Positions 1 through 64,000 of a stretch of DNA of 64,000 bases are shown piece by piece. Under the pieces are notes generated by a model. The model worked only from the letters and a program-made list of their open reading frames with translations, had not been told where the DNA came from and did not search any database. The translations under genes and the position numbers were made by a program. The stretch is from assembly GCA_017938315.1 (NCBI GenBank), contig JAGBBV010000030.1, positions 270,025 to 334,024 on the forward strand, in the 5' to 3' direction. Source of the stretch: Lachnospiraceae bacterium. GTDB taxonomy: Bacteria; Bacillota; Clostridia; Lachnospirales; Lachnospiraceae. How positions within the stretch are numbered: position 1 is the first letter of the stretch; each line of letters opens with the position of its first letter.

Positions 1-43
1 TGGTAATCGATGCATGTAACGCATATACAGGAAAGCAGTGAAA

Positions 44-1531
44 ATGGAAATGAAAAAAGGAAAAGAGTGTAAATTTACATTTAGGAGTGTGGCATTTTTC
101 TTGACAATTGTATACATGGTAAGCTTGATTCCACTATTATGGATTAGTTTCTATAATTATCCCAGTGCAGATGATTATTCTATTGGAAGCAATTGCAGAC
201 AGATATGGGTACAAAGCCATAATATTTTTGCAGTGCTATGGGGCGGCGTTGTGCGTGCAGTGGAGGATTGGCTGAGTTGGATGGGGTATTTTACATCTAA
301 TTTTTTAATGGCAGTACCGCCAAGTACTTTCGGAGAAAGATGTTATGTTTTGACAGCGTGGATTATTCTTTTTGCCCTCAGCTTTTCTACATGCTATTTT
401 CTGAAGATGATTTTTGTAAAAGTATTTCACGCAGACAAATATGTAAGCCATAGTGTGAGTATGCTGATGCTGTTTGTTACGGTGCAGTGCATGGTGGGAA
501 GAGTGGAGGCTTTTTACTGGTATAGTGGGGCAGCCAATTATATGCTGGTTCACAGTATGAGTTTACTCTTTTATGGATTGCTGATTTCTTTACTATATGA
601 TAAAGGAAAAAAACGGATATCCAAGTTGACGATAGCATCTTTTCTGGGCTTTTTAGTTGGTGGTGGCAATCAAATGACAGCTTTAAATGTAGCAATTGTG
701 TTGTTTGTTGCTATAGGCTTAGGCATGTTGTTTAAGAAATGGAATGAACATAAAGGACTATTTATTCCCATTATATTGTTTTATATCGGGTTTGTATTAA
801 ATGTAGTAGCACCGGGAAATTGGGTACGTGCAGAAGGTGTAGGAGGCATGAATCCTATCAAGGCAGTGTTGGTTTCTTTTTACTATTGCCTTGATTATTG
901 CGTTGAAGAATGGTCCGGCTGGCCCATAGTTATTATGGTGGTAGCCCTTGTGCCGCTGTTTTGGAAAATGGTTTCAAAAACAGAATTCAAATTTTCATAT
1001 CCGCTGATAGTAGTAGTGTTTGGCTACTGTCTTGTGTCAGCCATGATGACGCCACCGTTATTTGCTGTTGGTAATATGGAAGCTGCAAGATTACAGGCAG
1101 TGACCTTTGCAATGTATCTGCTGGTACTCACGTTGTGTGAAGGATACGTGGTAGGATGGGTGCAGAAAAAAATGCAAAAAGAAAAGCCGGAAACTGTTGG
1201 AAAATTTTCGGTTAATGAAACTTGGTGCTTACTAAGCTGCCTATTATTTTTTGTGGCAGCGGCAGGCATAACAATTATACCGGAACCACATTATTTCACG
1301 GCATCTTCTGCGGTTGCGAGTTTGACCGATGGAAGTGCTAAAGAATATGGTGATGCACTGAAGGAACGTATGGTGCTTTACAACAGTGGACAAAAGGATA
1401 TTGTGGTACAACCTTTGCCCACACAGCCTAATCTTCTTTATTTTTCTGACATTAAGGAAGACGCAGGTGATTGGGAAAATGGGGGATTGTGCAGATATTA
1501 CGGGATAGATTCTGTAAGAGTGAAAAAATAA
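44..1531 (+). CDS. DUF6056-like polytopic membrane protein (putative GT-C glycosyltransferase)
   Basis: This protein of about 495 residues has roughly a dozen hydrophobic segments. An acidic pair (SADDYS) lies just after the first segment, where GT-C glycosyltransferases carry their acidic motif. It resembles the DUF6056 family, which is annotated only as putative membrane glycosyltransferases; I assign it from memory of the family. An AGGAAA about 9 bases upstream favours ATG at 44; an in-frame GTG at 38 and an ATG at 50 are alternatives. The C-terminal 90 residues are mostly hydrophilic and probably extracytoplasmic. A strong intrinsic terminator follows at 1552, so this gene ends its transcript. 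Transfer of a polyprenyl-phosphate-linked sugar to a surface polymer is an inference from family and context. The substrate is unknown. Confidence 0.7.
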   Translation: MEMKKGKECKFTFRSVAFFLTIVYMVSLIPLLWISFYNYPSADDYSIGSNCRQIWVQSHNIFAVLWGGVVRAVEDWLSWMGYFTSNFLMAVPPSTFGERCYVLTAWIILFALSFSTCYFLKMIFVKVFHADKYVSHSVSMLMLFVTVQCMVGRVEAFYWYSGAANYMLVHSMSLLFYGLLISLLYDKGKKRISKLTIASFLGFLVGGGNQMTALNVAIVLFVAIGLGMLFKKWNEHKGLFIPIILFYIGFVLNVVAPGNWVRAEGVGGMNPIKAVLVSFYYCLDYCVEEWSGWPIVIMVVALVPLFWKMVSKTEFKFSYPLIVVVFGYCLVSAMMTPPLFAVGNMEAARLQAVTFAMYLLVLTLCEGYVVGWVQKKMQKEKPETVGKFSVNETWCLLSCLLFFVAAAGITIIPEPHYFTASSAVASLTDGSAKEYGDALKERMVLYNSGQKDIVVQPLPTQPNLLYFSDIKEDAGDWENGGLCRYYGIDSVRVKK

Positions 1532-1551
1532 GTTAATAATTTCTTAATATT

Positions 1552-1583
1552 AAAAGCGGAACCTTTTAAATGGTTCCGCTTTT
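1552..1583 (+). terminator. Intrinsic terminator after the DUF6056-like gene
   Basis: A perfect 12-bp inverted repeat (AAAAGCGGAACC and GGTTCCGCTTTT) with an 8-base loop starts 20 bases after the stop codon. The right arm ends in a T run. This separates the first gene from the operon starting at 1740. Confidence 0.85.
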
Positions 1584-1739
1584 GTGTATACTATAAATAG
1601 TAATAGGCGGTAAAACCAAGCTTTTAAAGAAATGCGTATTCATTAAAGTTTGAAAATGATCTTTCTTGAAAATGCTTTTCGGTGAAAAGACAGGTGCGTG
1701 ATAGAAGAGCGGAAATAAAAGAATAGGGAGAAGAAATAA

Positions 1740-3140
1740 GTGTTTGTTTCATTCTATTTTCTTGTCTTTTTGGTGATAACGGTACTTCTTTTTTTTAGTG
1801 TTAAAAAAACATGGAGACCCCAAGTTCTTTTGGCGACAAGCTATTTTATTTGCGGCGCAATTTCTGCATATGCCTTAATTGCAATGCTTGGGGTAACAGT
1901 CATATCCTATTTTGTAGCCATAAAAATAGAAAAATATTTTGACGAGAAAAAGGACGGGGAAGCTAAGCTAATTTTGACGATAGCAGTCATTGGCACGCTG
2001 CTATTCCTTGTGAGATATAAATATACTCCGAATACTTTACAATTAATAGGAATCTCCTTTTATACATTTCAGGCAATTGCTTATATGGTAGATGTATATC
2101 GGAGAAAATACAAATCGGAGAAAAATTTTGTTTATTTGGCATTATTTTTTTCATTATTTGCAAAGCTTATAAGTGGACCTATAGAGCGTGGGGACAAGTT
2201 ATTACCTCAACTAAAGTGGCTGGAGAAGGTCCGTTTTGGAAATAGGGCAAGACTCTCTACAGCATTTACATATATGTTGTGGGGGTATTTTATGAAGATG
2301 GTAGTAGCTGATAGATTGGCTGTTACCGTAAATGCTATTTTCCATAGCCCACAATTCTTTGATAGTTTTTGGCTGTTTCTGGGGGCTTTTTTTTACACAA
2401 TCCAGATTTATTGTGATTTCGCAGGATATTCCTATATTGCTATAGGATGTGCCAGATTATTTGGAATTCATCTCACCCATAATTTTGAGACACCATATTG
2501 TTCAAAAAGTATAATAGAGTTTTGGAAATGTTGGCATATTTCTTTAAGCAGCTGGCTGAAGGAATATTTATATATTCCTTTAGGAGGAAACAAAAAAGGA
2601 GAACTTAGGAAGTATGGAAATCTTATAATTGTGTTTGTGCTTTGCGGCATTTGGCATGGTGTGGGTCTTAACTTTGTGGTATGGGGATTGATTCATGGAG
2701 TTTATTCGGTTATCAATCACATTTGGAGAAAATATCATAAGCAATCGCAGAAGTGTATTTGGGGGATTGTTTCATGGATAACGACCTTTACTTCTGTTAT
2801 GATAGCATGGATTTTTTTCAGGGCACCCGACTTAAAAAATGCAGGCATATACTTCTGGCGGATACTGACAGTAGGAATGAATGTAAACAGTATAAGAGAA
2901 GGTGCAATGCAACTTAATTTAAATGATGTAGAAATTGCTGTAATCGCAGTGGGAATTATTGTTGTGATGGTGATGGACTATATTTGTAATCGGAAGCAAA
3001 TCCATTTGCCGGAACTTATTCAACATAGAGGGAATGCAATGCGTTACTTGATTTTCTACTTGCTGATAATTGCTATTTTTGTCTTTGGCATATATGGACC
3101 GGGATATCATGCAGAACAGTTTATTTATATGCAATTTTAA
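1740..3140 (+). CDS. MBOAT family O-acyltransferase (AlgI/DltB-like)
   Basis: This membrane-bound O-acyltransferase has 466 residues, the usual length for AlgI-type proteins. It shows the family hallmarks: a central FAGYSYIAIG stretch, the FWKCWHISLSSWL block with the YLYIPLGGN loop, and the catalytic region IWHGVGLNF with His306, followed by a second His near 319 in GLIHG. About ten membrane segments are visible. The start is GTG at 1740 behind GGGAGAAGA. It is the first gene of a tightly spaced seven-gene operon, and the next gene is an SGNH-type partner, the usual pairing for extracytoplasmic O-acetylation of polysaccharide or teichoic acid. The acyl acceptor cannot be read from the sequence. 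A second, diverged MBOAT/SGNH pair lies at 23685-26255. Confidence 0.9.
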   Translation: MFVSFYFLVFLVITVLLFFSVKKTWRPQVLLATSYFICGAISAYALIAMLGVTVISYFVAIKIEKYFDEKKDGEAKLILTIAVIGTLLFLVRYKYTPNTLQLIGISFYTFQAIAYMVDVYRRKYKSEKNFVYLALFFSLFAKLISGPIERGDKLLPQLKWLEKVRFGNRARLSTAFTYMLWGYFMKMVVADRLAVTVNAIFHSPQFFDSFWLFLGAFFYTIQIYCDFAGYSYIAIGCARLFGIHLTHNFETPYCSKSIIEFWKCWHISLSSWLKEYLYIPLGGNKKGELRKYGNLIIVFVLCGIWHGVGLNFVVWGLIHGVYSVINHIWRKYHKQSQKCIWGIVSWITTFTSVMIAWIFFRAPDLKNAGIYFWRILTVGMNVNSIREGAMQLNLNDVEIAVIAVGIIVVMVMDYICNRKQIHLPELIQHRGNAMRYLIFYLLIIAIFVFGIYGPGYHAEQFIYMQF

Positions 3141-3151
3141 AAGGGAAAGCT

Positions 3152-4195
3152 ATGAGAAGTGAAAATAAAAAGCATTTGATACGAATAGGTGCAATTACTA
3201 TTTTTGCGGTTACAATATATATGTTGACAGCAGTGCTGGGATTCAAGTCACCTCACGGGATCAATCAATTGGAAGGATTATATAAACAACCAAAAGGAAC
3301 AATAGATGTAGTGTTCATGGGAACGAGCCACATACACTGTGGTGTCAATACCGGGCTGCTATGGGAAAAGTACGGAATGGCTTCTTATGATTACAGCGGT
3401 GCAGAACAACCGCTTTGGATGACATACCATTATTTAAAGGAATTGTATAAATATCAGTCGCCTGAAGTAGTGGTAATCGATTTGTTTGCACCTGCAAGGA
3501 TTAAGGAGGATTATCAGTATACATGGATGAATGAGAATATCCATGGCATGCGTTTTTCGCTAAATAAGCTTCAGATGATGTTTGCCAGTATGGAGCCACA
3601 TATGATTAGTAAATATTTTCCATCATTTGCCTCTTATCACAGTAGATATGATGATTTGGAAAAAGGGGATTTTAACGATTTTTTTTGGAATGACCATGAG
3701 CAAATTGCTTTTAAAGGATATACTCCTTATTTTAAAAAGGAACCACAGGACAAACCTGAAATAGAGACAACTGAGCAGGGTGGTTTAACAGAAAAATCTG
3801 AGAAGTATTTACGGAAAATAATAAAATATACAAAGGAACAGGGGAGTGAACTTGCATTTATAGTAGTTCCATATATTATGACAGAAAGTGATAAAGAAAC
3901 ATATAATGAGATTTGCCGGATTGCGAGAGAAGAAGATGTTTTTTTTGTGGATTATAATGAGTGCTATAAAGAAATAGGGTTGGATTTTGCGAATGATTTT
4001 AATGATAATTCACACTTGAATTACTGGGGAAGCTGTAAATTTACATCATTCTTAGGAGAAAATTTGAGAGCTAATTTCCATATTTCAAACAAAGCCGGAT
4101 GGGAAGGCTATGAATCGTGGGATGAGAATACAAAGCTAATTTTAGAAGAATTGGAGATTTGGAAAGAAGAAACCTTTTCAAATCTCCTATTTTGA
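3152..4195 (+). CDS. SGNH/DltD-like partner of the MBOAT acyltransferase
   Basis: This 347-residue protein has an N-terminal membrane anchor (about residues 11-30) and an extracytoplasmic SGNH-like domain. Block I reads GTSHIHCG with the likely nucleophile Ser59. The C-terminal block reads DNSHLN, with Asp285 and His288 spaced as in the catalytic Asp-x-x-His. It starts 11 bases after the MBOAT gene, the standard AlgI/AlgJ or DltB/DltD arrangement. In that scheme the MBOAT protein moves an acyl group across the membrane and the SGNH protein places it on the glycan. All three catalytic positions appear intact, so it should be active. The acceptor polymer is not identified. Confidence 0.82.
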   Translation: MRSENKKHLIRIGAITIFAVTIYMLTAVLGFKSPHGINQLEGLYKQPKGTIDVVFMGTSHIHCGVNTGLLWEKYGMASYDYSGAEQPLWMTYHYLKELYKYQSPEVVVIDLFAPARIKEDYQYTWMNENIHGMRFSLNKLQMMFASMEPHMISKYFPSFASYHSRYDDLEKGDFNDFFWNDHEQIAFKGYTPYFKKEPQDKPEIETTEQGGLTEKSEKYLRKIIKYTKEQGSELAFIVVPYIMTESDKETYNEICRIAREEDVFFVDYNECYKEIGLDFANDFNDNSHLNYWGSCKFTSFLGENLRANFHISNKAGWEGYESWDENTKLILEELEIWKEETFSNLLF

Positions 4196-4238
4196 TGTAC
4201 AATTTTAAGGATGGGGTAAAGTTTGAAAAGGATTATAT

Positions 4239-5795
4239 ATGAAGAAATTAAAATTATTTGTAATAATAATGTCATGCTTATTTTTGGTGGTATATTTAAA
4301 CTATAATAAATTGGAGAATAGCCTTAATCATACAGTGATGGACACCAAAGTGCTGTCGCCGGAAGAAATAGAATTGAGGCTGGAAACAAAGGAAAAAACA
4401 TTTATTTGGCCTGAGATTACCATAAATGGCGGTAGGGTTCCGTATGATTTAGATTTAAATATGTTACTGATTCCGCAGAGTATGGCAGAAAGTGAAATGA
4501 CAGGTACACTAAGCGTGCCGGACGGAGAATTATTTTTTGCAGCAGACGAAGCACTTGAGGACAAGCAAAGTGCATTAAGCGAAAACAAACGTTTTTCTCT
4601 ATATTGGGTTAGGGATAATATTTGCTTTGAGTATAATGTATACTTTACGGGAATGCCTGTCATGTGGATGATAACGGAAAGCGTTGATGAGCTGGAAGTT
4701 TCACACGGAACAGTTGAAATTTATGACCCATATCATAGTAATTTGCAGGTGCAGAAATCTGCTTGTAACTGGCATCGGCGTGGTGCCACCACATTGCAAT
4801 ATGAAAAATCCAGTTATCGGTTGACACTAACAGAACAAAAGTTATCCTTGCTTGGTATGAGGAAGGATGATGATTGGATGATGCATGCATTGTATGATGA
4901 TGATGGTTTGATTCACAATAAATTGTCATATGAAGTATGGCAGAAAATAGCTAGCACAAATAACGTACCTAATGATGAAGGCATTTCCATGGAGTATGTG
5001 GAAGTGTTCAAAGATGGTTATTATCAAGGTGTATATGGAATCTCGGAAAGAATTGACGAAAAAGAACTGGGTTTGAATGAGAAGGACATTCTTTATAAAT
5101 GCAAGTGGGACAGAGAACCTACAGAAGATGATTTCTACAGCGAACTTACAGAGGAAATGACTCCGTCTTTTGAGTGGAAGTATCCTGATAATTTCCAGAT
5201 GGAGAATTGGGAACCACTTAGGAAATGGACAGATTTTTATTGCATGGGAGAACTAAATGATTATGAATCAGGAAAAGCTCTTTTAAATATGCAAAATGCG
5301 ATTGACTATAACATATTTAATTTGTTAATCTGTGGCATGGACAACACTATGAAAAATATATATTTCTGGGCAGATTATCAAGGAGATGGGACCTATCGCT
5401 TTATCAAAATACCTTGGGATTTAAATATGACATGGGGCAATTCATGGATTGATGATATCACCTATAAGTTCAATAAGTATCAGGAGAAGACTTTGAATAA
5501 CCAGTGGGGGTGGACAAATGATATGGATACTTTGTATCAAGCAAACCCCGGAGAAATCGGAGAACTACTCAAAGTGCGCTGGCAGGAACTGCGACAGGAT
5601 GTTCTTACAAAAGAAGTATTATATAGTTTGGCAGACGCGGAATTTTCATATTTACATGGTTCCGGTGCATATGCAAGAAATTATCAAAAATGGCCGGCTG
5701 AAACTGATTATTGGTTAGATAACTATATCTATGAATATATTGATAAAAAAATTGATTATTTAGATGAATACTTCGGACAGATGGGAGAGCCATAA
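4239..5795 (+). CDS. CotH-type secreted/membrane-anchored protein kinase-like protein
   Basis: This 518-residue protein has one N-terminal membrane segment (about residues 4-22). Its C-terminal two thirds match the CotH kinase fold seen in spore-coat and secreted kinases. Visible marks are YEKSSYRLTL with a candidate ATP-binding Lys, the VEVFKDGYYQGVYGISERI block, a catalytic-loop-like D368-N-T-M-K-N373, and PWDLNMTWG with Asp394 as candidate metal ligand. Residues 90-190 look like an extra beta-rich module. CotH family members phosphorylate exported proteins. The stop codon overlaps the start of the VTC-domain gene by one base, which implies coupled translation. The CotH-VTC-DUF4956 order recurs in many bacteria as I recall it. 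Substrate and exact role are unknown; outward orientation is inferred from the single N-terminal anchor. Confidence 0.8.
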   Translation: MKKLKLFVIIMSCLFLVVYLNYNKLENSLNHTVMDTKVLSPEEIELRLETKEKTFIWPEITINGGRVPYDLDLNMLLIPQSMAESEMTGTLSVPDGELFFAADEALEDKQSALSENKRFSLYWVRDNICFEYNVYFTGMPVMWMITESVDELEVSHGTVEIYDPYHSNLQVQKSACNWHRRGATTLQYEKSSYRLTLTEQKLSLLGMRKDDDWMMHALYDDDGLIHNKLSYEVWQKIASTNNVPNDEGISMEYVEVFKDGYYQGVYGISERIDEKELGLNEKDILYKCKWDREPTEDDFYSELTEEMTPSFEWKYPDNFQMENWEPLRKWTDFYCMGELNDYESGKALLNMQNAIDYNIFNLLICGMDNTMKNIYFWADYQGDGTYRFIKIPWDLNMTWGNSWIDDITYKFNKYQEKTLNNQWGWTNDMDTLYQANPGEIGELLKVRWQELRQDVLTKEVLYSLADAEFSYLHGSGAYARNYQKWPAETDYWLDNYIYEYIDKKIDYLDEYFGQMGEP

Positions 5796-6478
5796 TGAAT
5801 TACAGACATGAATTAAAATTTATAGTGTCTGACCTGGAACTAAATATTTTAAAATATCGGTTGATGCCTTTAATGCATGAAGACAGACACCAAAAAGGTG
5901 GCGTATATAACATCAGAAGTTTGTATTTTGATGACTTCTATGATACGTGTATGCATGAAAATGAAGACGGAATAGATAATCGAAAAAAATACCGGATTCG
6001 TATTTACAATGGAAGTGACCATGTCATTAAGCTGGAGAAGAAAATAAAAGTCCGGGGAATGACGAGAAAGATAAGCACCGGTATTGATAAAGAAAAGTGT
6101 TTGACCTACATGAAAGGGGAAACGCTTATTCCAAACAAAGACAGCACGGATTTAGAAAGAGAATTTTATGCTGAAATCAAAATGAATGGTATGCATCCTG
6201 TGAGCATTGTGGAGTATGAGCGAACCGCGTTTGTGGACTTTAGAGGAAATACAAGAATTACTTTTGACAGGAACATCAGTGGAAGTGAAAAGATTGCTTC
6301 TTTTTTTGATAAGCCGGTACTGACACCGTTATTACCAAAGGGAAAACATATTTTAGAAGTAAAATATGATGAATTGATTCCTGAATATTTATTACAGGTG
6401 CTAGATATTGGAAGTCTACAGAGAACTGCCTTTTCAAAATATTATTTATCACGAAATTATCAAAATACTTGGAAATAA
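5795..6478 (+). CDS. VTC-domain protein (putative polyphosphate polymerase)
   Basis: This soluble protein of 227 residues consists almost entirely of a VTC domain, the catalytic tunnel fold of yeast Vtc4. The expected basic and acidic tunnel pattern is present: YRHELKF at the start, IRSLYFDD, an R-x-R strand (KKYRIRIY), the KLEKKIKVRG strand, VEYER, and LEVKYD near the end. Because these charged positions are kept, an active ATP-dependent polyphosphate polymerase is plausible. It has no signal peptide or membrane segment, so it should act in the cytoplasm, perhaps docked on the DUF4956 membrane protein encoded 13 bases downstream. It starts inside the stop codon of the CotH-like gene. Bacterial VTC proteins beside CotH and DUF4956 are known as a neighbourhood but their joint function is not settled. 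Confidence 0.85.
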   Translation: MNYRHELKFIVSDLELNILKYRLMPLMHEDRHQKGGVYNIRSLYFDDFYDTCMHENEDGIDNRKKYRIRIYNGSDHVIKLEKKIKVRGMTRKISTGIDKEKCLTYMKGETLIPNKDSTDLEREFYAEIKMNGMHPVSIVEYERTAFVDFRGNTRITFDRNISGSEKIASFFDKPVLTPLLPKGKHILEVKYDELIPEYLLQVLDIGSLQRTAFSKYYLSRNYQNTWK

Positions 6479-6491
6479 GGGAGGAGAATAA

Positions 6492-7166
6492 ATGAATTTC
6501 GGAGATGTAATTAAGAAGTCTGTGTTGGAAGGTTTTACATATTCAGACTTATCTACTACTAAAATTTTAACGACTTTGCTTATAACGTTTGCCATAGCAG
6601 TGTACATTTTCTGTGTATATAAGTTAGTCACAAAAAGTGCTTTCTATTTCAAAAGCTTTAATGTATCAATGGCTATTATTTCTGTGGTTACTGCAGGAAT
6701 TATTTTGGCGATGCAATCCAGTATTGTGATTTCCCTTGGTATGGTTGGTGCGCTTTCTATTGTAAGATTCCGTACAGCTATTAAAGACCCTATGGATTTG
6801 TTGTTTCTGTTTTGGTCTATTGGAACAGGCATCATTTGTGGGGCGGGATTATATAAGATTGCTGTAATCCTGGCAGTTCTTATAACAGTAGGAATCTTAA
6901 TTTTAGACCTGTTCCCTATTAGAATGAGTCCATATTTACTGATAATAAATGCTTCTTCTAAAGAAACTGAAAGCGAAATCAAAGATACTTTAAAAGAGAT
7001 GAAAGTGGGATATAAATTGAAATCAAAAAATATCACCAAAGAAGGGATGGACCTCATCTTAGAAGTAAAAACAAAACAGGAAACAGAAGTTGTGGATGCT
7101 ATTTCCGAGATGGAAGGTATTGTAGCAGTTTCTTTGCTCGCACATGATGGAGAGATAAAAGGTTAG
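6492..7166 (+). CDS. DUF4956 membrane protein
   Basis: This 224-residue protein has about four N-terminal membrane helices followed by a cytoplasmic alpha/beta tail of about 80 residues. The most characteristic stretch is the loop and helix around GALSIVRFRTAIKDP, continuing into LLFLFWSIGTG, which is the signature of the DUF4956 family. The family has no established biochemical role; it is typically encoded next to VTC-domain and CotH genes, as here. A good AGGGAGGAG site precedes the ATG. A channel, flippase or membrane platform for the product of the VTC enzyme is a reasonable inference but is not shown by sequence. Confidence 0.85.
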   Translation: MNFGDVIKKSVLEGFTYSDLSTTKILTTLLITFAIAVYIFCVYKLVTKSAFYFKSFNVSMAIISVVTAGIILAMQSSIVISLGMVGALSIVRFRTAIKDPMDLLFLFWSIGTGIICGAGLYKIAVILAVLITVGILILDLFPIRMSPYLLIINASSKETESEIKDTLKEMKVGYKLKSKNITKEGMDLILEVKTKQETEVVDAISEMEGIVAVSLLAHDGEIKG

Positions 7167-7176
7167 AGGAGTAACA

Positions 7177-9126
7177 ATGACAAAAACAGGAAAAAGTGTT
7201 TGTTGTGGAAGTATAGTATTTGCGTTATTTGCAATGATGCGTAACTTCATAGCGGTGAGCAATATGTTATTCTATTTGATGGCATGTGTATTTTTTGTCT
7301 TAGGCACATTGATGACATATTTGTTTTTGGATTCGAAAGGTAGAGAAAATAGAGCACTGGGAAATACGCTGTGGTCTGTATTGCCGATAGTAACATTGAT
7401 TGTTTGGATGATTTTATTTTTTATAAACGAGACAGATATAGCACCGGAACAGTCTTTGGATTCAAAAGCGTTGATTCGAAATTATTTTTCTTTTCCCCTA
7501 TGGTTTACGATAACAGCGGTAGGAGTGTTGATTTGCCTGTTTCTATTGCGGAATCAGCCGAAAGACGAAACAAGAAGAATTAGAACAGCAATACGTGTGA
7601 TTATTTCAATACTTTTTACACTGGGAACAGCGGTTCAGTTTTACGCGCCAAATATTTTCATGGATGTGCAAGGTGGGACTTATCACAGTCATGCCTATAC
7701 AAACAGCATTATTAACACATGCTGGTTAATACCATATAGTGAACACAACCAGGCTCTTTATGGACATTATGGCATTCTTTTTATGCCTGCGCTGAAGGCA
7801 TTGCATAGCATTCTGGGAATAGATTATTTGACAGGAATCTTTCTGGTAAGTGCTATTATTGCCGGTGTTTCCATACTTTTGTTTGCATGGGTGTTAAACT
7901 ACTTTGCAAAGAATGAAATTATTTTTTATTTGGGCATATTTTCCATAGGTGAATATTATTTTATGCTGATGCAAGGCGGAGTATTTTTGCAAGTACACCC
8001 TCATCGCATGATTTTTCCGATAATTATGGCAGCACTAGCCTTGTGGGAATATAGAAAGGCGAAAAAATATAATGTTTTGGCCATTTTGCTTATTGCATTA
8101 TCAATTGTCTGGTCGACGGAAGTAGGACTTGTTATAATGGTTGCATTTGCACTTTACCGATGGGTGCAAGGTATAATGGACGGAAAACGGTTTTTGCCGG
8201 CCAAAATATTAAAATTATTGCCTCAAATATTGTTTTTTATAGTTGTTCCTTTTGTGATATCATATATAATTGTAAATGGATATAATATTGCAGTAGGCGG
8301 TGAGTTGCTAGATATAAAAGAATTTTTATTTCCGCTTATTTCTGAACGGGGATATATAAGTGATATAGAACTTCCACTTCCTGATGTTACGCACGCATGG
8401 ATTGGTACGTCAATACTGTTTTTGGGAACCGTGTGGGTAGCAGCACGTCCTATATTATTTCCCCGAGAAAATGAAAATCCAAAGGACAGACCTTTTTATT
8501 TTCTGCTGGGTGTTATGAGCCTGGGATTGATGCTCTATTACATTAACCGTCCTGTGGAAGGAAGTTTGTTTATCATTATGTATTTTATGCTTATTATGCA
8601 AGTTATTATTTTGCAGAAAGCACAGAATAAATATATGGCATGGAAACAAAACAAAGAACCAATTTTTGCAGGACAAAATACATTTGTTTTTCTTGCATTG
8701 AGAGTAATTACTACGTTAATATTATTTGTAATGACATTTGATTCCTTGTATTCTATGCCCAAGGCCTGGAAAGCGTCAGCAGAAACAATTTGGAGAAGAG
8801 ATGAACTGAAAGCATTTGCGGAACAAATTTATGTGGAGATTCCGCCCGATGCCGTGTCATTTGGAGAAGGAGTGCCGGAACTGTTGTCAATGGTGGATAG
8901 AGATACGCACCTTCATACAACAGAATGGTCATATCGTAATATGCCGTTTGATACAATGAAAGAAATACGATATAGTATAGATGATGAAAAATGGCTGTTT
9001 TGCTCACAGGAAAGTTTATATTACTTCCAATTGGAATGTCCGGGATTAACAGATCATTATAATTTACACGGCATGCTTGAATATGATAGCAGACAGTTCG
9101 CACTATGGGAAAGAATAGAAGAATAA
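7177..9126 (+). CDS. Large polytopic membrane protein, GT-C-like
   Basis: This 649-residue protein has about 13 hydrophobic segments and a hydrophilic C-terminal tail of about 110 residues. After the fourth or fifth segment comes a long polar loop (GTYHSHAYTNSIIN, then HNQALYGHYGIL) that recalls the first extracytoplasmic loop of GT-C glycosyltransferases, but I cannot name a family. It starts 10 bases after the DUF4956 gene behind a GAGG site and precedes a radical SAM gene, so it belongs to the same operon. A polymerase or glycosyltransferase acting outside the membrane is possible; so is a transporter. Function unknown. Confidence 0.65.
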   Translation: MTKTGKSVCCGSIVFALFAMMRNFIAVSNMLFYLMACVFFVLGTLMTYLFLDSKGRENRALGNTLWSVLPIVTLIVWMILFFINETDIAPEQSLDSKALIRNYFSFPLWFTITAVGVLICLFLLRNQPKDETRRIRTAIRVIISILFTLGTAVQFYAPNIFMDVQGGTYHSHAYTNSIINTCWLIPYSEHNQALYGHYGILFMPALKALHSILGIDYLTGIFLVSAIIAGVSILLFAWVLNYFAKNEIIFYLGIFSIGEYYFMLMQGGVFLQVHPHRMIFPIIMAALALWEYRKAKKYNVLAILLIALSIVWSTEVGLVIMVAFALYRWVQGIMDGKRFLPAKILKLLPQILFFIVVPFVISYIIVNGYNIAVGGELLDIKEFLFPLISERGYISDIELPLPDVTHAWIGTSILFLGTVWVAARPILFPRENENPKDRPFYFLLGVMSLGLMLYYINRPVEGSLFIIMYFMLIMQVIILQKAQNKYMAWKQNKEPIFAGQNTFVFLALRVITTLILFVMTFDSLYSMPKAWKASAETIWRRDELKAFAEQIYVEIPPDAVSFGEGVPELLSMVDRDTHLHTTEWSYRNMPFDTMKEIRYSIDDEKWLFCSQESLYYFQLECPGLTDHYNLHGMLEYDSRQFALWERIEE

Positions 9127-9151
9127 AATATCGGATAAAAGGAGATTAAAT

Positions 9152-10132
9152 ATGCCAGTAAGATATCATAATTTTGGAGGAAGAATCGGTTGGGAGATGC
9201 AGAAAAGATTACCTAAACTATCCTCTGAAAGTTATTTAAAACTTCAGTTTTTAACCAGAAATAAGCTGCAGAAAGAGTACATTGAATACTTCATGAACAG
9301 TGAAGAAACTCCTATGCCTTTAGTAGTCAATTTAGAGACCATTAACCGTTGTAACAGTACCTGTTCTTTCTGCACGGCAAACAAAAATGCAGAGAAACGT
9401 CAGTACAAGCGTATGGAAGATGATTTGTTTTACAGTATTATTGATCAGCTTCATGACTGGGGATATAAAGGACATTTAACACTTTATGGAAATAACGAAC
9501 CTTTCCTTGATACCAGAATTGTGGAGTTTCATAAGTACTGCAGAGAAAAGCTTCCGGATAGCTTCATTTTCCTCTCAACTAATGGACTTCTTTTGACAGT
9601 GGACAAATTAAAGGAAATTGTACCCTATGTGGATCAGTTTATTATCAATAATTATTGTAGGGATATGAAGTTACATGATAATGTTAAGGAAGTTTACGAT
9701 TATGTCAAAGCACATCCGGAAGAGTTTAAAGATGTGGATATTTTGATACAGATGCGTTATATGGATGCTGTACTCACCAATCGTGCCGGAAGCGCACCGA
9801 ATAAGCAGAATACACAGAAGATTATTAAAGAGACATGTTTAATGCCCTATACAGATATGTTTATCTTCCCTGACGGAAGAATGGGCATTTGTTGCTGTGA
9901 TAATTTTGAAGTAACTAATTTGGCAGATTTGACGCAAGTGCCACTAAAAGAGGCATGGAGTAGCGATGAGTACAAAAAACTGCGTGAGACAATACGGACA
10001 AGCCGAAGTGACTACGGGTTCTGTAAATATTGTGACTTCATTGATGCAGGACTTCGTATGGATGCTGTTGATGATACTTTAAAGAATCGTGAGGCAAATC
10101 ACGGAGCCAGACAGTCCTTATTCAGAAAATAG
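9152..10132 (+). CDS. Radical SAM protein with SPASM-like C-terminus
   Basis: This 326-residue cytoplasmic enzyme carries the radical SAM Cys67-x3-Cys71-x2-Cys74 motif (NRCNSTCSFC). The C-terminal third has a cysteine set that fits a SPASM auxiliary iron-sulfur domain: Cys229, Cys247-249 and the Cys291/Cys294 pair (YGFCKYC). LTLYGNNEP after strand two matches the usual GGEP-like SAM-binding position. SPASM enzymes act on peptides, proteins or sugars. No small precursor peptide gene is visible next to it, and its operon partners are surface-polymer genes, so a sugar or lipid-linked substrate is the better guess. Its stop codon overlaps the convergent HAD gene by 15 bases, and its transcript probably ends at a terminator lying inside that gene (10407-10439). 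Confidence 0.85.
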   Translation: MPVRYHNFGGRIGWEMQKRLPKLSSESYLKLQFLTRNKLQKEYIEYFMNSEETPMPLVVNLETINRCNSTCSFCTANKNAEKRQYKRMEDDLFYSIIDQLHDWGYKGHLTLYGNNEPFLDTRIVEFHKYCREKLPDSFIFLSTNGLLLTVDKLKEIVPYVDQFIINNYCRDMKLHDNVKEVYDYVKAHPEEFKDVDILIQMRYMDAVLTNRAGSAPNKQNTQKIIKETCLMPYTDMFIFPDGRMGICCCDNFEVTNLADLTQVPLKEAWSSDEYKKLRETIRTSRSDYGFCKYCDFIDAGLRMDAVDDTLKNREANHGARQSLFRK

Positions 10133-10801
10133 AAGCGGATATTGAGTTCGGCGCTGGAATTTATGCTTCCTTAAAATCAAATAATCTGTACCGGCTGATA
10201 TGGCTGCCTGGCCGTCTTTGCTTTGGCGGTCACCAATCATAAGCACTTTGGAAGGTTCTGTGATACCATAAACAGACATGATATAGGTAAGACCTTTAGG
10301 GTCCGGTTTCATACAGCCAATTTCTTCCTGTCCGCCATAAAAGCATGGAATGGCAGGGAGCTTAAGAGCATCACGTTTGTCAATAGCCGGATAATCAGAA
10401 TAAATCACCACCTGTTTTTTTCGCAGGTGGTATTTTTTTATGATTTCAAAGAGTGTATGGTCCCGATACTTGCAAATGATAGAGAGTGGTTTGTTATAAA
10501 TCCATTCTTTTACAGCCTTTTCGATGTCTGCTGGAGATTTTCCTGTTTGTGAAGCTAAATATCTATACTGAGCGTTGTCAATATCTGCATCAGAATTATC
10601 GGAAGAAACCTTAACTTCATTCCATTGCTCCCGCAATTTGCGGAATTTTAGAACAGTTATCATTTCCGAAAGACCTCCTGGTTTTAAGCATGAGCAAATC
10701 ATTTTAAAAGCCATATGAATTTGTAAGGGACGCTGAAAATAAAGCGTCCCATCCATGTCAAATATGATTAATTCGTATTCGTTAATATTCTTTTTCATCA
10801 T
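10118..10801 (-). CDS. HAD superfamily phosphatase
   Basis: This 227-residue haloacid-dehalogenase-type hydrolase has motif I IFDMDGTLYF, a motif II Ser in VVIYSDYPA, a motif III Lys in GCMKPDPKG, and motif IV VLMIGDRQSKDG with its acidic residues. It has an alpha-helical cap after motif I. It is the last gene of a leftward operon behind a UbiA-type phosphoribosyltransferase-like gene (29-base gap). In mycobacteria the analogous product, polyprenyl-phosphoryl-5-phosphoribose, must lose its 5-phosphate. This HAD enzyme could do that step, a suggestion that rests on gene order only. Its 3' end overlaps the radical SAM gene by 15 bases. Confidence 0.85.
   Translation of the reverse strand: MMKKNINEYELIIFDMDGTLYFQRPLQIHMAFKMICSCLKPGGLSEMITVLKFRKLREQWNEVKVSSDNSDADIDNAQYRYLASQTGKSPADIEKAVKEWIYNKPLSIICKYRDHTLFEIIKKYHLRKKQVVIYSDYPAIDKRDALKLPAIPCFYGGQEEIGCMKPDPKGLTYIMSVYGITEPSKVLMIGDRQSKDGQAAISAGTDYLILRKHKFQRRTQYPLLFSE
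10407..10439 (+). terminator. Rightward intrinsic terminator inside the convergent HAD gene
   Basis: ACCACCTG and CAGGTGGT form a perfect 8-bp stem with a 9-base loop, followed by one A and seven Ts on the plus strand. On the minus strand no T run follows, so it acts only on rightward transcripts. It lies about 275 bases past the radical SAM stop codon, antisense to the HAD coding sequence. Confidence 0.6.
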
Positions 10802-10830
10802 AATTCCTTTGGTTTCAATATACAGAGAAC

Positions 10831-11757
10831 TTACAGGTTAATTAAGTGCGGATCACTGAATGAATGTAAAGAAGGAATGTCTACCAGTGTCAGCAAAATA
10901 AAGATAGCAATTACAAGACCTACAATCATTAGAAGTTTTTTCTCTTTGTATAGCTTTTCGGGCTTTTGCACGGCAGAGTCTTCGTTGAATGCCATCATAA
11001 CATAATAGGCAAACAGTAAAAACATAAAAGGCATGGCAACCACATATTCGATACGGTATTTTACAAGAAAGATGCCGATACAGAAAGTGGCACACAGTGC
11101 ATAAAAGAAAGAAGAACCAAATAATGTTTTTTCTGTGTAATATTTAAAGGATTTCCGATATAAACCGGCTACTTCCGGATTATTAATCATCCGATATTCT
11201 GCAAGACGCTTGGTGCCCATAAGGAATGCGCCGGCCATCCAGTAACCGATTAAAATACTTACAGGCGGAATGACACAGTCTGTTATTATAAACCAGCCGA
11301 GAAGCAAACGGATCATATTATTAACTGATTCAGAAAGTACGTCAAGGAAGATGATATCTTTGCTTCTGATGGGTTTAACATTATAGATTAGTCCCATTAC
11401 AAGAAGCCATATTTCCATGGCGAGAAACAAATAATTGATACACAATGATAAAAGAATACCGAGCGCTGCAAAAATCAGATATTCTATAAGTACAAATTTA
11501 AACTTTACATTTCCACCTACCACAGGACGATATTTTTTTGTGGGATGAAACTTATCAAACTCTGCATCCAGCCATTCGTTTATTACGTAATTGGCAGAAG
11601 CAATAAAGCAGGTAGCCAAAAAACCGATAATCATGTAAAACACATTGGCGGAACGTTGGCTTTCGTCTAATAGAAGGATTGCCACAGCGATACCGGGAAT
11701 AATAAATGCATTTTTAATCCAATGATCAAGTCTTGCAATTTTAATGTAATCTTTCAT
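10831..11757 (-). CDS. UbiA-family polyprenyl-phosphate phosphoribosyltransferase-like enzyme
   Basis: This 308-residue integral membrane protein has about eight or nine helices. The first aspartate motif reads N60-x3-D64-x3-D68 followed by H71-P-x-K-x2-RP, the form typical of decaprenyl-phosphate phosphoribosyltransferases (Rv3806c type), not of quinone or heme prenyltransferases. The N-terminal RLDHWIKN also fits that subgroup. Such enzymes join phosphoribosyl pyrophosphate to a polyprenyl phosphate, giving a lipid-linked pentose donor for extracytoplasmic GT-C enzymes. It sits between an FAD oxidoreductase and a HAD phosphatase in one operon, with several GT-C-like proteins nearby that could use the product. 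Specific substrate is inferred from motif and context. Confidence 0.82.
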   Translation of the reverse strand: MKDYIKIARLDHWIKNAFIIPGIAVAILLLDESQRSANVFYMIIGFLATCFIASANYVINEWLDAEFDKFHPTKKYRPVVGGNVKFKFVLIEYLIFAALGILLSLCINYLFLAMEIWLLVMGLIYNVKPIRSKDIIFLDVLSESVNNMIRLLLGWFIITDCVIPPVSILIGYWMAGAFLMGTKRLAEYRMINNPEVAGLYRKSFKYYTEKTLFGSSFFYALCATFCIGIFLVKYRIEYVVAMPFMFLLFAYYVMMAFNEDSAVQKPEKLYKEKKLLMIVGLVIAIFILLTLVDIPSLHSFSDPHLINL

Positions 11758-11784
11758 GAGGTACTCCTAAGAATGATTTGTATA

Positions 11785-13359
11785 TTAGTCAACTTCAGCC
11801 TCGTTTTGTTTGGCTTCTTCATGATATTCTTTCTCTGTGTTAACGCTCCAGATGTTCGTTTTATCTTTTTCACCGGATAAAATATTTTTTACAGTCTCAA
11901 AAGAGGTTACCATGGAATGATCAATATTATTGTATCTGTGCTGACCGTTACGGCCTACGCAGTATAGGTTGTCAATTGTCTTAAGATAATCAACCAGAGT
12001 ATCAATTTCATCGTAAGTGTCAAAGTAAGCAGGATAAGCTTTCTTTACTTTTTCCATATGAGTATCAATTACCACGTCAGCACTGCTAATCAGTCCTAAT
12101 TTAATCATTTCGTCAATACCGATTTTGGAGAATTCCTCTTCTGACATATTCCAGAATTCATCACCTTCATTAACAAAGTATTCAAGACCAATCCATACAG
12201 TGTTTTCTAAATCTTTAATCATGTAAGGAGACCAGTTGTTATAAATCTGAAAACGTCCCAGCTTAACATTACGGTCCTGAACATATACCCAACAGTCGGG
12301 CACAATATTGCTGACAGTCTTGATGTCTGTTTTATTAACAAGGTTAATCTTAGGAACTAAAACACCTAAAGTCATATAATCACGGTAAGGAAGTCCTGCG
12401 GCAATCCGTGCAGGTTCGGAAGGAACATCATTCATGCCTTCAACTAAATCTTTGACAGGCATGGAGGAAATAATGTAATCTCCTTCCATGGTACACTCTT
12501 CGCCGTTCATTTCATAACTAAGGCCTGTAAGAAGGTTGTCCGCGTTTTTGTGAATCTTGGTTACCTTGGCATTTTTATAGATGGTACCGCCAAGCTTTAT
12601 AATTTCTTCTGCAGTGACATCCCAAAGCTGACCGGGACCTAATTTCGGGTATTTAAACTCTTCTATCAGAGAAGTTTCTACTTTACGGTTTTTAACTTTG
12701 AATATTTTTCCAAAGATATCTTTGATAATGGCAATAATAGAAAGTCCCTTTACGCGCTGTGCTCCCCAGGAAGCATCAATCTCACGGGGATGACGTCCCC
12801 AGAGGTTTGCCGTGTAGTATTCAAAAAACATAGAATATAGTTTGCGACCAAAGCGATTAATATAAAAGTTTTCAAGGTTATCTTCGGGTAATTTGCGGAA
12901 CAGGGAAGCAAGATAACTAAAGCCTACTTGCATGGTTGTAAAAAAGCCCATGTTTTTGAGGGTTTCCCATTTCAGTGAAACGGGATAATCATAAAATTTG
13001 GAGTCAAAAAGAATACGTGATACGCGGTGTCTGGTGAGCATAACACGATCTTCCTTTTCCGGATCCGGACCGCCTTTGGAGAGAGGCATGGGACGATTTA
13101 AAATAATATCATCATAGGTAGGATGTCCTTGCATGGGAAGCATATTGTCCCACCAAGCATTTACCTCAGGAATTTTGGAGAAGAAACGGTGTCCGCCCAT
13201 ATCCATGCGGTTTCCTTTATAATTTACTGTTTTAGAAATTCCACCAAAGCAGTCGCTTTCTTCAAAAACTACTACTTCAATGTCATCAGATTTTGTTAAC
13301 AGTTCATATGCTGCGGTGAGTCCTGCAGGACCCGCTCCAATAATCAGAGCTTTTTTCAT
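11785..13359 (-). CDS. FAD-dependent oxidoreductase (amine oxidase / UDP-galactopyranose mutase-like fold)
   Basis: This 524-residue flavoprotein begins with a dinucleotide-binding GAGPAGL at residues 8-14, followed by an acidic [11 protein letters not shown] turn and the MGGHRFF segment seen in protoporphyrinogen-oxidase-like and UDP-galactopyranose-mutase-like proteins. A C-terminal FAD contact ([16 protein letters not shown]) is present. It is longer than a standard UDP-galactopyranose mutase (about 370-400), so that name should not be applied. It is the first gene of a leftward operon with the UbiA-like and HAD genes and has its own promoter at 13398-13426. A redox or isomerase step on a lipid-linked or nucleotide sugar is a fair inference; the reaction is unknown. 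Confidence 0.75.
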
Positions 13360-13397
13360 AGTGTATTTTACCTTTCAAAAATCTTTTGCTAAATTAT

Positions 13398-13426
13398 ATT
13401 TTAACATAATTTAGAAATAGTGTCTA
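13398..13426 (-). promoter_or_regulatory. Sigma-A-type promoter for the FAD oxidoreductase-UbiA-HAD operon
   Basis: On the minus strand TAGACA and TAAAAT are separated by exactly 17 bases, ending about 40 bases before the ATG at 13359. It lies between the GT39-like gene and the operon, so the operon can be expressed independently of that gene. Confidence 0.55.
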
Positions 13427-13458
13427 CTAATGCTAGATGGTCATTACAAGACAAAAAA

Positions 13459-14856
13459 TTAATTTGTGGTTATTTTATAGACATCAAAAGCCAGATGCCT
13501 ATAGTAGAAAGTTCCATATTCTTCTGATTTTTTTCCTGCAGACGATATTATTTGGCTATCAAAGGAACTTCCCTGGTCAAAAAACCAGTAGGTGTCATAG
13601 CCACTGTAAGCAGAAAATAATTCAGAATTAAATTCTCCTACGTATATCCGCTCGGCATGGGGAACAAAATATTCTACACACATGCATAAAAAGTCATCGT
13701 CAAATTCGTTGACTACAATGACAGCATCCCCTGCTTTTATTTGTTGATTAGTAAAGCCATGCGTTAACTTTGTTGTATCATTTAGATTTGCCGAAAGGGA
13801 ACTTTGATAATGGACAAGTCCGATAATTGCAATAACAGTACATAAAATAATCACAATTATTTTATGAAAATCTTTCATGCAGCTGCTGATGGCCAGAAAT
13901 AAAAGGCACACGGGCATGATTAGGTAACGACTGAGCATAATTGGTTTTACAAAGATTCCCCACATGGTACATAGTAAATATATTCCCCAAAGAGCACTGC
14001 AACATACACATACCCAATAATAATGAGTGTCCTTTGATTGAATAAATTTTATGAAAGCATATAGCGTCATTAAAAATATAAGAAGCAGATAAAACAATTC
14101 ACTTCCCGGGATGCTGCTATAAAAAAGCTCTTTCAAGGTGCCTAATTTGGAACTGGGTGCAGCAATCCAGCTACCGTTTGATTCGTTGATTTGAAATGCT
14201 GCAACAAATAACCATGGCAAATATGTAAGCACGGTGACAGCATAGCAGATGAGACAGTTAATGATTTGTTTTTTGTCCCGTTTAAAAATGTAGAAAACCA
14301 ATATACCTACATATAAGAATATCATGGTAAGTACAACATAATATTGAGTGTATGCTCCAAGAAGGCTTGTGACGGTAAATAAAATCCATGTTTTCTTCGT
14401 TGGAGCTGTTAACAAATAATAACTAAGCACACCACTAAAGAGAGTGAATACCGTAGCCCATCCATACATTCTGGCTTCCGTAGACTTTTGGAGCATAAAA
14501 GGGGTTAAATATATAATAAAACTGTAAAAATACATTGCTTTGAGCCCAAAATGCTTTTTAACAAATGAACTGCCGATGATTAGCATAACTAAGAGTGCAA
14601 GAAGCGAAAATAGTCTTGCACCCATCAAACTTCCGCCGGTCAGTTTGTGAACCGGCCACATCATAAGGTAATATAAAAAAGGTGATGTGTCATGAATTAA
14701 TTCGTGGACATAATCAGGCCATGAAAGGCGCCCCCATATCATGGTATAAAATTCATCGTTATTTATGCTGTATCTGGGACACAAACTAAATGCCATTGCC
14801 ATAAACAGGCATATGATGATAAGAGCATGAGAATGTTTCTTTAGCAATTGTTGCAT
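13459..14856 (-). CDS. GT39/PMT-like membrane glycosyltransferase
   Basis: This 465-residue GT-C protein has about eleven membrane helices. The diagnostic acidic pair Asp34-Glu35 (INNDEFY) sits right after the first helix. The following loop, with HDTSPFLYYLMMWP and MGARLFSL, is typical of the dolichyl-phosphate-mannose protein mannosyltransferase-like (PMT_2/GT39) family. Such enzymes take a sugar from a polyprenyl phosphate and act outside the membrane. A predicted lipid-linked pentose pathway lies immediately downstream on the same strand, so that product is a candidate donor. The gene is divergent from the DUF6020 gene. Confidence 0.8.
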   Translation of the reverse strand: MQQLLKKHSHALIIICLFMAMAFSLCPRYSINNDEFYTMIWGRLSWPDYVHELIHDTSPFLYYLMMWPVHKLTGGSLMGARLFSLLALLVMLIIGSSFVKKHFGLKAMYFYSFIIYLTPFMLQKSTEARMYGWATVFTLFSGVLSYYLLTAPTKKTWILFTVTSLLGAYTQYYVVLTMIFLYVGILVFYIFKRDKKQIINCLICYAVTVLTYLPWLFVAAFQINESNGSWIAAPSSKLGTLKELFYSSIPGSELFYLLLIFLMTLYAFIKFIQSKDTHYYWVCVCCSALWGIYLLCTMWGIFVKPIMLSRYLIMPVCLLFLAISSCMKDFHKIIVIILCTVIAIIGLVHYQSSLSANLNDTTKLTHGFTNQQIKAGDAVIVVNEFDDDFLCMCVEYFVPHAERIYVGEFNSELFSAYSGYDTYWFFDQGSSFDSQIISSAGKKSEEYGTFYYRHLAFDVYKITTN

Positions 14857-14903
14857 AGTAGCCTCCTAGGTAAACGGTATCAAACGGCAAATATGTATAT
14901 AAT

Positions 14904-14932
14904 TTGACAGAAGTATACGAATTGCGTATGAT
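14904..14932 (+). promoter_or_regulatory. Sigma-A promoter for the DUF6020 gene
   Basis: TTGACA and TATGAT are separated by 17 bases, about 50 bases before the ATG at 14985. It lies in the 128-base divergent region with the GT39-like gene. Confidence 0.7.
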
Positions 14933-14984
14933 AGACAATATTATATCACAATTTGCCAAATCTTAATAGGAGCATTTGCAGTAA

Positions 14985-16781
14985 ATGAAGAGATATTTTG
15001 ATAGATTTATTTTAGTACAACTTTTACAAAGTTTCTTTACCACGTGGGCATTAATGAAGGTGGCGCATATGGAACCGGGTAATGTTTTTACAGCGGTATT
15101 TTTCCTGTCGGTTTTTGTTTTGTACGGGGCAATTAAACGCCGTGTAAATACAAGAGATATTTGCACAGTGAAGAAAACCAAGACAGTTGCCGTCGCGCTA
15201 TCTGTAATGTTTGCATTTTTCTATATGGTAGTGGATTACGTTTATTATATAAAAACATTAACAAATCTGATGTTTCAACTCATAATACTTACAGTAGTAA
15301 GTGTTGGATTAATCACATTATTCTATTATTTGATATTATTACTATTTTCATTTGTGGCTGGTGACGTGGAGTTTGCCCGCTTTTGGTATAGGGAGAAGAC
15401 AGAGTGTTTTTATGACCGTTATGCAGGTCTTGTCAGTTTTCTGATTTGCATAGTTTGCTGGCTTCCCTACTTTTTGTATCTCTTTCCCGGCGTTATGACA
15501 CCGGATAGTATTGTGCAGTTTGAACAGGTACTTGGACTTAGGGAATACAGCAATCACCATCCTATAGCACACACGTTATTAATAAAGTTTTTCTATAATA
15601 TTGGAACTATCTTTACCACAAATAGGACAATTGCCATTTCGGTTTATACATTGTTTCAAATGTGCTTTATGGCAGGAGTGGTGTCATACTTTATAAAGAT
15701 GTTGGCCGCATATCGGATCCGTATTTTGGTTCGAGTGATTGTAACACTGTTTTATGCGCTGGTACCTTATCATGCAGTATATTCTGTGACCATTTGGAAG
15801 GATATTTTGTTTGCAGGTGCGGTCCTTTTATTTGGGTGTAGTTTACTGCGTCTTTCAAAGAAAATTGCAGTTTCTGACTGTTTGATTTTTGGTTTGTCGG
15901 GAATCATGGTTTGCCTATTCCGATCCAATGGGTGGTATGGTTTTGTACTCTGCGTTCCTTTTTTATTTTTCCATTTCCGGAAGAAAGCAAAAGCGATGTT
16001 TCCGGTTTTACTGACTATTTTAGCGACGGCAATTGTTGTAAAGTATCCGATTATGAACCGGGCAGGAGTAGTGCAACCGGATTTCATTGAATCGTTATCT
16101 ATTCCAACGCAGCAAATTGCGCATGTGATATGTAATGATAGGGAACTGACAGAAGAACAACTTGACTTACTGGAAAAGGTGATAGAAGTAGAACATGTAA
16201 AAGAACTGTATGTGCCCACAATTTCTGATAATATGAAAGAATTAGTGCGGGCAGGCAATCAGGATTACCTTGTGCAGCATAAAGGTGATTTCCTGAAATT
16301 ATGGATAGAACTGGGATGTAAGTATCCGTGGGATTATTTGGAGGCTTACGTGAATCAGACCTATGGATTTTTTTATCCGGATTCATTTTATCTTGTTGCG
16401 GAAGCAGAGGGGGTAAGCGGTAGCCGGCTTGGTGTTTCGCACACGCCGCTCATCAGAGGACCTCTTGTGGTGAAGGTAAAAGAAATATCCATCAAGCTGG
16501 GGAGTATGGTTCCCATTTACAGCTTATTATGGAGCATGGGAGTGGTCTTTTGGACATTGCTCTTCTGTATTGGTTGCGTTCTTGTCAGAAATGAAAAGGC
16601 AAAGCTGATTTATTATCTTCCCAGCCTTGCCCTATATCTTACGGTTATGATTGCGACACCTGTTGCAACCGAATTCCGTTATGTCTATTTTATGATATTT
16701 TCATTACCATTTTATTTATTGGCGGTAGTTCTTCAAGAACCGGATACGGTAAAGGAAAAACTGCCGGAAGAAAGTTCATAA
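14985..16781 (+). CDS. DUF6020-like polytopic membrane protein
   Basis: This 598-residue protein has about twelve hydrophobic segments and a central hydrophilic region (about residues 375-480). The segment LFPGVMTPDS, followed by a patch containing NHHPIAHTLL, is the recognisable core of the DUF6020 family, which resembles GT-C membrane glycosyltransferases in layout. It is preceded by a strong promoter and an AGGAG about 11 bases before the ATG. Its last 49 bases overlap the 3' end of the convergent GH78 rhamnosidase gene. Transfer of a sugar to a surface polymer is inferred from family and neighbourhood. Confidence 0.72.
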   Translation: MKRYFDRFILVQLLQSFFTTWALMKVAHMEPGNVFTAVFFLSVFVLYGAIKRRVNTRDICTVKKTKTVAVALSVMFAFFYMVVDYVYYIKTLTNLMFQLIILTVVSVGLITLFYYLILLLFSFVAGDVEFARFWYREKTECFYDRYAGLVSFLICIVCWLPYFLYLFPGVMTPDSIVQFEQVLGLREYSNHHPIAHTLLIKFFYNIGTIFTTNRTIAISVYTLFQMCFMAGVVSYFIKMLAAYRIRILVRVIVTLFYALVPYHAVYSVTIWKDILFAGAVLLFGCSLLRLSKKIAVSDCLIFGLSGIMVCLFRSNGWYGFVLCVPFLFFHFRKKAKAMFPVLLTILATAIVVKYPIMNRAGVVQPDFIESLSIPTQQIAHVICNDRELTEEQLDLLEKVIEVEHVKELYVPTISDNMKELVRAGNQDYLVQHKGDFLKLWIELGCKYPWDYLEAYVNQTYGFFYPDSFYLVAEAEGVSGSRLGVSHTPLIRGPLVVKVKEISIKLGSMVPIYSLLWSMGVVFWTLLFCIGCVLVRNEKAKLIYYLPSLALYLTVMIATPVATEFRYVYFMIFSLPFYLLAVVLQEPDTVKEKLPEESS

Positions 16782-19700
16782 ATTGCTTTATTGTCCACAA
16801 CGCCTACAAATTTCACGCCATCATCGCCGGATATTTCTTTGCCACTTTCCAAATAGGTCTGATTTTCGGAAAGCGCAGGTAGAGATAAGGTGGCCGATGT
16901 GTTGGCAGGCACTTCAAAATGATATTCGTAGCCGTTTTCTGTCTGTACATAGCTGACTGAAATGATTCCGTAAATACTGTCGTAGCTGCCACTTGCATGG
17001 GAAAGAGCACCGGTGGCTTGTGGTTCTAAGAAGAAGTGTTTATATCCGGGGTGGTTTTCATCACTCTTTATTCCCAAAACATCTGTATATAAGAAACTTG
17101 CCGGTGTGCCATAGGCATAGTGGTTCAGTGATCCATCGAGGGTATAGGTACCATCTCCGTTTTCGCTGTATGCGGTCCATTGCTCCCAGGTAGTAGTGGC
17201 TCCTTTTTTTACCTGATACAGAAGAGAAGGAGCTTCTTCCTGTAAAAGAAGGCGATAAGCGGCGTCGATTTTACCATTTTCAGACAGTGCCGGAAGAAGA
17301 TAGCCGATTCCGGAAAATCCTGCTTTCATATGGTAGTTGTGGGCTTCCAAGTTGGTAATCAGACAGTTTATTGCTTTTTCATGTAATTCCTCAGGATATA
17401 AGTCAAAGACAAGACCAAGGGAGAAGGCTGTCTGGGAATAACATTCAGTGGCACCTGTTTCCCATATGATAAAAGTATCCTGCCAGGCTTTTTTGAAATT
17501 TTCAAAAGCCGAAGCATAATATTCGGCATCTTCGGTCCTTCCCAGAGCTGTTGCCATTTTGGAGACCAGATGAGCACTATATGCACACCATGCAGTATCC
17601 GATAATTCCGGTGTCGTAGATTCCAAAGCCAAATGATCACCATATCCGCCCTCATAAAAACGAATATAATCCTCGCTTGTTAAAATTAACATATCTACCC
17701 ATTTGCAAAGAGCATCATAGTTTTCTTCTACAATTGCAAGATCCCCAAACTGTTGGTACAAATTCCATGTGATGACTACCGGTGCATCGCCCCAGCAGTT
17801 GTTACTGCCGGTGCCGTTACGCCCATCCTTGTCAGCTCCAAAATTTCTGGGAGCCATATCGGGGAAAGAACCGCCATTCGTCTGAAGTAGCCGCATTTCT
17901 TCTAGATATTTCCGATAAAAGTTATAAGTATCTGCGTGATAAGATGCTGTGAGTGAAAAAATTTGTGCATCTCCTGCCCAACCATGGCGTTCATCACGCT
18001 GGGGACAGTCGGTGGGGGAGTCCAAAAAATTGCCCTGTTGGCTTCTGATGGTATTTTCATAATACTTATTTAATAATTCGTTGGAACAGCTAAAGCTTCC
18101 GGTTTGCGTAAGGTCGGAAGAGAGAACCAGTGCACATACTTCTTCTGTAGAAGGCGCTTTGTCCATACCTGTTACCTGCATATAGCGGAAACCGTGGAAG
18201 GTGTATTTGGGCTCGAAAGTTTCGCCCTCCTCATTTCCCTTCATCACATAATAGTCAGTGGCTTTTGCGGTTAAAAGGTTTTTGGTCCAGATGGTACCGG
18301 GCACATCATCAGCGTTGGCAAGAGTCTCTGTGTTGAGTTCTTCACCATAGCGCAAAGTGATCACATCTCCCTGGGACCCTGTTAAATGAACTCTTACAGT
18401 TCCTACGATATTTTCTCCAAAATCGTAGACATATACGCCCTCTGTAGGCTCTGAAACGGATATGGGGGTGAGTTCTTTGATGCAGACAATAGGTTCGTTT
18501 TCCTTGGCTGTTAGAGGCAGGGAATCATAACCTTCATCCACTGCGTTTGTTGCTGCTGGAAGCCAGTCATTACCTGCAGTATAGTCTACAGTATCAAAAC
18601 CGGTTTGCTCATAGTTGGCATCATAGAACTGTCCTTGATAAATGTCGTCACTGCGGATGGGGCCATTTGCGTAGCATAAAAAGCTTTCGTCCGTGACAAT
18701 GGTTTCACATGTTCCGTCTTCGTAACAAATTTCAATCATGCCCTTAAGGGCATTGGTATCGCCCCATGGACTATAGATTTCAGGATAGCCTACGGCACGG
18801 TCATACCAGCCGTGCAGGAGTGTAAGGCCTAAGACGTTTTTATTGCCTTTAGAAAGCAGTGAGGTAATGTCATAAGTGACATAAGAAAGCTGCTGATTGT
18901 ATGCTAATTTCCCCGGGCTGAAGTAGTCATCAGCAACAGCACTTCCGTTTACGGAAGCGGAAAAACTGCCCAGTGCTGTCATGTAGAGACGGGCACTTTG
19001 AATGGGTTTGTCAGCTGTTTCAAATTCTTTTCTGAAAAGCGGGGCAGGTGATTCGTATCCCGGTGTAAGGACCATTCCGCTTTTGATGCGAAGTTTTCCG
19101 TTTTGTACTGTCACATAATAAGGGGAAAAAATGCTTTCCTCAGATTCAAAGTCTTCCTGATAGAGGATATTGCCTGCTTCATCGGTTATCAGGAGATTGT
19201 CCAGATAAGCAAAGGCATTGCTTCGGGATTTGTAGTAACCGATGCTACCGACAGGGGTGCTTTTGATGGGAAAGTCGCCTACCGGTGTGCCGTTAATGGT
19301 TACAGACAGGTTATCGTTATCTACGGAAAGTGTCACAGCAAAGAGGGAACTGCCATCTACTATATGTGTAATATCTGCCTCCTGCGTGGAGAGATATTCG
19401 CCCTGCATTTCATGCAACGAAAAGAGTGCCTCTTCCGGCTTGTTTGTGATTGCACAGACATAGAGATGTCCATATTCACCTTCTTTTGCTCCAAATACAA
19501 AGCCGGCTGTTGTATCGGTTATTTCCATATCGTACTTTATTTCATAAACCCGGGAATCATTGCCGTGTGTATAAGCAGGTGCATCACTTGAGGCAGAGAT
19601 CCATTTTGCATCACTCATGCCGCCTCCCATGAGGCCTGTCTCAAACCATGCTTCTTCAGATGCGGTGTAAGGAGTATCTGTTTCATCCCAGACGGTGACT

Positions 19701-20101
19701 GACCAGTAGTAACGCATTTTAGGACGAAGAGAATCTCCGGTATAGGAAATACCAACGGAATTGGAATCAGTGATTTTACCACTATCCCAGACATATTTGC
19801 CTTCTGCAAGGGAAACTTCATCTTCAGCAAGAGTAATACGATATGCACTTTGCATGGCACCGCGCGTTGAAGAGGTCATCTGCCAACTGAAAGTTGGGTT
19901 AGGCTCATCCAGTCCTAAAGGGTTAGTGAGATGATTTGTTTTTAAGTTGACAATGGAGGTGGAATGAACGTGTTGTAACCCATCGTTTCTTTGCTTTATA
20001 AAATAAAGCATGGTGACTGCAAGGACGAACACAATTATGATAAGAGCAAGAAAACAAAGAAGGGCTTTCTTGTTTTTGATTGACTTTTTGGGTGTGGTCA
20101 T
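16733..20101 (-). CDS. Membrane-anchored GH78 alpha-L-rhamnosidase
   Basis: This 1122-residue protein begins with a short basic cytoplasmic tail and one uncleaved-looking membrane segment (about residues 11-33). Domains then follow the GH78 order: an N-terminal beta domain starting near NPLGLDEPNPTFSW, an inserted concanavalin-like region, the Bac_rhamnosid domain, and the (alpha/alpha)6 catalytic barrel. The barrel contains DCPQRDERHGWAGDAQ near residue 697 with the acidic catalytic cluster. A C-terminal beta domain closes it. It removes terminal alpha-L-rhamnose. An anchored form at the cell surface, in a window with rhamnose synthesis genes, could trim the cell's own glycan or process environmental rhamnosides. 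It has its own strong promoter and no co-directional partner. The 3' end overlaps the DUF6020 gene by 49 bases. Confidence 0.9.
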   Translation of the reverse strand: MTTPKKSIKNKKALLCFLALIIIVFVLAVTMLYFIKQRNDGLQHVHSTSIVNLKTNHLTNPLGLDEPNPTFSWQMTSSTRGAMQSAYRITLAEDEVSLAEGKYVWDSGKITDSNSVGISYTGDSLRPKMRYYWSVTVWDETDTPYTASEEAWFETGLMGGGMSDAKWISASSDAPAYTHGNDSRVYEIKYDMEITDTTAGFVFGAKEGEYGHLYVCAITNKPEEALFSLHEMQGEYLSTQEADITHIVDGSSLFAVTLSVDNDNLSVTINGTPVGDFPIKSTPVGSIGYYKSRSNAFAYLDNLLITDEAGNILYQEDFESEESIFSPYYVTVQNGKLRIKSGMVLTPGYESPAPLFRKEFETADKPIQSARLYMTALGSFSASVNGSAVADDYFSPGKLAYNQQLSYVTYDITSLLSKGNKNVLGLTLLHGWYDRAVGYPEIYSPWGDTNALKGMIEICYEDGTCETIVTDESFLCYANGPIRSDDIYQGQFYDANYEQTGFDTVDYTAGNDWLPAATNAVDEGYDSLPLTAKENEPIVCIKELTPISVSEPTEGVYVYDFGENIVGTVRVHLTGSQGDVITLRYGEELNTETLANADDVPGTIWTKNLLTAKATDYYVMKGNEEGETFEPKYTFHGFRYMQVTGMDKAPSTEEVCALVLSSDLTQTGSFSCSNELLNKYYENTIRSQQGNFLDSPTDCPQRDERHGWAGDAQIFSLTASYHADTYNFYRKYLEEMRLLQTNGGSFPDMAPRNFGADKDGRNGTGSNNCWGDAPVVITWNLYQQFGDLAIVEENYDALCKWVDMLILTSEDYIRFYEGGYGDHLALESTTPELSDTAWCAYSAHLVSKMATALGRTEDAEYYASAFENFKKAWQDTFIIWETGATECYSQTAFSLGLVFDLYPEELHEKAINCLITNLEAHNYHMKAGFSGIGYLLPALSENGKIDAAYRLLLQEEAPSLLYQVKKGATTTWEQWTAYSENGDGTYTLDGSLNHYAYGTPASFLYTDVLGIKSDENHPGYKHFFLEPQATGALSHASGSYDSIYGIISVSYVQTENGYEYHFEVPANTSATLSLPALSENQTYLESGKEISGDDGVKFVGVVDNKAIYELSSGSFSFTVSGS

Positions 20102-20133
20102 GATATACGACTCCTTTTTGCAATAATACCTTA

Positions 20134-20162
20134 ATTATAAAAGATTCATAGGAAGGTATCAA
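20134..20162 (-). promoter_or_regulatory. Sigma-A promoter for the GH78 gene
   Basis: On the minus strand TTGATA and TATAAT are separated by 17 bases, with the -10 box about 33 bases before the start codon at 20101. An AAAGGAG ribosome site follows. Confidence 0.75.
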
Positions 20163-20258
20163 TGCAAATTGAAACAAAAATGAGAAATAGGCACTAGTGC
20201 TTGCATGAAATTTAGTGTAAAATAAAAATAGTATGTCAAAAGGAAGGATTATATCCAA

Positions 20259-21773
20259 ATGAAAAAAATAAATTGGAAATATATAAAAGTGGGGTATTTT
20301 CTTTTGGCGGCATTTTTGATTATATTGTTTGCCAGCCGCTCATCATTTTTGTACCCTTGCAATAATTGGAACGATGCAAATAGCTATTTTTCTGTAGGCA
20401 AGGCACTATTTAATGGGAAAGTTCCGTACAGAGACGTGTTTGACCAAAAAGGAATGTACCTCTACTTTTTTTATGGACTTGCTTATTTAGTTTCTCATAC
20501 TACTTTTGCGGGTGTTTTTTTGATGGAAGTTATACTGGCGACTTTTGATATTGCAGGTATTTGTAAGATATTAAAGTTGTTTGTAAAGGAAAAGACAGCA
20601 CTGATTTTAACACCTATGGTGCTTGCGGTGAGCTTTGCTTCTTATAGTTTTTATTGGGGCGGATGTGCAGAAGAGGTATGTCTTCCGTTTATCATTTGGG
20701 GCTTGTACTTTTCACTTGCATATTTTAAAAATGATTATCCTGATAAGGAAATGCCCAAAAGGACATTGTTTATTGGCGGATTGCTTGCAGGAATGGTTGC
20801 AAATATTAAGTTTACATCGCTTGGATTTTTCTTTGCATGGATGATGTGTGTTGCATTTTCTTTTCTTGTAAAAAAGAATTTTTTCGGAGCGGTAAAAGCA
20901 TGCCTGATTTTTTTGGCGGGAATGCTGATTCCTTTTGTTCCGTGGTTTATTTATTTTGCAATTCATAATGCACTTTACTATTGGTATTGGGGATATGTGT
21001 GGGTTAATGTGTTTGCCTACAGCAACTTAAATAATGAAGGACCGAGTCTATTTGAGCGTATCTATATTTTGGCTAAAATTCTATATTGGCTTATTATTCA
21101 AAATTTTGGATATTTTGTATTTATAATACCCGGTGTACTTGCTTTCTTTTTCGGAAAAGGGAAGAAAATACTGGAACGTTTTAATATATTGGCGTTATGC
21201 TTTTTTCTGTTCATCGGAATATATATAGGTGGTTTGCAACTTCCTTATTATGCATTGCCGTTAAGCGTATTTGCCGTTTTGGGATTTGCTCTTCTGGGAC
21301 GGATCATCGAGTGGATACTGAAAAAAACAGGTATGGTTTTCCTGAAAAAGAGTGCCGTGCTTGTGACTTTAAGTTTCTTGTCCATAGTTGTAAGTACATG
21401 TTTTATATACTTTACTTCTATGAACACACCCTTTATGAAGGAAAAGAGAGAAGATATGTTTCTCTATAAATTTAAGGAGATTGTGGAGCAGGAAGAAAAC
21501 CCCACACTTCTTAATATAAGCTGTCTCGATGCCGGTCTCTATACAGTTTGCGACATAGTGCCTACCTGCCAATGGTTCCAGACCCAGACGGTAATTATGG
21601 AAACTGTGCTCGGGGAGCAGGAACGTTATATTAGAGAAGGCCTTATCAGCTTTATCATTGCGAGGGATGAATATCCGCAGGCAATATGGGAGCGGTATGA
21701 ATTGGTGGCACAGGAACCTTGGTATCACGAAGGAACGGAATTCACATATTATTTATTTAAAAGGAAAGAGTAA
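20259..21773 (+). CDS. GT-C/GT39-like membrane glycosyltransferase
   Basis: This 504-residue protein has about eleven membrane helices. The loop after the first helix reads NDANSYFSVGKALFNGKVPYRD and then VFDQKGMYLYFFYG, the pattern of ArnT/PMT-like enzymes often labelled teichoic acid or glycosyltransferase family 39 proteins in Firmicutes. The C-terminal 120 residues form a soluble extracytoplasmic domain. It begins a rightward group that continues with the DUF6077 gene after only three bases. No convincing promoter is visible in the 157-base divergent region on this strand, although a TAAAAT lies near 20217. Donor and acceptor sugars are unknown. Confidence 0.72.
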   Translation: MKKINWKYIKVGYFLLAAFLIILFASRSSFLYPCNNWNDANSYFSVGKALFNGKVPYRDVFDQKGMYLYFFYGLAYLVSHTTFAGVFLMEVILATFDIAGICKILKLFVKEKTALILTPMVLAVSFASYSFYWGGCAEEVCLPFIIWGLYFSLAYFKNDYPDKEMPKRTLFIGGLLAGMVANIKFTSLGFFFAWMMCVAFSFLVKKNFFGAVKACLIFLAGMLIPFVPWFIYFAIHNALYYWYWGYVWVNVFAYSNLNNEGPSLFERIYILAKILYWLIIQNFGYFVFIIPGVLAFFFGKGKKILERFNILALCFFLFIGIYIGGLQLPYYALPLSVFAVLGFALLGRIIEWILKKTGMVFLKKSAVLVTLSFLSIVVSTCFIYFTSMNTPFMKEKREDMFLYKFKEIVEQEENPTLLNISCLDAGLYTVCDIVPTCQWFQTQTVIMETVLGEQERYIREGLISFIIARDEYPQAIWERYELVAQEPWYHEGTEFTYYLFKRKE

Positions 21774-21776
21774 AGT

Positions 21777-22856
21777 ATGATCGTATTACAAATAATCAGT
21801 CTCATATTCTGGCTGTTTGCAGTTCCCTTTGCCATGGGACTGTTGCCGGTAAGTTTGCTTCCGGAAAAGGACAGAACGCCGGGATGCATATTTTTGTCAG
21901 GATATCTGGTACTGTTTGCACTGTTTGAACTAATCGGGATACCGGTTGCGATTTTAAAAGTATATAACGGATTTTCGACTTTGTGCATAATCTTTGCCAT
22001 AGCAGCGGTTTTGCTTGGGGCCTTTGGTGTATTTTATACCTTGTCTATGCGTAAGAAAGGATATAACCTTTCCATAAACCTTGATAGGAAAGCATGGACG
22101 TGGGAAGATAAGATTTACATGTTGCTATTCTTACTATTGGTAGGATTCCAGCTTTATATGTCCTTTACCAGGGCGTCCTTTGACGGGGATGACTCTTATT
22201 ATAATGTGCAGGGCCTGATTGCACAGCAGATAGATACCTTATACCGGATTAATCCAAATACCGGTATCAGCGCACCCCTGGATGCCCGTCATGCATTGGC
22301 GCTGTTTCCTATCTGGGAGGCCTTTGTGGGAAAGATGAGCGGGATTCATATGACCATTGTGGCACACAGTATTGTGCCCTTTGTGCTTTTGCCTCTTACT
22401 TATCTGGTTTATTACAAAATCGGGCAGAGACTGTTTCGGGAAAAGAGAGACAGGCTTCCGGTATTTATGGTGTTGATGGCACTTTTCCAGATGTTTGGAA
22501 ATGTATCCATTTATACCAATGAAACCTTTTTACTGACCAGGACGTGGCAGGGTAAATCGGTTGCGGGAAATTTCATATTGCCGGCAGTCTTTTGGATTTT
22601 CTTTTGTCTGTTTGACAAGGAAAAGGAAAAGCGGGAAAAGAGAGAGCAGACCGGCTATTGGCTGCTCCTTGCAGTTCTAAATCTGGCAGCAGGAGTGAGC
22701 AGTTCCCTGGCTGTTATGTTATGTGCTCTTTTGGTTGCGGGACTTGCTTTTTTGTTTATGATAAAAGAGAAAAGCTTTGGTGTTTTGGTGAAGGCAGGAT
22801 TTGCCTGCATTCCGGCAGCAATGTATGTGCTGACCTATTTACTAATCGGCCGTTAA
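21777..22856 (+). CDS. DUF6077-like membrane protein, N-terminal part (probably interrupted)
   Basis: These 359 residues hold about nine hydrophobic segments and a DUF6077-like core: FDGDDSYYNVQGLIAQQIDT, then NPNTG, then the TRTWQGKSV block. The reading frame ends at TAA (22854-22856) directly after a membrane helix. The same frame stays open downstream through another 274 codons that contain further helices and the expected soluble tail. I therefore suspect that this ORF and 22881-23681 are one gene of about 634 codons split by a nonsense change. DUF6077 proteins look like GT-C-type glycosyltransferases. Two independent genes remain possible because an AAAGG site precedes the next ATG. Confidence 0.65.
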   Translation: MIVLQIISLIFWLFAVPFAMGLLPVSLLPEKDRTPGCIFLSGYLVLFALFELIGIPVAILKVYNGFSTLCIIFAIAAVLLGAFGVFYTLSMRKKGYNLSINLDRKAWTWEDKIYMLLFLLLVGFQLYMSFTRASFDGDDSYYNVQGLIAQQIDTLYRINPNTGISAPLDARHALALFPIWEAFVGKMSGIHMTIVAHSIVPFVLLPLTYLVYYKIGQRLFREKRDRLPVFMVLMALFQMFGNVSIYTNETFLLTRTWQGKSVAGNFILPAVFWIFFCLFDKEKEKREKREQTGYWLLLAVLNLAAGVSSSLAVMLCALLVAGLAFLFMIKEKSFGVLVKAGFACIPAAMYVLTYLLIGR

Positions 22857-22880
22857 GGAAAGGCAGAAAGGTGTTATCCT

Positions 22881-23681
22881 ATGTTTGGAATTTTTATGGA
22901 AAGCCTTGTGATTTTCAAATTATATACAGGCCTTAAGTTTCTGGTAGTGCTTTTTGCAGTAGCATGGGCATATCTTCTGATGACGGAAAAGGATAAGAAG
23001 ATAAGACTGTTGCTTGTGTATACGCCCCTACTTATTTTGCTGTTGTTCTTATGTCCCATCAGCAGAAAAGGCTTTGTGGCACTGGGACTTGACGGGGAAA
23101 CCTATTACAGGATTCTTTGGACCATTCCCATGGGGCTTGTGACGGTTTACGGTGCCTGCCGTTTGTTTGGAAGGCATAAGAGAATTGGACTTATTGTGAC
23201 AGCGGCACTGATTGTTTTTTGCGGAAAGTATGTGTATGACAGCCCTTATATGACAAAGGCTGAAAATTTGTATCATATTCCTGATACTGCCATTAAGATT
23301 TGTGATCTAATTGCCCCGGAGGGGGAAGAGGGCCACGTAATGGTGGTAGTGCCGGAAGAACTGGTCTATTTTATACGCCAGTATAATGCTAAGATTAAGA
23401 TGCCTTACGGAAGAGAAATGGTTGCCAGCCAGTGGAACTATTACCACCCGGTGCATGAAGCCATGGAAGAGTCCGAGGAACTTGTTTTTGAAGATTTGCT
23501 GGAAACCACCAGAGCAGAAAATTGTCAATATATTGTTGTATCACCTACCAGAAAAGTAAAAGATGACCCGAAAGAGTTAGGGCTTTTATCGGTGGCAACG
23601 GTTGACGGATATCGTGTTTATAAAGACCCGGTTGCAGCTGCCGCAGTTGAAGAAATTAATCAGTATTACAAAGAGGATTAA
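22881..23681 (+). CDS. DUF6077-like membrane protein, C-terminal part
   Basis: These 266 residues lie in the same frame as the preceding ORF, eight codons after its stop. They contain about four or five membrane segments, a YYRILWTIPMGL stretch and a soluble tail with GREMVASQWNYY that resembles the end of full-length DUF6077 proteins. An AAAGG nine bases before the ATG could allow separate translation, so a split but working two-piece protein is possible. As a stand-alone gene I do not recognise it. It runs to within three bases of the second MBOAT gene, so all belong to one transcript. Confidence 0.6.
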   Translation: MFGIFMESLVIFKLYTGLKFLVVLFAVAWAYLLMTEKDKKIRLLLVYTPLLILLLFLCPISRKGFVALGLDGETYYRILWTIPMGLVTVYGACRLFGRHKRIGLIVTAALIVFCGKYVYDSPYMTKAENLYHIPDTAIKICDLIAPEGEEGHVMVVVPEELVYFIRQYNAKIKMPYGREMVASQWNYYHPVHEAMEESEELVFEDLLETTRAENCQYIVVSPTRKVKDDPKELGLLSVATVDGYRVYKDPVAAAAVEEINQYYKED

Positions 23682-23684
23682 ACA

Positions 23685-25127
23685 ATGTCATTTCACTCAT
23701 ATGCATTTGTGCTTGCATTCCTTCCCATTGCAGTCCTGGGATTTCACTTCAAGAAAAAAATAGGAAATACCGGCTCGACGAAGTTTTTTTTAGTGCTGCT
23801 GTCACTGATATTCCTGGGATTTTCGGATGTCCGGAATGTAGTGATACTGCTTTTAAGCATGCTTGTAAATTATTTGGTTTTCATGGCGATGCAAAAGAGC
23901 GGGAAAAAGAAAATTTTACTTGCCATAGGCATTTTACTTAATTTACTGGCACTGTTTTATTTTAAATATACAGATTCTCTGTTTGTGCCTTTGGGAATCA
24001 GTTTTTTTACCTTCTCGCAGATTGCATTTCTGATGGAGAACTATCGTGGAGAACTTTCCAATATGTCTCTTTCAAATTACAGCGTCTATGTCACATTTTT
24101 TCCGAAGATGGTGCAGGGGCCGATTATGCTTCCCGGAGAGATGGAGAAGCAGCTTGATGAAGCAATAGAAAAGAAGGCTGACTGGGAGGCAAGTTTTAAA
24201 GGCTTTGCACTCTTTGTGCTGGGTCTGTCCAAAAAGGTTTTGCTTGCAGATACTTTTGGCGTGGCAGTAAATCACGGTTATACCAATTTATCATCTCTTT
24301 CATCAGGAGATGCATGGATTTTGATGCTTTCCTATACGCTGCAAATTTATTTTGATTTCAGCGGCTATTGTGATATGGCTATGGGTGTATCTCAGATGAT
24401 GGGATTTTCACTGCCCATTAATTTTGACTCGCCCTATAAAGCAAATAATATTTTGGAGTTTTGGAAGCGGTGGCATATGACATTAACCCGCTTTTTTACC
24501 AAATACCTGTATATCCCGTTGGGCGGAAACCGTAAGGGCGAGGTGCGTACTTATTTAAATATGCTGATAATCTTTTTTGTCAGCGGTATCTGGCATGGAG
24601 CGGGGCTTACTTTTATCCTGTGGGGAATGCTTCATGGGATTTTGTATGTGGTTACCAAGTGGCTTAAATCCCGTAGAGGGGATGCAAAGCAGGCACAGCA
24701 GAGTGACGCAAAGTTTTTTGGCACAGCAGGGCACGTGCTGTCGGTGGCATGCACTTTTTTGTATGTGAATATTGCATGGATATTTTTCAGGGCATCTACT
24801 TTGCAGGAAGCGTTATCCGTGCTGAAAAAGATGTTTTCTTTTGAATTTAGGAAAATTAATCTGAATTTTGCCAAGTGCTTTGAACTTGATGAATTTTGGT
24901 ATGTGATGAAAGTGCTAAAGATGGACCGGTTTGACTGGGCCCATTATGTGCTGATGGTACTTTTACTCCTGGTAGCACTGGCGATTGTATTTTTTGGAAA
25001 AACAGCACCCAAAATTAGCGAAAAGATAAAGCCGACGGTTTTGAGTTCCTGCGTGCTTGCAGTACTTTTGGTGTGGTGTATTTTGTCATTCTCCAATGTG
25101 AGTAGTTTTATTTATGTGAATTTCTGA
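23685..25127 (+). CDS. MBOAT family O-acyltransferase (second copy)
   Basis: This 480-residue AlgI-type acyltransferase has about ten membrane segments. It contains FPKMVQGPI, the IYFDFSGYCDMAMG block, FWKRWHMTLTRFFTKYLYIP, and the catalytic GIWHGAGLTF with His304, followed by a second His in GMLHG. It is clearly homologous to the product of 1740-3140 but not a recent duplicate, since the two differ across most of their length. It starts three bases after the DUF6077 C-terminal part and is followed by an SGNH-like partner. The pair should O-acylate an exported polymer. Confidence 0.9.
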   Translation: MSFHSYAFVLAFLPIAVLGFHFKKKIGNTGSTKFFLVLLSLIFLGFSDVRNVVILLLSMLVNYLVFMAMQKSGKKKILLAIGILLNLLALFYFKYTDSLFVPLGISFFTFSQIAFLMENYRGELSNMSLSNYSVYVTFFPKMVQGPIMLPGEMEKQLDEAIEKKADWEASFKGFALFVLGLSKKVLLADTFGVAVNHGYTNLSSLSSGDAWILMLSYTLQIYFDFSGYCDMAMGVSQMMGFSLPINFDSPYKANNILEFWKRWHMTLTRFFTKYLYIPLGGNRKGEVRTYLNMLIIFFVSGIWHGAGLTFILWGMLHGILYVVTKWLKSRRGDAKQAQQSDAKFFGTAGHVLSVACTFLYVNIAWIFFRASTLQEALSVLKKMFSFEFRKINLNFAKCFELDEFWYVMKVLKMDRFDWAHYVLMVLLLLVALAIVFFGKTAPKISEKIKPTVLSSCVLAVLLVWCILSFSNVSSFIYVNF

Positions 25128-25148
25128 TAAAGGATTTGGAATAGAGAT

Positions 25149-26255
25149 ATGCAGAAAGAGAAAAAAGATATGGTAAAAAAGAAAAAGCATTTATCTTATA
25201 AAGGTGCACTCTTGTCAGTAGTGTTGCTTGCTCTTTTGGCGTGTCTTTTTGCAGGTGCGCTGGTGGTGCTTGTGGATCCGTTTTTTCATTATCATAAGCC
25301 TCTTAAAGGGTTTCCTTACCAGGTAGACAATCAATTATCCCAAAATCCCGGCATGGCGAAAAATATGGAGTATGACAGCGTTATTTTGGGCTCTTCCATG
25401 ACGGTAAACTTTAATACCAACTGGTTTGAGGAACTTATGGGACTTAATACCATCAAATTAAGCTACAGTGCTGCGTTCCCCAAAGACCAGGCCAATATCA
25501 TGGAAATTGTGTTTGAAAATAATCCTGATGTGAAAAAAGTTTTTCTGGGAATTGATGTGATTACTTATATGGGAGATGTGGATCAGACCAAGTATCCCAT
25601 TCCTGAATATTTGTATGATGATAAATTGATCAATGATATTTATTATGTTTTAAATAAAGACGTGCTGTTAAATTATATCCTGCGCCCTATTGCTGATCCG
25701 GAACCTACAGACCTTGCTACGGTTTACGAGAGCTGGTGGACCGAGGAGTATTATAGTGAGGAATGGGTGCTGCATAACTATACATCGCCGGAGCAGGTGG
25801 CAGAAGAGACAGATGTGATGCAGTATCTGGAAGCGGTAAAGAAAAATTTGGATGTGAATATTTGTCCTTTTATTGAGGAGCATCCTGACACGGAATTTGT
25901 GATTTTCTTTCCACCCTACAGCATCCTGTTTTGGAATAACGTGTTAAAGGAAAATCATTTGGATGCCACCATTATGGAATACCGTTATATTGCTGAAAAG
26001 TTAAATGTTTATGACAATGTGGAGGTGTATTTCTTCCCCGACAGGGAAGATATCGTGCTTGACCTAAACCATTATGCGGATTACAGCCATTATCATCCTA
26101 AGTTCAACCGCTTTATGACGGAGTGCTTTGTGGATGGAACGGGACTTGTAGCGAAGAATGGCAGCAGTGAAGGGAAGCCTATTGATGAGTATTTGACGCA
26201 TATGCTTTCCATGGTGGAAGAATTTGATTTTGAAGCTCTTTTGAGTAAAAAATAG
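25149..26255 (+). CDS. SGNH/DltD-like partner of the second MBOAT
   Basis: This 368-residue protein has one N-terminal membrane helix (about residues 18-40) and an extracytoplasmic domain. Block I reads LGSSMTVNF with Ser82/Ser83, and the C-terminal block reads ADYSHYH with Asp311 and His314 in the catalytic Asp-x-x-His spacing. It follows the MBOAT gene by 21 bases, as in other AlgI/AlgJ-type pairs, and probably completes acyl transfer outside the membrane. An in-frame ATG at 25170 is a possible alternative start. Its stop codon lies in the left arm of a bidirectional terminator, so the operon ends here. Confidence 0.8.
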   Translation: MQKEKKDMVKKKKHLSYKGALLSVVLLALLACLFAGALVVLVDPFFHYHKPLKGFPYQVDNQLSQNPGMAKNMEYDSVILGSSMTVNFNTNWFEELMGLNTIKLSYSAAFPKDQANIMEIVFENNPDVKKVFLGIDVITYMGDVDQTKYPIPEYLYDDKLINDIYYVLNKDVLLNYILRPIADPEPTDLATVYESWWTEEYYSEEWVLHNYTSPEQVAEETDVMQYLEAVKKNLDVNICPFIEEHPDTEFVIFFPPYSILFWNNVLKENHLDATIMEYRYIAEKLNVYDNVEVYFFPDREDIVLDLNHYADYSHYHPKFNRFMTECFVDGTGLVAKNGSSEGKPIDEYLTHMLSMVEEFDFEALLSKK

Positions 26256-26287
26256 TAGTGGTTGTCTGAAAACTCACTACTATTTTT
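26252..26287. terminator. Bidirectional intrinsic terminator
   Basis: ATAGTAGTG and CACTACTAT form a perfect 9-bp stem with a 14-base loop. A T run follows on the plus strand (26283-26287), and an A run before the stem (26246-26252) gives a T run on the minus strand. It ends both the MBOAT/SGNH operon and the leftward 56-codon gene. Confidence 0.85.
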
Positions 26288-26456
26288 ATTTTATGAAAGT
26301 TCCGTAAATTTTCTCCTTTAAAGCAGTACGCAAATTGGCAGAAGCGTTGCGAGCGGGAATATCTTGTACTCCGGCGCACCTTAATTCTTCAATTTTAATT
26401 AATTTTTCTCTAAGTTCTAATTGTTTTTCACACTGGTCATAAGTAATAATCTCCAT
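26286..26456 (-). CDS. Small protein of unknown function (56 residues)
   Basis: This short ORF starts with ATG at 26456 behind a strong AAAGGAG site about 10 bases upstream and ends exactly at a terminator, so it looks like a real gene. The product is soluble and helical, with an acidic/basic N-terminal helix (QLELREKLIKIEEL) and a second part, GVQDIPARNASANLRTAL, that hints at a small ribbon-helix or antitoxin-like fold. I do not recognise a family. It follows the MerR-methyltransferase gene by 17 bases and is probably cotranscribed with it. Confidence 0.6.
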   Translation of the reverse strand: MEIITYDQCEKQLELREKLIKIEELRCAGVQDIPARNASANLRTALKEKIYGTFIK

Positions 26457-26473
26457 GATAAAAGCGTTCTCCT

Positions 26474-27649
26474 TTAATATTTTTTTGCGATAAAAATCCC
26501 CGCCTCTTTGGTTACATAAAAGCCATTCTTTACCTTAGATTTGACAAAAGTCTTAAATTCGTCATAGTTGTCAATGATATATTGGTTTTGATTTCCGTGA
26601 CAGGAAAGGATATAGGAAATCAGGGCTTCCGGGTCGGTTACATTTAGGGAATCTTCGTAATCACGCCAACTGACGCTGAAAAATACTTCTTCAAGGATAT
26701 CTTTTCCGTTTTCTTTTCCGAATTTTTCATAAAGGCTATCTGCGGACAGCACAATTCTGTCATCGAATTTGGTAACTAATTCACTGATTTCTTTCATGTG
26801 ATTGTTCCCATATGTTCCGAAAATGGCAATGCCGTCTTTTTTTAATACCCGGTAGATTTCGCTACAGGCCTTGCCAATATCTTCACAATAAAACATGACA
26901 TGATTGGCAATCACCACGTCAAAGCTACCATCTGCAAAAGGGAGCATCTGACAGTCGCAGACGCAGAAACGGAAAGACCCGTTTGCAGCATCAAAGCGTC
27001 TTTTTACGTCACGGATCATGCCCTCTGAAATATCAGACAAGGTTACGTTGACGTTTTTAGGAAGGTCATAGCCATTCCATAAGGAACCGTCGCCGCAGCC
27101 TACCTCCAAGACATGCATTCCTTCGTTAAGAGCAATATTTTCAAGAACCCAGGGAAACCACAATTGTTTATTCTGGGAAAACAAAGTATGTAATTGTATC
27201 CGGGCAGAAATGTTGGACGCATTTTTGTACTGGTTTACAAGGCTTGATTCCATTCGGCTTAAGTTGATGATATCAAACATCTGTGCCCAGTCGGCTTTCT
27301 GGTTATTTTTTAATTTTTCAGCCACACCGAGGATGGATTTCGACACTAAATCAAGCTGCTCAATACGGTTTTCTACAAGCTTGTGCTGGATTTCCAGAGA
27401 CTTTGCGATGTGCAGGTTGTCGTCATCGATAATCATTTCTTTGATTTCATGCAAAGAAAACCCCAGATATTTTAACAAAAGGATTTGCTGCAGCTTGCCC
27501 AGGTCTTCTTCGTTGTAAAGTCTGGTACCGGTTGGCAGGACGCAGGAGGGCTTTAGGATGTTTTTTTCATCGTAATAGCGGAGTGTTTTCTTGGTAATAT
27601 TCGTCTTTTTGGCAAATTCGCCGGAAGTGTAATAGCCTTCTCTTTTCAT
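26474..27649 (-). CDS. MerR-family regulator fused to a SAM-dependent methyltransferase
   Basis: This 391-residue protein combines two domains. Residues 1-75 form a MerR-type winged helix (SGEFAKKTNITKKTLRYYDE, then YLGFSLHEIKEMI), followed by a helical linker to about 120. Residues 170-300 form a class I methyltransferase with motif I LEVGCGDGS and the ANHVMFYC post-motif. In ordinary MerR proteins the C-terminal half senses a ligand, so the enzyme domain here may sense SAM or a methyl acceptor, or methylate a small molecule under feedback. Similar fusions exist in clostridia. The gene is divergent from a zinc-ribbon protein gene and upstream of the 56-residue ORF. The ligand is unknown. Confidence 0.85.
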   Translation of the reverse strand: MKREGYYTSGEFAKKTNITKKTLRYYDEKNILKPSCVLPTGTRLYNEEDLGKLQQILLLKYLGFSLHEIKEMIIDDDNLHIAKSLEIQHKLVENRIEQLDLVSKSILGVAEKLKNNQKADWAQMFDIINLSRMESSLVNQYKNASNISARIQLHTLFSQNKQLWFPWVLENIALNEGMHVLEVGCGDGSLWNGYDLPKNVNVTLSDISEGMIRDVKRRFDAANGSFRFCVCDCQMLPFADGSFDVVIANHVMFYCEDIGKACSEIYRVLKKDGIAIFGTYGNNHMKEISELVTKFDDRIVLSADSLYEKFGKENGKDILEEVFFSVSWRDYEDSLNVTDPEALISYILSCHGNQNQYIIDNYDEFKTFVKSKVKNGFYVTKEAGIFIAKKY

Positions 27650-27718
27650 AAGTGTTTCCTCGTATAAAGATTGTCGATAATCAGCGATGTCTTAACGTTT
27701 TTTTTACGGGTAAAAATA

Positions 27719-27746
27719 TTGACTTTTTCTACTAAAAATATAAAAT
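27719..27746 (+). promoter_or_regulatory. Sigma-A-type promoter for the zinc-ribbon protein gene
   Basis: TTGACT and TAAAAT are separated by 16 bases, about 50 bases before the ATG at 27798. It lies in the divergent region with the MerR-methyltransferase gene, where that regulator might bind. Confidence 0.5.
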
Positions 27747-27797
27747 TATTTTGTAACTAAACAGACAATATTTGTGAAATAAAAGGGGAATTTTACT

Positions 27798-28151
27798 ATG
27801 ATGTATATGCATTATTGCAAATGTTGTCACCATGTTTTTATGCTAAACGGACATAAAATGATATGTCCCAAGTGTACGGATGCGCTGACGGAGCTTCGCA
27901 TTTCCTATTTGGACTATGTGAACTTAAACCCTCAGCAGAGAGCAGCCTTCAAGGAGTCCTGTGCGGATGAAGAGCAGTTACATAAAATGAAGGCTAACTA
28001 CCGTATGTACAAATACAGCAAATGGTATAAGGAACTCCAGTCTCAAAATGAGAACAACCTGCCCATTACTGTTTTGCTGTCATCAAAGGCGAAGAAAAAT
28101 ATGAGTGACAAAATTCTTGCAACAGAAGAAATTGCCGGATTTGCCGGTTAG
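27798..28151 (+). CDS. Small zinc-ribbon protein of unknown function
   Basis: This 117-residue soluble protein has an N-terminal metal-binding-like cluster: Cys7, Cys9, Cys10 with two following His, then Cys23-x2-Cys26 (ICPKC). The rest is helical and rich in Lys, Tyr and Gln. I do not recognise a named family, although similar small proteins occur in Lachnospiraceae as I recall. It is a single-gene transcript with a sigma-A-type promoter and a terminator directly after it. A role in nucleic-acid or protein binding is only suggested by the zinc ribbon. Confidence 0.75.
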   Translation: MMYMHYCKCCHHVFMLNGHKMICPKCTDALTELRISYLDYVNLNPQQRAAFKESCADEEQLHKMKANYRMYKYSKWYKELQSQNENNLPITVLLSSKAKKNMSDKILATEEIAGFAG

Positions 28152-28163
28152 TCAAAAACGCCT

Positions 28164-28199
28164 AAGAGCTGCCTTGTTCGTTGAACTGGCAGCTCTTTT
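28164..28199 (+). terminator. Intrinsic terminator after the zinc-ribbon gene
   Basis: AAGAGCTGCC and GGCAGCTCTT form a perfect 10-bp stem with a 14-base loop, followed by TT and an AT-rich stretch. It may also serve the leftward transporter pair ending at 28210. Confidence 0.8.
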
Positions 28200-28209
28200 A
28201 TTTGTTGTA

Positions 28210-28545
28210 TTACAAATGATAAACGGCAATACCTGCAAAGATAAACAGCATGCCAAGAAGTTTCTTTTTGGTTATTTTTTCTTGAAAGAAGAAATAACTT
28301 AAAATAAGAACCATGATATAGCCGGTGGCTTCAATGATTTGTACGTGGGTAAATTCCATGCCGCCGTAGGCGATAATGGTCATAAACATGGAGATAAACA
28401 TCATTCCGTATCCACAGATAACGTACACATTTAAATATTCCCTAAGCCAGGAACTGTATGTTTTTTCTGCACTTTTCTTTAACAAAATCTGGGAGAAGGA
28501 GGCAATTAATACGGATACAAGTAAAACAATCATATGTAAATTCAT
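28210..28545 (-). CDS. Half-size EamA/SMR-type membrane protein (second of a pair)
   Basis: This 111-residue protein has four predicted helices, the size of small multidrug resistance or half-EamA transporters. Its last two helices include GYIMVLILSYFFFQEKITKKK and GMLFIFAGI, the usual EamA/SMR ending. It overlaps the upstream partner gene by four bases (ATGA), so the two are coupled and probably form a heterodimer. Such pairs include ArnE/ArnF, which flip a lipid-linked aminosugar. A flippase for a polyprenyl-phosphate sugar fits this neighbourhood, but drug or metabolite efflux cannot be excluded. Confidence 0.75.
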   Translation of the reverse strand: MNLHMIVLLVSVLIASFSQILLKKSAEKTYSSWLREYLNVYVICGYGMMFISMFMTIIAYGGMEFTHVQIIEATGYIMVLILSYFFFQEKITKKKLLGMLFIFAGIAVYHL

Positions 28546-28901
28546 GCTTTTTCGCCCTCCTTATTGTTTAAAATCACAATGCCTGCGATGACAAGCAAAA
28601 TACCGGCAACCTTCGTGACCGTAATTTGCTCTTTGAATAAAAACGCACCCCAAAGCATTCCCCAAATGAGTGTGATGGCTTTATTGGCATAGGCAACGGA
28701 CAATTCAAATTTTTTAATAATTTGCTGCCATAAAAGGGCATAAATGCCTAAAATGACAAGTTCCAGTCCATAAAACATGATAAAAGCAAAACTGAAACGT
28801 TCCTCACCGGATGCAAGTTTTGCAACAATGCTGTTGATGCTGTAAATAAAGAATACAGTTTGCAACATAAGAATATCTTTTACATTTACTCTCTTTTTCA
28901 T
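28542..28901 (-). CDS. Half-size EamA/SMR-type membrane protein (first of a pair)
   Basis: This 119-residue protein has four predicted helices and ends in WGAFLFKEQITVTK followed by AGILLVIAGIVIL, matching the C-terminal half of EamA/SMR transporters. It is longer at its N-terminus than its partner and diverged in sequence, as expected for a heterodimeric pair. The ATG is preceded by a GAGAGGA site. The two genes form a leftward transcript between the zinc-ribbon gene and the divergent SGNH gene. Substrate unknown; see the partner entry for the flippase idea. Confidence 0.75.
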   Translation of the reverse strand: MKKRVNVKDILMLQTVFFIYSINSIVAKLASGEERFSFAFIMFYGLELVILGIYALLWQQIIKKFELSVAYANKAITLIWGMLWGAFLFKEQITVTKVAGILLVIAGIVILNNKEGEKA

Positions 28902-29046
28902 TGCTTAAATCCTCTCGTATGTACTCCTAATGATTTTATCATAGGAAATTCTTAACGTATATTAATTTTTTATGAATATATGGATTTTTTTCTCCAATAA
29001 TAGTAAAATAACAAGGAAATGCAAAGGATGCAAGGAGAGATTTTTT

Positions 29047-30051
29047 ATGAATAACGAACAAAGCACAGCTGCTGAAAATGAAAAAAAAGGCGGATTTAAA
29101 ATTAATTTTCATATTGTAATTATTGTGGCGATATTATTGATTGCTGTATTTTCAGTTTACAGACTGATGCGCTGGAATCAGGGGACGACGGTGGAAGAGA
29201 GTGAAGTAGAGGTGGATCCTTCTGCTTTTGATGTAGAAACCTTGGACATGATTATTCCTATGGATGCGTCCAGACTGGAAGGACGTGAAGATGACGGCGA
29301 GACTACGATTTTGTGTATTGGAAACAATGCGTTTGCAGATAAAAGAGGCGAAGGGGGTCTGGCATCTTTGATTGCAGAAAAGACAGATGCCACGGTATAT
29401 GATTGTGCGTTTCCGGATTCTTCCGTTGCCTGTAAGTATCCTATTTACAACCCGGAATATACCCGGGATCATTTCAATTTCTACTATGTAATAGAATGTT
29501 TCAGAAATAATGAGTTTACGGCCATTAATTCCATTGCCGGAGACGAACCTGATCCCAGATATCAGGAAGCAGTGGACGTGATGAAAACGGTTGATATGGA
29601 AGCGGTGGATGTGATGATTGTGATGTACGACAGCACAGACTACAATCAGGAAACCCCTTCCGATAATCCGGACAGTCCTTATGACGTTACCGCTTTTACC
29701 GGTGCCATCCGTGCCACACTTAACAATATTAAAACTACATGGCCTCATATCCGTGTGTTTGTGATGTCGCCTACTTATGCGCAGTATAAAGATGCGGACG
29801 GTAATCTTTATAACGGAACCTTAAAGGATTTAGGAAACGGAACATTAAATCATTATCTTGTAAAAGAAGCGGAAGCGGTGATGGATAGTGGGGTATCTTT
29901 TGTTGATAACTATTACGGAACCATCAACGAAGATAACTTCGAAGAATATTTGGAAGACCATTATCATCTCAATGATAAAGGACGTGAGAAGGTAGCTGAC
30001 CGTATTGCTGAGATTATCAATACCCGGATGGGAGTAGTGAGTTCGAAATAA
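29047..30051 (+). CDS. Membrane-anchored SGNH-fold protein with altered nucleophile site
   Basis: This 334-residue protein has one N-terminal membrane helix (about residues 18-40) and an SGNH/GDSL-type extracytoplasmic domain. Where the family has Gly-Asp-Ser, this protein has Gly92-Asn93-Asn94 (CIGNNAF), so the usual serine nucleophile is missing. The C-terminal Asp304-x-x-His307 (DHYHLN) is kept. It may be a non-catalytic binding protein or use another residue. An AAGGAGAG site fixes the start at 29047, although the frame extends upstream to 28972. It is a single-gene transcript ended by a terminator and stands just upstream of the GH25 gene. Confidence 0.75.
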   Translation: MNNEQSTAAENEKKGGFKINFHIVIIVAILLIAVFSVYRLMRWNQGTTVEESEVEVDPSAFDVETLDMIIPMDASRLEGREDDGETTILCIGNNAFADKRGEGGLASLIAEKTDATVYDCAFPDSSVACKYPIYNPEYTRDHFNFYYVIECFRNNEFTAINSIAGDEPDPRYQEAVDVMKTVDMEAVDVMIVMYDSTDYNQETPSDNPDSPYDVTAFTGAIRATLNNIKTTWPHIRVFVMSPTYAQYKDADGNLYNGTLKDLGNGTLNHYLVKEAEAVMDSGVSFVDNYYGTINEDNFEEYLEDHYHLNDKGREKVADRIAEIINTRMGVVSSK

Positions 30052-30082
30052 ATATATTTATAAAAAAATAAAAAAGTACTTG

Positions 30083-30104
30083 AAGGTGCCCTTAGGGCAC
30101 CTTT
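30083..30104 (+). terminator. Intrinsic terminator after the SGNH-fold gene
   Basis: AAGGTGCCC and GGGCACCTT form a perfect 9-bp stem with a 3-base loop and a following T-rich stretch, 31 bases past the stop codon. Confidence 0.85.
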
Positions 30105-30131
30105 TATAATGTCTTTAGAGCACGAAAAGGA

Positions 30132-30160
30132 TTGTGCTGGTATTGCAAAAATGATATAAT
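30132..30160 (+). promoter_or_regulatory. Sigma-A promoter of the polysaccharide locus
   Basis: TTGTGC and TATAAT are separated by 17 bases, about 50 bases before the GH25 start codon. As the genes from 30213 to 44961 are closely spaced with no internal terminator seen, this may drive the whole block. Confidence 0.65.
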
Positions 30161-30212
30161 ATTGGGGAGTGTGTTCAGCTATTAAGAAGAAATGAGCGAA
30201 GGAGTTACATAA

Positions 30213-32684
30213 ATGAGTTTTTTGAACCATAAGAGTAAAAAAAGAAAAGTTCAGAGATCAAAAGATATAGAGTGGATGGACTTCGATGTAGACGAAGAAT
30301 ACGACTACGAGGAAGACGATGAATACTACGCTGAAGACGACGGCGGGTATTACGAAGAAGATGAATACTACGGCGATGAAGACGGCGAGTACTACGAAGA
30401 TGAAGAATACTATGCTGAGGACGACGGCGGGTACTACGAAGATGAAGGATACTATGCTGAGGACGACGGCGGGTACTATGAAGATGAAGAATACTATGCT
30501 GATGAAGATGAAGAGTATTATGCCGATGAAGACGATGAGTATTACGAAGATGACGGATACTATGAGGAGGAGCCTACGGGCTTTAGGAAAGTAATTGCAT
30601 TCTTTACCAATATGAGTGCCGTTGACCACATCACACTTTTTATGGGGGTTGTGATTTTACTGGTTGCCGGAACGGTGGGAGTGGTAATGCTTGGCAATAA
30701 GTTAAATGCAGATCAGATTGCTACTTTTGCAGAGGTTGGTGTGGGAATGGAAGATATTCCCGTTATCGGTGAAAGTGGATTGCTTGCCATTGCAGATGCC
30801 CAGCTTGCCAAAGAAATTGCGGCAGGAATGACAGAGGAAGAGCCGGTAGTAGAGGAAGTAAATGGAAAGACAACTGTCACACTGAATATGACCTCTATCC
30901 AAAAAGACTTAAAGATTAAATTTACCAATAAAAAATCAGGAAAGTTAGTGCCAAATATTTCTTTTGAAGTAGAAATCACCAAACCTTCAGGGGATACTTA
31001 TCAGATGAAGGATGATGATAAGGATGGTATTATTTATCAGAAAGATATTGAACCGGGAAAATATGAAGTGGCAATTGTGGGACCGGAAGACTTAGAGGAT
31101 TATACCTTTAGTACTGAGCCGGTGTCCATCACCGTCCGTGATACCATTGAATATAAAAAGGTAGAAATTGCAGACGAAATCAAGACAGAAGCTCAGGTAA
31201 ATGTGGCGGTGGAAGATACGAAGGTGAATGAAACCGTGGTGGAATCTGTCAATACGGATACCGTAGAGTGGGTAGAATCTACCAAGACCTTGATTGAAGG
31301 AACAGAAGAGACCATAGAAAGCTATGAAAAGGTTGATAAGAAGAACATTGTGGATCCCACAGAAAAGGCTGCTATAGGCTTCCGCCTGCTGACAGCACCG
31401 GATGGACCGGAGCCTACCCAGGAGCCGGAACCCACAGAGGAACCCACACCGGAACCAACAGAGGAACCGGAGCCTACCCAGGAGCCGGACCCCACTCAGG
31501 AGCCGGATCCCACAGAGGAACCGAAGCCGACAGAAGCCCCCACAGTAGCTCCAACGGAAAGCCCTGCGGCAACACCCACGGCAGCACCTACGGCAAGCCC
31601 AACAGCAACCCCAGCGGCAACACCCACGGCAGTGCCTACGACAACCCCTACAGCAAGTCCTACGGCAACGCCTACAGGAAGTCCTACAGCAACGCCTACG
31701 GGAAGTCCTACAGCAACACCTACAGCAACCCCTACGGCAGCGCCTACAGCGACACCCACGGCAACACCTACAGCGAAACCCACGGAACATCCTGCTAAGA
31801 CAGATACAAAGAGCAATTTAAAGACCACTTCCGGGGAAAAACTTTATGTAAAGGGCAGTGACGGAAAATTCAGGGAAGCAAAATATGCGGATTACTTTAA
31901 TGGAGACATTAAATCCTTCTATAAAAAAGTAACAAAGACTACCGGTGAATACCGTTACACAGGATGGCAGACCATAGACGGTTCTACGTACTTTTTTGAT
32001 AAAAACGGAAATAAGGTAACAGGGGAACAGGTTATCCAGGGTGCAAAATATAACTTTAATGCCAACGGCGTACTTGACAGCGGTTCCGGAAACTTAGGTA
32101 TTGACGTTTCTAAGTGGAACGGAAATATTGACTGGAATGCAGTGAAAAATAGTGGAGTTTCCTATGTTATCATCAGATGCGGATATCGTGGTTCAACAAC
32201 AGGAGCTTTGATTGAAGATCCCACCTTTAAGAAAAATATCCAAGGTGCACAGAATGCAGGCCTTAAGGTAGGAATTTATTTCTTTACCCAGGCGATGAAT
32301 GAAGTGGAGGCAGTGGAAGAAGCGTCCATGGTACTCAGCTTAATCAAAGGCTTTAATATCACATACCCGGTATTTCTCGACGTAGAAGCCAGTCATGGCC
32401 GTGCAGATGCTATTAATCCGGCTACCAGAACAGCAGTGTGTAAGGCTTTCTGCCAGACAATCCAGAATTCCGGTTATAAGGCAGGTATTTATGCAAATAA
32501 GACATGGTTTGAAAGTTACATGGATACACCAAGCCTGACAGGATATAAACTGTGGCTTGCCCAGTATGCGGCAGCACCCACATATTCACGTACCAGATAT
32601 GATATGTGGCAATACTCCTCTAAGGGAAAAGTGACCGGTATAAACGGAAATGTAGATATGAATATCAGTTACATGGGATACTAA
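30213..32684 (+). CDS. GH25 muramidase with acidic Tyr-rich cytoplasmic tail and Pro-Thr linker
   Basis: This 823-residue protein has five parts. Residues 1-125 form a highly acidic tail with twelve Tyr-Tyr pairs in near-repeats such as DDGGYYEDE. A membrane helix spans about 138-161. A beta-rich SpaA/transthyretin-like domain lies at about 228-315. A Pro-Thr-Ala-rich linker (about 396-530) leads to cell-wall-binding-type repeats (GWQTIDGSTYFFDKNG, about 585-625). The C-terminal GH25 domain (628-823) has DVSKWNG and the acidic FLDVEAS. GH25 enzymes cut the glycan backbone of peptidoglycan. The topology puts the tail inside and the muramidase outside. It leads the rhamnan-type locus, so it may open the wall for attachment or export of the new glycan. 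Confidence 0.9.
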   Translation: MSFLNHKSKKRKVQRSKDIEWMDFDVDEEYDYEEDDEYYAEDDGGYYEEDEYYGDEDGEYYEDEEYYAEDDGGYYEDEGYYAEDDGGYYEDEEYYADEDEEYYADEDDEYYEDDGYYEEEPTGFRKVIAFFTNMSAVDHITLFMGVVILLVAGTVGVVMLGNKLNADQIATFAEVGVGMEDIPVIGESGLLAIADAQLAKEIAAGMTEEEPVVEEVNGKTTVTLNMTSIQKDLKIKFTNKKSGKLVPNISFEVEITKPSGDTYQMKDDDKDGIIYQKDIEPGKYEVAIVGPEDLEDYTFSTEPVSITVRDTIEYKKVEIADEIKTEAQVNVAVEDTKVNETVVESVNTDTVEWVESTKTLIEGTEETIESYEKVDKKNIVDPTEKAAIGFRLLTAPDGPEPTQEPEPTEEPTPEPTEEPEPTQEPDPTQEPDPTEEPKPTEAPTVAPTESPAATPTAAPTASPTATPAATPTAVPTTTPTASPTATPTGSPTATPTGSPTATPTATPTAAPTATPTATPTAKPTEHPAKTDTKSNLKTTSGEKLYVKGSDGKFREAKYADYFNGDIKSFYKKVTKTTGEYRYTGWQTIDGSTYFFDKNGNKVTGEQVIQGAKYNFNANGVLDSGSGNLGIDVSKWNGNIDWNAVKNSGVSYVIIRCGYRGSTTGALIEDPTFKKNIQGAQNAGLKVGIYFFTQAMNEVEAVEEASMVLSLIKGFNITYPVFLDVEASHGRADAINPATRTAVCKAFCQTIQNSGYKAGIYANKTWFESYMDTPSLTGYKLWLAQYAAAPTYSRTRYDMWQYSSKGKVTGINGNVDMNISYMGY
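30290..30570 (+). repeat. Degenerate tandem repeats encoding the acidic Tyr-rich tail
   Basis: Units of roughly 27-45 bases built on GAC/GAA-TAC-TAC codons recur about ten times, with two longer copies (near 30410 and 30455) almost identical. The repeats are in frame, so copy-number change would keep the GH25 protein readable. Confidence 0.8.
31395..31795 (+). repeat. Repeats encoding the Pro-Thr-Glu then Pro-Thr-Ala linker
   Basis: Imperfect 6- to 12-base units coding first for EPTQEPEP-type and then TPTATPTA-type sequence. They give a long extended wall-spanning linker, possibly O-glycosylated. Confidence 0.8.
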
Positions 32685-32708
32685 AAATAAACAGAAACGG
32701 AGAAAGTT

Positions 32709-33794
32709 ATGAGAACTTATTTGGTAACAGGCGGAGCCGGATTTATCGGTTCAAACTACATTCATTACATGTTTAAAAAATATGACAACGAAATCAGAAT
32801 TATCAATGTGGATGTGCTTACTTACGCAGGAAACCTTGAGAATTTAAAGGATGTAGAAAAGAGAGACAATTATACATTTATAAAAGCAGATATCTGTGAC
32901 AAAGAAGCCATTGCAAAAATATTTGCAGAGAATGACATTGACAGAGTGGTGCATTTTGCGGCAGAAAGCCATGTGGACAGAAGCATCGAAACTCCGGAGG
33001 TATTTGTGCAGACAAACGTACTTGGTACAGCAGTTATGTTAAACTGCGCAAAAGCTGCATGGGAACTTCCCGACGGAAGCTTTAAAGAGGGAAAGAAATT
33101 TCTTCATGTATCAACGGATGAAGTGTATGGTTCCCTTCCCGATGACGAAAACGCGTTTTTCTATGAGACGTCACCTTATGATCCTCACAGTCCTTATTCT
33201 GCAAGTAAGGCAAGTTCCGATATGCTGGTAAAGGCATATATGGATACTTATAAATTCCCGGCGAATATCACCAATTGTTCCAATAATTACGGACCCTTTC
33301 AGTTCCCGGAGAAATTTATTCCCCTTATGATTAACAATGCCCTTCAGGGAAAGAATCTTCCCGTATACGGCGACGGCAAGAATGTGCGTGACTGGCTTTA
33401 TGTGGAAGACCATGCAAAGGCAATTGACATGGTACAGGAAAAGGGAAAATTGTTTGAAACCTATAATGTAGGCGGACACAATGAAAAGCAGAATATCGAA
33501 ATTCTTCATATTATTTTGGATACCTTACAGGATATGCTTCCGGAAGGCGATCCCAGAAAAGAACTTGTCAGTGAAAAGTTAATTACTTATGTGGCTGACA
33601 GAAAAGGACATGACAGAAGATATGCCATTGCCCCGGATAAGATTAAAGCAGAAATCGGCTGGGAGCCTGAAACCATGTTTAAGGAAGGCATCAGAAAAAC
33701 CATCAAGTGGTATTTTGAAAATGAAGACTGGATGAAAAATGCAACCAGCGGAGACTATCAGAAATATTATGATGCAATGTATAAAAATAGGTAA
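32709..33794 (+). CDS. rfbB: dTDP-glucose 4,6-dehydratase
   Basis: This 361-residue short-chain dehydrogenase-type enzyme converts dTDP-glucose to dTDP-4-keto-6-deoxyglucose. It shows the NAD-binding GGAGFIGSNY at the N-terminus, HFAAESHVDRSI, the STDEVYGSL segment, and the catalytic YSASKA (Tyr-x3-Lys). Its length is usual for RfbB/RmlB. It follows the GH25 gene by 24 bases and shares the dTDP-rhamnose pathway with rfbA and rfbC downstream. One foreign-looking methyltransferase gene separates it from rfbA. Confidence 0.96.
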   Translation: MRTYLVTGGAGFIGSNYIHYMFKKYDNEIRIINVDVLTYAGNLENLKDVEKRDNYTFIKADICDKEAIAKIFAENDIDRVVHFAAESHVDRSIETPEVFVQTNVLGTAVMLNCAKAAWELPDGSFKEGKKFLHVSTDEVYGSLPDDENAFFYETSPYDPHSPYSASKASSDMLVKAYMDTYKFPANITNCSNNYGPFQFPEKFIPLMINNALQGKNLPVYGDGKNVRDWLYVEDHAKAIDMVQEKGKLFETYNVGGHNEKQNIEILHIILDTLQDMLPEGDPRKELVSEKLITYVADRKGHDRRYAIAPDKIKAEIGWEPETMFKEGIRKTIKWYFENEDWMKNATSGDYQKYYDAMYKNR

Positions 33795-33805
33795 GGAGTA
33801 ACATT

Positions 33806-34699
33806 ATGAATGGAACAAAGGAAGCAGGAAAGATAAGTAATTTTTTTTCCAGATGCTTTAATTATGTCTATAGAAAAAAATATGAGAAATTAGTAAAACA
33901 GAAAATTGTCGGTGAAAGAAAAACAAGTATGTCAGATGATAATAAATATCCGATGTTCTGTGATATTGCATCTGAAAATAAAATGATTTTTAAAACTTTT
34001 CGCAGAAATTCAATATACAATGAAATTCTGGAGCATGTTACGCAAGAAGAGGGACAAAAGTATTTAGATATTATAAATAACAACAAACTTGTGAAATTTG
34101 ACGAAGCAGATTGGCAAAACTTTTGTTTGAACGATTTGTGTGGAAAACCATATATGTTCCCTTATGAGATAAATGGACATATCACTGACATATCTCCGAC
34201 AACAATGAGATATGCCAAAGTATTATCAGACATCATCACACTGTTTGACACAGAAAAGATTAATAAAGTGGCAGAAATTGGAATTGGTTATGCCGGACAG
34301 TGCCGTATGCTGATGAGTTATATGAAAAATATTGAAAAATATAGTTTATATGATTTGCCTGAAGTCCTTAAACTGGCAAAACGATACCTTAATGAAGTGC
34401 ATGACATTAGCAAAATTGAATTCATTGACGGAACAAATATTCAAAAAGAAGGCAAATATGATTTTGTTATTAGCAATTATGCTTTCTCCGAATTGGTTCG
34501 TGAAGTTCAGGATATTTATTTGAAGAATGTAATTTTAAAAGCGAAGGCAGGGTATATCACATGGAATGCTCTTTCCCGCGATGTGCTAGATGGATATAGC
34601 GTTGAACAATTATTGGAGATAATTCCTGGCTCATCGGTTATTGATGAAAAACCCTTAACAGCTCCTGAAAATTGCATTATTATTTGGGGAAATAAATAA
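33806..34699 (+). CDS. Putative sugar O-methyltransferase
   Basis: This 297-residue protein has a Rossmann methyltransferase core beginning at VAEIGIGYAGQ, with the acidic YSLYDLPEV after strand two and FVISNYAFSEL as the post-motif. It resembles the family labelled putative sugar O-methyltransferase, found in polysaccharide clusters. An internal methyl group on rhamnose or another sugar of the exported glycan is the likely product. The gene sits inside the rfb group between rfbB and rfbA and is visibly richer in A and T than its neighbours, which suggests later acquisition. The start behind AAGGAG at 33806 is clear. Confidence 0.8.
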   Translation: MNGTKEAGKISNFFSRCFNYVYRKKYEKLVKQKIVGERKTSMSDDNKYPMFCDIASENKMIFKTFRRNSIYNEILEHVTQEEGQKYLDIINNNKLVKFDEADWQNFCLNDLCGKPYMFPYEINGHITDISPTTMRYAKVLSDIITLFDTEKINKVAEIGIGYAGQCRMLMSYMKNIEKYSLYDLPEVLKLAKRYLNEVHDISKIEFIDGTNIQKEGKYDFVISNYAFSELVREVQDIYLKNVILKAKAGYITWNALSRDVLDGYSVEQLLEIIPGSSVIDEKPLTAPENCIIIWGNK

Positions 34700-34724
34700 A
34701 GAAAATGTAGCGGAGGTATTTTAG

Positions 34725-35594
34725 ATGAAAGGTATTATTTTAGCAGGAGGATCCGGAACCAGACTATATCCCCTGACAAAGGCTATCAGCAAACAGATTA
34801 TGCCGGTTTATGACAAACCCATGATTTATTATCCTTTATCCACATTAATGCTTGCGGGAATCAGGGAAGTGCTCATAATTTCCACACCCAGGGATCTGCC
34901 GGTGTTTGAAGAACTGTTAGGAGACGGAAGCCAGCTTGGTATGAAGTTTGCTTATGCAGTGCAGGAAGTGCCGAGAGGCCTTGCGGATGCCTTTATTATT
35001 GGTGCGGATTTCATCGGAGAAGACAGCGTTGCATTAGTTTTAGGTGACAATATTTTCTACGGACAGAGCTTTTCCAAGGTGCTTCGTGAAGTGGCAGGAA
35101 GAGAGAGCGGAGCTACCATTTTCGGATACTATGTGCGTGACCCCAGAGAGTACGGCGTAGTAGAATTTGATGAAAACGGTAAGGCCCTTTCCATTGAGGA
35201 AAAGCCACAGCATCCTAAGAGCAATTATGCGGTGCCGGGACTCTATTTCTATGATAATGATGTAGTGGAAATTGCGAAGAACGTAAAACCCTCCGCAAGA
35301 GGTGAAATTGAAATTACAAGCATTAATAATGAATATTTAAGAAGAGGAACTCTCCGTGTAGAGACACTGGGAAGAGGCTTTGCATGGTTAGATACGGGAA
35401 ATCATGATTCCCTTCTTGATGCGGCAGACTTTGTATCCGCTTTCCAGAAGCGTCAGGGTCTTTACATTTCTTGCATTGAAGAAATCGCTTACAAGAGAGG
35501 ATTTATTGATAAAGAACAGCTTTTAAAACTTGCTGAACCGCTGATGAAGACAGATTACGGTAAATATATGAAAGAAGTGGCAGAAGGTCTGTAA
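34725..35594 (+). CDS. rfbA: Glucose-1-phosphate thymidylyltransferase
   Basis: This 289-residue nucleotidyltransferase makes dTDP-glucose from glucose-1-phosphate and dTTP. The N-terminal signature [17 protein letters not shown] and the following [14 protein letters not shown] are those of RfbA/RmlA, and LGDNIFYG holds the metal-binding Asp. The length is standard. It has a CGGAGG ribosome site. The glucose-1-phosphate could come from the phosphoglucomutase at 45027. It supplies rfbB and rfbC in the same operon. Confidence 0.96.
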
Positions 35595-35617
35595 AAAAGA
35601 AATAGGAGATAAAAGTA

Positions 35618-36184
35618 ATGGGAAAGATAACAGTAGAAACATGTGCGATTGAAGGACTCAAGGTCATTACCCCCACAGTGTTTGGTGACAGTCGCGGCTA
35701 TTTCATGGAAAGCTATAATTATAATGATTATAAAGAGGCAGGAATTGACCAGATTTTTGTGCAGGACAACCAGTCATCATCCGTAAAAAATGTTTTAAGA
35801 GGACTTCATTTCCAGATAAATTATCCTCAGGACAAACTGGTAAGAGTGATTTCCGGTGAAGTTTTTGACGTGGCGGTGGATTTACGTCCCGGTTCTGCAA
35901 CATACGGAAAGTGGTATGGAGTGGTACTTTCTGCGGAAAATAAAAAGCAGTTTTTTATTCCTAAGAATTTTGCACATGGATTCGTAGTGCTTTCCGATTA
36001 CGCAGAGTTTGCTTATAAATGTACGGACTTCTACCATCCCAATGATGAAGGAGGTCTTAAATTTGATGATCCGGACATTGGAATTGAATGGCCCATTGCT
36101 CCCGGAACAGAGCTTATTATGTCTGATAAGGATAAAAAATGGGGCGGCATCAAAGAATATACCCAAAGCAGAAAGAATGGATAG
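35618..36184 (+). CDS. rfbC: dTDP-4-dehydrorhamnose 3,5-epimerase
   Basis: This 188-residue cupin-type epimerase acts after RfbB. It shows GDSRGYFMESYN at the N-terminus, the QDNQSSSVKNVLRGLHFQ core with the catalytic His, and FFIPKNFAHGFVVLSD. Length and motifs fit RfbC/RmlC. It is followed after only six bases by the Wzm-like permease gene. The reductase RfbD, needed to finish dTDP-L-rhamnose, is not encoded in the window. Confidence 0.95.
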   Translation: MGKITVETCAIEGLKVITPTVFGDSRGYFMESYNYNDYKEAGIDQIFVQDNQSSSVKNVLRGLHFQINYPQDKLVRVISGEVFDVAVDLRPGSATYGKWYGVVLSAENKKQFFIPKNFAHGFVVLSDYAEFAYKCTDFYHPNDEGGLKFDDPDIGIEWPIAPGTELIMSDKDKKWGGIKEYTQSRKNG

Positions 36185-36190
36185 GTAGAG

Positions 36191-37222
36191 ATGAAAAATA
36201 ATAAAGAAAAAAGTGGGGTATCCCGTCTGAAAAATATTCCGAGACCCCTTGGAATTGCAGTTTTCTATATTGTTTGTCTGCTTCTTGCGATTACCATACT
36301 GACACACAGTAATCCCCTGGCGCCGGACCAGCATACGGAAGCGTTAAAGAAATATTGTGCTTGTGCACTCCTTGCACTGGCCTGCATTATTTTTGGAATT
36401 TATTATGACAGAATCTTTATTATTCCGAGAGAATTGTTTCAGAGCAGGGAGCTGATTTGGAAACTGGCAAAGAATGATTTTAAAAAGCGGTATGCAGGTT
36501 CTTATCTGGGATTTGTGTGGGCACTTATCCAGCCGGTGGTGACTGTAGTGATGTACTGGATCGTGTTTGATGTGATTTTCAACACGCGAAGTGAAATGGT
36601 AGCAAGTGGTGTGGAAGTTCCTTATGTGCTGTTTTTGACGGCAGGACTTGTGCCGTGGTTTTATTTTTCGGAAATGATTACTAATGGTACAAATGCGCTC
36701 CTTGAATATAGTTATCTGGTAAAGAAGGTTGTGTTTAATATCAGTATCTTACCCATTATCAAGCTCATTGCGGCAACCTTCATTCATATATTTTTCGTAG
36801 TGATTTTACTGGTTGTGGCAGCGATTTACGGATATTTCCCCACGATTAATATGCTACAGCTGATTTATTACAGCTTTTGTGCTTTTGTGCTGGTGCTTGC
36901 GGCAAGCTATTGCACCTGTGCAATTGTTGTCTTTTTCAGGGACTTGGCACAGATTATTAACATAGCCCTTCAGGTGGGCATGTGGGCAACTCCTATTCTT
37001 TGGAATATTGATATGTTCCATGACGATAAGGTGATTACGCTTCTTAAGCTAAATCCTCTTGTATATATAGTGAATGGATACAGGGAAGCAATTTACGGAA
37101 ACAATTGGTTTTTTGACCATTTTTATTCTTCTACTTATTTTTGGATTTTCACGGTGACGCTGTTTTGCGTGGGAACCTTGATATTTAAGAGACTGAAAGT
37201 ACATTTTGCGGATGTAATGTAA
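36191..37222 (+). CDS. Wzm-type polysaccharide ABC exporter, permease
   Basis: This 343-residue permease belongs to the ABC-2 family. The core from about residue 80 has six helices and the family mark LAKNDFKKRYAGSYLGFVWA at the cytoplasmic gate helix, with IQPVVTVVMYW after it. The N-terminal 80 residues add two extra helices not found in ordinary Wzm proteins of about 260 residues. It pairs with the ATPase encoded 18 bases downstream and should move a lipid-linked glycan across the membrane. Confidence 0.92.
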   Translation: MKNNKEKSGVSRLKNIPRPLGIAVFYIVCLLLAITILTHSNPLAPDQHTEALKKYCACALLALACIIFGIYYDRIFIIPRELFQSRELIWKLAKNDFKKRYAGSYLGFVWALIQPVVTVVMYWIVFDVIFNTRSEMVASGVEVPYVLFLTAGLVPWFYFSEMITNGTNALLEYSYLVKKVVFNISILPIIKLIAATFIHIFFVVILLVVAAIYGYFPTINMLQLIYYSFCAFVLVLAASYCTCAIVVFFRDLAQIINIALQVGMWATPILWNIDMFHDDKVITLLKLNPLVYIVNGYREAIYGNNWFFDHFYSSTYFWIFTVTLFCVGTLIFKRLKVHFADVM

Positions 37223-37240
37223 GCAGAAAAGGAAAGAAGC

Positions 37241-38566
37241 ATGGAAAACAAGAAAGAAATTGCCATACAGGTGGAAAATCTTGAAAAAGCCTATAAATTG
37301 TATGACAAGCCTTCGGACAGACTGAAAGAAGCCCTGATGCCCGGCAAAAAGAAAAAGTACAAAGAAAAGTATGCGCTAAAGGGTGTGGATATGACCATTT
37401 ACAAAGGGGAGACAGTGGGAATTATCGGAACCAACGGTTCCGGAAAATCCACAATCCTTAAAATCATCACAGGAGTTTTAAACCCCAGTGGCGGTGATGT
37501 ATATGTAAACGGACGTATCTCTGCACTGCTTGAACTTGGTGCCGGCTTTAATATGGAGTACAACGGTATTGAAAATGTCTATCTAAATGGTACCATGATG
37601 GGCTTTTCCAAAAAAGAAATCGATGCAAAAATGGATGATATTTTAGGCTTTGCAGATATCGGAGACTATGTATATCAGCCGGTAAAAACTTATTCCAGTG
37701 GTATGTTTGTACGACTGGCTTTTGCTGTTGCCATCAACATTGAGCCGGAAATTTTGATTGTGGATGAGGCTCTCTCTGTAGGTGACGTCTTTTTCCAGGC
37801 AAAATGCTATCATAAATTTGAAGAATTTAAAGAGATGGGAAAGACCATCGTGTTTGTAAGCCATGATCTGAGCAGTATCAGCAAGTACTGTGACAGGGTA
37901 GTGCTTTTAAACCAGGGTGTAAAACTTGGTGAAGGAAGCCCCAAAGAGATGATTGATACATACAAGCAGGTGCTTGTGGGACAGTATCAGCCGGATACAC
38001 AGGATGATCATAACCTGCTTGATGATAAGGACATAGAAGCAGCTGCAGCAGCCTTAGCAAGCCATAAAAAGAAGGAACCGCAGGAAGTAAATGCCAATGT
38101 GGTAAACCCTGAGCTTTTAGAGTATGGTACAAAGGCAGCTGTGATTGAAGAATATAAAATTACAGATGATGAGGGCAGAAATACCGGCGCTATCATGAAA
38201 GGAAAAGAATGCAGTGTCCACATGAAAGTGCGTTTCTTTGAGGATATCGAAGCTCCTATTTTTGCATTTACCATTAAAAATGTGAGAGGTGTGGAGATCA
38301 CAGGCACCAATACCATGATTGAAAAAGCCTTTTTGTCTTCTGTGAAAGCAGGAAGCATAAAGGAAATTGTGTTTACGCAAAAAATAGATTTACAGGGAGG
38401 GGAATATTTGCTTTCCCTTGGTGTTACAGGATTTGAAAAGGAAGAATTTCAGGTATATCACAGACTGTATGATGTGCTGAACATTACTGTGATTTCTGAT
38501 AAAGATACCGTAGGTTACTATGATATGAATTCGCAGATAGAAGTAAAGGATGCGGGAGAAGAGTAA
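37241..38566 (+). CDS. Wzt-type polysaccharide ABC exporter, ATPase with C-terminal glycan-binding domain
   Basis: This 441-residue ATPase has Walker A GTNGSGKST, the signature YSSGMFVRLAFA, Walker B ILIVDEALSVGD and a switch His in FVSHDLSS, all within residues 1-245. After a linker, residues 285-430 form a beta-sandwich like the Wzt C-terminal domain, which in Gram-negative O9a-type systems recognises the capped end of the glycan before export. The presence of this domain fits the methyltransferase-kinase encoded next, whose start overlaps this stop codon by one base. Confidence 0.92.
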   Translation: MENKKEIAIQVENLEKAYKLYDKPSDRLKEALMPGKKKKYKEKYALKGVDMTIYKGETVGIIGTNGSGKSTILKIITGVLNPSGGDVYVNGRISALLELGAGFNMEYNGIENVYLNGTMMGFSKKEIDAKMDDILGFADIGDYVYQPVKTYSSGMFVRLAFAVAINIEPEILIVDEALSVGDVFFQAKCYHKFEEFKEMGKTIVFVSHDLSSISKYCDRVVLLNQGVKLGEGSPKEMIDTYKQVLVGQYQPDTQDDHNLLDDKDIEAAAAALASHKKKEPQEVNANVVNPELLEYGTKAAVIEEYKITDDEGRNTGAIMKGKECSVHMKVRFFEDIEAPIFAFTIKNVRGVEITGTNTMIEKAFLSSVKAGSIKEIVFTQKIDLQGGEYLLSLGVTGFEKEEFQVYHRLYDVLNITVISDKDTVGYYDMNSQIEVKDAGEE

Positions 38567-40674
38567 TGAAGCAGGAACAGGAAAAAATAAAGCCGTTACA
38601 TTTGAAACAGGAAGAATTAATCAGTGCGTTGCCGAAGGAAATCGGCAACGTTAAATTAGATTACGGACATTATCCGGGCAGGGACCTTTACAGCGACGGA
38701 AGTATTGAAGATGAACTTTTGGCCATTGTAAAGAACTCGTCAAGAGTGGAATTTCCTAAGATCATTGAGGAAAAGGGCAGTTGGCCCATTTTATATCATT
38801 TGTCTCCCCTCAGAGCAAATATTGTAGATTTTTTGCCCATAGGAAAAGAGCATAAGGTGCTTGAAATCGGTTCCGGATGCGGTGCCATCACGGATAAGCT
38901 TTCTGAAAAGGCAGGGGAAGTAACTTGCGTTGAGCTTTCTGCAAAGAGAAGTCATATTAATGCCTATCGCAACCAGGATAGGGATAATATTACCATTCAT
39001 GTAGGAAACTTTAGCGACATTGAGCCAAAGCTTCCTTCTGATTATGACTTTGTATGCCTGATAGGTGTGTTTGAGTATGCCAATTCTTATATGCAGACAA
39101 AGACACCTTATGAAGATTTCTTGAAAATCATGCATAAGCATGTAAAAAATAACGGAAGTTTGGTAATTGCCATAGAGAATAAATTTGGATTAAAGTACTT
39201 TGCAGGATGCAAAGAAGACCATGTGGGAACTTATTTTTCCGGCCTGGAAGGCTATCCTGAGGGTGGCAGTGCCAGAACCTTTACCAGAAGCGGATTGGAA
39301 AGAATTATGAAAAACTGTGATATCGATGAGTATTCATTCTACTATCCATATCCGGATTACAAATTCCCTACCGTGATTTACTCTGATAAGAGATTGCCGC
39401 AAGTGGGAGAACTTACAAATAACATGCGTAATTTTGATAGAGACAGAATGCTTCTTTTTAACGAGAAGTATGTCTTTGACGGAATTATCACAGACAAGCT
39501 GTTTGATATCTTTACAAACTCCTATATGGTAATCATTGGCAAACAGCCGGAGACTATTTATGCAAAGTATTCCAATGACAGGGCAGAGGAATATATGCTT
39601 CGCACGGAACTTACAGAGACAAAAACGGGGAAAGAAATCCGCAAGATTCCCCTCACGCCGGATGCCAAAACGCATGTAAAGAAAATGGAGCACTATTATG
39701 ATGCGCTTACTATGCGTTATGCTGGAAGCGGGCTTTCCATCAACGCCTGTAAATGGCTGGAAGATGCAGGATATGCGGTATTTCCTTATGAAAAGGGAAG
39801 AACCTTGGAAGCCCTTTTGGATGAGTGCTTAGAGCGCGATGATATGGATGGCTTTTACCGGCTCTTTGACAAGTATTTGGAATACATTTCCTTTAATGAA
39901 GAGAGGGCTGTTACCGATTATGATCTGATATTTGCCAACATATTGGTAGATGGTGATCAGTGGACAGTGATTGATTATGAGTGGACCAAGGAGGAGAAGA
40001 TTTCTTCAAAAGAGATTGCTTTCCGCGCGGTTTATTGCTACATTTTAGAGGAAGAAAAACGAAATAAATTAAATCTTGATTATATAATTAAGAAACTCAG
40101 CATCACCCCTGCAGAGGCGGATGAATATCGGGAGAAGGAACTGAAGTTTCAAAAGAGTGTCACAGGAAAACGTAAGTCCATGGGGGAAATCAGAGCCACT
40201 ATCGGAACCTACAGTGTGGATCCTAAGATGCTTATGGAAAGATATCTGCAGGAGATATTGGATAAGCGGATCCAGGTATATGTGAACAGTGGAAATGGTT
40301 TCTCGGAGGAAGAATCTTATTATCTGCCGGATGTTTATGTGGAAGAAAACCTCATTGAGGCAGAAATTCCATTTGACGGTAATGTGACACAGCTTAGGGT
40401 TGACCCTGCGGACAGATGTTGCATTGTAAAGATTAAAACAATGCTGGTAAATGGACAGGCTGTTCCCATGAACAAAAAATACCTGATAACCAACGGAAAA
40501 GCCTTGGAAAATGATACCTATGTGTTTGCAACCGGTGACCCAAACATGACAGTTATGGTGAGTGAGCTTCCTATGAGCGGAGAAAATACGTTATCCGTAG
40601 AACTGGAGATTGCATATCTTCCGGAAGGAATCGCAGCAGGAATGGCTACGGGTAAGAAAGGATTCTTCCGTTAA
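38566..40674 (+). CDS. WbdD-like methyltransferase-kinase (glycan chain terminator)
   Basis: This 702-residue fusion has a class I methyltransferase at about 75-260 with motif I LEIGSGCGA (Glu100-Gly106), and a kinase-like domain at about 370-500. The kinase core keeps Asp453-x4-Asn458 (DLIFAN) and Asp470 in IDYEW, 12 residues later, the spacing of a catalytic loop and DFG-type metal site. Residues 560-690 form a beta-rich tail. In E. coli O8/O9a, WbdD uses this pair of activities to cap the growing chain and feed it to Wzt. The direct one-base overlap with a Wzt carrying a C-terminal domain supports the same role here. A long coiled coil is not evident, so the length ruler would differ. Confidence 0.8.
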   Translation: MKQEQEKIKPLHLKQEELISALPKEIGNVKLDYGHYPGRDLYSDGSIEDELLAIVKNSSRVEFPKIIEEKGSWPILYHLSPLRANIVDFLPIGKEHKVLEIGSGCGAITDKLSEKAGEVTCVELSAKRSHINAYRNQDRDNITIHVGNFSDIEPKLPSDYDFVCLIGVFEYANSYMQTKTPYEDFLKIMHKHVKNNGSLVIAIENKFGLKYFAGCKEDHVGTYFSGLEGYPEGGSARTFTRSGLERIMKNCDIDEYSFYYPYPDYKFPTVIYSDKRLPQVGELTNNMRNFDRDRMLLFNEKYVFDGIITDKLFDIFTNSYMVIIGKQPETIYAKYSNDRAEEYMLRTELTETKTGKEIRKIPLTPDAKTHVKKMEHYYDALTMRYAGSGLSINACKWLEDAGYAVFPYEKGRTLEALLDECLERDDMDGFYRLFDKYLEYISFNEERAVTDYDLIFANILVDGDQWTVIDYEWTKEEKISSKEIAFRAVYCYILEEEKRNKLNLDYIIKKLSITPAEADEYREKELKFQKSVTGKRKSMGEIRATIGTYSVDPKMLMERYLQEILDKRIQVYVNSGNGFSEEESYYLPDVYVEENLIEAEIPFDGNVTQLRVDPADRCCIVKIKTMLVNGQAVPMNKKYLITNGKALENDTYVFATGDPNMTVMVSELPMSGENTLSVELEIAYLPEGIAAGMATGKKGFFR

Positions 40675-40729
40675 ATCCATATTTGACGACGGGATAAACA
40701 AATAGCCGATTGGGAAAGGAGGAAAAGAC

Positions 40730-42964
40730 ATGAATCAGATTAAGAAGAGTTTGAAGCATATTCTTACAAAAAAACAAGAAAAAAGATATGAAAAAGAACT
40801 GAAAGAGAAGAAAATGTCTTATGATACCTGGATCAAGAGGCTGGAAAGTGAAATTGAAGTTGAAAGTGTTTTTGTGTCGGAAGAAGAAAAGTGTCTGACA
40901 AATGATTTTGGATGCAATTCATCTGAAAGTTGTAATGAAAAAAATGACGGATATCATGCAGAAAAAGGATGGGATTGTCGTTATTTCGAATTTTTTGAAG
41001 ATAAAGAGCAAAAGGATGGCAAGCTTTCAGCCTTGCTGTTGCCGCCGGAGGTTACTGCCGGGGTAAGGGAAGAAAAACTGGCGCAAATTTTGAAAAAAAC
41101 CGATGCAGATGTTATTTTATTGCAGACTGCAGAGGGAAAAATGTCGGAATTTGCATTACCTATGTTTTATCGTGCTTTTATGGAAAATGAAAATATAATT
41201 TTGATTTACGGGGATGAAGATGTGGATAGAGAGGGACGCAGGGTAAGTCCCTGGCTAAAACCTGATTGGTCGCCGGATACTTTTTTATCTTCTTATTATT
41301 TTGGAAGTCTTGTTGCGGTGAGAAGAGAAAAATTGCTGAAAGCAGCAGAGGATGGCACTTTTTCGGGAGCGGAAATAGAGAGCGTTCCGGCAATTTATGC
41401 ACTTTTGGAGAAAATGCTTAAGGATAATGACGCTTTTACTACAAGGAAGAGTGCGGAAGAAGGTATAGTTTTCCATATCCCGGAGATTTTGTTCCATGCA
41501 GACAAAGAGGGATATCAGACTGTAAGAGGCTGGAGATTGCCGGAGCATAAAAATATAGAAAGAGAAAATGAACTGGTTTCGGTAATTATTCCTTCTAAAG
41601 ATAATCCTGATGTGCTCTTTACTTGCATACATTCCCTTATAGAGAAAACAAAGTCAGCCAATCCTTATGAGATTGTGATTGTAGATAATGGGAGCAATGC
41701 TGAGAATAAACAGAAGATAGAAGCGGAAGTTTTAAAGTTAAATCAAAAGGGAAATGGTGGAAAAGAGGAAGCATATATCAAATATCACCATAAGCCCATG
41801 ACTTTTAACTTTTCCCACATGTGTAATCTGGGCGCAAAACTGGCTAAGGGAGAGCTTTTGCTGTTTCTAAATGATGATATGGAAATTGTTCAGGGTAATT
41901 GGCTGTCCCTGATGGTAGAAAAAGCAGTCCTTCCTTATGCGGGAGCAGTAGGTGCAAAGCTTTTGTATCCGGATTCTCAAATGATTCAACATGCGGGAAT
42001 TACCAACCTTCGTGTGGGACCCGCCCATAAGCTTCAGTTTTTATCCGACGACGACAATCATTATTATGGAAGAAACAGAGGCGTCCATAATATGATGGCG
42101 GTAACCGGAGCCTGCCTCTTGGTAAAAAGAAGTGTATTTGAACAGGTGGGTGGTTTCGAGGAAGAATTAGCTGTTGCATTTAATGATGTAGATCTTTGTT
42201 ATAAGATATTTGAAGCAGGCTATTATAATATTGTGAGAAATGATGTGATTTTGTACCATCATGAATCTTTAAGCCGGGGAAAAGATGGTGAATCGGAAGA
42301 AAAGCAGTTAAGACTTCTTCGTGAAAAGGATGTTCTTTATGAAAAACATCAGGACATCTATGGACATGACCCCTTCTACCACAAATATTTGACTACGGAT
42401 ATGCTGGAATCAGAGTATACGGCAGCATACCACTATCAGGTAAACTTAAACATGCCATGGGCGACGGTGGAAATGAGGGATTCCCTGCCTGAAAATGCCA
42501 GGGAGGATGCCTGTGTGGTTATCGGTATGGAAGGAGCCATGGACATTTATAAGTGGAAATATGGCGTGGCACCGGGAAAAGGAAAGAGAGAGCCACTGAC
42601 AGAAGAATTGGGCTATTATTTTCAAGGATACAGCTTTGTAATCGGCGCAAATAACGCATGTTATAAAAAGACGCTTTTCCTTGAAAATAAGGCAACGAAG
42701 CAGGTTTTGTACATCCGCACACAGGACCAGTACAGACCGGATATCAGAAAAAATCTGAAGGACCAATTAAATGTAGATTTAACCGGATATGCCGGCAAGG
42801 TAAGACTTTCGGATATCCCGGAAGGGGTGTACCGTTTCGGTATGCTGGCAGAAGATCAATGCTCCAGACTAAAACTGTTTAATTATAGCAGTTGGGTACT
42901 TGCGGTGGATGATACCGCACAGTCTGTGACGGATACGCTTAAAAACACCACAGTAAACAGATAG
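40730..42964 (+). CDS. GT2 family glycosyltransferase with degenerate first domain
   Basis: This 744-residue cytoplasmic protein contains a partial first GT-A-like region (about 100-270, keeping an Asp162-Glu-Asp164 motif but lacking the N-terminal nucleotide-binding strands), then a complete GT2 domain from about 283 with SVIIPSKDNPDVL and the metal motif Asn381-Asp-Asp383. About 170 C-terminal residues form a beta-rich extension. The arrangement resembles large rhamnosyl or O-antigen chain-extending enzymes. The ribosome site is AAAGGAGG. It lies between the WbdD-like gene and a second large GT2 gene. Sugar specificity is not readable. Confidence 0.88.
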   Translation: MNQIKKSLKHILTKKQEKRYEKELKEKKMSYDTWIKRLESEIEVESVFVSEEEKCLTNDFGCNSSESCNEKNDGYHAEKGWDCRYFEFFEDKEQKDGKLSALLLPPEVTAGVREEKLAQILKKTDADVILLQTAEGKMSEFALPMFYRAFMENENIILIYGDEDVDREGRRVSPWLKPDWSPDTFLSSYYFGSLVAVRREKLLKAAEDGTFSGAEIESVPAIYALLEKMLKDNDAFTTRKSAEEGIVFHIPEILFHADKEGYQTVRGWRLPEHKNIERENELVSVIIPSKDNPDVLFTCIHSLIEKTKSANPYEIVIVDNGSNAENKQKIEAEVLKLNQKGNGGKEEAYIKYHHKPMTFNFSHMCNLGAKLAKGELLLFLNDDMEIVQGNWLSLMVEKAVLPYAGAVGAKLLYPDSQMIQHAGITNLRVGPAHKLQFLSDDDNHYYGRNRGVHNMMAVTGACLLVKRSVFEQVGGFEEELAVAFNDVDLCYKIFEAGYYNIVRNDVILYHHESLSRGKDGESEEKQLRLLREKDVLYEKHQDIYGHDPFYHKYLTTDMLESEYTAAYHYQVNLNMPWATVEMRDSLPENAREDACVVIGMEGAMDIYKWKYGVAPGKGKREPLTEELGYYFQGYSFVIGANNACYKKTLFLENKATKQVLYIRTQDQYRPDIRKNLKDQLNVDLTGYAGKVRLSDIPEGVYRFGMLAEDQCSRLKLFNYSSWVLAVDDTAQSVTDTLKNTTVNR

Positions 42965-42978
42965 GAAGGAATAAAGGT

Positions 42979-44961
42979 ATGGACAATATGGATTTTAGAG
43001 AGGCCTACGAGAAAGAACATATCAAAACAGCCGATTTGGCAGAACGTGTAGCTGTTTTGGAGGCAAAGAACGAAGAACTTACCTTTAAATTAAACAGGAT
43101 TAAGAATAATCCGTTATGGAAACTGTCTTCACCACTTAGAAAAGGAATGCATTTTGCTATCCGTCAGCGTGACAGACTGAAAAATTGTGGAAATCTCCGT
43201 GGCGTTTGGGCAAAGCTTAAATATAAGAAGATAGAACGTCAGGCCATGGAATGCTACGGAACTAAGAGCTTTCCGGATGAAGCACAGAGAAAGCTCCAGC
43301 AGGAGACGGTGTTTGAAAATAGGGTCAAAATCAGTATTCTGGTGCCTTTATACAATACGCCTGAAAACTTTCTCAGGGAAATGATAGAATCTGTAACCAA
43401 TCAGACTTATGACAATTGGGAACTATGCCTGGCAGATGGCTCCGATGAAGGACATGCATATGTGGGAGAGATTTGTGCAGAATATATCCGTAAGGAAACG
43501 CCGGACACAAGCCGTATTGTGTATCGGAAACTGGAGAAAAACGGCGGCATTGCGGGAAACACCAATGAGTGCTTAAAGCTTGCCACGGGAGAATATATCG
43601 GACTGTTTGATCATGACGATGTGCTGCATCCTTCCGCCCTTTATGAATATGTAAAGGTAATCAATGAGCAGGGGGCAGATTACATATATTGTGATGAAAC
43701 AACCTTTAAGGGAAATGATATTAACCATATGCTTACCATGCATTTTAAGCCGGACTTTGCTATTGACAATCTCCGTGCAAACAATTATATTTGCCATTTT
43801 AGTGTGTTTGCGAGAACACTTTTGGACGGCACGGAATTATTCCGCCCCAAATTTGACGGAAGTCAAGACCACGACATGATTCTGCGTCTTACTGACAGGG
43901 CAGAGAAAGTGGTGCATGTGCCGAAGCTTCTCTATTATTGGCGTTCCCATGCGGGAAGTGTGGCATCCGGAATTGATGCCAAGCCTTATGCGGTACAGGC
44001 AGCAAAGGGAGCTGTAGCAGACCACTTAAAAAGACATGGTTATGAGCATTTCCAGATTACCTCAACAAGGGCCTTTGAAACAATTTTTAAAATCCGTTAT
44101 TCCATAAAGGGAAATCCCAAGATATCTATTGTGATTGCCAATAAAGACCACACAGAGGATTTGAAACGTTGTATTTCTTCTATTATTGAGAAATCCACAT
44201 ATGAGAACTACGAAATCATTGTGGTGGAAAATAATAGTACTTCAGAAGAGATATTTGCATATTATAAGGAATTGGAAGAGATAGAACAGGTGAAGGTGGT
44301 AACCTATAAAGCATCATCTGAAAATGCAGGATTTAATTACTCTGCAGTGAATAACTTCGGTGTATCCCATGCAACAGGAGACTATATTCTTTTGTTAAAC
44401 AACGATACACAGGTCATTACCGTAAACTGGATGGAAGAGCTTTTGATGTATGCCCAGAGAGAAGATGTGGGAGCAGTAGGCGGAAAGCTTTATTACGGAA
44501 ACAAGACCATTCAGCACGCCGGTGTGGTACTTGCCTTAGGTGCTCACAGAACTGCGGGACACAGCCACTACGGGCAGCATAGGGAAAACCTGGGATACAT
44601 GGGAAGACTTTGCTATGCCCAGAATGTGTCGGCTGTAACAGGTGCCTGCCTTTTAGTGAAAAAATCCTTGTTTGACGAAGTGGGCGGTCTTGATGAGGGC
44701 TTTGCCATTTCCTTAAATGATGTGGATTTTTGCTTAAAACTGCGTGAAAAGGGGCTTCTTAATGTATTTACCCCTTTTGCGGAGTTATATCATTATGAGT
44801 CCATCTCAAGGGGACTGGATAATGAGGGAGAAAAGGCAAAACGCTATGAACAGGAATCTGAAAAGTTCAGAAATAAGTGGAAATCCGTGCTGGAAGCCGG
44901 TGACCCTTATTACAACCCTAACTTTTCCTTGGACAGAAGTGACTTTGCTTTGAAAATATAG
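42979..44961 (+). CDS. Bifunctional GT2 glycosyltransferase (two GT-A domains)
   Basis: This 660-residue enzyme begins with a coiled-coil-like segment (about 15-45) followed by two complete GT2 domains. The first runs from SILVPLYNTPENF with metal motif Asp211-His-Asp-Asp214. The second runs from ISIVIANKDHTEDL with Asn474-Asn-Asp476 and TGACLLVKKSLFD. Such tandem enzymes make alternating linkages, for example in rhamnan chains. It is the last gene of the large operon; the promoter of the phosphoglucomutase gene overlaps its end. Donor dTDP-rhamnose is a reasonable inference from the rfb genes. Confidence 0.9.
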   Translation: MDNMDFREAYEKEHIKTADLAERVAVLEAKNEELTFKLNRIKNNPLWKLSSPLRKGMHFAIRQRDRLKNCGNLRGVWAKLKYKKIERQAMECYGTKSFPDEAQRKLQQETVFENRVKISILVPLYNTPENFLREMIESVTNQTYDNWELCLADGSDEGHAYVGEICAEYIRKETPDTSRIVYRKLEKNGGIAGNTNECLKLATGEYIGLFDHDDVLHPSALYEYVKVINEQGADYIYCDETTFKGNDINHMLTMHFKPDFAIDNLRANNYICHFSVFARTLLDGTELFRPKFDGSQDHDMILRLTDRAEKVVHVPKLLYYWRSHAGSVASGIDAKPYAVQAAKGAVADHLKRHGYEHFQITSTRAFETIFKIRYSIKGNPKISIVIANKDHTEDLKRCISSIIEKSTYENYEIIVVENNSTSEEIFAYYKELEEIEQVKVVTYKASSENAGFNYSAVNNFGVSHATGDYILLLNNDTQVITVNWMEELLMYAQREDVGAVGGKLYYGNKTIQHAGVVLALGAHRTAGHSHYGQHRENLGYMGRLCYAQNVSAVTGACLLVKKSLFDEVGGLDEGFAISLNDVDFCLKLREKGLLNVFTPFAELYHYESISRGLDNEGEKAKRYEQESEKFRNKWKSVLEAGDPYYNPNFSLDRSDFALKI

Positions 44962-44978
44962 GCAGGCTATGGTATAAT
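44950..44978 (+). promoter_or_regulatory. Sigma-A promoter for the phosphoglucomutase gene
   Basis: TTGAAA and TATAAT are separated by 17 bases. The -35 box lies inside the last codons of the GT2 gene. A GGCAGGAGG ribosome site follows before the ATG at 45027. Confidence 0.7.
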
Positions 44979-45026
44979 AATAGGACAAGCGGTATACGCA
45001 AAAGAATATATGGCAGGAGGTTTTCT

Positions 45027-46748
45027 ATGAGTTACAAACAGCAGTATGATTTCTGGTTAAATGATTCTTATTTTGATGAGGCAACCAAAGAAGAACTTCG
45101 CGCAATCGGAAGCGACGAAAAGGAAATTGAAGATCGTTTTTATAAAGAGTTAGAGTTTGGAACCGGTGGACTGAGAGGGGTAATCGGTGCCGGCACCAAC
45201 CGCATGAATATTTACACCGTTAGAAAGGCTACCCAGGGACTTGCCAATTATATTATTAAGCAGGGGGGCAAGGACAGAGGCGTGGCCATTGCGTACGATT
45301 CCAGAAGAATGTCGCCGGAATTTGCAGATGAAGCAGCACTTTGCCTTGCGGCAAACGGAATCAAAGCTTATGTGTTTGATGCCCTTCGCCCTACACCGGA
45401 GCTTTCCTTTGCACTCCGTAAACTGGGCTGTATTTCCGGTATTGTAGTGACAGCAAGCCACAATCCTCCGGAGTATAACGGATATAAGGCATATTGGGAG
45501 GACGGTGCACAGGTTACTGCTCCCAAGGATAAAGAAATCATTGAAGAAGTAAAAGCAGTTACGGATTATCATGATGTAAAGACTATGAGCAAAAAGGACG
45601 CCATGGATGCCGGTCTTTATGTGGTAATCGGTAAGGAAATCGATGATGCCTACATGGAAGAATTAAAGAAACAGATTATTCATCCCGAAATCATCAAAGA
45701 AGTTGCAGATGATATTAAGATTGTATATTCACCCTTTAACGGAACCGGAAATGTTCCCGTAAGGAGAATCCTTTCCGAACTTGGATTTAAGAATGTGTAT
45801 GTGGTTCCCGAGCAGGAAATGCCCGATCCCAACTTTACTACATTGGAATATCCCAATCCGGAAGACCCCAAGGCATTTACGCTGGCTCTTAAACTGGCGA
45901 AAGAAAAGAATGCGGATATTATTCTTGCTACAGACCCGGATGCTGACCGTCTTGGCATTTATGCACTGGATACAAAATCCGGTGAGTATATTCCCTTCAC
46001 GGGAAATATGTCCGGTATGCTGATTGCAGAATATATTTTAAGGGAAAGAACAGCGACAGGCACCATGCCTGCAAATCCGGCACTGGTAAGCACCATTGTA
46101 ACCACTAATATGGCTGCTGCTATTGCAGCTGATTATAATGTGAAATTTATTGAAGTACTCACAGGCTTTAAATATATCGGTGAACAGATTAAGTTCTTTG
46201 AGCAGAGAGGTTCCAACAATTATGTATTTGGCTTGGAAGAAAGCTACGGATGCCTTGCAGGTACCCATGCAAGAGATAAGGACGCGGTTGTTGCGGTTAT
46301 GTGCCTCTGCGAAATGGCTGCATGGTGTAAGAAAAACGGCATCACCGTTTGGGATCAGATGTTAAAGCTTTACGAGAAATACGGCTATTATAAAGAAACC
46401 CAGTATGCAATTACATTAAAGGGTATTGACGGGGCAGCACAGATTGCAGAGATGATGAATAAGTTAAGAAGCAATCCACCTAAGAATTTCGGAGATTTAT
46501 CCGTCAAAGAATTCAGGGATTATGATAACGATATTGCAAAGAATTTGGAGACAGGAGAAGAAAAGAGCACAGGACTTCCCAAATCCAATGTACTATACTT
46601 TGACTTATCCAATGATTCCTGGTGTTGCGCAAGACCTTCCGGAACAGAACCTAAGATTAAGTTCTACATGGGTGTAAAGGGAACAAGCCTTGCAGATGCA
46701 GAGGAAAAGGTAGCCAAGTTAACAGAAAGCTTAAAAGCATATTTATAA
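45027..46748 (+). CDS. pgcA: Phosphoglucomutase / phosphomannomutase family enzyme
   Basis: This 573-residue alpha-D-phosphohexomutase has the length of the B. subtilis PgcA group. The phosphoserine is Ser144 in VTASHNPPEYNG, the metal loop is DPDADRLG, the sugar-binding loop is GLEESYG, and the C-terminal phosphate loop reads RPSGTEPK. It interconverts glucose-6-phosphate and glucose-1-phosphate, feeding dTDP-glucose (rfbA) and UDP-glucose pathways. It has its own promoter and is followed by a long hairpin. Activity on mannose phosphates cannot be excluded. Confidence 0.93.
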   Translation: MSYKQQYDFWLNDSYFDEATKEELRAIGSDEKEIEDRFYKELEFGTGGLRGVIGAGTNRMNIYTVRKATQGLANYIIKQGGKDRGVAIAYDSRRMSPEFADEAALCLAANGIKAYVFDALRPTPELSFALRKLGCISGIVVTASHNPPEYNGYKAYWEDGAQVTAPKDKEIIEEVKAVTDYHDVKTMSKKDAMDAGLYVVIGKEIDDAYMEELKKQIIHPEIIKEVADDIKIVYSPFNGTGNVPVRRILSELGFKNVYVVPEQEMPDPNFTTLEYPNPEDPKAFTLALKLAKEKNADIILATDPDADRLGIYALDTKSGEYIPFTGNMSGMLIAEYILRERTATGTMPANPALVSTIVTTNMAAAIAADYNVKFIEVLTGFKYIGEQIKFFEQRGSNNYVFGLEESYGCLAGTHARDKDAVVAVMCLCEMAAWCKKNGITVWDQMLKLYEKYGYYKETQYAITLKGIDGAAQIAEMMNKLRSNPPKNFGDLSVKEFRDYDNDIAKNLETGEEKSTGLPKSNVLYFDLSNDSWCCARPSGTEPKIKFYMGVKGTSLADAEEKVAKLTESLKAYL

Positions 46749-46771
46749 GAAGTAAAGGATAGTTGTAAACA

Positions 46772-46813
46772 AATCGCCCTGCTAAGCCGGCCCTCCCGGT
46801 TTGGCGGGCGATT
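46772..46813 (+). other. Long GC-rich hairpin after the phosphoglucomutase gene
   Basis: Arms 46772-46790 and 46796-46813 pair over 18 positions (two G-U pairs, one bulged T) around the loop CCCTC. The outer part is AATCGCCC with GGGCGATT. No T run follows, so it is not a standard terminator; it may stabilise or attenuate the transcript, or be a small repeat element. Confidence 0.7.
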
Positions 46814-46842
46814 CTTGAATACAAGGTATCATGGGAGTAACT

Positions 46843-48225
46843 ATGGGAAAAGTCCTGAAAGTAAGTAATGTGAGAAAAACCATCAATTACTTAAAGAAAA
46901 ATGGATTGAAAAATGCATATTATGCGGCCAGAGAGAGGATTGAACAGTCCAAAACAGATCATTATAGCTACGTGCCTGTACCGGAAGATGTTTTGGAAAA
47001 GCAGAGGAAGGAACTAAAAGATTTTGACTGTAAGTTCAGCATTTTGGTGCCTGCCTACGAAACAAAAGAAGAATATCTGCATAGACTATTGCAATCCGTG
47101 CTGGGACAGAGCTATGAAAAATTTGAACTGATTATAGCCGATGCCAGCAGCAGTGACTGTGTGGAAAAGGTTATCAGAACTTATGAAGATAACAGGATTA
47201 AGTATAAGAGACTGAAGAATAACGGCGGTATCTCTGCCAATACCAACCAGGCGCTGATGTATGCAACAGGTGATTACGCAGCACTCCTTGATCACGATGA
47301 TGTGCTCACGCCGGATGCACTATATGAGATGGCTTCATGTATTAAGAAAGCCAGGGAAGAGAATATAGAATTACAGATGTTATATTCAGATGAAGACAAA
47401 TGTAATGGGGATGAGACCACTTACTATGAAGTGAACAGGAAACCAAAGTTTAATCTGGATTTGATTTTGAGCAATAATTACATTTGCCATTTGCTGGTTA
47501 TGAAACGTCAGCTTATGCAGGAACTGCAGTTTCGGACGATCTGTGACGGGGCTCAGGATTATGACCTTGTGCTTCGGGCAGTTTCCTACATGCTGGGGAA
47601 GGAAATGCACCCCGTAAAGGCAAGTAAACTTCCCATTGCACATATTCCTAAGGTGCTGTATCACTGGAGATGTCATGAGGCATCCACTGCGGAGAATCCG
47701 GAGAGCAAACGTTATGCTTACGATGCAGGCAAGCGTGCGTTGGAAGATTTCATGCGCAGTAGACAGTGGAAGGGAAAGGTGTCTCATTTAAAGCACCTGG
47801 GATTCTACCGGATAGAGTATGCACCGGACCTGCTTACAAACAGAAGTGACGTGGCAGTGGTAGGTGGTAAGCTGATTGATAGGAAGAATAAAATAACGGG
47901 CGGTATTTACGGAGCGTCTGGTGATGTGCTCTATGCAGGCCTTCATAAAGAGTATAGTGGTTATCTGCACAGGGCAGTGCTTTGTCAGGAAGCAGAGGCG
48001 ATTGATATCCGTTGCATGAAAGCATCGGATAAGGCCGGAGAGGTGATGGAAGAGATTTTGGGTCTTCCTTATTTGGAGAATAAAAGAGACGGAAGATTTA
48101 ACTGGCAGGATTGCCTGAAGGAAGATACAGACTATAAAGAACTGAGCTTACGTTTCTGTGCGAAGATAAGAGAAAGAGGTATGCGTATTATCTGGGATCC
48201 GGAAATGATTCAAAAGATAGATTAA
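46843..48225 (+). CDS. GT2 family glycosyltransferase
   Basis: This enzyme of about 460 residues has one GT2 domain from FSILVPAYETKEEYL through the metal motif DHDDVL and DEDK, to a catalytic GAQDYDLVLRA. A C-terminal helical extension of about 150 residues includes a GGKLIDRKNKITGG segment that resembles a remnant of a second domain. I prefer ATG at 46843, preceded by GGGAG at ideal spacing; an in-frame ATG at 46831 would add four residues. It lies downstream of the hairpin and is followed after 15 bases by another GT2 gene. Probably a chain-building transferase of the same glycan. Confidence 0.88.
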   Translation: MGKVLKVSNVRKTINYLKKNGLKNAYYAARERIEQSKTDHYSYVPVPEDVLEKQRKELKDFDCKFSILVPAYETKEEYLHRLLQSVLGQSYEKFELIIADASSSDCVEKVIRTYEDNRIKYKRLKNNGGISANTNQALMYATGDYAALLDHDDVLTPDALYEMASCIKKAREENIELQMLYSDEDKCNGDETTYYEVNRKPKFNLDLILSNNYICHLLVMKRQLMQELQFRTICDGAQDYDLVLRAVSYMLGKEMHPVKASKLPIAHIPKVLYHWRCHEASTAENPESKRYAYDAGKRALEDFMRSRQWKGKVSHLKHLGFYRIEYAPDLLTNRSDVAVVGGKLIDRKNKITGGIYGASGDVLYAGLHKEYSGYLHRAVLCQEAEAIDIRCMKASDKAGEVMEEILGLPYLENKRDGRFNWQDCLKEDTDYKELSLRFCAKIRERGMRIIWDPEMIQKID

Positions 48226-48240
48226 AAGAGGATTTAGCAA

Positions 48241-49251
48241 ATGGAGAATATAAAAAAACAGGTGGTTTTAAATGAGGCGGTGTGCCGTACCACGGTAGTG
48301 ATTCCCAATTACAATGGAATAAAGTATATAGAAGCCTGCCTTGCATCTGTTTTTGCGGGAAGCGCCGATGTGCAGGTTATTGTTGTGGATAACGCTTCCA
48401 CGGACCAAAGCAGGGAGTTTATTGAAAAGAAATATGCACATTGTTCCAATTTGACTTTGATTTCTCTTCCAGAAAACACCGGTTTTTGCCATGGGGTAAA
48501 TGTTGGGATAGAAGCGGCAAAAACTGAATTTGTTTTTTTGCTAAACAATGATACCACAATTGATAAGGACTGCATCAGGCATCTGGAAACGGCACTTGAC
48601 GAGGATGAGAAACTATTTTCTGTCAGTGCCAAGATGATTAGTATGTATTATCCGGATAAGCTGGATGATGCCGGGGACTTTTACAGCGCGCTGGGTTGGG
48701 CTTTTGCCCGGGGTAAGGATAAGCCTGTATCAAAATATAATAAGAAAGACAGAATTTTTTCGGCCTGTGCGGCAGGTGCCTTATATCGCAGGGACGTGTT
48801 TGATGAGATCGGAATGTTTGATGAAGCTCATTTTGCCTATCTGGAGGATATGGATGTTGGCTACCGGGCGAATATTTTCGGCTATCAGAATCATTTTATT
48901 CCTGATGCCATTCTCTACCATGCCGGAAGCGGTGTCAGCGGTTCCAGGCATAATCCCTTTAAAGTGGATTTGTCGGCAAGAAACAGTGTGTATTTGATTT
49001 ATAAGAACATGCCTTTTTTGCAGGTGGTTATCAATCTTCCTTTCTTACTTGCAGGTTATTTTATTAAACTTTTATTTTTTGCACGTAAGAAAATGGGGAA
49101 AACTTATATAAAGAGCGTTGTGAAAGGGTTAAAACTTTCCTTCTCCGGTGAAGGACGAAAGAAAAAGATTGCTTTCCGGTGGAAGAATTTACCAAATTAT
49201 TTTTGGATTCAGGGACAGCTTTGGGTTTCCCTTGTGAGAAGATTTTTTTGA
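48241..49251 (+). CDS. GT2 family glycosyltransferase (rhamnosyltransferase-like)
   Basis: This 336-residue GT2 enzyme has VVIPNYNGIKYIEACL at the donor site, DNASTDQS, the metal motif NNDTTI, and CAAGALYRRDVFD followed by YLEDMDVGYRA. This set is typical of WbbL-like rhamnosyltransferases. The C-terminal 80 residues contain a hydrophobic amphipathic segment (PFLQVVINLPFLLAGYF) that likely anchors it at the membrane. It follows the preceding GT2 gene closely. The rhamnosyl assignment is by resemblance and by the dTDP-rhamnose genes, not proven. Confidence 0.88.
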   Translation: MENIKKQVVLNEAVCRTTVVIPNYNGIKYIEACLASVFAGSADVQVIVVDNASTDQSREFIEKKYAHCSNLTLISLPENTGFCHGVNVGIEAAKTEFVFLLNNDTTIDKDCIRHLETALDEDEKLFSVSAKMISMYYPDKLDDAGDFYSALGWAFARGKDKPVSKYNKKDRIFSACAAGALYRRDVFDEIGMFDEAHFAYLEDMDVGYRANIFGYQNHFIPDAILYHAGSGVSGSRHNPFKVDLSARNSVYLIYKNMPFLQVVINLPFLLAGYFIKLLFFARKKMGKTYIKSVVKGLKLSFSGEGRKKKIAFRWKNLPNYFWIQGQLWVSLVRRFF

Positions 49252-49252
49252 G

Positions 49253-49281
49253 TTGTGCTTTTTGTAATAATATTGTAAAAT
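49253..49281 (+). promoter_or_regulatory. Sigma-A-type promoter for the glycosylphosphotransferase gene
   Basis: TTGTGC and TAAAAT are separated by 17 bases immediately after the GT2 stop codon, about 22 bases before the ATG at 49304. An AAGAAGG site lies between. Confidence 0.5.
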
Positions 49282-49303
49282 ATTCGCAAGAAGGTAACAG
49301 GAC

Positions 49304-50713
49304 ATGATAAAAGACAATCAGAAAATTTTTAACCGGTTGCATTTGGTGGTGGATGCCATTGTGGTGGCAATCTCCTACCTCCTTGCATGGTATATAAAAT
49401 TTGCCACCGTAATTGCGGGTACTGAGCCCGGTGCGGGAGCACTTCCGAAGGAAACCTATTTCAGTTTCCTTTATTTTCTTGTGCCCGGATATATTTTGAT
49501 TTATTACTATTTTAATATGTATAAACCCAAAAGGGCTACAAGGCGTAAATATGAAATTATAAATATTATCACATCAAACACCATAGGGTTGGTGTTTTTT
49601 ATCGTAATGCTTTTCATTATCAAGCAGCAGCATTTCTCCCGTATTATGATGGGACTTTTTTATGCGATTAACATTCTGCTGACCACGGCATTCCGATCTG
49701 TAATCCGTAGCCTTCTCCAGTTTTTCAGAAGAAAAGGTTACAATATGAAATACATTCTGCTCATCGGATATTCAAGGGCGGCAGAAGAGTATATTACCAG
49801 AATCAATGCCAATCCCCAGTGGGGATATGTAGTCAGGGGAATTTTGGACGACAGGATTCCGGCAGGTACTACTTACAAAGGGATAAAGGTAGTTGGGCGT
49901 ATTGAAAATATCCACTACATTCTTCCTGAAAATAAGCTTGATGAAATAGCCATAACCCTGGCTCTTAAGGATTACGATCATTTGGAATATATTGTGGATT
50001 TGTGTGAAAAATCCGGTGTGCATACTAAGTTTATTCCGGATTACAATTCCCTGGTTCCCAGCCATCCATACACAGAAGATTTAGTGGGACTTCCGGTAAT
50101 TAACATCCGTTATGTACCCCTTACCAATACTGTAAACTGGGTTGCAAAGCGTATTGTGGACATTGTAGGTTCCCTGTTGGGAATCATTATTTCATCGCCG
50201 CTTATGATTGCATCTGCCCTTGCGGTAAAATTTACCAGCAACGGTCCTGTGATTTTTAAGCAGGAGAGAGTGGGGCTTCACAATAAAACCTTTAAGATGT
50301 ATAAGTTCAGGACGATGGAAATGCAGAAAACATCTGATGAGGAAAAAGGCTGGACGGTGAAGGATGACCCGAGAGTGACAAAGGTGGGTAAAATCCTTAG
50401 AAAAACAAGTCTGGATGAACTTCCCCAGCTGTTTAATATTCTGATGGGTGAGATGTCTTTAGTGGGACCTAGACCGGAAAGACCCCAGTTTGTGGAAAAA
50501 TTTAAGGAAGAAATTCCCCGTTATATGATTAAACATCAGGTGCGTCCGGGACTTACCGGATGGGCACAGATTAACGGATACAGAGGGGATACCTCCATCC
50601 GTAAGCGTGTAGAATATGACTTGTTTTACATTGAAAATTGGAGCATGGGATTTGATATTAAAATCATGTTCTTAACAATTTTTAAAGGCTTTATTAATAA
50701 AAATGCCTATTAG
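49304..50713 (+). CDS. Polyprenyl-phosphate glycosylphosphotransferase (initiating enzyme)
   Basis: This 469-residue membrane enzyme has four N-terminal helices, a CoA-binding-like central domain (MKYILLIGYSRAAEEY), and a C-terminal sugar transferase domain from about 280. The catalytic part shows KRIVDIVGSLLG, FKQERVGLHNKTF with KMYKFRTM, DELPQLFNIL and GPRPERP, matching the WbaP/CpsE type. It transfers a sugar-1-phosphate from a nucleotide sugar to undecaprenyl phosphate and so starts glycan assembly. Glucose or galactose phosphate are the usual substrates. It sits directly before an LCP-family gene, which would act at the last step. Confidence 0.93.
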   Translation: MIKDNQKIFNRLHLVVDAIVVAISYLLAWYIKFATVIAGTEPGAGALPKETYFSFLYFLVPGYILIYYYFNMYKPKRATRRKYEIINIITSNTIGLVFFIVMLFIIKQQHFSRIMMGLFYAINILLTTAFRSVIRSLLQFFRRKGYNMKYILLIGYSRAAEEYITRINANPQWGYVVRGILDDRIPAGTTYKGIKVVGRIENIHYILPENKLDEIAITLALKDYDHLEYIVDLCEKSGVHTKFIPDYNSLVPSHPYTEDLVGLPVINIRYVPLTNTVNWVAKRIVDIVGSLLGIIISSPLMIASALAVKFTSNGPVIFKQERVGLHNKTFKMYKFRTMEMQKTSDEEKGWTVKDDPRVTKVGKILRKTSLDELPQLFNILMGEMSLVGPRPERPQFVEKFKEEIPRYMIKHQVRPGLTGWAQINGYRGDTSIRKRVEYDLFYIENWSMGFDIKIMFLTIFKGFINKNAY

Positions 50714-50870
50714 TGGGAAAGGTATATTTATTAATCTTAATAAATGATTAAATTAACTGTCAGGGGTTGCCATATCTATTTTTTTGTGAGAGAATGTGGT
50801 GTTGTCAGTTACATTTTTTGACAAAAGAAAAAACCTGTGACGAAAATGGAAATAAGGGAGAGATTAAAGT

Positions 50871-52019
50871 ATGGCTACGCAACCGAATAAGCCTGTCAGA
50901 AGACAGCCTGCCGGAAACAGTGCAGATGCTGCAAGAGCAAGAAAGGCAGCGGCAAAAAAGAGAGCAGAGGAGAGAACTCAGGCCAAGAAGAAAAGAAATA
51001 AAATCCTTCTTTTTATAGTGGAGATTTTTGTGCTTCTTCTTATGGTTGTAGTTTTATATGGCGTATTAAAAACAGAAAAAGTAGGAAAAGTTGATATTAA
51101 AGAAGAAGATATTGTTATTAATGAGGAAGTGCGTGTAAAGGAAGAGACCACCATGAAGGGTTATCGTAACGTGGCACTATTCGGTGTTGACTCTACCAAG
51201 GGTGAGCTTACCAAGAATACACGAAGCGACTCTATTATGATTGCTTCCATTAACTTAGATACCGGAGAATGCAATCTGGTTTCTGTTTACCGTGACACTT
51301 ACCTGAACTTAGGAAATGATACTTACAATAAATGTAACAGTGCTTATGCAAAGGGTGGTCCGGAGCAGGCGATTAACATGTTAAATATGAACCTTGACAT
51401 GAACATTACAGACTTCGTAACAGTAGGGTTTGGCGGTCTTAGTGATACCATTGATGCCCTTGGCGGTGTTATGATTGATGTGGACAGTGCAGAACTTGAG
51501 CACTTAAATAACTATCAGCTCTGTATGGCAGAAGATTTGGGAAGAAGCTATACACCTGTGACATCAACCGGCTATCAAAAGCTTGATGGTCTGCAGGCTA
51601 CAGCTTACTGCCGTATCCGTTATACTGCAGGTGATGACTTTAAGCGTGCTGAACGTCAGAGAGAAGTGCTTATGGCCATTGCTGACCAGGCAAAGACTGC
51701 ATCACCGGCTGCACTAAATACCATTGCAAATGATGTGTTCCAGCAGATTTATACATCCCTTGATTTATCTGAGATATTGGAACTGTTAGGCGATATTACG
51801 AAGTACGAAATCGTGGGCGAAGCAGGATTCCCTGAAGATACCATGCGTGCAACAGGAACCATCGGTTCTAAGGGTAGTTGTGTTGTGCCTGTATCTCTGG
51901 AAGAAAATGTTGCATGGTTACATGAGTTCCTGTTTGATGATGACGCTTATGTACCTTCCGATGCTGTTAAGGAATATAGTAACAAGGTATATTCAGACAC
52001 AGCAGGTTATATTAAATAA
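50871..52019 (+). CDS. LytR-CpsA-Psr (LCP) family glycan-peptidoglycan transferase
   Basis: This 382-residue protein has a basic, Arg/Lys/Ala-rich cytoplasmic tail (about 1-42), one membrane helix (about 43-63) and an extracytoplasmic LCP domain. The domain keeps the LFGVDS start, TRSDSIMIASIN, the arginine in VYRDTYL, and the RIRYTAGDDFKRAERQREV motif that binds the lipid pyrophosphate. LCP enzymes attach lipid-linked wall polymers to peptidoglycan. It is placed between the initiating transferase and a further GT2 gene and ends at a terminator. It is the likely ligase for the exported glycan. Confidence 0.93.
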   Translation: MATQPNKPVRRQPAGNSADAARARKAAAKKRAEERTQAKKKRNKILLFIVEIFVLLLMVVVLYGVLKTEKVGKVDIKEEDIVINEEVRVKEETTMKGYRNVALFGVDSTKGELTKNTRSDSIMIASINLDTGECNLVSVYRDTYLNLGNDTYNKCNSAYAKGGPEQAINMLNMNLDMNITDFVTVGFGGLSDTIDALGGVMIDVDSAELEHLNNYQLCMAEDLGRSYTPVTSTGYQKLDGLQATAYCRIRYTAGDDFKRAERQREVLMAIADQAKTASPAALNTIANDVFQQIYTSLDLSEILELLGDITKYEIVGEAGFPEDTMRATGTIGSKGSCVVPVSLEENVAWLHEFLFDDDAYVPSDAVKEYSNKVYSDTAGYIK

Positions 52020-52048
52020 ACAGACAGTAAATGTACAATAAGAAAGAG

Positions 52049-52076
52049 AAAAGGACCAGAGTTTATGGTCCTTTTT
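52049..52076 (+). terminator. Intrinsic terminator after the LCP gene
   Basis: AAAAGGACCA and TGGTCCTTTT form a 10-bp stem with a 7-base loop; the right arm runs into Ts. The next gene starts only about 17 bases later, so it may be read by partial read-through. Confidence 0.8.
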
Positions 52077-52092
52077 CTGCTAGGTGACGGGT

Positions 52093-53019
52093 ATGGGAAA
52101 CATAGACGTAATTATTCCGGTGTATCGTCCCACGAAAAAGCTGTTTACACTTTTGGACAGACTGGGAGAGCAGACGGTAGAAATCCAAAAAATCATATTG
52201 ATTAATACAGAACAAAGTTATTTTGACTTGCTGGTGGAAGGAACAAAATTCTGGCAGAAATATAAGAATGTTGTGGTAAAACATATTTCTAAAAAAGAGT
52301 TTGATCACGGATATACCAGAAGACGTGCCGTGAAAGAATCAGAAAGTCCCTATTTTGTTATGATGACTGATGATGCCATCCCTGAAGATGAAATGATGCT
52401 TGAGAGACTGATTATGCCATTGCAAAAAAAAGAGGCAGCGGTAAGCTATGCAAGGCAGCTTCCAAATGAGGATTGTGGCATTATAGAGAGATATACCAGA
52501 AGTTTTAATTACCCGGAAGAATCAAGAATGAAAAGCAAAGAAGATTTAAAGGAACTTGGTATCAAAACCTTCTTTGCATCTAATGTATGTGCGGCTTATG
52601 ACAGGGCGGTATATGACGGACTGGGTGGTTTCGTGAAAAAAACAATTTTCAACGAGGACATGATTTTTGCAAGAAGCGTCATTGATGCAGGTTATAAGAT
52701 TGCCTATGTTGCCGATGCAAAAGTGATTCATTCCCACAATTACAGTGGGCTGCAGCAGCTTAGAAGAAACTTTGACCTAGGTGTTTCCCATGCACAGTTT
52801 CCTCAGGTTTTTGAAGGGATCAAAACCGAAAGTGAGGGAATCAGACTGGTAAAGCAGACCTGCAGGCATTTGATTTCCATAAAGAAACCGTGGCTTATCA
52901 TAAAGCTCTTTTGGCATAGTTTTTGTAAATATCTGGGTTATTTTTTGGGAAAACGATACCGGAAAATCCCGGCAAAAGTAGTGCGTTTCTTATCCATGAA
53001 TAAAGAGTACTGGAAATAA
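52093..53019 (+). CDS. GT2 family glycosyltransferase (rhamnosyltransferase-like)
   Basis: This enzyme of about 308 residues begins NIDVIIPVYRPTKKL and has the metal motif TDDAIPED, the ASNVCAAYDRAVYD segment and a FNEDMIFARSVI acceptor-site helix. It resembles single-domain rhamnosyltransferases of the RfbF/WbbL type, including the FDHGYTRRRAV region. I take ATG at 52093 because AGGTGA lies five bases before it; an in-frame GTG at 52084 has no such site. It follows the LCP terminator with no clear promoter of its own. It may add the first or branch rhamnose. Confidence 0.87.
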   Translation: MGNIDVIIPVYRPTKKLFTLLDRLGEQTVEIQKIILINTEQSYFDLLVEGTKFWQKYKNVVVKHISKKEFDHGYTRRRAVKESESPYFVMMTDDAIPEDEMMLERLIMPLQKKEAAVSYARQLPNEDCGIIERYTRSFNYPEESRMKSKEDLKELGIKTFFASNVCAAYDRAVYDGLGGFVKKTIFNEDMIFARSVIDAGYKIAYVADAKVIHSHNYSGLQQLRRNFDLGVSHAQFPQVFEGIKTESEGIRLVKQTCRHLISIKKPWLIIKLFWHSFCKYLGYFLGKRYRKIPAKVVRFLSMNKEYWK

Positions 53020-53115
53020 AATTTTCAAGATTTTATCACAAAATAGACACAATTATCCAATATACTTTTATTAAGATCAAAAGAAAAGTATAAAGGAAAG
53101 GAAAAGGTAATTACT

Positions 53116-54507
53116 ATGTACGAAAACAATTATCCGAATCAATATGAAAATACAAATACCTATCATTATACAACAGAAAATTCACATATTCCCAAGGAAC
53201 CGGAAAAACCGAAAAAAAGTGGCGGTGCAGGAAAGAAAATTGCACTGGGTATTTGCTGCGGATTGCTATTTGGTGTTTTTGCCGGACTTGGCTTTACCGC
53301 AGTAACCACTGCATCCGAATTTTTAATAGAAACCAGCGGCTTGGTGAGTGAGTCGGAGAAGCCTGAGGATGAGGAAGACAGAAAAGAAGACGTGGAGAAT
53401 GATGCAGGAGATGGTGAAGAGGTAAAAGAAGAACCGGAGGATTCCGGAATTGCCCAGGCATCGGTCCCCCAGGCGATGATTACGGATGTAACAGAGGTGG
53501 TAAAGGCAGTTATGCCCTCTGTAGTTTCCGTAAATAACAAATATATAGAAACCACTTCTTTTTTTGGACAACAGTACAGCAGTGAAGGAAACAGCAGCGG
53601 CTCCGGTATTATTGTAGGAGAAAACGAAACAGAACTTTTATTGGTTACCAACTACCATGTGGTGGAAGAAGCAGAGGAACTTTCTGTACAGTTTTGTGAT
53701 GGAAGCCAGGCACAGGCACAGATGAAGGGCTCCGACAGACATAAAGACTTGGCTGTCATTGCCGTACAGATAGAAGATATTGATGAAGAAACAAAAAATG
53801 CCATTGCCATTGCCACATTAGGTGATTCTACACAGCTTACGGTTGGAGAACCGGTGATTGCCATCGGAAATGCTTTGGGATATGGACAATCTGTTACCAC
53901 AGGTGTGGTCAGTGCATTAAACAGACCTATCGGAGTAGATATGACAGTATCTATGGAAGAACAGGAAGGTGATGAAGAAATCAACACCTTTATCCAGACA
54001 GATGCAGCCATTAATCCCGGTAACTCCGGCGGTGCACTCTTGAACATCAAAGGTGAGGTAATTGGTATTAACTCCAACAAAATCGGTGGTACGGCAGTAG
54101 AAGGTATGGGATATGCCATTCCTATTTCCGATGCCCATCCTATTATCGAGAATCTGATGGCGAGAGAAACAAAACTCCGCGTAGATGAAGAGAAACAGGG
54201 ATATCTGGGAATTACAGGAATTGATGTAGTGGCAGAATATTCGGAAATTTACGGCATGCCCATGGGTGTGTATGTATCTTCCGTATCAGAGGGAACAGGC
54301 GCACATAAGGCCGGCCTGGTAAGAGGTGATGTAATCACAGCAGTTAATGACCAGGAGATCTCATCCATGGTGGAGCTGAAAGAGGAACTCACCTACTATG
54401 CAGCGGGTGATACGGTGGAACTTACCATTATGCAGGGAAGTCCTACAGGATATCAGGCGAAGAAGGTTTCGGTAACACTCAGCTCAAAAGAATTGATGGA
54501 ACAGTAA
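53116..54507 (+). CDS. htrA: HtrA/DegP-like serine protease with PDZ domain
   Basis: This 463-residue protein has a cytoplasmic N-terminus rich in Tyr, Asn and Pro, a membrane helix at about 40-60, a strongly acidic linker (about 75-115), a trypsin-like protease domain and one C-terminal PDZ domain. The catalytic triad is visible as His181 (TNYHVV), Asp211 (KDLAVI) and Ser304 (NPGNSGGAL). The protease is membrane-tethered and faces outward, where it degrades misfolded exported proteins. The acidic linker is unusually long. It is followed by a terminator and then a PrcB-like lipoprotein gene. Confidence 0.95.
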   Translation: MYENNYPNQYENTNTYHYTTENSHIPKEPEKPKKSGGAGKKIALGICCGLLFGVFAGLGFTAVTTASEFLIETSGLVSESEKPEDEEDRKEDVENDAGDGEEVKEEPEDSGIAQASVPQAMITDVTEVVKAVMPSVVSVNNKYIETTSFFGQQYSSEGNSSGSGIIVGENETELLLVTNYHVVEEAEELSVQFCDGSQAQAQMKGSDRHKDLAVIAVQIEDIDEETKNAIAIATLGDSTQLTVGEPVIAIGNALGYGQSVTTGVVSALNRPIGVDMTVSMEEQEGDEEINTFIQTDAAINPGNSGGALLNIKGEVIGINSNKIGGTAVEGMGYAIPISDAHPIIENLMARETKLRVDEEKQGYLGITGIDVVAEYSEIYGMPMGVYVSSVSEGTGAHKAGLVRGDVITAVNDQEISSMVELKEELTYYAAGDTVELTIMQGSPTGYQAKKVSVTLSSKELMEQ

Positions 54508-54515
54508 ATTACAAG

Positions 54516-54547
54516 ACAGCATTGCAAAACCGGCAATGCTGTTTTTT
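54516..54547 (+). terminator. Intrinsic terminator after htrA
   Basis: ACAGCATTGC and GCAATGCTGT form a perfect 10-bp stem with a 7-base loop followed by six Ts. Confidence 0.9.
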
Positions 54548-54608
54548 CATACATCATTTTGCAAAAGGAAACATAAATTTAGTAAAAAGTAAGAAAGAGA
54601 ATGATGTT

Positions 54609-55037
54609 ATGAAAAATAAAAAGATACGGAAAACAATCGCAATTGCCATACTCTTTGCTTTCGCGATTGCATTAACAGGTTGCGGGAAAAAGGAAGATCC
54701 TTTTGAAAAGATTAAGGATATTCCTTTTACGGTAATTGCGGAAGAAAATCTTCCGGAGGAACTCATGGCAACCATAGAGGAAAAGAAAGAAGAGGGATTT
54801 AAAGTAACCTTTGAAGATGCGGGCTTTGTCTACATTTGCAGAGGCTACGGAAAGCAGGAGACAGGTGGGTACAGCATTTCCGTAAATGCATTGTATGAGA
54901 CTACCAATGCCATTTATTTTGATACAACCTTAAAAGGTCCTGAGCCGGGAGAAAATGAAGGCAAAAAGCAAAGCCCATCTTATCCTTATGTGGTGATAAA
55001 AACAGAGCAACTGCAAAAACCCATTGTGTTTGACTAA
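54609..55037 (+). CDS. PrcB-like lipoprotein
   Basis: This 142-residue protein has a lipoprotein signal with lipobox LTGC (Cys25) and a small beta-rich domain. The ending GGYSISVNALYE, then a proline-rich turn and YPYVVIKTEQ match the PrcB C-terminal domain, found in proteins that associate with secreted proteases in some bacteria. The start at 54609 gives a proper signal peptide; an upstream in-frame start at 54522 would lie in the htrA terminator and is unlikely. Placement right after an HtrA protease is notable, but a functional link is inferred. Confidence 0.8.
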   Translation: MKNKKIRKTIAIAILFAFAIALTGCGKKEDPFEKIKDIPFTVIAEENLPEELMATIEEKKEEGFKVTFEDAGFVYICRGYGKQETGGYSISVNALYETTNAIYFDTTLKGPEPGENEGKKQSPSYPYVVIKTEQLQKPIVFD

Positions 55038-55060
55038 TGGCATAAATCTGAAAGTGAGTC

Positions 55061-55089
55061 TTGTTTGACAGGGACCAGTCGGGTATAAT
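55061..55089 (+). promoter_or_regulatory. Sigma-A-type promoter of the pyr operon
   Basis: TTGTTT and TATAAT are separated by 17 bases, about 33 bases before the pyrC ATG. A better-looking TTGACA at 55065 is only 14 bases away from the -10 box and is unlikely to act as the -35. Confidence 0.6.
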
Positions 55090-55122
55090 GTAGCAGAAGG
55101 ATAAAGGAAGGCAGGATGAATC

Positions 55123-56421
55123 ATGCTGATAATAAAGAACGGAACAATTATCGACCCGGTACAGAAAAAAATGTACCGGGGAGATTTGGAAATAGAGGAT
55201 GGAATTATTTGCAATATCAGGACAGGCGGGGAAGCGGAAGCGGCCGCTAAAGTCACGGGAAAGGATGAGAAAATTATTGATGCCACAGGGCTACTCATAG
55301 GGCCCGGGCTGATTGATACCCATGTACATTTCAGGGACCCCGGATTCGCCCACAAAGAAGATATTAATACAGGTGCAGATGCGGCAAAGAAGGGCGGATA
55401 TACGGGAATTGTCCTGATGGCCAATACCAATCCTGCGGTCGATAATGAAGAAACTTTAAGATATGTGCTTGAAAAAGGAAAAAAGACGGGAATCCGCATT
55501 GAAAGCTGTGTAAACGTGACCCAAAAGATGCAGGGAAAAGAACTCACAGATATGGAGAGACTTGCCTCTGCGGGAGCGGCAGGATTTACAGATGACGGAA
55601 TTCCCCTTCTGGAAGAAGGACTCGTTAAAGAGGCTATGGAAAGGGCCTTTAAACTGGATAAACCCATCAGCTTTCACGAAGAAAATCCCGAGAGAATCCA
55701 AAATAACGGCGTAAATGCAGGCAAGGCTGCGGCATATTTTGGAATTGGCGGATCACCTCGGGAGGCAGAAATAGATTTGGTGGAAAGAGATTTGCCACTT
55801 GCACTTTTGACAGGTGCACAAACAGTAATTCAGCATATCAGCAGTAAAGAGGCGGTTGAACTTGTTCGAAAGGCAAAGAAGCAGGGAAGCAATATTCATG
55901 CGGAAGCAACCCCCCATCACTTTACTTTGACAGAGGATGCTGTAATAGAAAAAGGGACATTGGCTAAGATGAATCCGCCTCTTAGGGAAGAAGCGGACAG
56001 GCTTGCAGTGATAGAAGGACTTAAGGACGGAACCATTGATTTGATTGCCACTGACCATGCACCCCATAGCAGGGAGGAAAAGGACAAGCCTATTACCCAG
56101 GCTCCCAGTGGTATTATCGGATTGGAGACAGCACTTTCTCTCGGCATCCGTGAATTGGTTTTAAAAGGACACCTAAGTTATCCGGAACTTTTTGATAGAA
56201 TGAGCACGGCGCCGGCGAAGCTTTATCATCTTTGTGGCGGTGCGATAGCAGAGAAAGAAGTGGCAGATTTGGTTCTTTTTGCACCGGATGAAGTGTGGAA
56301 AGTAGAAGAATTTGCATCAAAGTCAAGTAATTCCCCTTTTATGGGGGAAGAAATGCCGGGAGTAGTTCATTACACTATTTGCGGCGGCAAAATTGTATAT
56401 CAGAAACAAGAGGAACAATAA
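55123..56421 (+). CDS. pyrC: Dihydroorotase
   Basis: This 432-residue metal-dependent amidohydrolase catalyses ring closure of carbamoyl aspartate in pyrimidine synthesis. The metal-binding His67-Val-His69 (DTHVHFRDPG) opens the barrel, with TPHHFTLTED and the catalytic ATDHAPHS further on. Length and motifs fit the type I class found in Firmicutes. It starts a pyrC-pyrK-pyrD transcript with a short leader; I see no PyrR-type attenuator. Confidence 0.96.
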   Translation: MLIIKNGTIIDPVQKKMYRGDLEIEDGIICNIRTGGEAEAAAKVTGKDEKIIDATGLLIGPGLIDTHVHFRDPGFAHKEDINTGADAAKKGGYTGIVLMANTNPAVDNEETLRYVLEKGKKTGIRIESCVNVTQKMQGKELTDMERLASAGAAGFTDDGIPLLEEGLVKEAMERAFKLDKPISFHEENPERIQNNGVNAGKAAAYFGIGGSPREAEIDLVERDLPLALLTGAQTVIQHISSKEAVELVRKAKKQGSNIHAEATPHHFTLTEDAVIEKGTLAKMNPPLREEADRLAVIEGLKDGTIDLIATDHAPHSREEKDKPITQAPSGIIGLETALSLGIRELVLKGHLSYPELFDRMSTAPAKLYHLCGGAIAEKEVADLVLFAPDEVWKVEEFASKSSNSPFMGEEMPGVVHYTICGGKIVYQKQEEQ

Positions 56422-56440
56422 CATACAAAGGAGAGCAGAC

Positions 56441-57223
56441 ATGGCAAAAAAGAAAATGACGGCAACGGTGTTCTTTCAGCAGGAAATCGCACCGGGAATA
56501 TTTGATATGTGGCTTACCACAGAACTGGCACAGGAGGCCGGTGCAGGACAGTTTATCGGTGTTTATCCCGGGGACCAATCAAAACTTTTGCCCAGACCCA
56601 TCAGTATTTGTGAGGTTGATAAGGAGAACAGCCGCCTCCGTATTGTTTACAGAGTGGCAGGAGGGGGAACGGATGAGTTTTCCTCTTACAAAGCAGGAAG
56701 AAAAGTAGAAATTTTAGGAGTTTTAGGAAACGGCTTTCCCTTAGATGCCGCAAAGGATAAGAAGGTAGTACTCCTTGGCGGTGGTATCGGAATTCCCCCC
56801 ATGTTAGAGCTTGCCAAAGAATTAAAGGAAGCGGGGATTCGTCCAACTGCGGTTTTGGGATATCGCGACAGTCAGCTTTTCTTGAAAGAAGATTTAGAAA
56901 AATATGCAGAGGTGCTTATCGCTACGGAAGACGGAAGCAAAGGATGTAAAGGTAATGTTCTTACTGCTATGGAAGAAAAGGGGGTTGCACCTGATGTCAT
57001 CATGGCCTGCGGACCTATGCCCATGCTCCGTGCCATTAAAAGATATTCTGAAACGTCCGGATGCAAGGCATATATTTCCCTGGAAGAGCGGATGGCCTGC
57101 GGCGTGGGTGCATGCCTTGGATGTGTCTGCAAAACAAAGAAAGTGGACCATCATTCCCATGTAAATAATGCAAGAATTTGTACCGACGGACCGGTATTTG
57201 ACGCGGAGGATGTGGAAATATGA
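56441..57223 (+). CDS. pyrK: Dihydroorotate dehydrogenase electron transfer subunit
   Basis: This 260-residue flavoprotein carries electrons from PyrD to NAD. It has an N-terminal FAD barrel (LLPRPISI), a NAD-binding domain with LLGGGIGIPPMLE, and a C-terminal 2Fe-2S site with cysteines in CGVGACLGCVC and CTDGPVF. An AAAGGAGAG site fixes the start at 56441 although the frame opens earlier within pyrC. It overlaps pyrD by four bases (ATGA), typical of the PyrK/PyrDB pair. Confidence 0.96.
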   Translation: MAKKKMTATVFFQQEIAPGIFDMWLTTELAQEAGAGQFIGVYPGDQSKLLPRPISICEVDKENSRLRIVYRVAGGGTDEFSSYKAGRKVEILGVLGNGFPLDAAKDKKVVLLGGGIGIPPMLELAKELKEAGIRPTAVLGYRDSQLFLKEDLEKYAEVLIATEDGSKGCKGNVLTAMEEKGVAPDVIMACGPMPMLRAIKRYSETSGCKAYISLEERMACGVGACLGCVCKTKKVDHHSHVNNARICTDGPVFDAEDVEI

Positions 57224-58122
57224 ATACAAAAGTAAAAATTGCAGGAGTGGAATTTAAAAATCCCGTTATGACCGCTTCCGGAACATTCGGCTCCGGTATG
57301 GAATACGGCGAATTTGTGGACTTAAATAAACTGGGAGCAGTGGTAACCAAAGGGGTTGCAAATGTTCCCTGGCCGGGAAACCCAACACCCAGAGTTACAG
57401 AAACCTATGGCGGTATGCTAAATGCCATAGGGCTTCAAAACCCCGGCATTGATGTGTTTGTAGAGAGAGATATTCCCTTTTTGAAGCAGTACGATACAAA
57501 AATCATTGTAAATGTTTGTGGAAAAACCGTGGAGGATTATCTGGCAGTTGTGGAAAAACTGGGTGATTATCCCGTTGACATGTTAGAAATCAATGTATCT
57601 TGCCCCAATGTCAAGGAAGGTGCCATTGCTTTCGGACAAAAGGCTGATTGTCTTTACGATATTACTTCTCAGATTAAAAAGAAGGCAAAGCAACCTGTCA
57701 TCATGAAACTCAGTCCCAATGTAACAGACATTACTGAGATGGCAAAGGCAGCAGAGGCAGCAGGTGCAGATGCCATTTCCCTGATTAATACGCTGACCGG
57801 AATGAAGATTGATATCCATAAGAGATGCTTTGCGCTGGCAAATAAGACAGGGGGCATGTCAGGCCCTGCCATTAAACCGGTAGCAGTCCGTATGGTTTAC
57901 CAGGCATCCCATGCAGTGAAGATTCCTGTTATCGGCATGGGCGGTATTGCAAATGCTGAGGATGCCATCGAATTTATGATGGCAGGTGCTACGGCTGTAG
58001 CGGTGGGTGCCATGAATTTTGTCAATCCCTATGCGACAGAAGAAGTTGTAGCAGGAATTGAAGATTATATGAAAAAGTATAACATAGCAGACATTAACGA
58101 AATTATCGGATGCGTTGAATAA
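57220..58122 (+). CDS. pyrD: Dihydroorotate dehydrogenase, class 1B catalytic subunit
   Basis: This 300-residue flavin enzyme oxidises dihydroorotate to orotate. It has NPVMTASGTFGSG at the N-terminus, INVSCPNVKEG with the class 1 active-site Cys, KLSPNVTDI with the FMN-contacting Lys, and IGMGGIANAEDA at the phosphate site. With pyrK it forms the NAD-dependent class 1B complex. It is the last gene of the short pyr operon. Confidence 0.96.
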   Translation: MNTKVKIAGVEFKNPVMTASGTFGSGMEYGEFVDLNKLGAVVTKGVANVPWPGNPTPRVTETYGGMLNAIGLQNPGIDVFVERDIPFLKQYDTKIIVNVCGKTVEDYLAVVEKLGDYPVDMLEINVSCPNVKEGAIAFGQKADCLYDITSQIKKKAKQPVIMKLSPNVTDITEMAKAAEAAGADAISLINTLTGMKIDIHKRCFALANKTGGMSGPAIKPVAVRMVYQASHAVKIPVIGMGGIANAEDAIEFMMAGATAVAVGAMNFVNPYATEEVVAGIEDYMKKYNIADINEIIGCVE

Positions 58123-58162
58123 TTATCATCAAAAAGGTATTTTGGATAATATTTTTGAGGTG

Positions 58163-58191
58163 GAATAAAATACTTTCCGTGGGCATACATT
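58163..58191 (+). promoter_or_regulatory. Sigma-E (mother-cell sporulation) type promoter for sipL
   Basis: The -10 reads CATACATT, a full match to the Bacillus sigma-E consensus CATACAHT. Fourteen bases upstream is GAATAAA, a five-of-seven match to KMATATT. The predicted start lies about 24 bases before the GTG of a sporulation gene, which is what would be expected. Confidence 0.7.
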
Positions 58192-58221
58192 AGAACAAGT
58201 ACTCGCGGGAGGTATTTTTTT

Positions 58222-59772
58222 GTGGAGTTAATGAAACGGAACATACATATGGATTGCCAAAAGTGTAAGGCATCCACACAGATAACAATGGAGGGAGATA
58301 TTAATATTTCCGATTCCAGGCCGGATGCCCATAAACTGATTATGGATAAGGGAAATCTGGACATAGAAGAAGTCAAAGTGTCAGATGACCATGTGAATGT
58401 GAAAGGAAAACTTTGTTTTCAGGTGCTTTATCTCACAGAAGAAGAAAAGCGTGATATGGCAGGAATGGATGGAAACATTCCCTTTGAAGAGCAGATTTAT
58501 ATGGAGGGAGTGCGAAGCGGTGACGATGTTTTGCTTGAGTGGGATATTGAAGATTTGACAGTAGGTCTGATTAATTCCAGAAAGTTAAGTGTGCAGGCAC
58601 TTGTTATGTTATGTGCAACTTGTGAAGAGTTGTGTGATGAGGAGACTGCAGTGGATCTTTCCTGTGACGAGCCGGTGGAGTACCGCAAGAAGACCTTAGA
58701 CATTGCGGCGATGGTAATGCGCAAGAAGGATATTTTCAGGGTGAAGGAGGAAGTAGAAATCCCGGGAAGCTTTCCCAATATCTTTTCACTGATTTGGTGG
58801 GATATTTCCCCTGTAAATGTGGAGTTTAAGATGCTTGCAGATAAGATTGCGGTGCAGGGAGAAATCAAGGCCTTTTTCCTTTATCGTGGGGAAGGGGAAG
58901 AAGAGAGAATTTGTCATTATGAGACTACGCTTCCTTTTTCCGGCAGTGTAGATTGCATGGGCGCAGAGGAAGGAATGATTCCGGAAATCCGCTATGTGGC
59001 AGAGGTAAAAGAAGCACAAGCCAGACCGGATTTTGACGGAGAAGAGAGAGTCATCACCTTTGAACTATGTTTGAATCTTGATATTTGTGCATATGAAGAG
59101 GAGCAGTTATCGCTTCTATCCGATGTGTACGGAGTGGTAAAAGAAATCTCAGTCTCTGAGAGGGAAGCAAATTTCAGAAAATTGTTTGCCAAGTGTAGTG
59201 GAAAAACCAAAATTTCGGAGCATTTTAAGGTAGAAGAAGGAGCAAAGATTGGCAAAATTCTGCACTCCTCCGCGAAACTTCAGATATCAGACAAGGAAAT
59301 TGTTGAAAATGGAATTGAAATAAGCGGTGCGATTCATTTGCATGTATTATATGAAAATATGGCAGAGGAAAGCTACGGCATGATAAAGGAAAGTATTCCC
59401 TTTGACTATGTCTTGGAAGCAGATGGCATCTCAGAGCATTGTGTGTTTACACTAAGCGGTGATGTGGAGCAGATGGCTGTTTCTGTCATTGACAGTGATG
59501 AGATTGATGTGAAATGTGTGCTGTTTTTCAGAACCAACATATACCGCAAATGGACGGAAAAAATTGTGGAACAGGTGACAGCTACGGAGCTTGACGGGGA
59601 AAAGATGTCGGCATTGCCCGGTATTGCGGTTTACATGGTCAGAGACGGGGAGAGCTTGTGGGATATCGGAAAAAGATATTATGTGCCTGTAGCAAGCCTG
59701 ATGCAGATGAATAATCTGGCCTCGGACGAAGTGAAAGCCGGAGACAGAATTTTGATAGTGAAAAACGTATAA
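58222..59772 (+). CDS. sipL: SipL-like spore morphogenesis protein (SPOCS and LysM domains)
   Basis: This 516-residue protein is built from repeated DUF3794/SPOCS domains (three visible, about 30-130, 165-270 and 320-430) and ends in a LysM domain (YMVRDGESLWDIGKRYYV to ILIVKN). This is the architecture of SipL, which in Clostridioides difficile binds SpoIVA to place the spore coat in the mother cell. The start is GTG behind GGGAGG. A sigma-E-type promoter precedes it. Its presence marks the organism as coming from a spore-forming clostridial lineage. It is a single-gene transcript ending at a hairpin. Confidence 0.92.
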   Translation: MELMKRNIHMDCQKCKASTQITMEGDINISDSRPDAHKLIMDKGNLDIEEVKVSDDHVNVKGKLCFQVLYLTEEEKRDMAGMDGNIPFEEQIYMEGVRSGDDVLLEWDIEDLTVGLINSRKLSVQALVMLCATCEELCDEETAVDLSCDEPVEYRKKTLDIAAMVMRKKDIFRVKEEVEIPGSFPNIFSLIWWDISPVNVEFKMLADKIAVQGEIKAFFLYRGEGEEERICHYETTLPFSGSVDCMGAEEGMIPEIRYVAEVKEAQARPDFDGEERVITFELCLNLDICAYEEEQLSLLSDVYGVVKEISVSEREANFRKLFAKCSGKTKISEHFKVEEGAKIGKILHSSAKLQISDKEIVENGIEISGAIHLHVLYENMAEESYGMIKESIPFDYVLEADGISEHCVFTLSGDVEQMAVSVIDSDEIDVKCVLFFRTNIYRKWTEKIVEQVTATELDGEKMSALPGIAVYMVRDGESLWDIGKRYYVPVASLMQMNNLASDEVKAGDRILIVKNV

Positions 59773-59779
59773 AAATAGA

Positions 59780-59813
59780 ACCCGCCCACTTAAAGGAAAG
59801 TGGACGGGTAATT
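59780..59813. terminator. Intrinsic terminator shared by sipL and the convergent gene
   Basis: ACCCGCCCACTT pairs with AAGTGGACGGGT with one C-A mismatch and a 6-base loop. TAATTTT follows on the plus strand, and the TTCTATTTTTA stretch on the minus strand could also serve. Confidence 0.75.
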
Positions 59814-59836
59814 TTCTGTCTGTAATAGTTATGTCG

Positions 59837-60460
59837 TTATGCTTCAGTTTCAGAAGCGGTAAGGCCTGCCTCTTCAGCCATCTTGTCAAAACCTGCAAGT
59901 ACGGCATCATAGGTCTTTTTGGAAATTTCGGGAAGTTCGCCTCCCCATGTTTTTTCTGCCTGCTTATAGCCCTTTTTAAAAGCATCACGCATTTCTTCAA
60001 TTTTATCGGGGTCACCGCCGGTTAATGCAGTGGCAAAATCCAAGATACGCTGTGAGGTCTGTGCTACGCCCCAGTAGCCGTCTTCTGCAATGTCAGCCTG
60101 TGCCTGAGCTTTGGTGGCAGGATCAACGGTAAAATCACCGCTGGATAAAATACTCCAGATGTCATTTGCATTATTAAAGGTTTTTCCCTGCTTGGTTAAA
60201 AGTTGCTCTACAAGACTCTTAAACTGTGCGGTTCTGGCATCGGCATCCGCTTTGAGTTTGGCAATCAGTTCAGCGTTTGGTGTGTATTTCTTAGTAGCCT
60301 TTTCAGTAGCCTGTTCTGCTGAAGGCTCATACACAACGCCGGCATTTTCCTTGGCAGTTGTTTCAGGTTTTGTTTCAGCCTTAGAAGTTGTTTCTGTTTT
60401 GGGTGTGGCAGCATAGGTACTGTACGCAGATGCCGCACCTGTAATTCCGTTTACGCTCAT
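59837..60460 (-). CDS. Conserved protein of unknown function under a flagellar-type promoter
   Basis: This 207-residue soluble protein has a Ser/Thr/Ala-rich flexible N-terminus (about 1-65) and a helical C-terminal domain. The best marks are EDGYWGVAQTSQRILDFA, LTGGDPDKIEEMRDAFKKGY and the TWGGELPEISKKTYDAV block. Similar sequences occur in many bacteria, some labelled hydrogenase-4 component G, a name I consider unsupported. The gene has a strong AAGGAGGGTG site and is preceded by a near-perfect sigma-28 promoter, so it is probably expressed with flagellar genes. No signal peptide is present. Function unknown. Confidence 0.82.
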   Translation of the reverse strand: MSVNGITGAASAYSTYAATPKTETTSKAETKPETTAKENAGVVYEPSAEQATEKATKKYTPNAELIAKLKADADARTAQFKSLVEQLLTKQGKTFNNANDIWSILSSGDFTVDPATKAQAQADIAEDGYWGVAQTSQRILDFATALTGGDPDKIEEMRDAFKKGYKQAEKTWGGELPEISKKTYDAVLAGFDKMAEEAGLTASETEA

Positions 60461-60504
60461 AATATCACCCTCCTTGGTAGATAAGACAATTATTGTTATA
60501 GTTA

Positions 60505-60531
60505 TTATCGGCAGGATTTTTGAAAAGTTTA
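60505..60531 (-). promoter_or_regulatory. Sigma-28 (FliA/SigD) flagellar promoter
   Basis: On the minus strand TAAA and GCCGATAA are separated by exactly 15 bases, the canonical spacing and sequence for flagellar sigma factors. It ends 44 bases before the start codon at 60460. No better sigma-A promoter is seen for this gene. Confidence 0.8.
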
Positions 60532-60538
60532 GGGTTGA

Positions 60539-60567
60539 TTGACAAAATCAAATATTTTGTATAAAAT
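60539..60567 (+). promoter_or_regulatory. Sigma-A promoter for ispE
   Basis: TTGACA and TAAAAT are separated by 17 bases. The -35 box is only eight bases from the divergent sigma-28 element. The leader to the ispE ATG at 60672 would be about 100 bases. Confidence 0.7.
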
Positions 60568-60671
60568 TAAGTACAATCTATGTATTATGTATACAATCTT
60601 ACATAGAAATACACGGTGATACAAAAATAGCGCAACATGCAAATAATGAATTGTGCAAACGGGAGGCCATT

Positions 60672-61559
60672 ATGGAGCAGATAACAGAGAAAGCATATGC
60701 CAAAATCAATTTGGGTCTTGATGTTTTAAGAAGGAGACCGGACGGCTATCATGAAGTGAAGATGATTATGCAGACAGTGGGTATCTGCGACATGCTTACC
60801 GTGAAAAAATCAGAAAAAGAAGGGATTACCCTTACAGTAGGACAGGCGCCTCTTCCCTGTAATAAAGACAATCTGATCTATAAAGCGGCGGATATGGTAA
60901 AAGATAAATTTGCCATTACAGAAGGTGTGGAAATATCTTTAGAAAAAAATATTCCCATAGCGGCCGGCATGGCAGGCGGAAGCAGCGATGCGGCAGCGGT
61001 TTTCCGTGCCATGAATAGACTCTTTGACCTTCACATGAGCCTTGCTGATATGCAGCAGATGGGGGTAAAAATCGGAGCAGATATTCCTTATTGCATCATG
61101 GGCGGAACGGCCCTTTCGGAAGGAATCGGCGAAGTATTGTCAGCACTTCCCGCGCCACCGGATGCTTACTTGTTGATAGCAAAACCGGATATTGATGTGT
61201 CTACCAAGTTTGTCTATGAAAATTTGCACGCAGATACCCTTTCCTATCACCCTGATATTGACGGCATGGTAGAAGCACTGCAAAAAGCTGATTTACAAGG
61301 TATTACACAGAGAATGGGAAATGTTCTTGAAACCGTGACAGAGAAAAATTATCCTGTTATCAAAGAAATTAAGGATTTGATGAAGGAAAAGGGGGCAGAA
61401 AATTCCCTTATGAGCGGAAGCGGTCCCACTGTTTTTGGTATCTATACCCATAAAGAAAAAGCCGGGGAGGCTTATGAAGCAATTATAAACAGAAAACTGG
61501 CAAAGCAGGTTTTTGTGACAGAGTTTGTAAAGCCGGAATATACACCGGAATATGCATAG
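60672..61559 (+). CDS. ispE: 4-diphosphocytidyl-2-C-methyl-D-erythritol kinase
   Basis: This GHMP kinase of 295 residues acts in the non-mevalonate isoprenoid pathway. It has AKINLGLDVLRRRPDGYHEV at the N-terminus, the ATP loop PIAAGMAGGSSDAAAV, and the C-terminal LMSGSGPTVFG. The GGGAGG site points to ATG at 60672, not to the earlier in-frame start. The pathway supplies undecaprenyl phosphate, the lipid carrier used by the glycan genes to the left, although that link is general. It overlaps no neighbour and is followed by a GntR regulator. Confidence 0.96.
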   Translation: MEQITEKAYAKINLGLDVLRRRPDGYHEVKMIMQTVGICDMLTVKKSEKEGITLTVGQAPLPCNKDNLIYKAADMVKDKFAITEGVEISLEKNIPIAAGMAGGSSDAAAVFRAMNRLFDLHMSLADMQQMGVKIGADIPYCIMGGTALSEGIGEVLSALPAPPDAYLLIAKPDIDVSTKFVYENLHADTLSYHPDIDGMVEALQKADLQGITQRMGNVLETVTEKNYPVIKEIKDLMKEKGAENSLMSGSGPTVFGIYTHKEKAGEAYEAIINRKLAKQVFVTEFVKPEYTPEYA

Positions 61560-61575
61560 AAAAGGAGGCGGAAAG

Positions 61576-62253
61576 ATGAATGATTTTCAAATAGATATGA
61601 ATGAATTTTTGCCTCTTAGAGACGTGGTTTTTAATACCCTAAGGAAAGCCATCCTGACCGGTCAGCTTAGGCCCGGGGAGAGACTGATGGAAGTACATTT
61701 GGCAAATAAGCTGGGAGTTTCCCGTACGCCGATTAGGGAAGCCATCAGGAAACTGGAACTGGAAGGTTTGGTCATTATGATTCCAAGGCGTGGCGCGGAG
61801 GTTGCCCAGATTACGGAAAAAAGTCTGAAGGATGTGCTTGAGGTAAGGCGTTCCTTGGATGTGCTCAGTGTAGAACTTGCCTGTGAGAGAATTACCCGGG
61901 AGGGCATGGAAGAGCTTCTTTCTGCCTGCGAGGAATTTGAGCAGGCTACCAAGGGGAAAGATGCTTCCATAATAGCAAAGGCAGATGTAAAACTTCATGA
62001 TATTATTGTGGAGGCCACCGGCAATCAGAGATTAAAACAGTTGGTAAACAACCTTTCTGAGCAGATGTACCGTTACCGCTTTGTCTATATTAAGGACGAA
62101 AGCCAACATGATAAACTGATTGCGGAACACAGGGAAATTTATGAAGGCATTCTGGAGAGAAATAAGGAAAAGGCAGCAGCTGCTGCAAGACTCCATATAG
62201 ATAACCAGGAAAAATCCATTATCAGCCAGATACGCCTTGAAAAAAGAATGTAA
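61576..62253 (+). CDS. GntR/FadR-type transcriptional regulator with FCD domain
   Basis: This 225-residue regulator has an N-terminal winged helix (GQLRPGERLMEVHLANKLG, then SRTPIREAIRKLELEGLV) and a C-terminal all-helical FCD ligand-binding domain with DVKLHDIIVEATGN. FCD regulators sense small carboxylates or sugars acids, often with a metal. An AAAGGAGG site fixes ATG at 61576. Position between ispE and murI does not reveal the target genes. Effector unknown. Confidence 0.92.
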   Translation: MNDFQIDMNEFLPLRDVVFNTLRKAILTGQLRPGERLMEVHLANKLGVSRTPIREAIRKLELEGLVIMIPRRGAEVAQITEKSLKDVLEVRRSLDVLSVELACERITREGMEELLSACEEFEQATKGKDASIIAKADVKLHDIIVEATGNQRLKQLVNNLSEQMYRYRFVYIKDESQHDKLIAEHREIYEGILERNKEKAAAAARLHIDNQEKSIISQIRLEKRM

Positions 62254-62324
62254 TCGTGCTATAGGTATAGAGGGTGAAAAACCCGTCAATACTCTTTTTA
62301 TCCGGTAAGAAAGGAAAAAAGAGT

Positions 62325-62534
62325 ATGAAACGTTTTTTGGGTACGATGATATTGTTTGTAGGCACGTTAGGCTGGTGGGGGTTTGTATATCCTGAACTTT
62401 GTCTGGTTCCTGAATCCTGTGAGGAGGCGGAAGCGGAAGAGCCGAAAGAAGCAGAAGAAATCCGTATAAAAAGCAGACTTTACGAATATGTATGTCAGGT
62501 AAGAGAAAAAAGGATGACAGATTATGATGAATAA
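62325..62534 (+). CDS. Small membrane protein of unknown function
   Basis: This 69-residue protein has one N-terminal membrane segment (FLGTMILFVGTLGWWGFVYP), two Cys just after it, an acidic stretch (EEAEAEEPKEAEEI) and a basic tail. An AAAGGA precedes ATG at 62325; an earlier in-frame start at 62274 has no such site. Its end overlaps the murI start by 11 bases, so translation is probably coupled. I do not recognise a family. Role in cell-wall synthesis is only suggested by the murI overlap. Confidence 0.65.
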   Translation: MKRFLGTMILFVGTLGWWGFVYPELCLVPESCEEAEAEEPKEAEEIRIKSRLYEYVCQVREKRMTDYDE

Positions 62535-63345
62535 AAATGCACCCATTGGGGTATTTGATTCCGGAGTGGGCGGACTTACGGTAGTGAAAGAAATTATGAG
62601 TCAGATTCCCGATGAAAGAATCGTATATTTTGGCGATACGGCGAGAGTTCCTTACGGGAACAAGTCTAAGGAAACAATTACAAAGTTTTCCCGTCAGATT
62701 TTGCATTTTTTGCAGACACAAGAGGTGAAAGCGATTGTAGTTGCCTGCAATACGGCCAGTGCTTATGCCCTTGACGAAATAGAAAAAGAGACGGACATAC
62801 CCATGATCGGTGTGGTAAAACCCGGAGCAAAGGTGGCTTCTGAAACCACAAAGAACGGACGCATTGGTGTGATCGGAACGGAAGGAACCGTTAACAGTAA
62901 AATCTATTCGAAATACATAAAAGAATTAAACCCTGAAGTAAGTGTGGTAGGAAAGGCTTGTCCTTTGTTTGTACCCCTTGCAGAGGAAGGTCTTTGGCAG
63001 GATCCGGTGACGGATGAAATTGCCAAAAGATATTTGACAGAGCTGATTGATATTGACATAGACACACTTGTGCTTGGCTGCACTCATTATCCGCTAATCC
63101 GTGATACGGTGGCGAAGATTATGGGAAATAAGGTGAGCCTTGTTAATCCGGCTTATGAGACAGCCAGGGAATTAAAAGAACTTCTTGCAGAAAAAGATTT
63201 ATTGAATGATACACCGGCAAACTTAGGCGATAACAAATACAGATTTTTTGTCAGTGATGCCTCTGAGAAGTTTAAGGTGTTTGCAAATTCCATTATTAAG
63301 TACGGCATTCTTTCTGCCAAAACAATTAATATCGAAGAATATTAA
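62524..63345 (+). CDS. murI: Glutamate racemase
   Basis: This 273-residue enzyme makes D-glutamate for peptidoglycan. It shows GVFDSGVGGLTVV at the N-terminus and both catalytic cysteines, in VVACNTASA and LGCTHYPLI. The length is standard. Two ATG codons in a row (62524 and 62527) can serve as start. It overlaps the small membrane protein gene and precedes a DUF1934 gene, an order that suggests a wall-related transcript. Confidence 0.96.
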   Translation: MMNKNAPIGVFDSGVGGLTVVKEIMSQIPDERIVYFGDTARVPYGNKSKETITKFSRQILHFLQTQEVKAIVVACNTASAYALDEIEKETDIPMIGVVKPGAKVASETTKNGRIGVIGTEGTVNSKIYSKYIKELNPEVSVVGKACPLFVPLAEEGLWQDPVTDEIAKRYLTELIDIDIDTLVLGCTHYPLIRDTVAKIMGNKVSLVNPAYETARELKELLAEKDLLNDTPANLGDNKYRFFVSDASEKFKVFANSIIKYGILSAKTINIEEY

Positions 63346-63393
63346 GGGCAGATAAAAGAAGGATTGCAGAGAAGAGAAAGGTATACATAGAAC

Positions 63394-63837
63394 ATGGATA
63401 AAGAAGTGCTGCTTGCATTAAAAGGACTTCAGTATGCGGTGGGAGAAGAAGGGGCAGAGGCTCTTGAGACCATTACCGCGGCAGAATATTATGAAAGAAG
63501 CGGAAGCCGTTACGTTATTTATGATGAAGTGACGGAAGGGTATTCCGATACAACCAAAAATATCATTAAATTCAAGGATTCCCTTGTGGAAGTTACCAAA
63601 AAGGGACTGATGAATGTCCATATGGTGTTTGAAGAAAATAAAAAGAACATGACAACCTACGGCACACCCTTTGGAAATATTCTTATCGGAATCGATACCG
63701 GTAAAATCAGTATTGAAGAAGCGGAAGATAATATTAAAGTGAATGTAGACTATACGCTGGAGGCTAACTATGAACACTTAGCTGACTGCAAAATTGAGAT
63801 GAACATCAGAAACCGTGAACAGGGGATTTCTCTATAA
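63394..63837 (+). CDS. DUF1934 (YwiB-like) beta-barrel protein
   Basis: This 147-residue protein is mostly beta strand and fits the DUF1934/YwiB family, a calycin-like barrel of unknown function found in Firmicutes. Marks are ITAAEYYERSGSRYVIYDE, the TTYGTPFGNI stretch, and the ANYEHLADCKIEMNI ending. It lies 48 bases after murI and probably shares its transcript. An insertion sequence end lies 30 bases downstream. Confidence 0.88.
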   Translation: MDKEVLLALKGLQYAVGEEGAEALETITAAEYYERSGSRYVIYDEVTEGYSDTTKNIIKFKDSLVEVTKKGLMNVHMVFEENKKNMTTYGTPFGNILIGIDTGKISIEEAEDNIKVNVDYTLEANYEHLADCKIEMNIRNREQGISL

Positions 63838-63866
63838 CGGCAAATTAAAAAACTCCGGGAGTGAGG

Positions 63867-63886
63867 TGACCCCAAAAAGTTAGACT
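63867..63886. repeat. Terminal inverted repeat of an IS3-family element
   Basis: The sequence TGACCCCAAAAAGTTAGAC is the characteristic end of IS3-group (IS150-like) elements and marks the boundary between the DUF1934 gene region and the insertion. The other end is outside the window. Confidence 0.75.
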
Positions 63887-63891
63887 TTTTA

Positions 63892-63920
63892 AGCGTAGCA
63901 GTTTTAATGGCTGCTACGCT
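63892..63920. terminator. Hairpin at the 3' end of the IS element
   Basis: AGCGTAGCAG and CTGCTACGCT form a perfect 10-bp stem with a 9-base loop, with ATTTTT on the plus strand and TTAAAAAG on the minus strand. It lies right after the transposase stop codon. Confidence 0.7.
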
Positions 63921-63924
63921 ATTT

Positions 63925-64000
63925 TTATGCAGCCAAGAGGCTAAGTCTGTATTGCACAGGACTCATCCATCCTAGTTTTTCTTTTATTCGTTGCTCGTTA
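63925..64000 (-). CDS. IS3-family transposase OrfB, C-terminal fragment (runs off the window)
   Basis: On the minus strand the last 24 codons read NEQRIKEKLGWMSPVQYRL and SLLAA before a stop at 63925. This is the typical C-terminus of the DDE transposase (OrfB) of IS3-type elements. The rest of the gene lies beyond position 64000, so completeness cannot be judged. It is inserted just downstream of the murI-DUF1934 transcript. Confidence 0.85.
   Translation of the reverse strand, partial: NEQRIKEKLGWMSPVQYRLSLLAA

Follow-up and report, generated by a model that had tools for sequence, protein, structure and literature searches.

The VTC complex, which makes polyphosphate and translocates it, has been described for eukaryotes. 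In Bacteria, polyphosphate is attributed to PPK enzymes (PMC4641920, PMC7332688). Genes for a CotH kinase, a poly-phosphate polymerase and a DUF4956 protein have been reported to be contiguous with the Pel clusters of Gram-positive bacteria, with the proposal that CotH may regulate Pel (PMC7112168). We analysed a window of 64,000 nucleotides from a Lachnospiraceae bacterium, where these three families lie within a run of seven genes (Table 1). A first-pass annotation had put this run forward as an undescribed system, a status which its central trio, already reported as a Pel-cluster accessory set (PMC7112168), does not have.

Organisation and conservation of the seven-gene unit

The ORF listing gives seven co-directional frames between positions 1740 and 10132, separated in order by 11 and 43 bases, a 1-base overlap, and 13, 10 and 25 bases. 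The compact layout noted in the first-pass annotation (seven genes on one strand, gaps of at most 43 bases, one overlap) was thus borne out, with gaps of 10 to 43 bases. Its gene labels stood, wholly or partly, for six products; 'GT-C-like', given to the 649-aa protein, is unsupported because this frame had no significant match in a Pfam search and has ten hydrophobic segments. Upstream of the unit, a hairpin (z −6.85; equalled in 0 of 200 shuffles) looks like a terminator; the terminator scan did not report it. A second VTC-DUF4956-CotH set is present in the same contig outside the window, its VTC gene starting about 14.7 kb before that of the window.

Table 1. Coordinates of the seven genes and of the upstream hairpin within the window.
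Feature	Position	Strand	Details
Hairpin, possibly terminator	1545..1592	+	between upstream DUF6056 gene and unit; −21.3 kcal/mol
MBOAT O-acyltransferase, DltB-like	1740..3140	+	PF03062 1.2e-20; GTG start; WHG motif at residue 305
SGNH/DltD-like candidate MBOAT partner	3152..4195	+	N-terminal hydrophobic segment; GTSH (57), DNSH (285)
CotH-family kinase	4239..5795	+	PF08757 3.6e-32; one N-terminal hydrophobic segment, predicted outside
VTC-domain (triphosphate tunnel) protein, 227 aa	5795..6478	+	PF09359 9.3e-35; 0 hydrophobic segments
DUF4956 protein	6492..7166	+	PF16316 1.3e-10; four hydrophobic segments, C-terminal soluble domain
649-aa multi-pass membrane protein, no known family	7177..9126	+	10 hydrophobic segments
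Radical SAM/SPASM protein	9152..10132	+	Radical_SAM 2.8e-11, SPASM 1.2e-10

The first two genes recall DltB/DltD, since a DltB-like MBOAT (3.9e-23 against DltB structures) is followed by an SGNH-like gene. However, the MBOAT falls under the NCBIfam DltB equivalog cut-off (161.7 versus 375 bits), and neither DltA nor DltC was recognised among the scanned ORFs. The second frame (3152–4195) gave no significant match in Pfam or the PDB; its GTSH and DNSH motifs may be an SGNH/DltD-like signature.

Conservation was followed in 80 named VTC loci, the best 80 of 295 relatives and therefore biased to close kin, in which accessory genes were scored with profiles seeded from the window proteins. The 30 best-scoring family loci (L005–L034) come with a flank of only about 1.5 kb. 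If the seven genes formed one dedicated pathway making and modifying a new phosphate-rich surface polymer, as the first-pass annotation had suggested, they would be expected to stay linked. The tight co-directional layout agrees with such a pathway, as does one of 15 same-genus loci (L134), which holds all seven kinds of gene within about 12 kb in a reshuffled order. Of 35 same-genus genomes, 29 encode the radical SAM protein at full length (81–92% identity), and in 12 of these 29 its gene lies directly 3' of a DUF4956 gene (among the best 52 non-self DUF4956 places). Nevertheless, the window's gene order was found in 0/15 same-genus loci, and among the best 80 of 295 loci the MBOAT, the 649-aa gene and the radical SAM gene were each scored in none and the SGNH gene in one. 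The predicted linkage was therefore partly contradicted. A conserved seven-gene system was rejected, the extra genes being near-absent from these 80 VTC loci and the order being lost in the 15 same-genus loci, and we consider a single dedicated pathway very unlikely. The 649-aa protein is a genus-level accessory.

The recurring CotH-VTC-DUF4956 neighbourhood and the surface-polymer setting that had also been proposed are both supported by the same best 80 loci. DUF4956 adjoins VTC in 79 of them and CotH lies within 3 kb of VTC in 75; for two of the five loci that lack it (L049 and L069), the sequence ahead of VTC is shorter than 1.7 kb. No further than 6 kb from VTC, 29 loci have a sugar-transferase cluster, 26 a LytR-CpsA-Psr cluster and 20 a GtrA cluster. 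In control searches, Corynebacterium glutamicum also matched CotH, VTC and DUF4956.

VTC and DUF4956 are paired and share an exchangeable third partner

The conserved unit is VTC-DUF4956, not the seven genes. In a phylum survey of 299 genomes, VTC and DUF4956 were found in the same 46, with no discordant genome, and for 52 of 55 VTC matches a co-directional DUF4956 match lay no more than 800 bases away. In the family, DUF4956 was present in 108 of 112 genomes with VTC and in none of the 38 without it; the VTC match was weak in three of the four exceptions. The VTC and DUF4956 trees mirror each other (r 0.938 over 101 pairs, against a permuted maximum of 0.081), the DUF4956 tree carrying a long-branch warning. 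No natural VTC-DUF4956 fusion was noticed among the listed phylum matches, whose frames are all shorter than 320 aa.

The third gene is exchanged. We compared 51 phylum loci, that is, the 55 VTC places minus the two of this genome, a short second copy in G477, and G270, where the VTC-DUF4956 pair is split over contig ends. CotH was present in 31 and Cthe_2159 in 15, with both in one locus and neither in six, three of which encode an LRR-LTD protein. Mutual exclusion of CotH and Cthe_2159 gives a Fisher p of 3.8e-7 when loci are taken as independent; the tree gives about six partner changes. Two deep VTC clades separate by partner, with 6 changes compared to a shuffled mean of 26.5. By simple hydropathy, an N-terminal hydrophobic segment is present in 94/94 CotH proteins, which are predicted to be located outside; by the same measure, 12 of 16 complete Cthe_2159 proteins have an early hydrophobic segment and four do not.

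The window CotH domain passes its cut-off (112.6 versus 23.8 bits). Conservation was counted in the 94 of 105 CotH segments that passed the completeness filter. D368 and D394 are both present in the window protein and each is Asp in 90 of the 94, whereas the window protein has N396 where 86 of the 94 have Asp. From the 5jd9 alignment, D368 would be the counterpart of B. subtilis D228, a residue whose replacement in D228Q inactivates CotH (PMC7821199).

These data bear on a regulatory role, in which the trio would control exopolysaccharide synthesis via protein phosphorylation, as proposed for Gram-positive Pel clusters. Such a role would fit the suggested control of Pel by CotH (PMC7112168) and the recurrence of sugar-transferase and LytR-CpsA-Psr clusters beside the trio in the best 80 of 295 loci. 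However, CotH is predicted outside in all 94 cases, apart from the cytosolic parts of a synthase, and in many loci non-kinase surface proteins replace it. We regard regulation of exopolysaccharide synthesis as distinctly unlikely.

Tunnel residues of VTC and the MgtC/SapB resemblance of DUF4956

The window VTC domain scores well over its curated cut-off (120.7 versus 23 bits). A phmmer search of the PDB with the single protein returned weak unrelated matches only, and it was the family profile that matched yeast Vtc4 (1.4e-14). In the significant segment, Vtc4 residues K200, R264, R266, K281, K294, R361 and R373 are kept; E426, K428 and K458 are also kept, via a second, sub-threshold segment (about 0 bits) in which the LEVK and FSK motifs match. 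The mapped basic tunnel residues are invariant across 43 VTC sequences, so that the substitution named in the first-pass annotation as evidence against its view was not seen; E6, nearby, differs from Vtc4 T198. No hydrophobic segment was found by simple hydropathy in any of 118 VTC proteins, the 118 of 120 segments that passed the completeness filter and that also served for the conservation counts.

E6 is invariant and acidic, and lies opposite T198 in the alignment. By motif, Glu-2, Glu-4 and Glu-171 of AtTTM3 would presumably fall on the R4, E6 and K190 positions of the window protein. This mapping is not firm because four basic residues are reported for Vtc4 (PMC4641920), whereas our alignment puts T198 at E6. 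E6 may be the counterpart of Glu-4 in the acidic patch of tripolyphosphatases (PMC4641920) and, if so, hydrolase-like activity is possible.

The window DUF4956 protein is over the curated PF16316 cut-off (41.7 versus 30.6 bits), and all 70 aligned members match this family (E ≤0.01). An Arg-Phe-Arg triplet near the membrane (R92-F93-R94) is invariant, counts being taken from the 117 of 121 segments passing the completeness filter. Profile comparison with MgtC/SapB gave an hhalign probability of 96.3% (E 1.8e-9) over 197 columns, C-terminal domain included. The controls gave 0.07% and 0.2%, the latter for the four-helix family GtrA, on which ground an artefact of membrane composition was rejected. 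However, DUF4956 proteins lie far under the MgtC/SapB model cut-offs (the window protein reaches 19.8 of 214 bits with NF007431) and their invariant positions are not the same. PF02308 was matched by 10 of the 70 members (best 2.1e-4), the window protein not among them. The profile comparison thus points to a distant kinship only. The DUF4956 profile had no significant match in the PDB. In Hymenobacter, DUF4956 adjoins a TolC gene, and VTC was not found within 4.5 kb.

MgtC is known as a regulator and is not known to be a polymer channel. VTC could be read as a TTM enzyme that cleaves or senses triphosphate, and DUF4956 as a relative of MgtC that regulates the balance of ATP or phosphate, with no export and with CotH as a separate surface kinase. 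The resemblance to MgtC and the invariant E6, possibly part of a hydrolase-type acidic patch, would fit such a sensor. So would the PPK1 encoded in the same genome, which already covers polyphosphate synthesis. On the other hand, R4 and K190 are basic, like the aligned Vtc4 R196 and K428, and the equivalent of Lys-458, named catalytic in Vtc4 (PMC4641920), is kept (K190 and the Lys-458 equivalent lying in the sub-threshold segment). Furthermore, the third gene usually encodes an outside-facing protein whatever its family, which would be needless for a cytosolic sensor. We consider a hydrolase or sensor rather unlikely.

Proposed function and relation to known systems

To the reading that we prefer, in which a cytosolic synthesis of polyphosphate is coupled to DUF4956 in the membrane and serves an outside partner, we give about even weight. 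Because PPK1 is encoded in this genome, VTC as its only polyphosphate synthase was rejected, and VTC would not be required just for making the polymer in the cytosol. The core would consist of two genes, VTC and DUF4956, that form a membrane module and are joined by an exchangeable third protein on the outside, here CotH, in a variable surface-polymer region; the topology of all three proteins is predicted from simple hydropathy. In the cytosol, the VTC tunnel enzyme would use ATP to polymerise phosphate. DUF4956, which is small, multi-pass and MgtC-like and has the invariant Arg-Phe-Arg beside the membrane, might dock VTC and convey the chain outward, a role proposed for the basic membrane-spanning helices of VTC in yeast. 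Outside, CotH, or elsewhere Cthe_2159 or the LRR-LTD protein, may modify or bind the product at a wall polymer. The MBOAT/SGNH pair, the 649-aa protein and the radical SAM enzyme would be neighbouring genus-level genes of the polymer locus.

ATP is scarce outside the cell. A bolder version of polyphosphate export, which we hold to be unlikely, is that VTC-DUF4956 synthesises and exports polyphosphate in prokaryotes, DUF4956 being a new type of channel for it, that the exported chain is the phosphate donor of CotH, and that Cthe_2159 and LRR-LTD proteins are alternative polyphosphate-binding outputs. If this were true, bacteria would drive an outside-facing kinase by polyphosphate, not ATP.

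The matched occurrence of VTC and DUF4956 (46 of 46 in the 299-genome sample) together with the coexistence of PPK1 suggests a possible second prokaryotic polyphosphate route, which may carry phosphate chains across the membrane. With such a route, DUF4956 would gain a function, the shared niche of the CotH, Cthe_2159 and LRR-LTD genes would be explained, and the phosphate supply of an extracytoplasmic kinase would become testable. In mostly open-access literature, preprints excluded, we found nothing on an obligate VTC-DUF4956 pair, on what DUF4956 does or on Cthe_2159 as an alternative partner, an absence that carries little weight.

Among described systems, the Pel-cluster accessory genes (CotH, PPP, DUF4956, DUF4832; PMC7112168) share with the window three contiguous families beside exopolysaccharide genes. 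They differ in their other neighbours, no Pel gene was recognised among the window ORFs (scanned without Pel-specific profiles), and the passages of the Pel account that deal with these genes do not name the Cthe_2159 alternative. The eukaryotic VTC complex (Vtc1/Vtc2-3/Vtc4), a polyphosphate synthase and translocase, has in common with the window the tunnel domain, the mapped catalytic and basic residues, and a membrane-embedded partner in which basic residues are conserved. In contrast, the window VTC subunit has no SPX match and no hydrophobic segment (only VTC was matched in its 227 aa), its partner is DUF4956, E6 replaces T198, and an outside-facing third gene is added. In C. perfringens NELoc-2 (PMC2879425, PMC11677781), VTC-domain genes likewise lie beside short membrane proteins and CotH. 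The 222–226-aa genes labelled 'tubulin/FtsZ GTPase' in these reports are, from their size, predicted membrane location and position, probably DUF4956 genes.

The seven-gene run and its surroundings

Seven co-directional open reading frames with small gaps (11, 43, 13, 10 and 25 bases, plus one 1-base overlap) were found as described by the first-pass annotation, and its MBOAT, CotH, VTC, DUF4956 and Radical_SAM/SPASM labels are borne out by Pfam. For the second ORF Pfam gave nothing significant; its N-terminal hydrophobic segment and its GTSH and DNSH motifs are consistent with an SGNH-type partner. The label "GT-C-like" for the 649-aa protein is unsupported, as this protein shows no significant Pfam match and has ten hydrophobic segments. 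A stable hairpin (z -6.85) between the unit and the upstream gene looks like a terminator, but is not among the 7 sites returned by a terminator scan of the region (shuffled mean 4.8). No promoter was located: promoter-like matches number 47, against an average of 39.6 after shuffling (sd 6.3). A further hairpin just 5' of CotH could split the operon, but the scan yields such hits at near chance number.

The window starts within a larger surface-polymer region of its contig. A second set upstream contains, in order, GDSL, VTC, DUF4956, CotH, multi-pass protein, FAD protein, two GT2, DegT and DUF6056 genes; its VTC is 41% identical to the window VTC, with some 14.7 kb between the starts of the two genes. 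Downstream of the run, a HAD phosphatase/UbiA/FAD row is reminiscent of the decaprenylphosphoryl-ribose route; a same-genus locus, L132, matches it at 60%, 84% and 86% identity. Another run, with a second MBOAT gene, encodes a 368-aa protein without significant Pfam match.

Location of features in the window and in fetched loci
Feature	Location	Strand	Remarks
Seven-gene run	window 1740-10132	+	MBOAT, SGNH-like, CotH, VTC, DUF4956, 649-aa protein, radical SAM/SPASM
Terminator-like hairpin	window 4153-4187		14 pairs, within SGNH gene end
CotH gene	window 4239-5795	+	Asn at residue 396
HAD phosphatase, UbiA prenyltransferase, FAD amine-oxidase-like genes	window 10118-13359	-	consecutive
Run with second MBOAT gene	window 20259-26255		includes 368-aa protein gene
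DUF6077 gene	window 21777-22856		in the preceding run
Second MBOAT gene	window 23685-25127		in the same run
Second VTC-DUF4956-CotH set	L003:7909-18066 (G000:C26)		diverged; upstream of window
Histidine kinase gene	L187:5292-6863		beside VTC-DUF4956

Conservation of the gene order and of the VTC-DUF4956 pair

The proposal that CotH, VTC and DUF4956 form a recurring neighbourhood was supported by the loci of close VTC relatives (the best 80 of 295): 79 of the 80 have DUF4956 next to VTC on the same strand, the sequence of the remaining one stopping 21 bases past VTC, and 75 have CotH no more than 3 kb away (66 same strand, 9 opposite strand). None of these 80 loci was found to contain MBOAT, the 649-aa gene or radical SAM, and one contained SGNH. 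Fourteen of 35 same-genus genomes have a nearly full-length copy of the 649-aa gene (56-61% identity), and there is one partial match. In 15 loci fetched around this gene (roughly 9 kb each side, less at contig ends), it directly adjoins VTC-DUF4956 or CotH-VTC-DUF4956 on the same strand in three loci (L126, L133, L134) and is near a pair of opposite orientation in two (L123, L132); in the other ten, tblastn detected no VTC and no DUF4956. Only L134 has all seven kinds, in a different order and with CotH matched by the upstream copy alone. Among the four extra genes, radical SAM is the most stable, because it is present full length (81-92% identity) in 29 of the 35 genomes and immediately follows DUF4956 in 12 of the 29. 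The seven-gene order is therefore a local arrangement: the gene run is real, and its reading as one system is not matched by a conserved order in the 80 and 15 loci.

VTC and DUF4956 form a near-obligate pair, a narrower and stronger core than the seven-gene run. Of 150 family genomes, 112 carry VTC; DUF4956 is found in 108, all of which belong to these 112. The four others are G025, G118, G126 and G133, with weak VTC matches in all but G118. CotH is present in 71 of the 112 VTC genomes versus 4 of the 38 others (Fisher p 1.2e-8, genomes treated as independent). In 299 phylum genomes both families share the same 46 genomes, none discordant, and for 52 of 55 VTC matches a DUF4956 match lies at most 800 bases away on the same strand (VTC-DUF4956 in 46, reversed in 6). 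Both match the same three of 14 control genomes (Bacteroides ihuae, Corynebacterium glutamicum, Methanosarcina acetivorans). All five plasmid-collection records with a VTC match, Nonomuraea (an actinomycete) among them, have an adjoining DUF4956 match. DUF4956 matched two further records: VTC is present by profile in that of Acetoanaerobium, and was not recognised within 4.5 kb in that of Hymenobacter. In the latter (L216, Hymenobacter volaticus), the neighbours of DUF4956 are a TolC family gene, a gene for a T9SS-sorted protein and an adjacent one for a 359-aa protein lacking a Pfam match. VTC and DUF4956 tree distances correlate (r 0.938, 101 pairs; permuted maximum 0.081), shared species history contributing. 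Histidine kinase genes, perhaps regulators, lie beside the pair in some loci: they make up 5 of 56 scanned ORFs flanking VTC in L005-L034, and one occurs in L187.

Alternating third genes

The pair carries alternating third genes, outside-facing by prediction. CotH was not found in the ~1.5 kb flanks of the 30 best-scoring family loci, 14 of which have a Cthe_2159 gene (PF14262); Cthe_2159 occurs in none of the best 80 of 295 close relatives. Within 4 kb in 51 phylum loci, CotH was found in 31, Cthe_2159 in 15, both in 1 and neither in 6; an LRR plus LTD protein is encoded in three of these six. Two groups split deep in the VTC tree (SH-aLRT 99): the first has 46 rows (27 Cthe_2159, 3 CotH, 16 unlabelled), the second 57 (49 CotH, 3 LRR-LTD, 1 Cthe_2159, 4 unlabelled). 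On this tree the partner label needs 6 changes, versus 26.5 on average when shuffled. Within Bacillota, VTC-DUF4956-Cthe_2159 is seen in Paenibacillus and VTC-DUF4956-CotH in Planococcus; outside Bacillota, Nonomuraea has the CotH form.

By simple hydropathy, an N-terminal hydrophobic segment is predicted in 94/94 CotH proteins, none in 118/118 VTC proteins, and three to five segments in 116/117 DUF4956 proteins; in the phylum set, an early segment is predicted in 30/30 complete CotH and 12/16 complete Cthe_2159 proteins.

Conserved residues and proposed mechanism

A search with the VTC profile hits yeast Vtc4 (3g3q, 1.4e-14). In the significant segment, window K8, R67, R69, K83, K92, R143 and R154 align with Vtc4 K200, R264, R266, K281, K294, R361 and R373; E188, K190 and K215 align with E426, K428 and K458 through a second segment (~0 bits, resting on LEVK and FSK motifs). 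All ten positions are invariant in 43 sequences, so that substitution of the tunnel residues, named beforehand as a check, was not observed. Lys-458 is called catalytic in PMC4641920, according to which plant tripolyphosphatase has glutamates (2, 4, 90 and 171) in place of four basic residues that guide the chain away in Vtc4. Our own placement of these on the window VTC would give basic R4 and K190, like Vtc4, and an acidic E6, like the hydrolase; it is not firm because Vtc4 has T198, non-basic, opposite E6. These positions were assigned through a motif assumed to apply, Glu-90 having no counterpart placed. Polymerase activity is likely.

In the window CotH, D368 and D394 are likely equivalents of the catalytic aspartates. 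The kinase may be altered, because N396 replaces the Asp found in 86 of 94 proteins; eight have Asn, including the window and its nearest kin, and the upstream copy retains Asp. L035, L036, L052, L126 and L132 share this Asn.

In DUF4956, residues G86, R92, F93, R94 and G113 do not vary across 70 sequences, and a larger set has an acidic residue at position 102 in 117/117. Its profile matches 20 MgtC proteins (96.3% probability, E 1.8e-9, 197 columns including the C-terminal domain), against controls of 0.07% (VTC profile versus MgtC) and 0.2% (an unrelated four-helix family versus DUF4956); single-sequence scans agree weakly. As it scores below the MgtC cut-offs, DUF4956 is a distant relative of MgtC and not a member of that family.

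Clusters represented by a scanned bacterial sugar transferase (29 loci), a LytR-CpsA-Psr protein (26) or GtrA (20) recur no more than 6 kb from VTC in the best 80 of 295 relatives, pointing to a wall-linked glycopolymer. We infer that the most likely mechanism would couple polyphosphate synthesis in the cytosol to DUF4956-mediated delivery to or across the membrane, the polyphosphate being used outside; pairing, alternation of partners and conserved residues are direct results, and the topology is a prediction. The valuable part of the finding is the VTC-DUF4956 pair with alternative third genes, not a seven-gene system.

Published studies place contiguous CotH, poly-phosphate polymerase and DUF4956 genes with Pel clusters in streptococci and clostridia, with a variant in bifidobacteria (PMC7112168), and report genes of these kinds for C. 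perfringens NELoc-2 (PMC2879425, PMC11677781). There, CP4_0461 and CP4_0464, directly 3' of VTC genes and annotated as tubulin/FtsZ GTPases (222-226 aa, cytoplasmic-membrane; PMC2879425), are probably mis-annotated DUF4956. The yeast channel is described in PMC9911596 as lined by basic residues; by our own analogy, R92 and R94 of DUF4956 might be likened to them.
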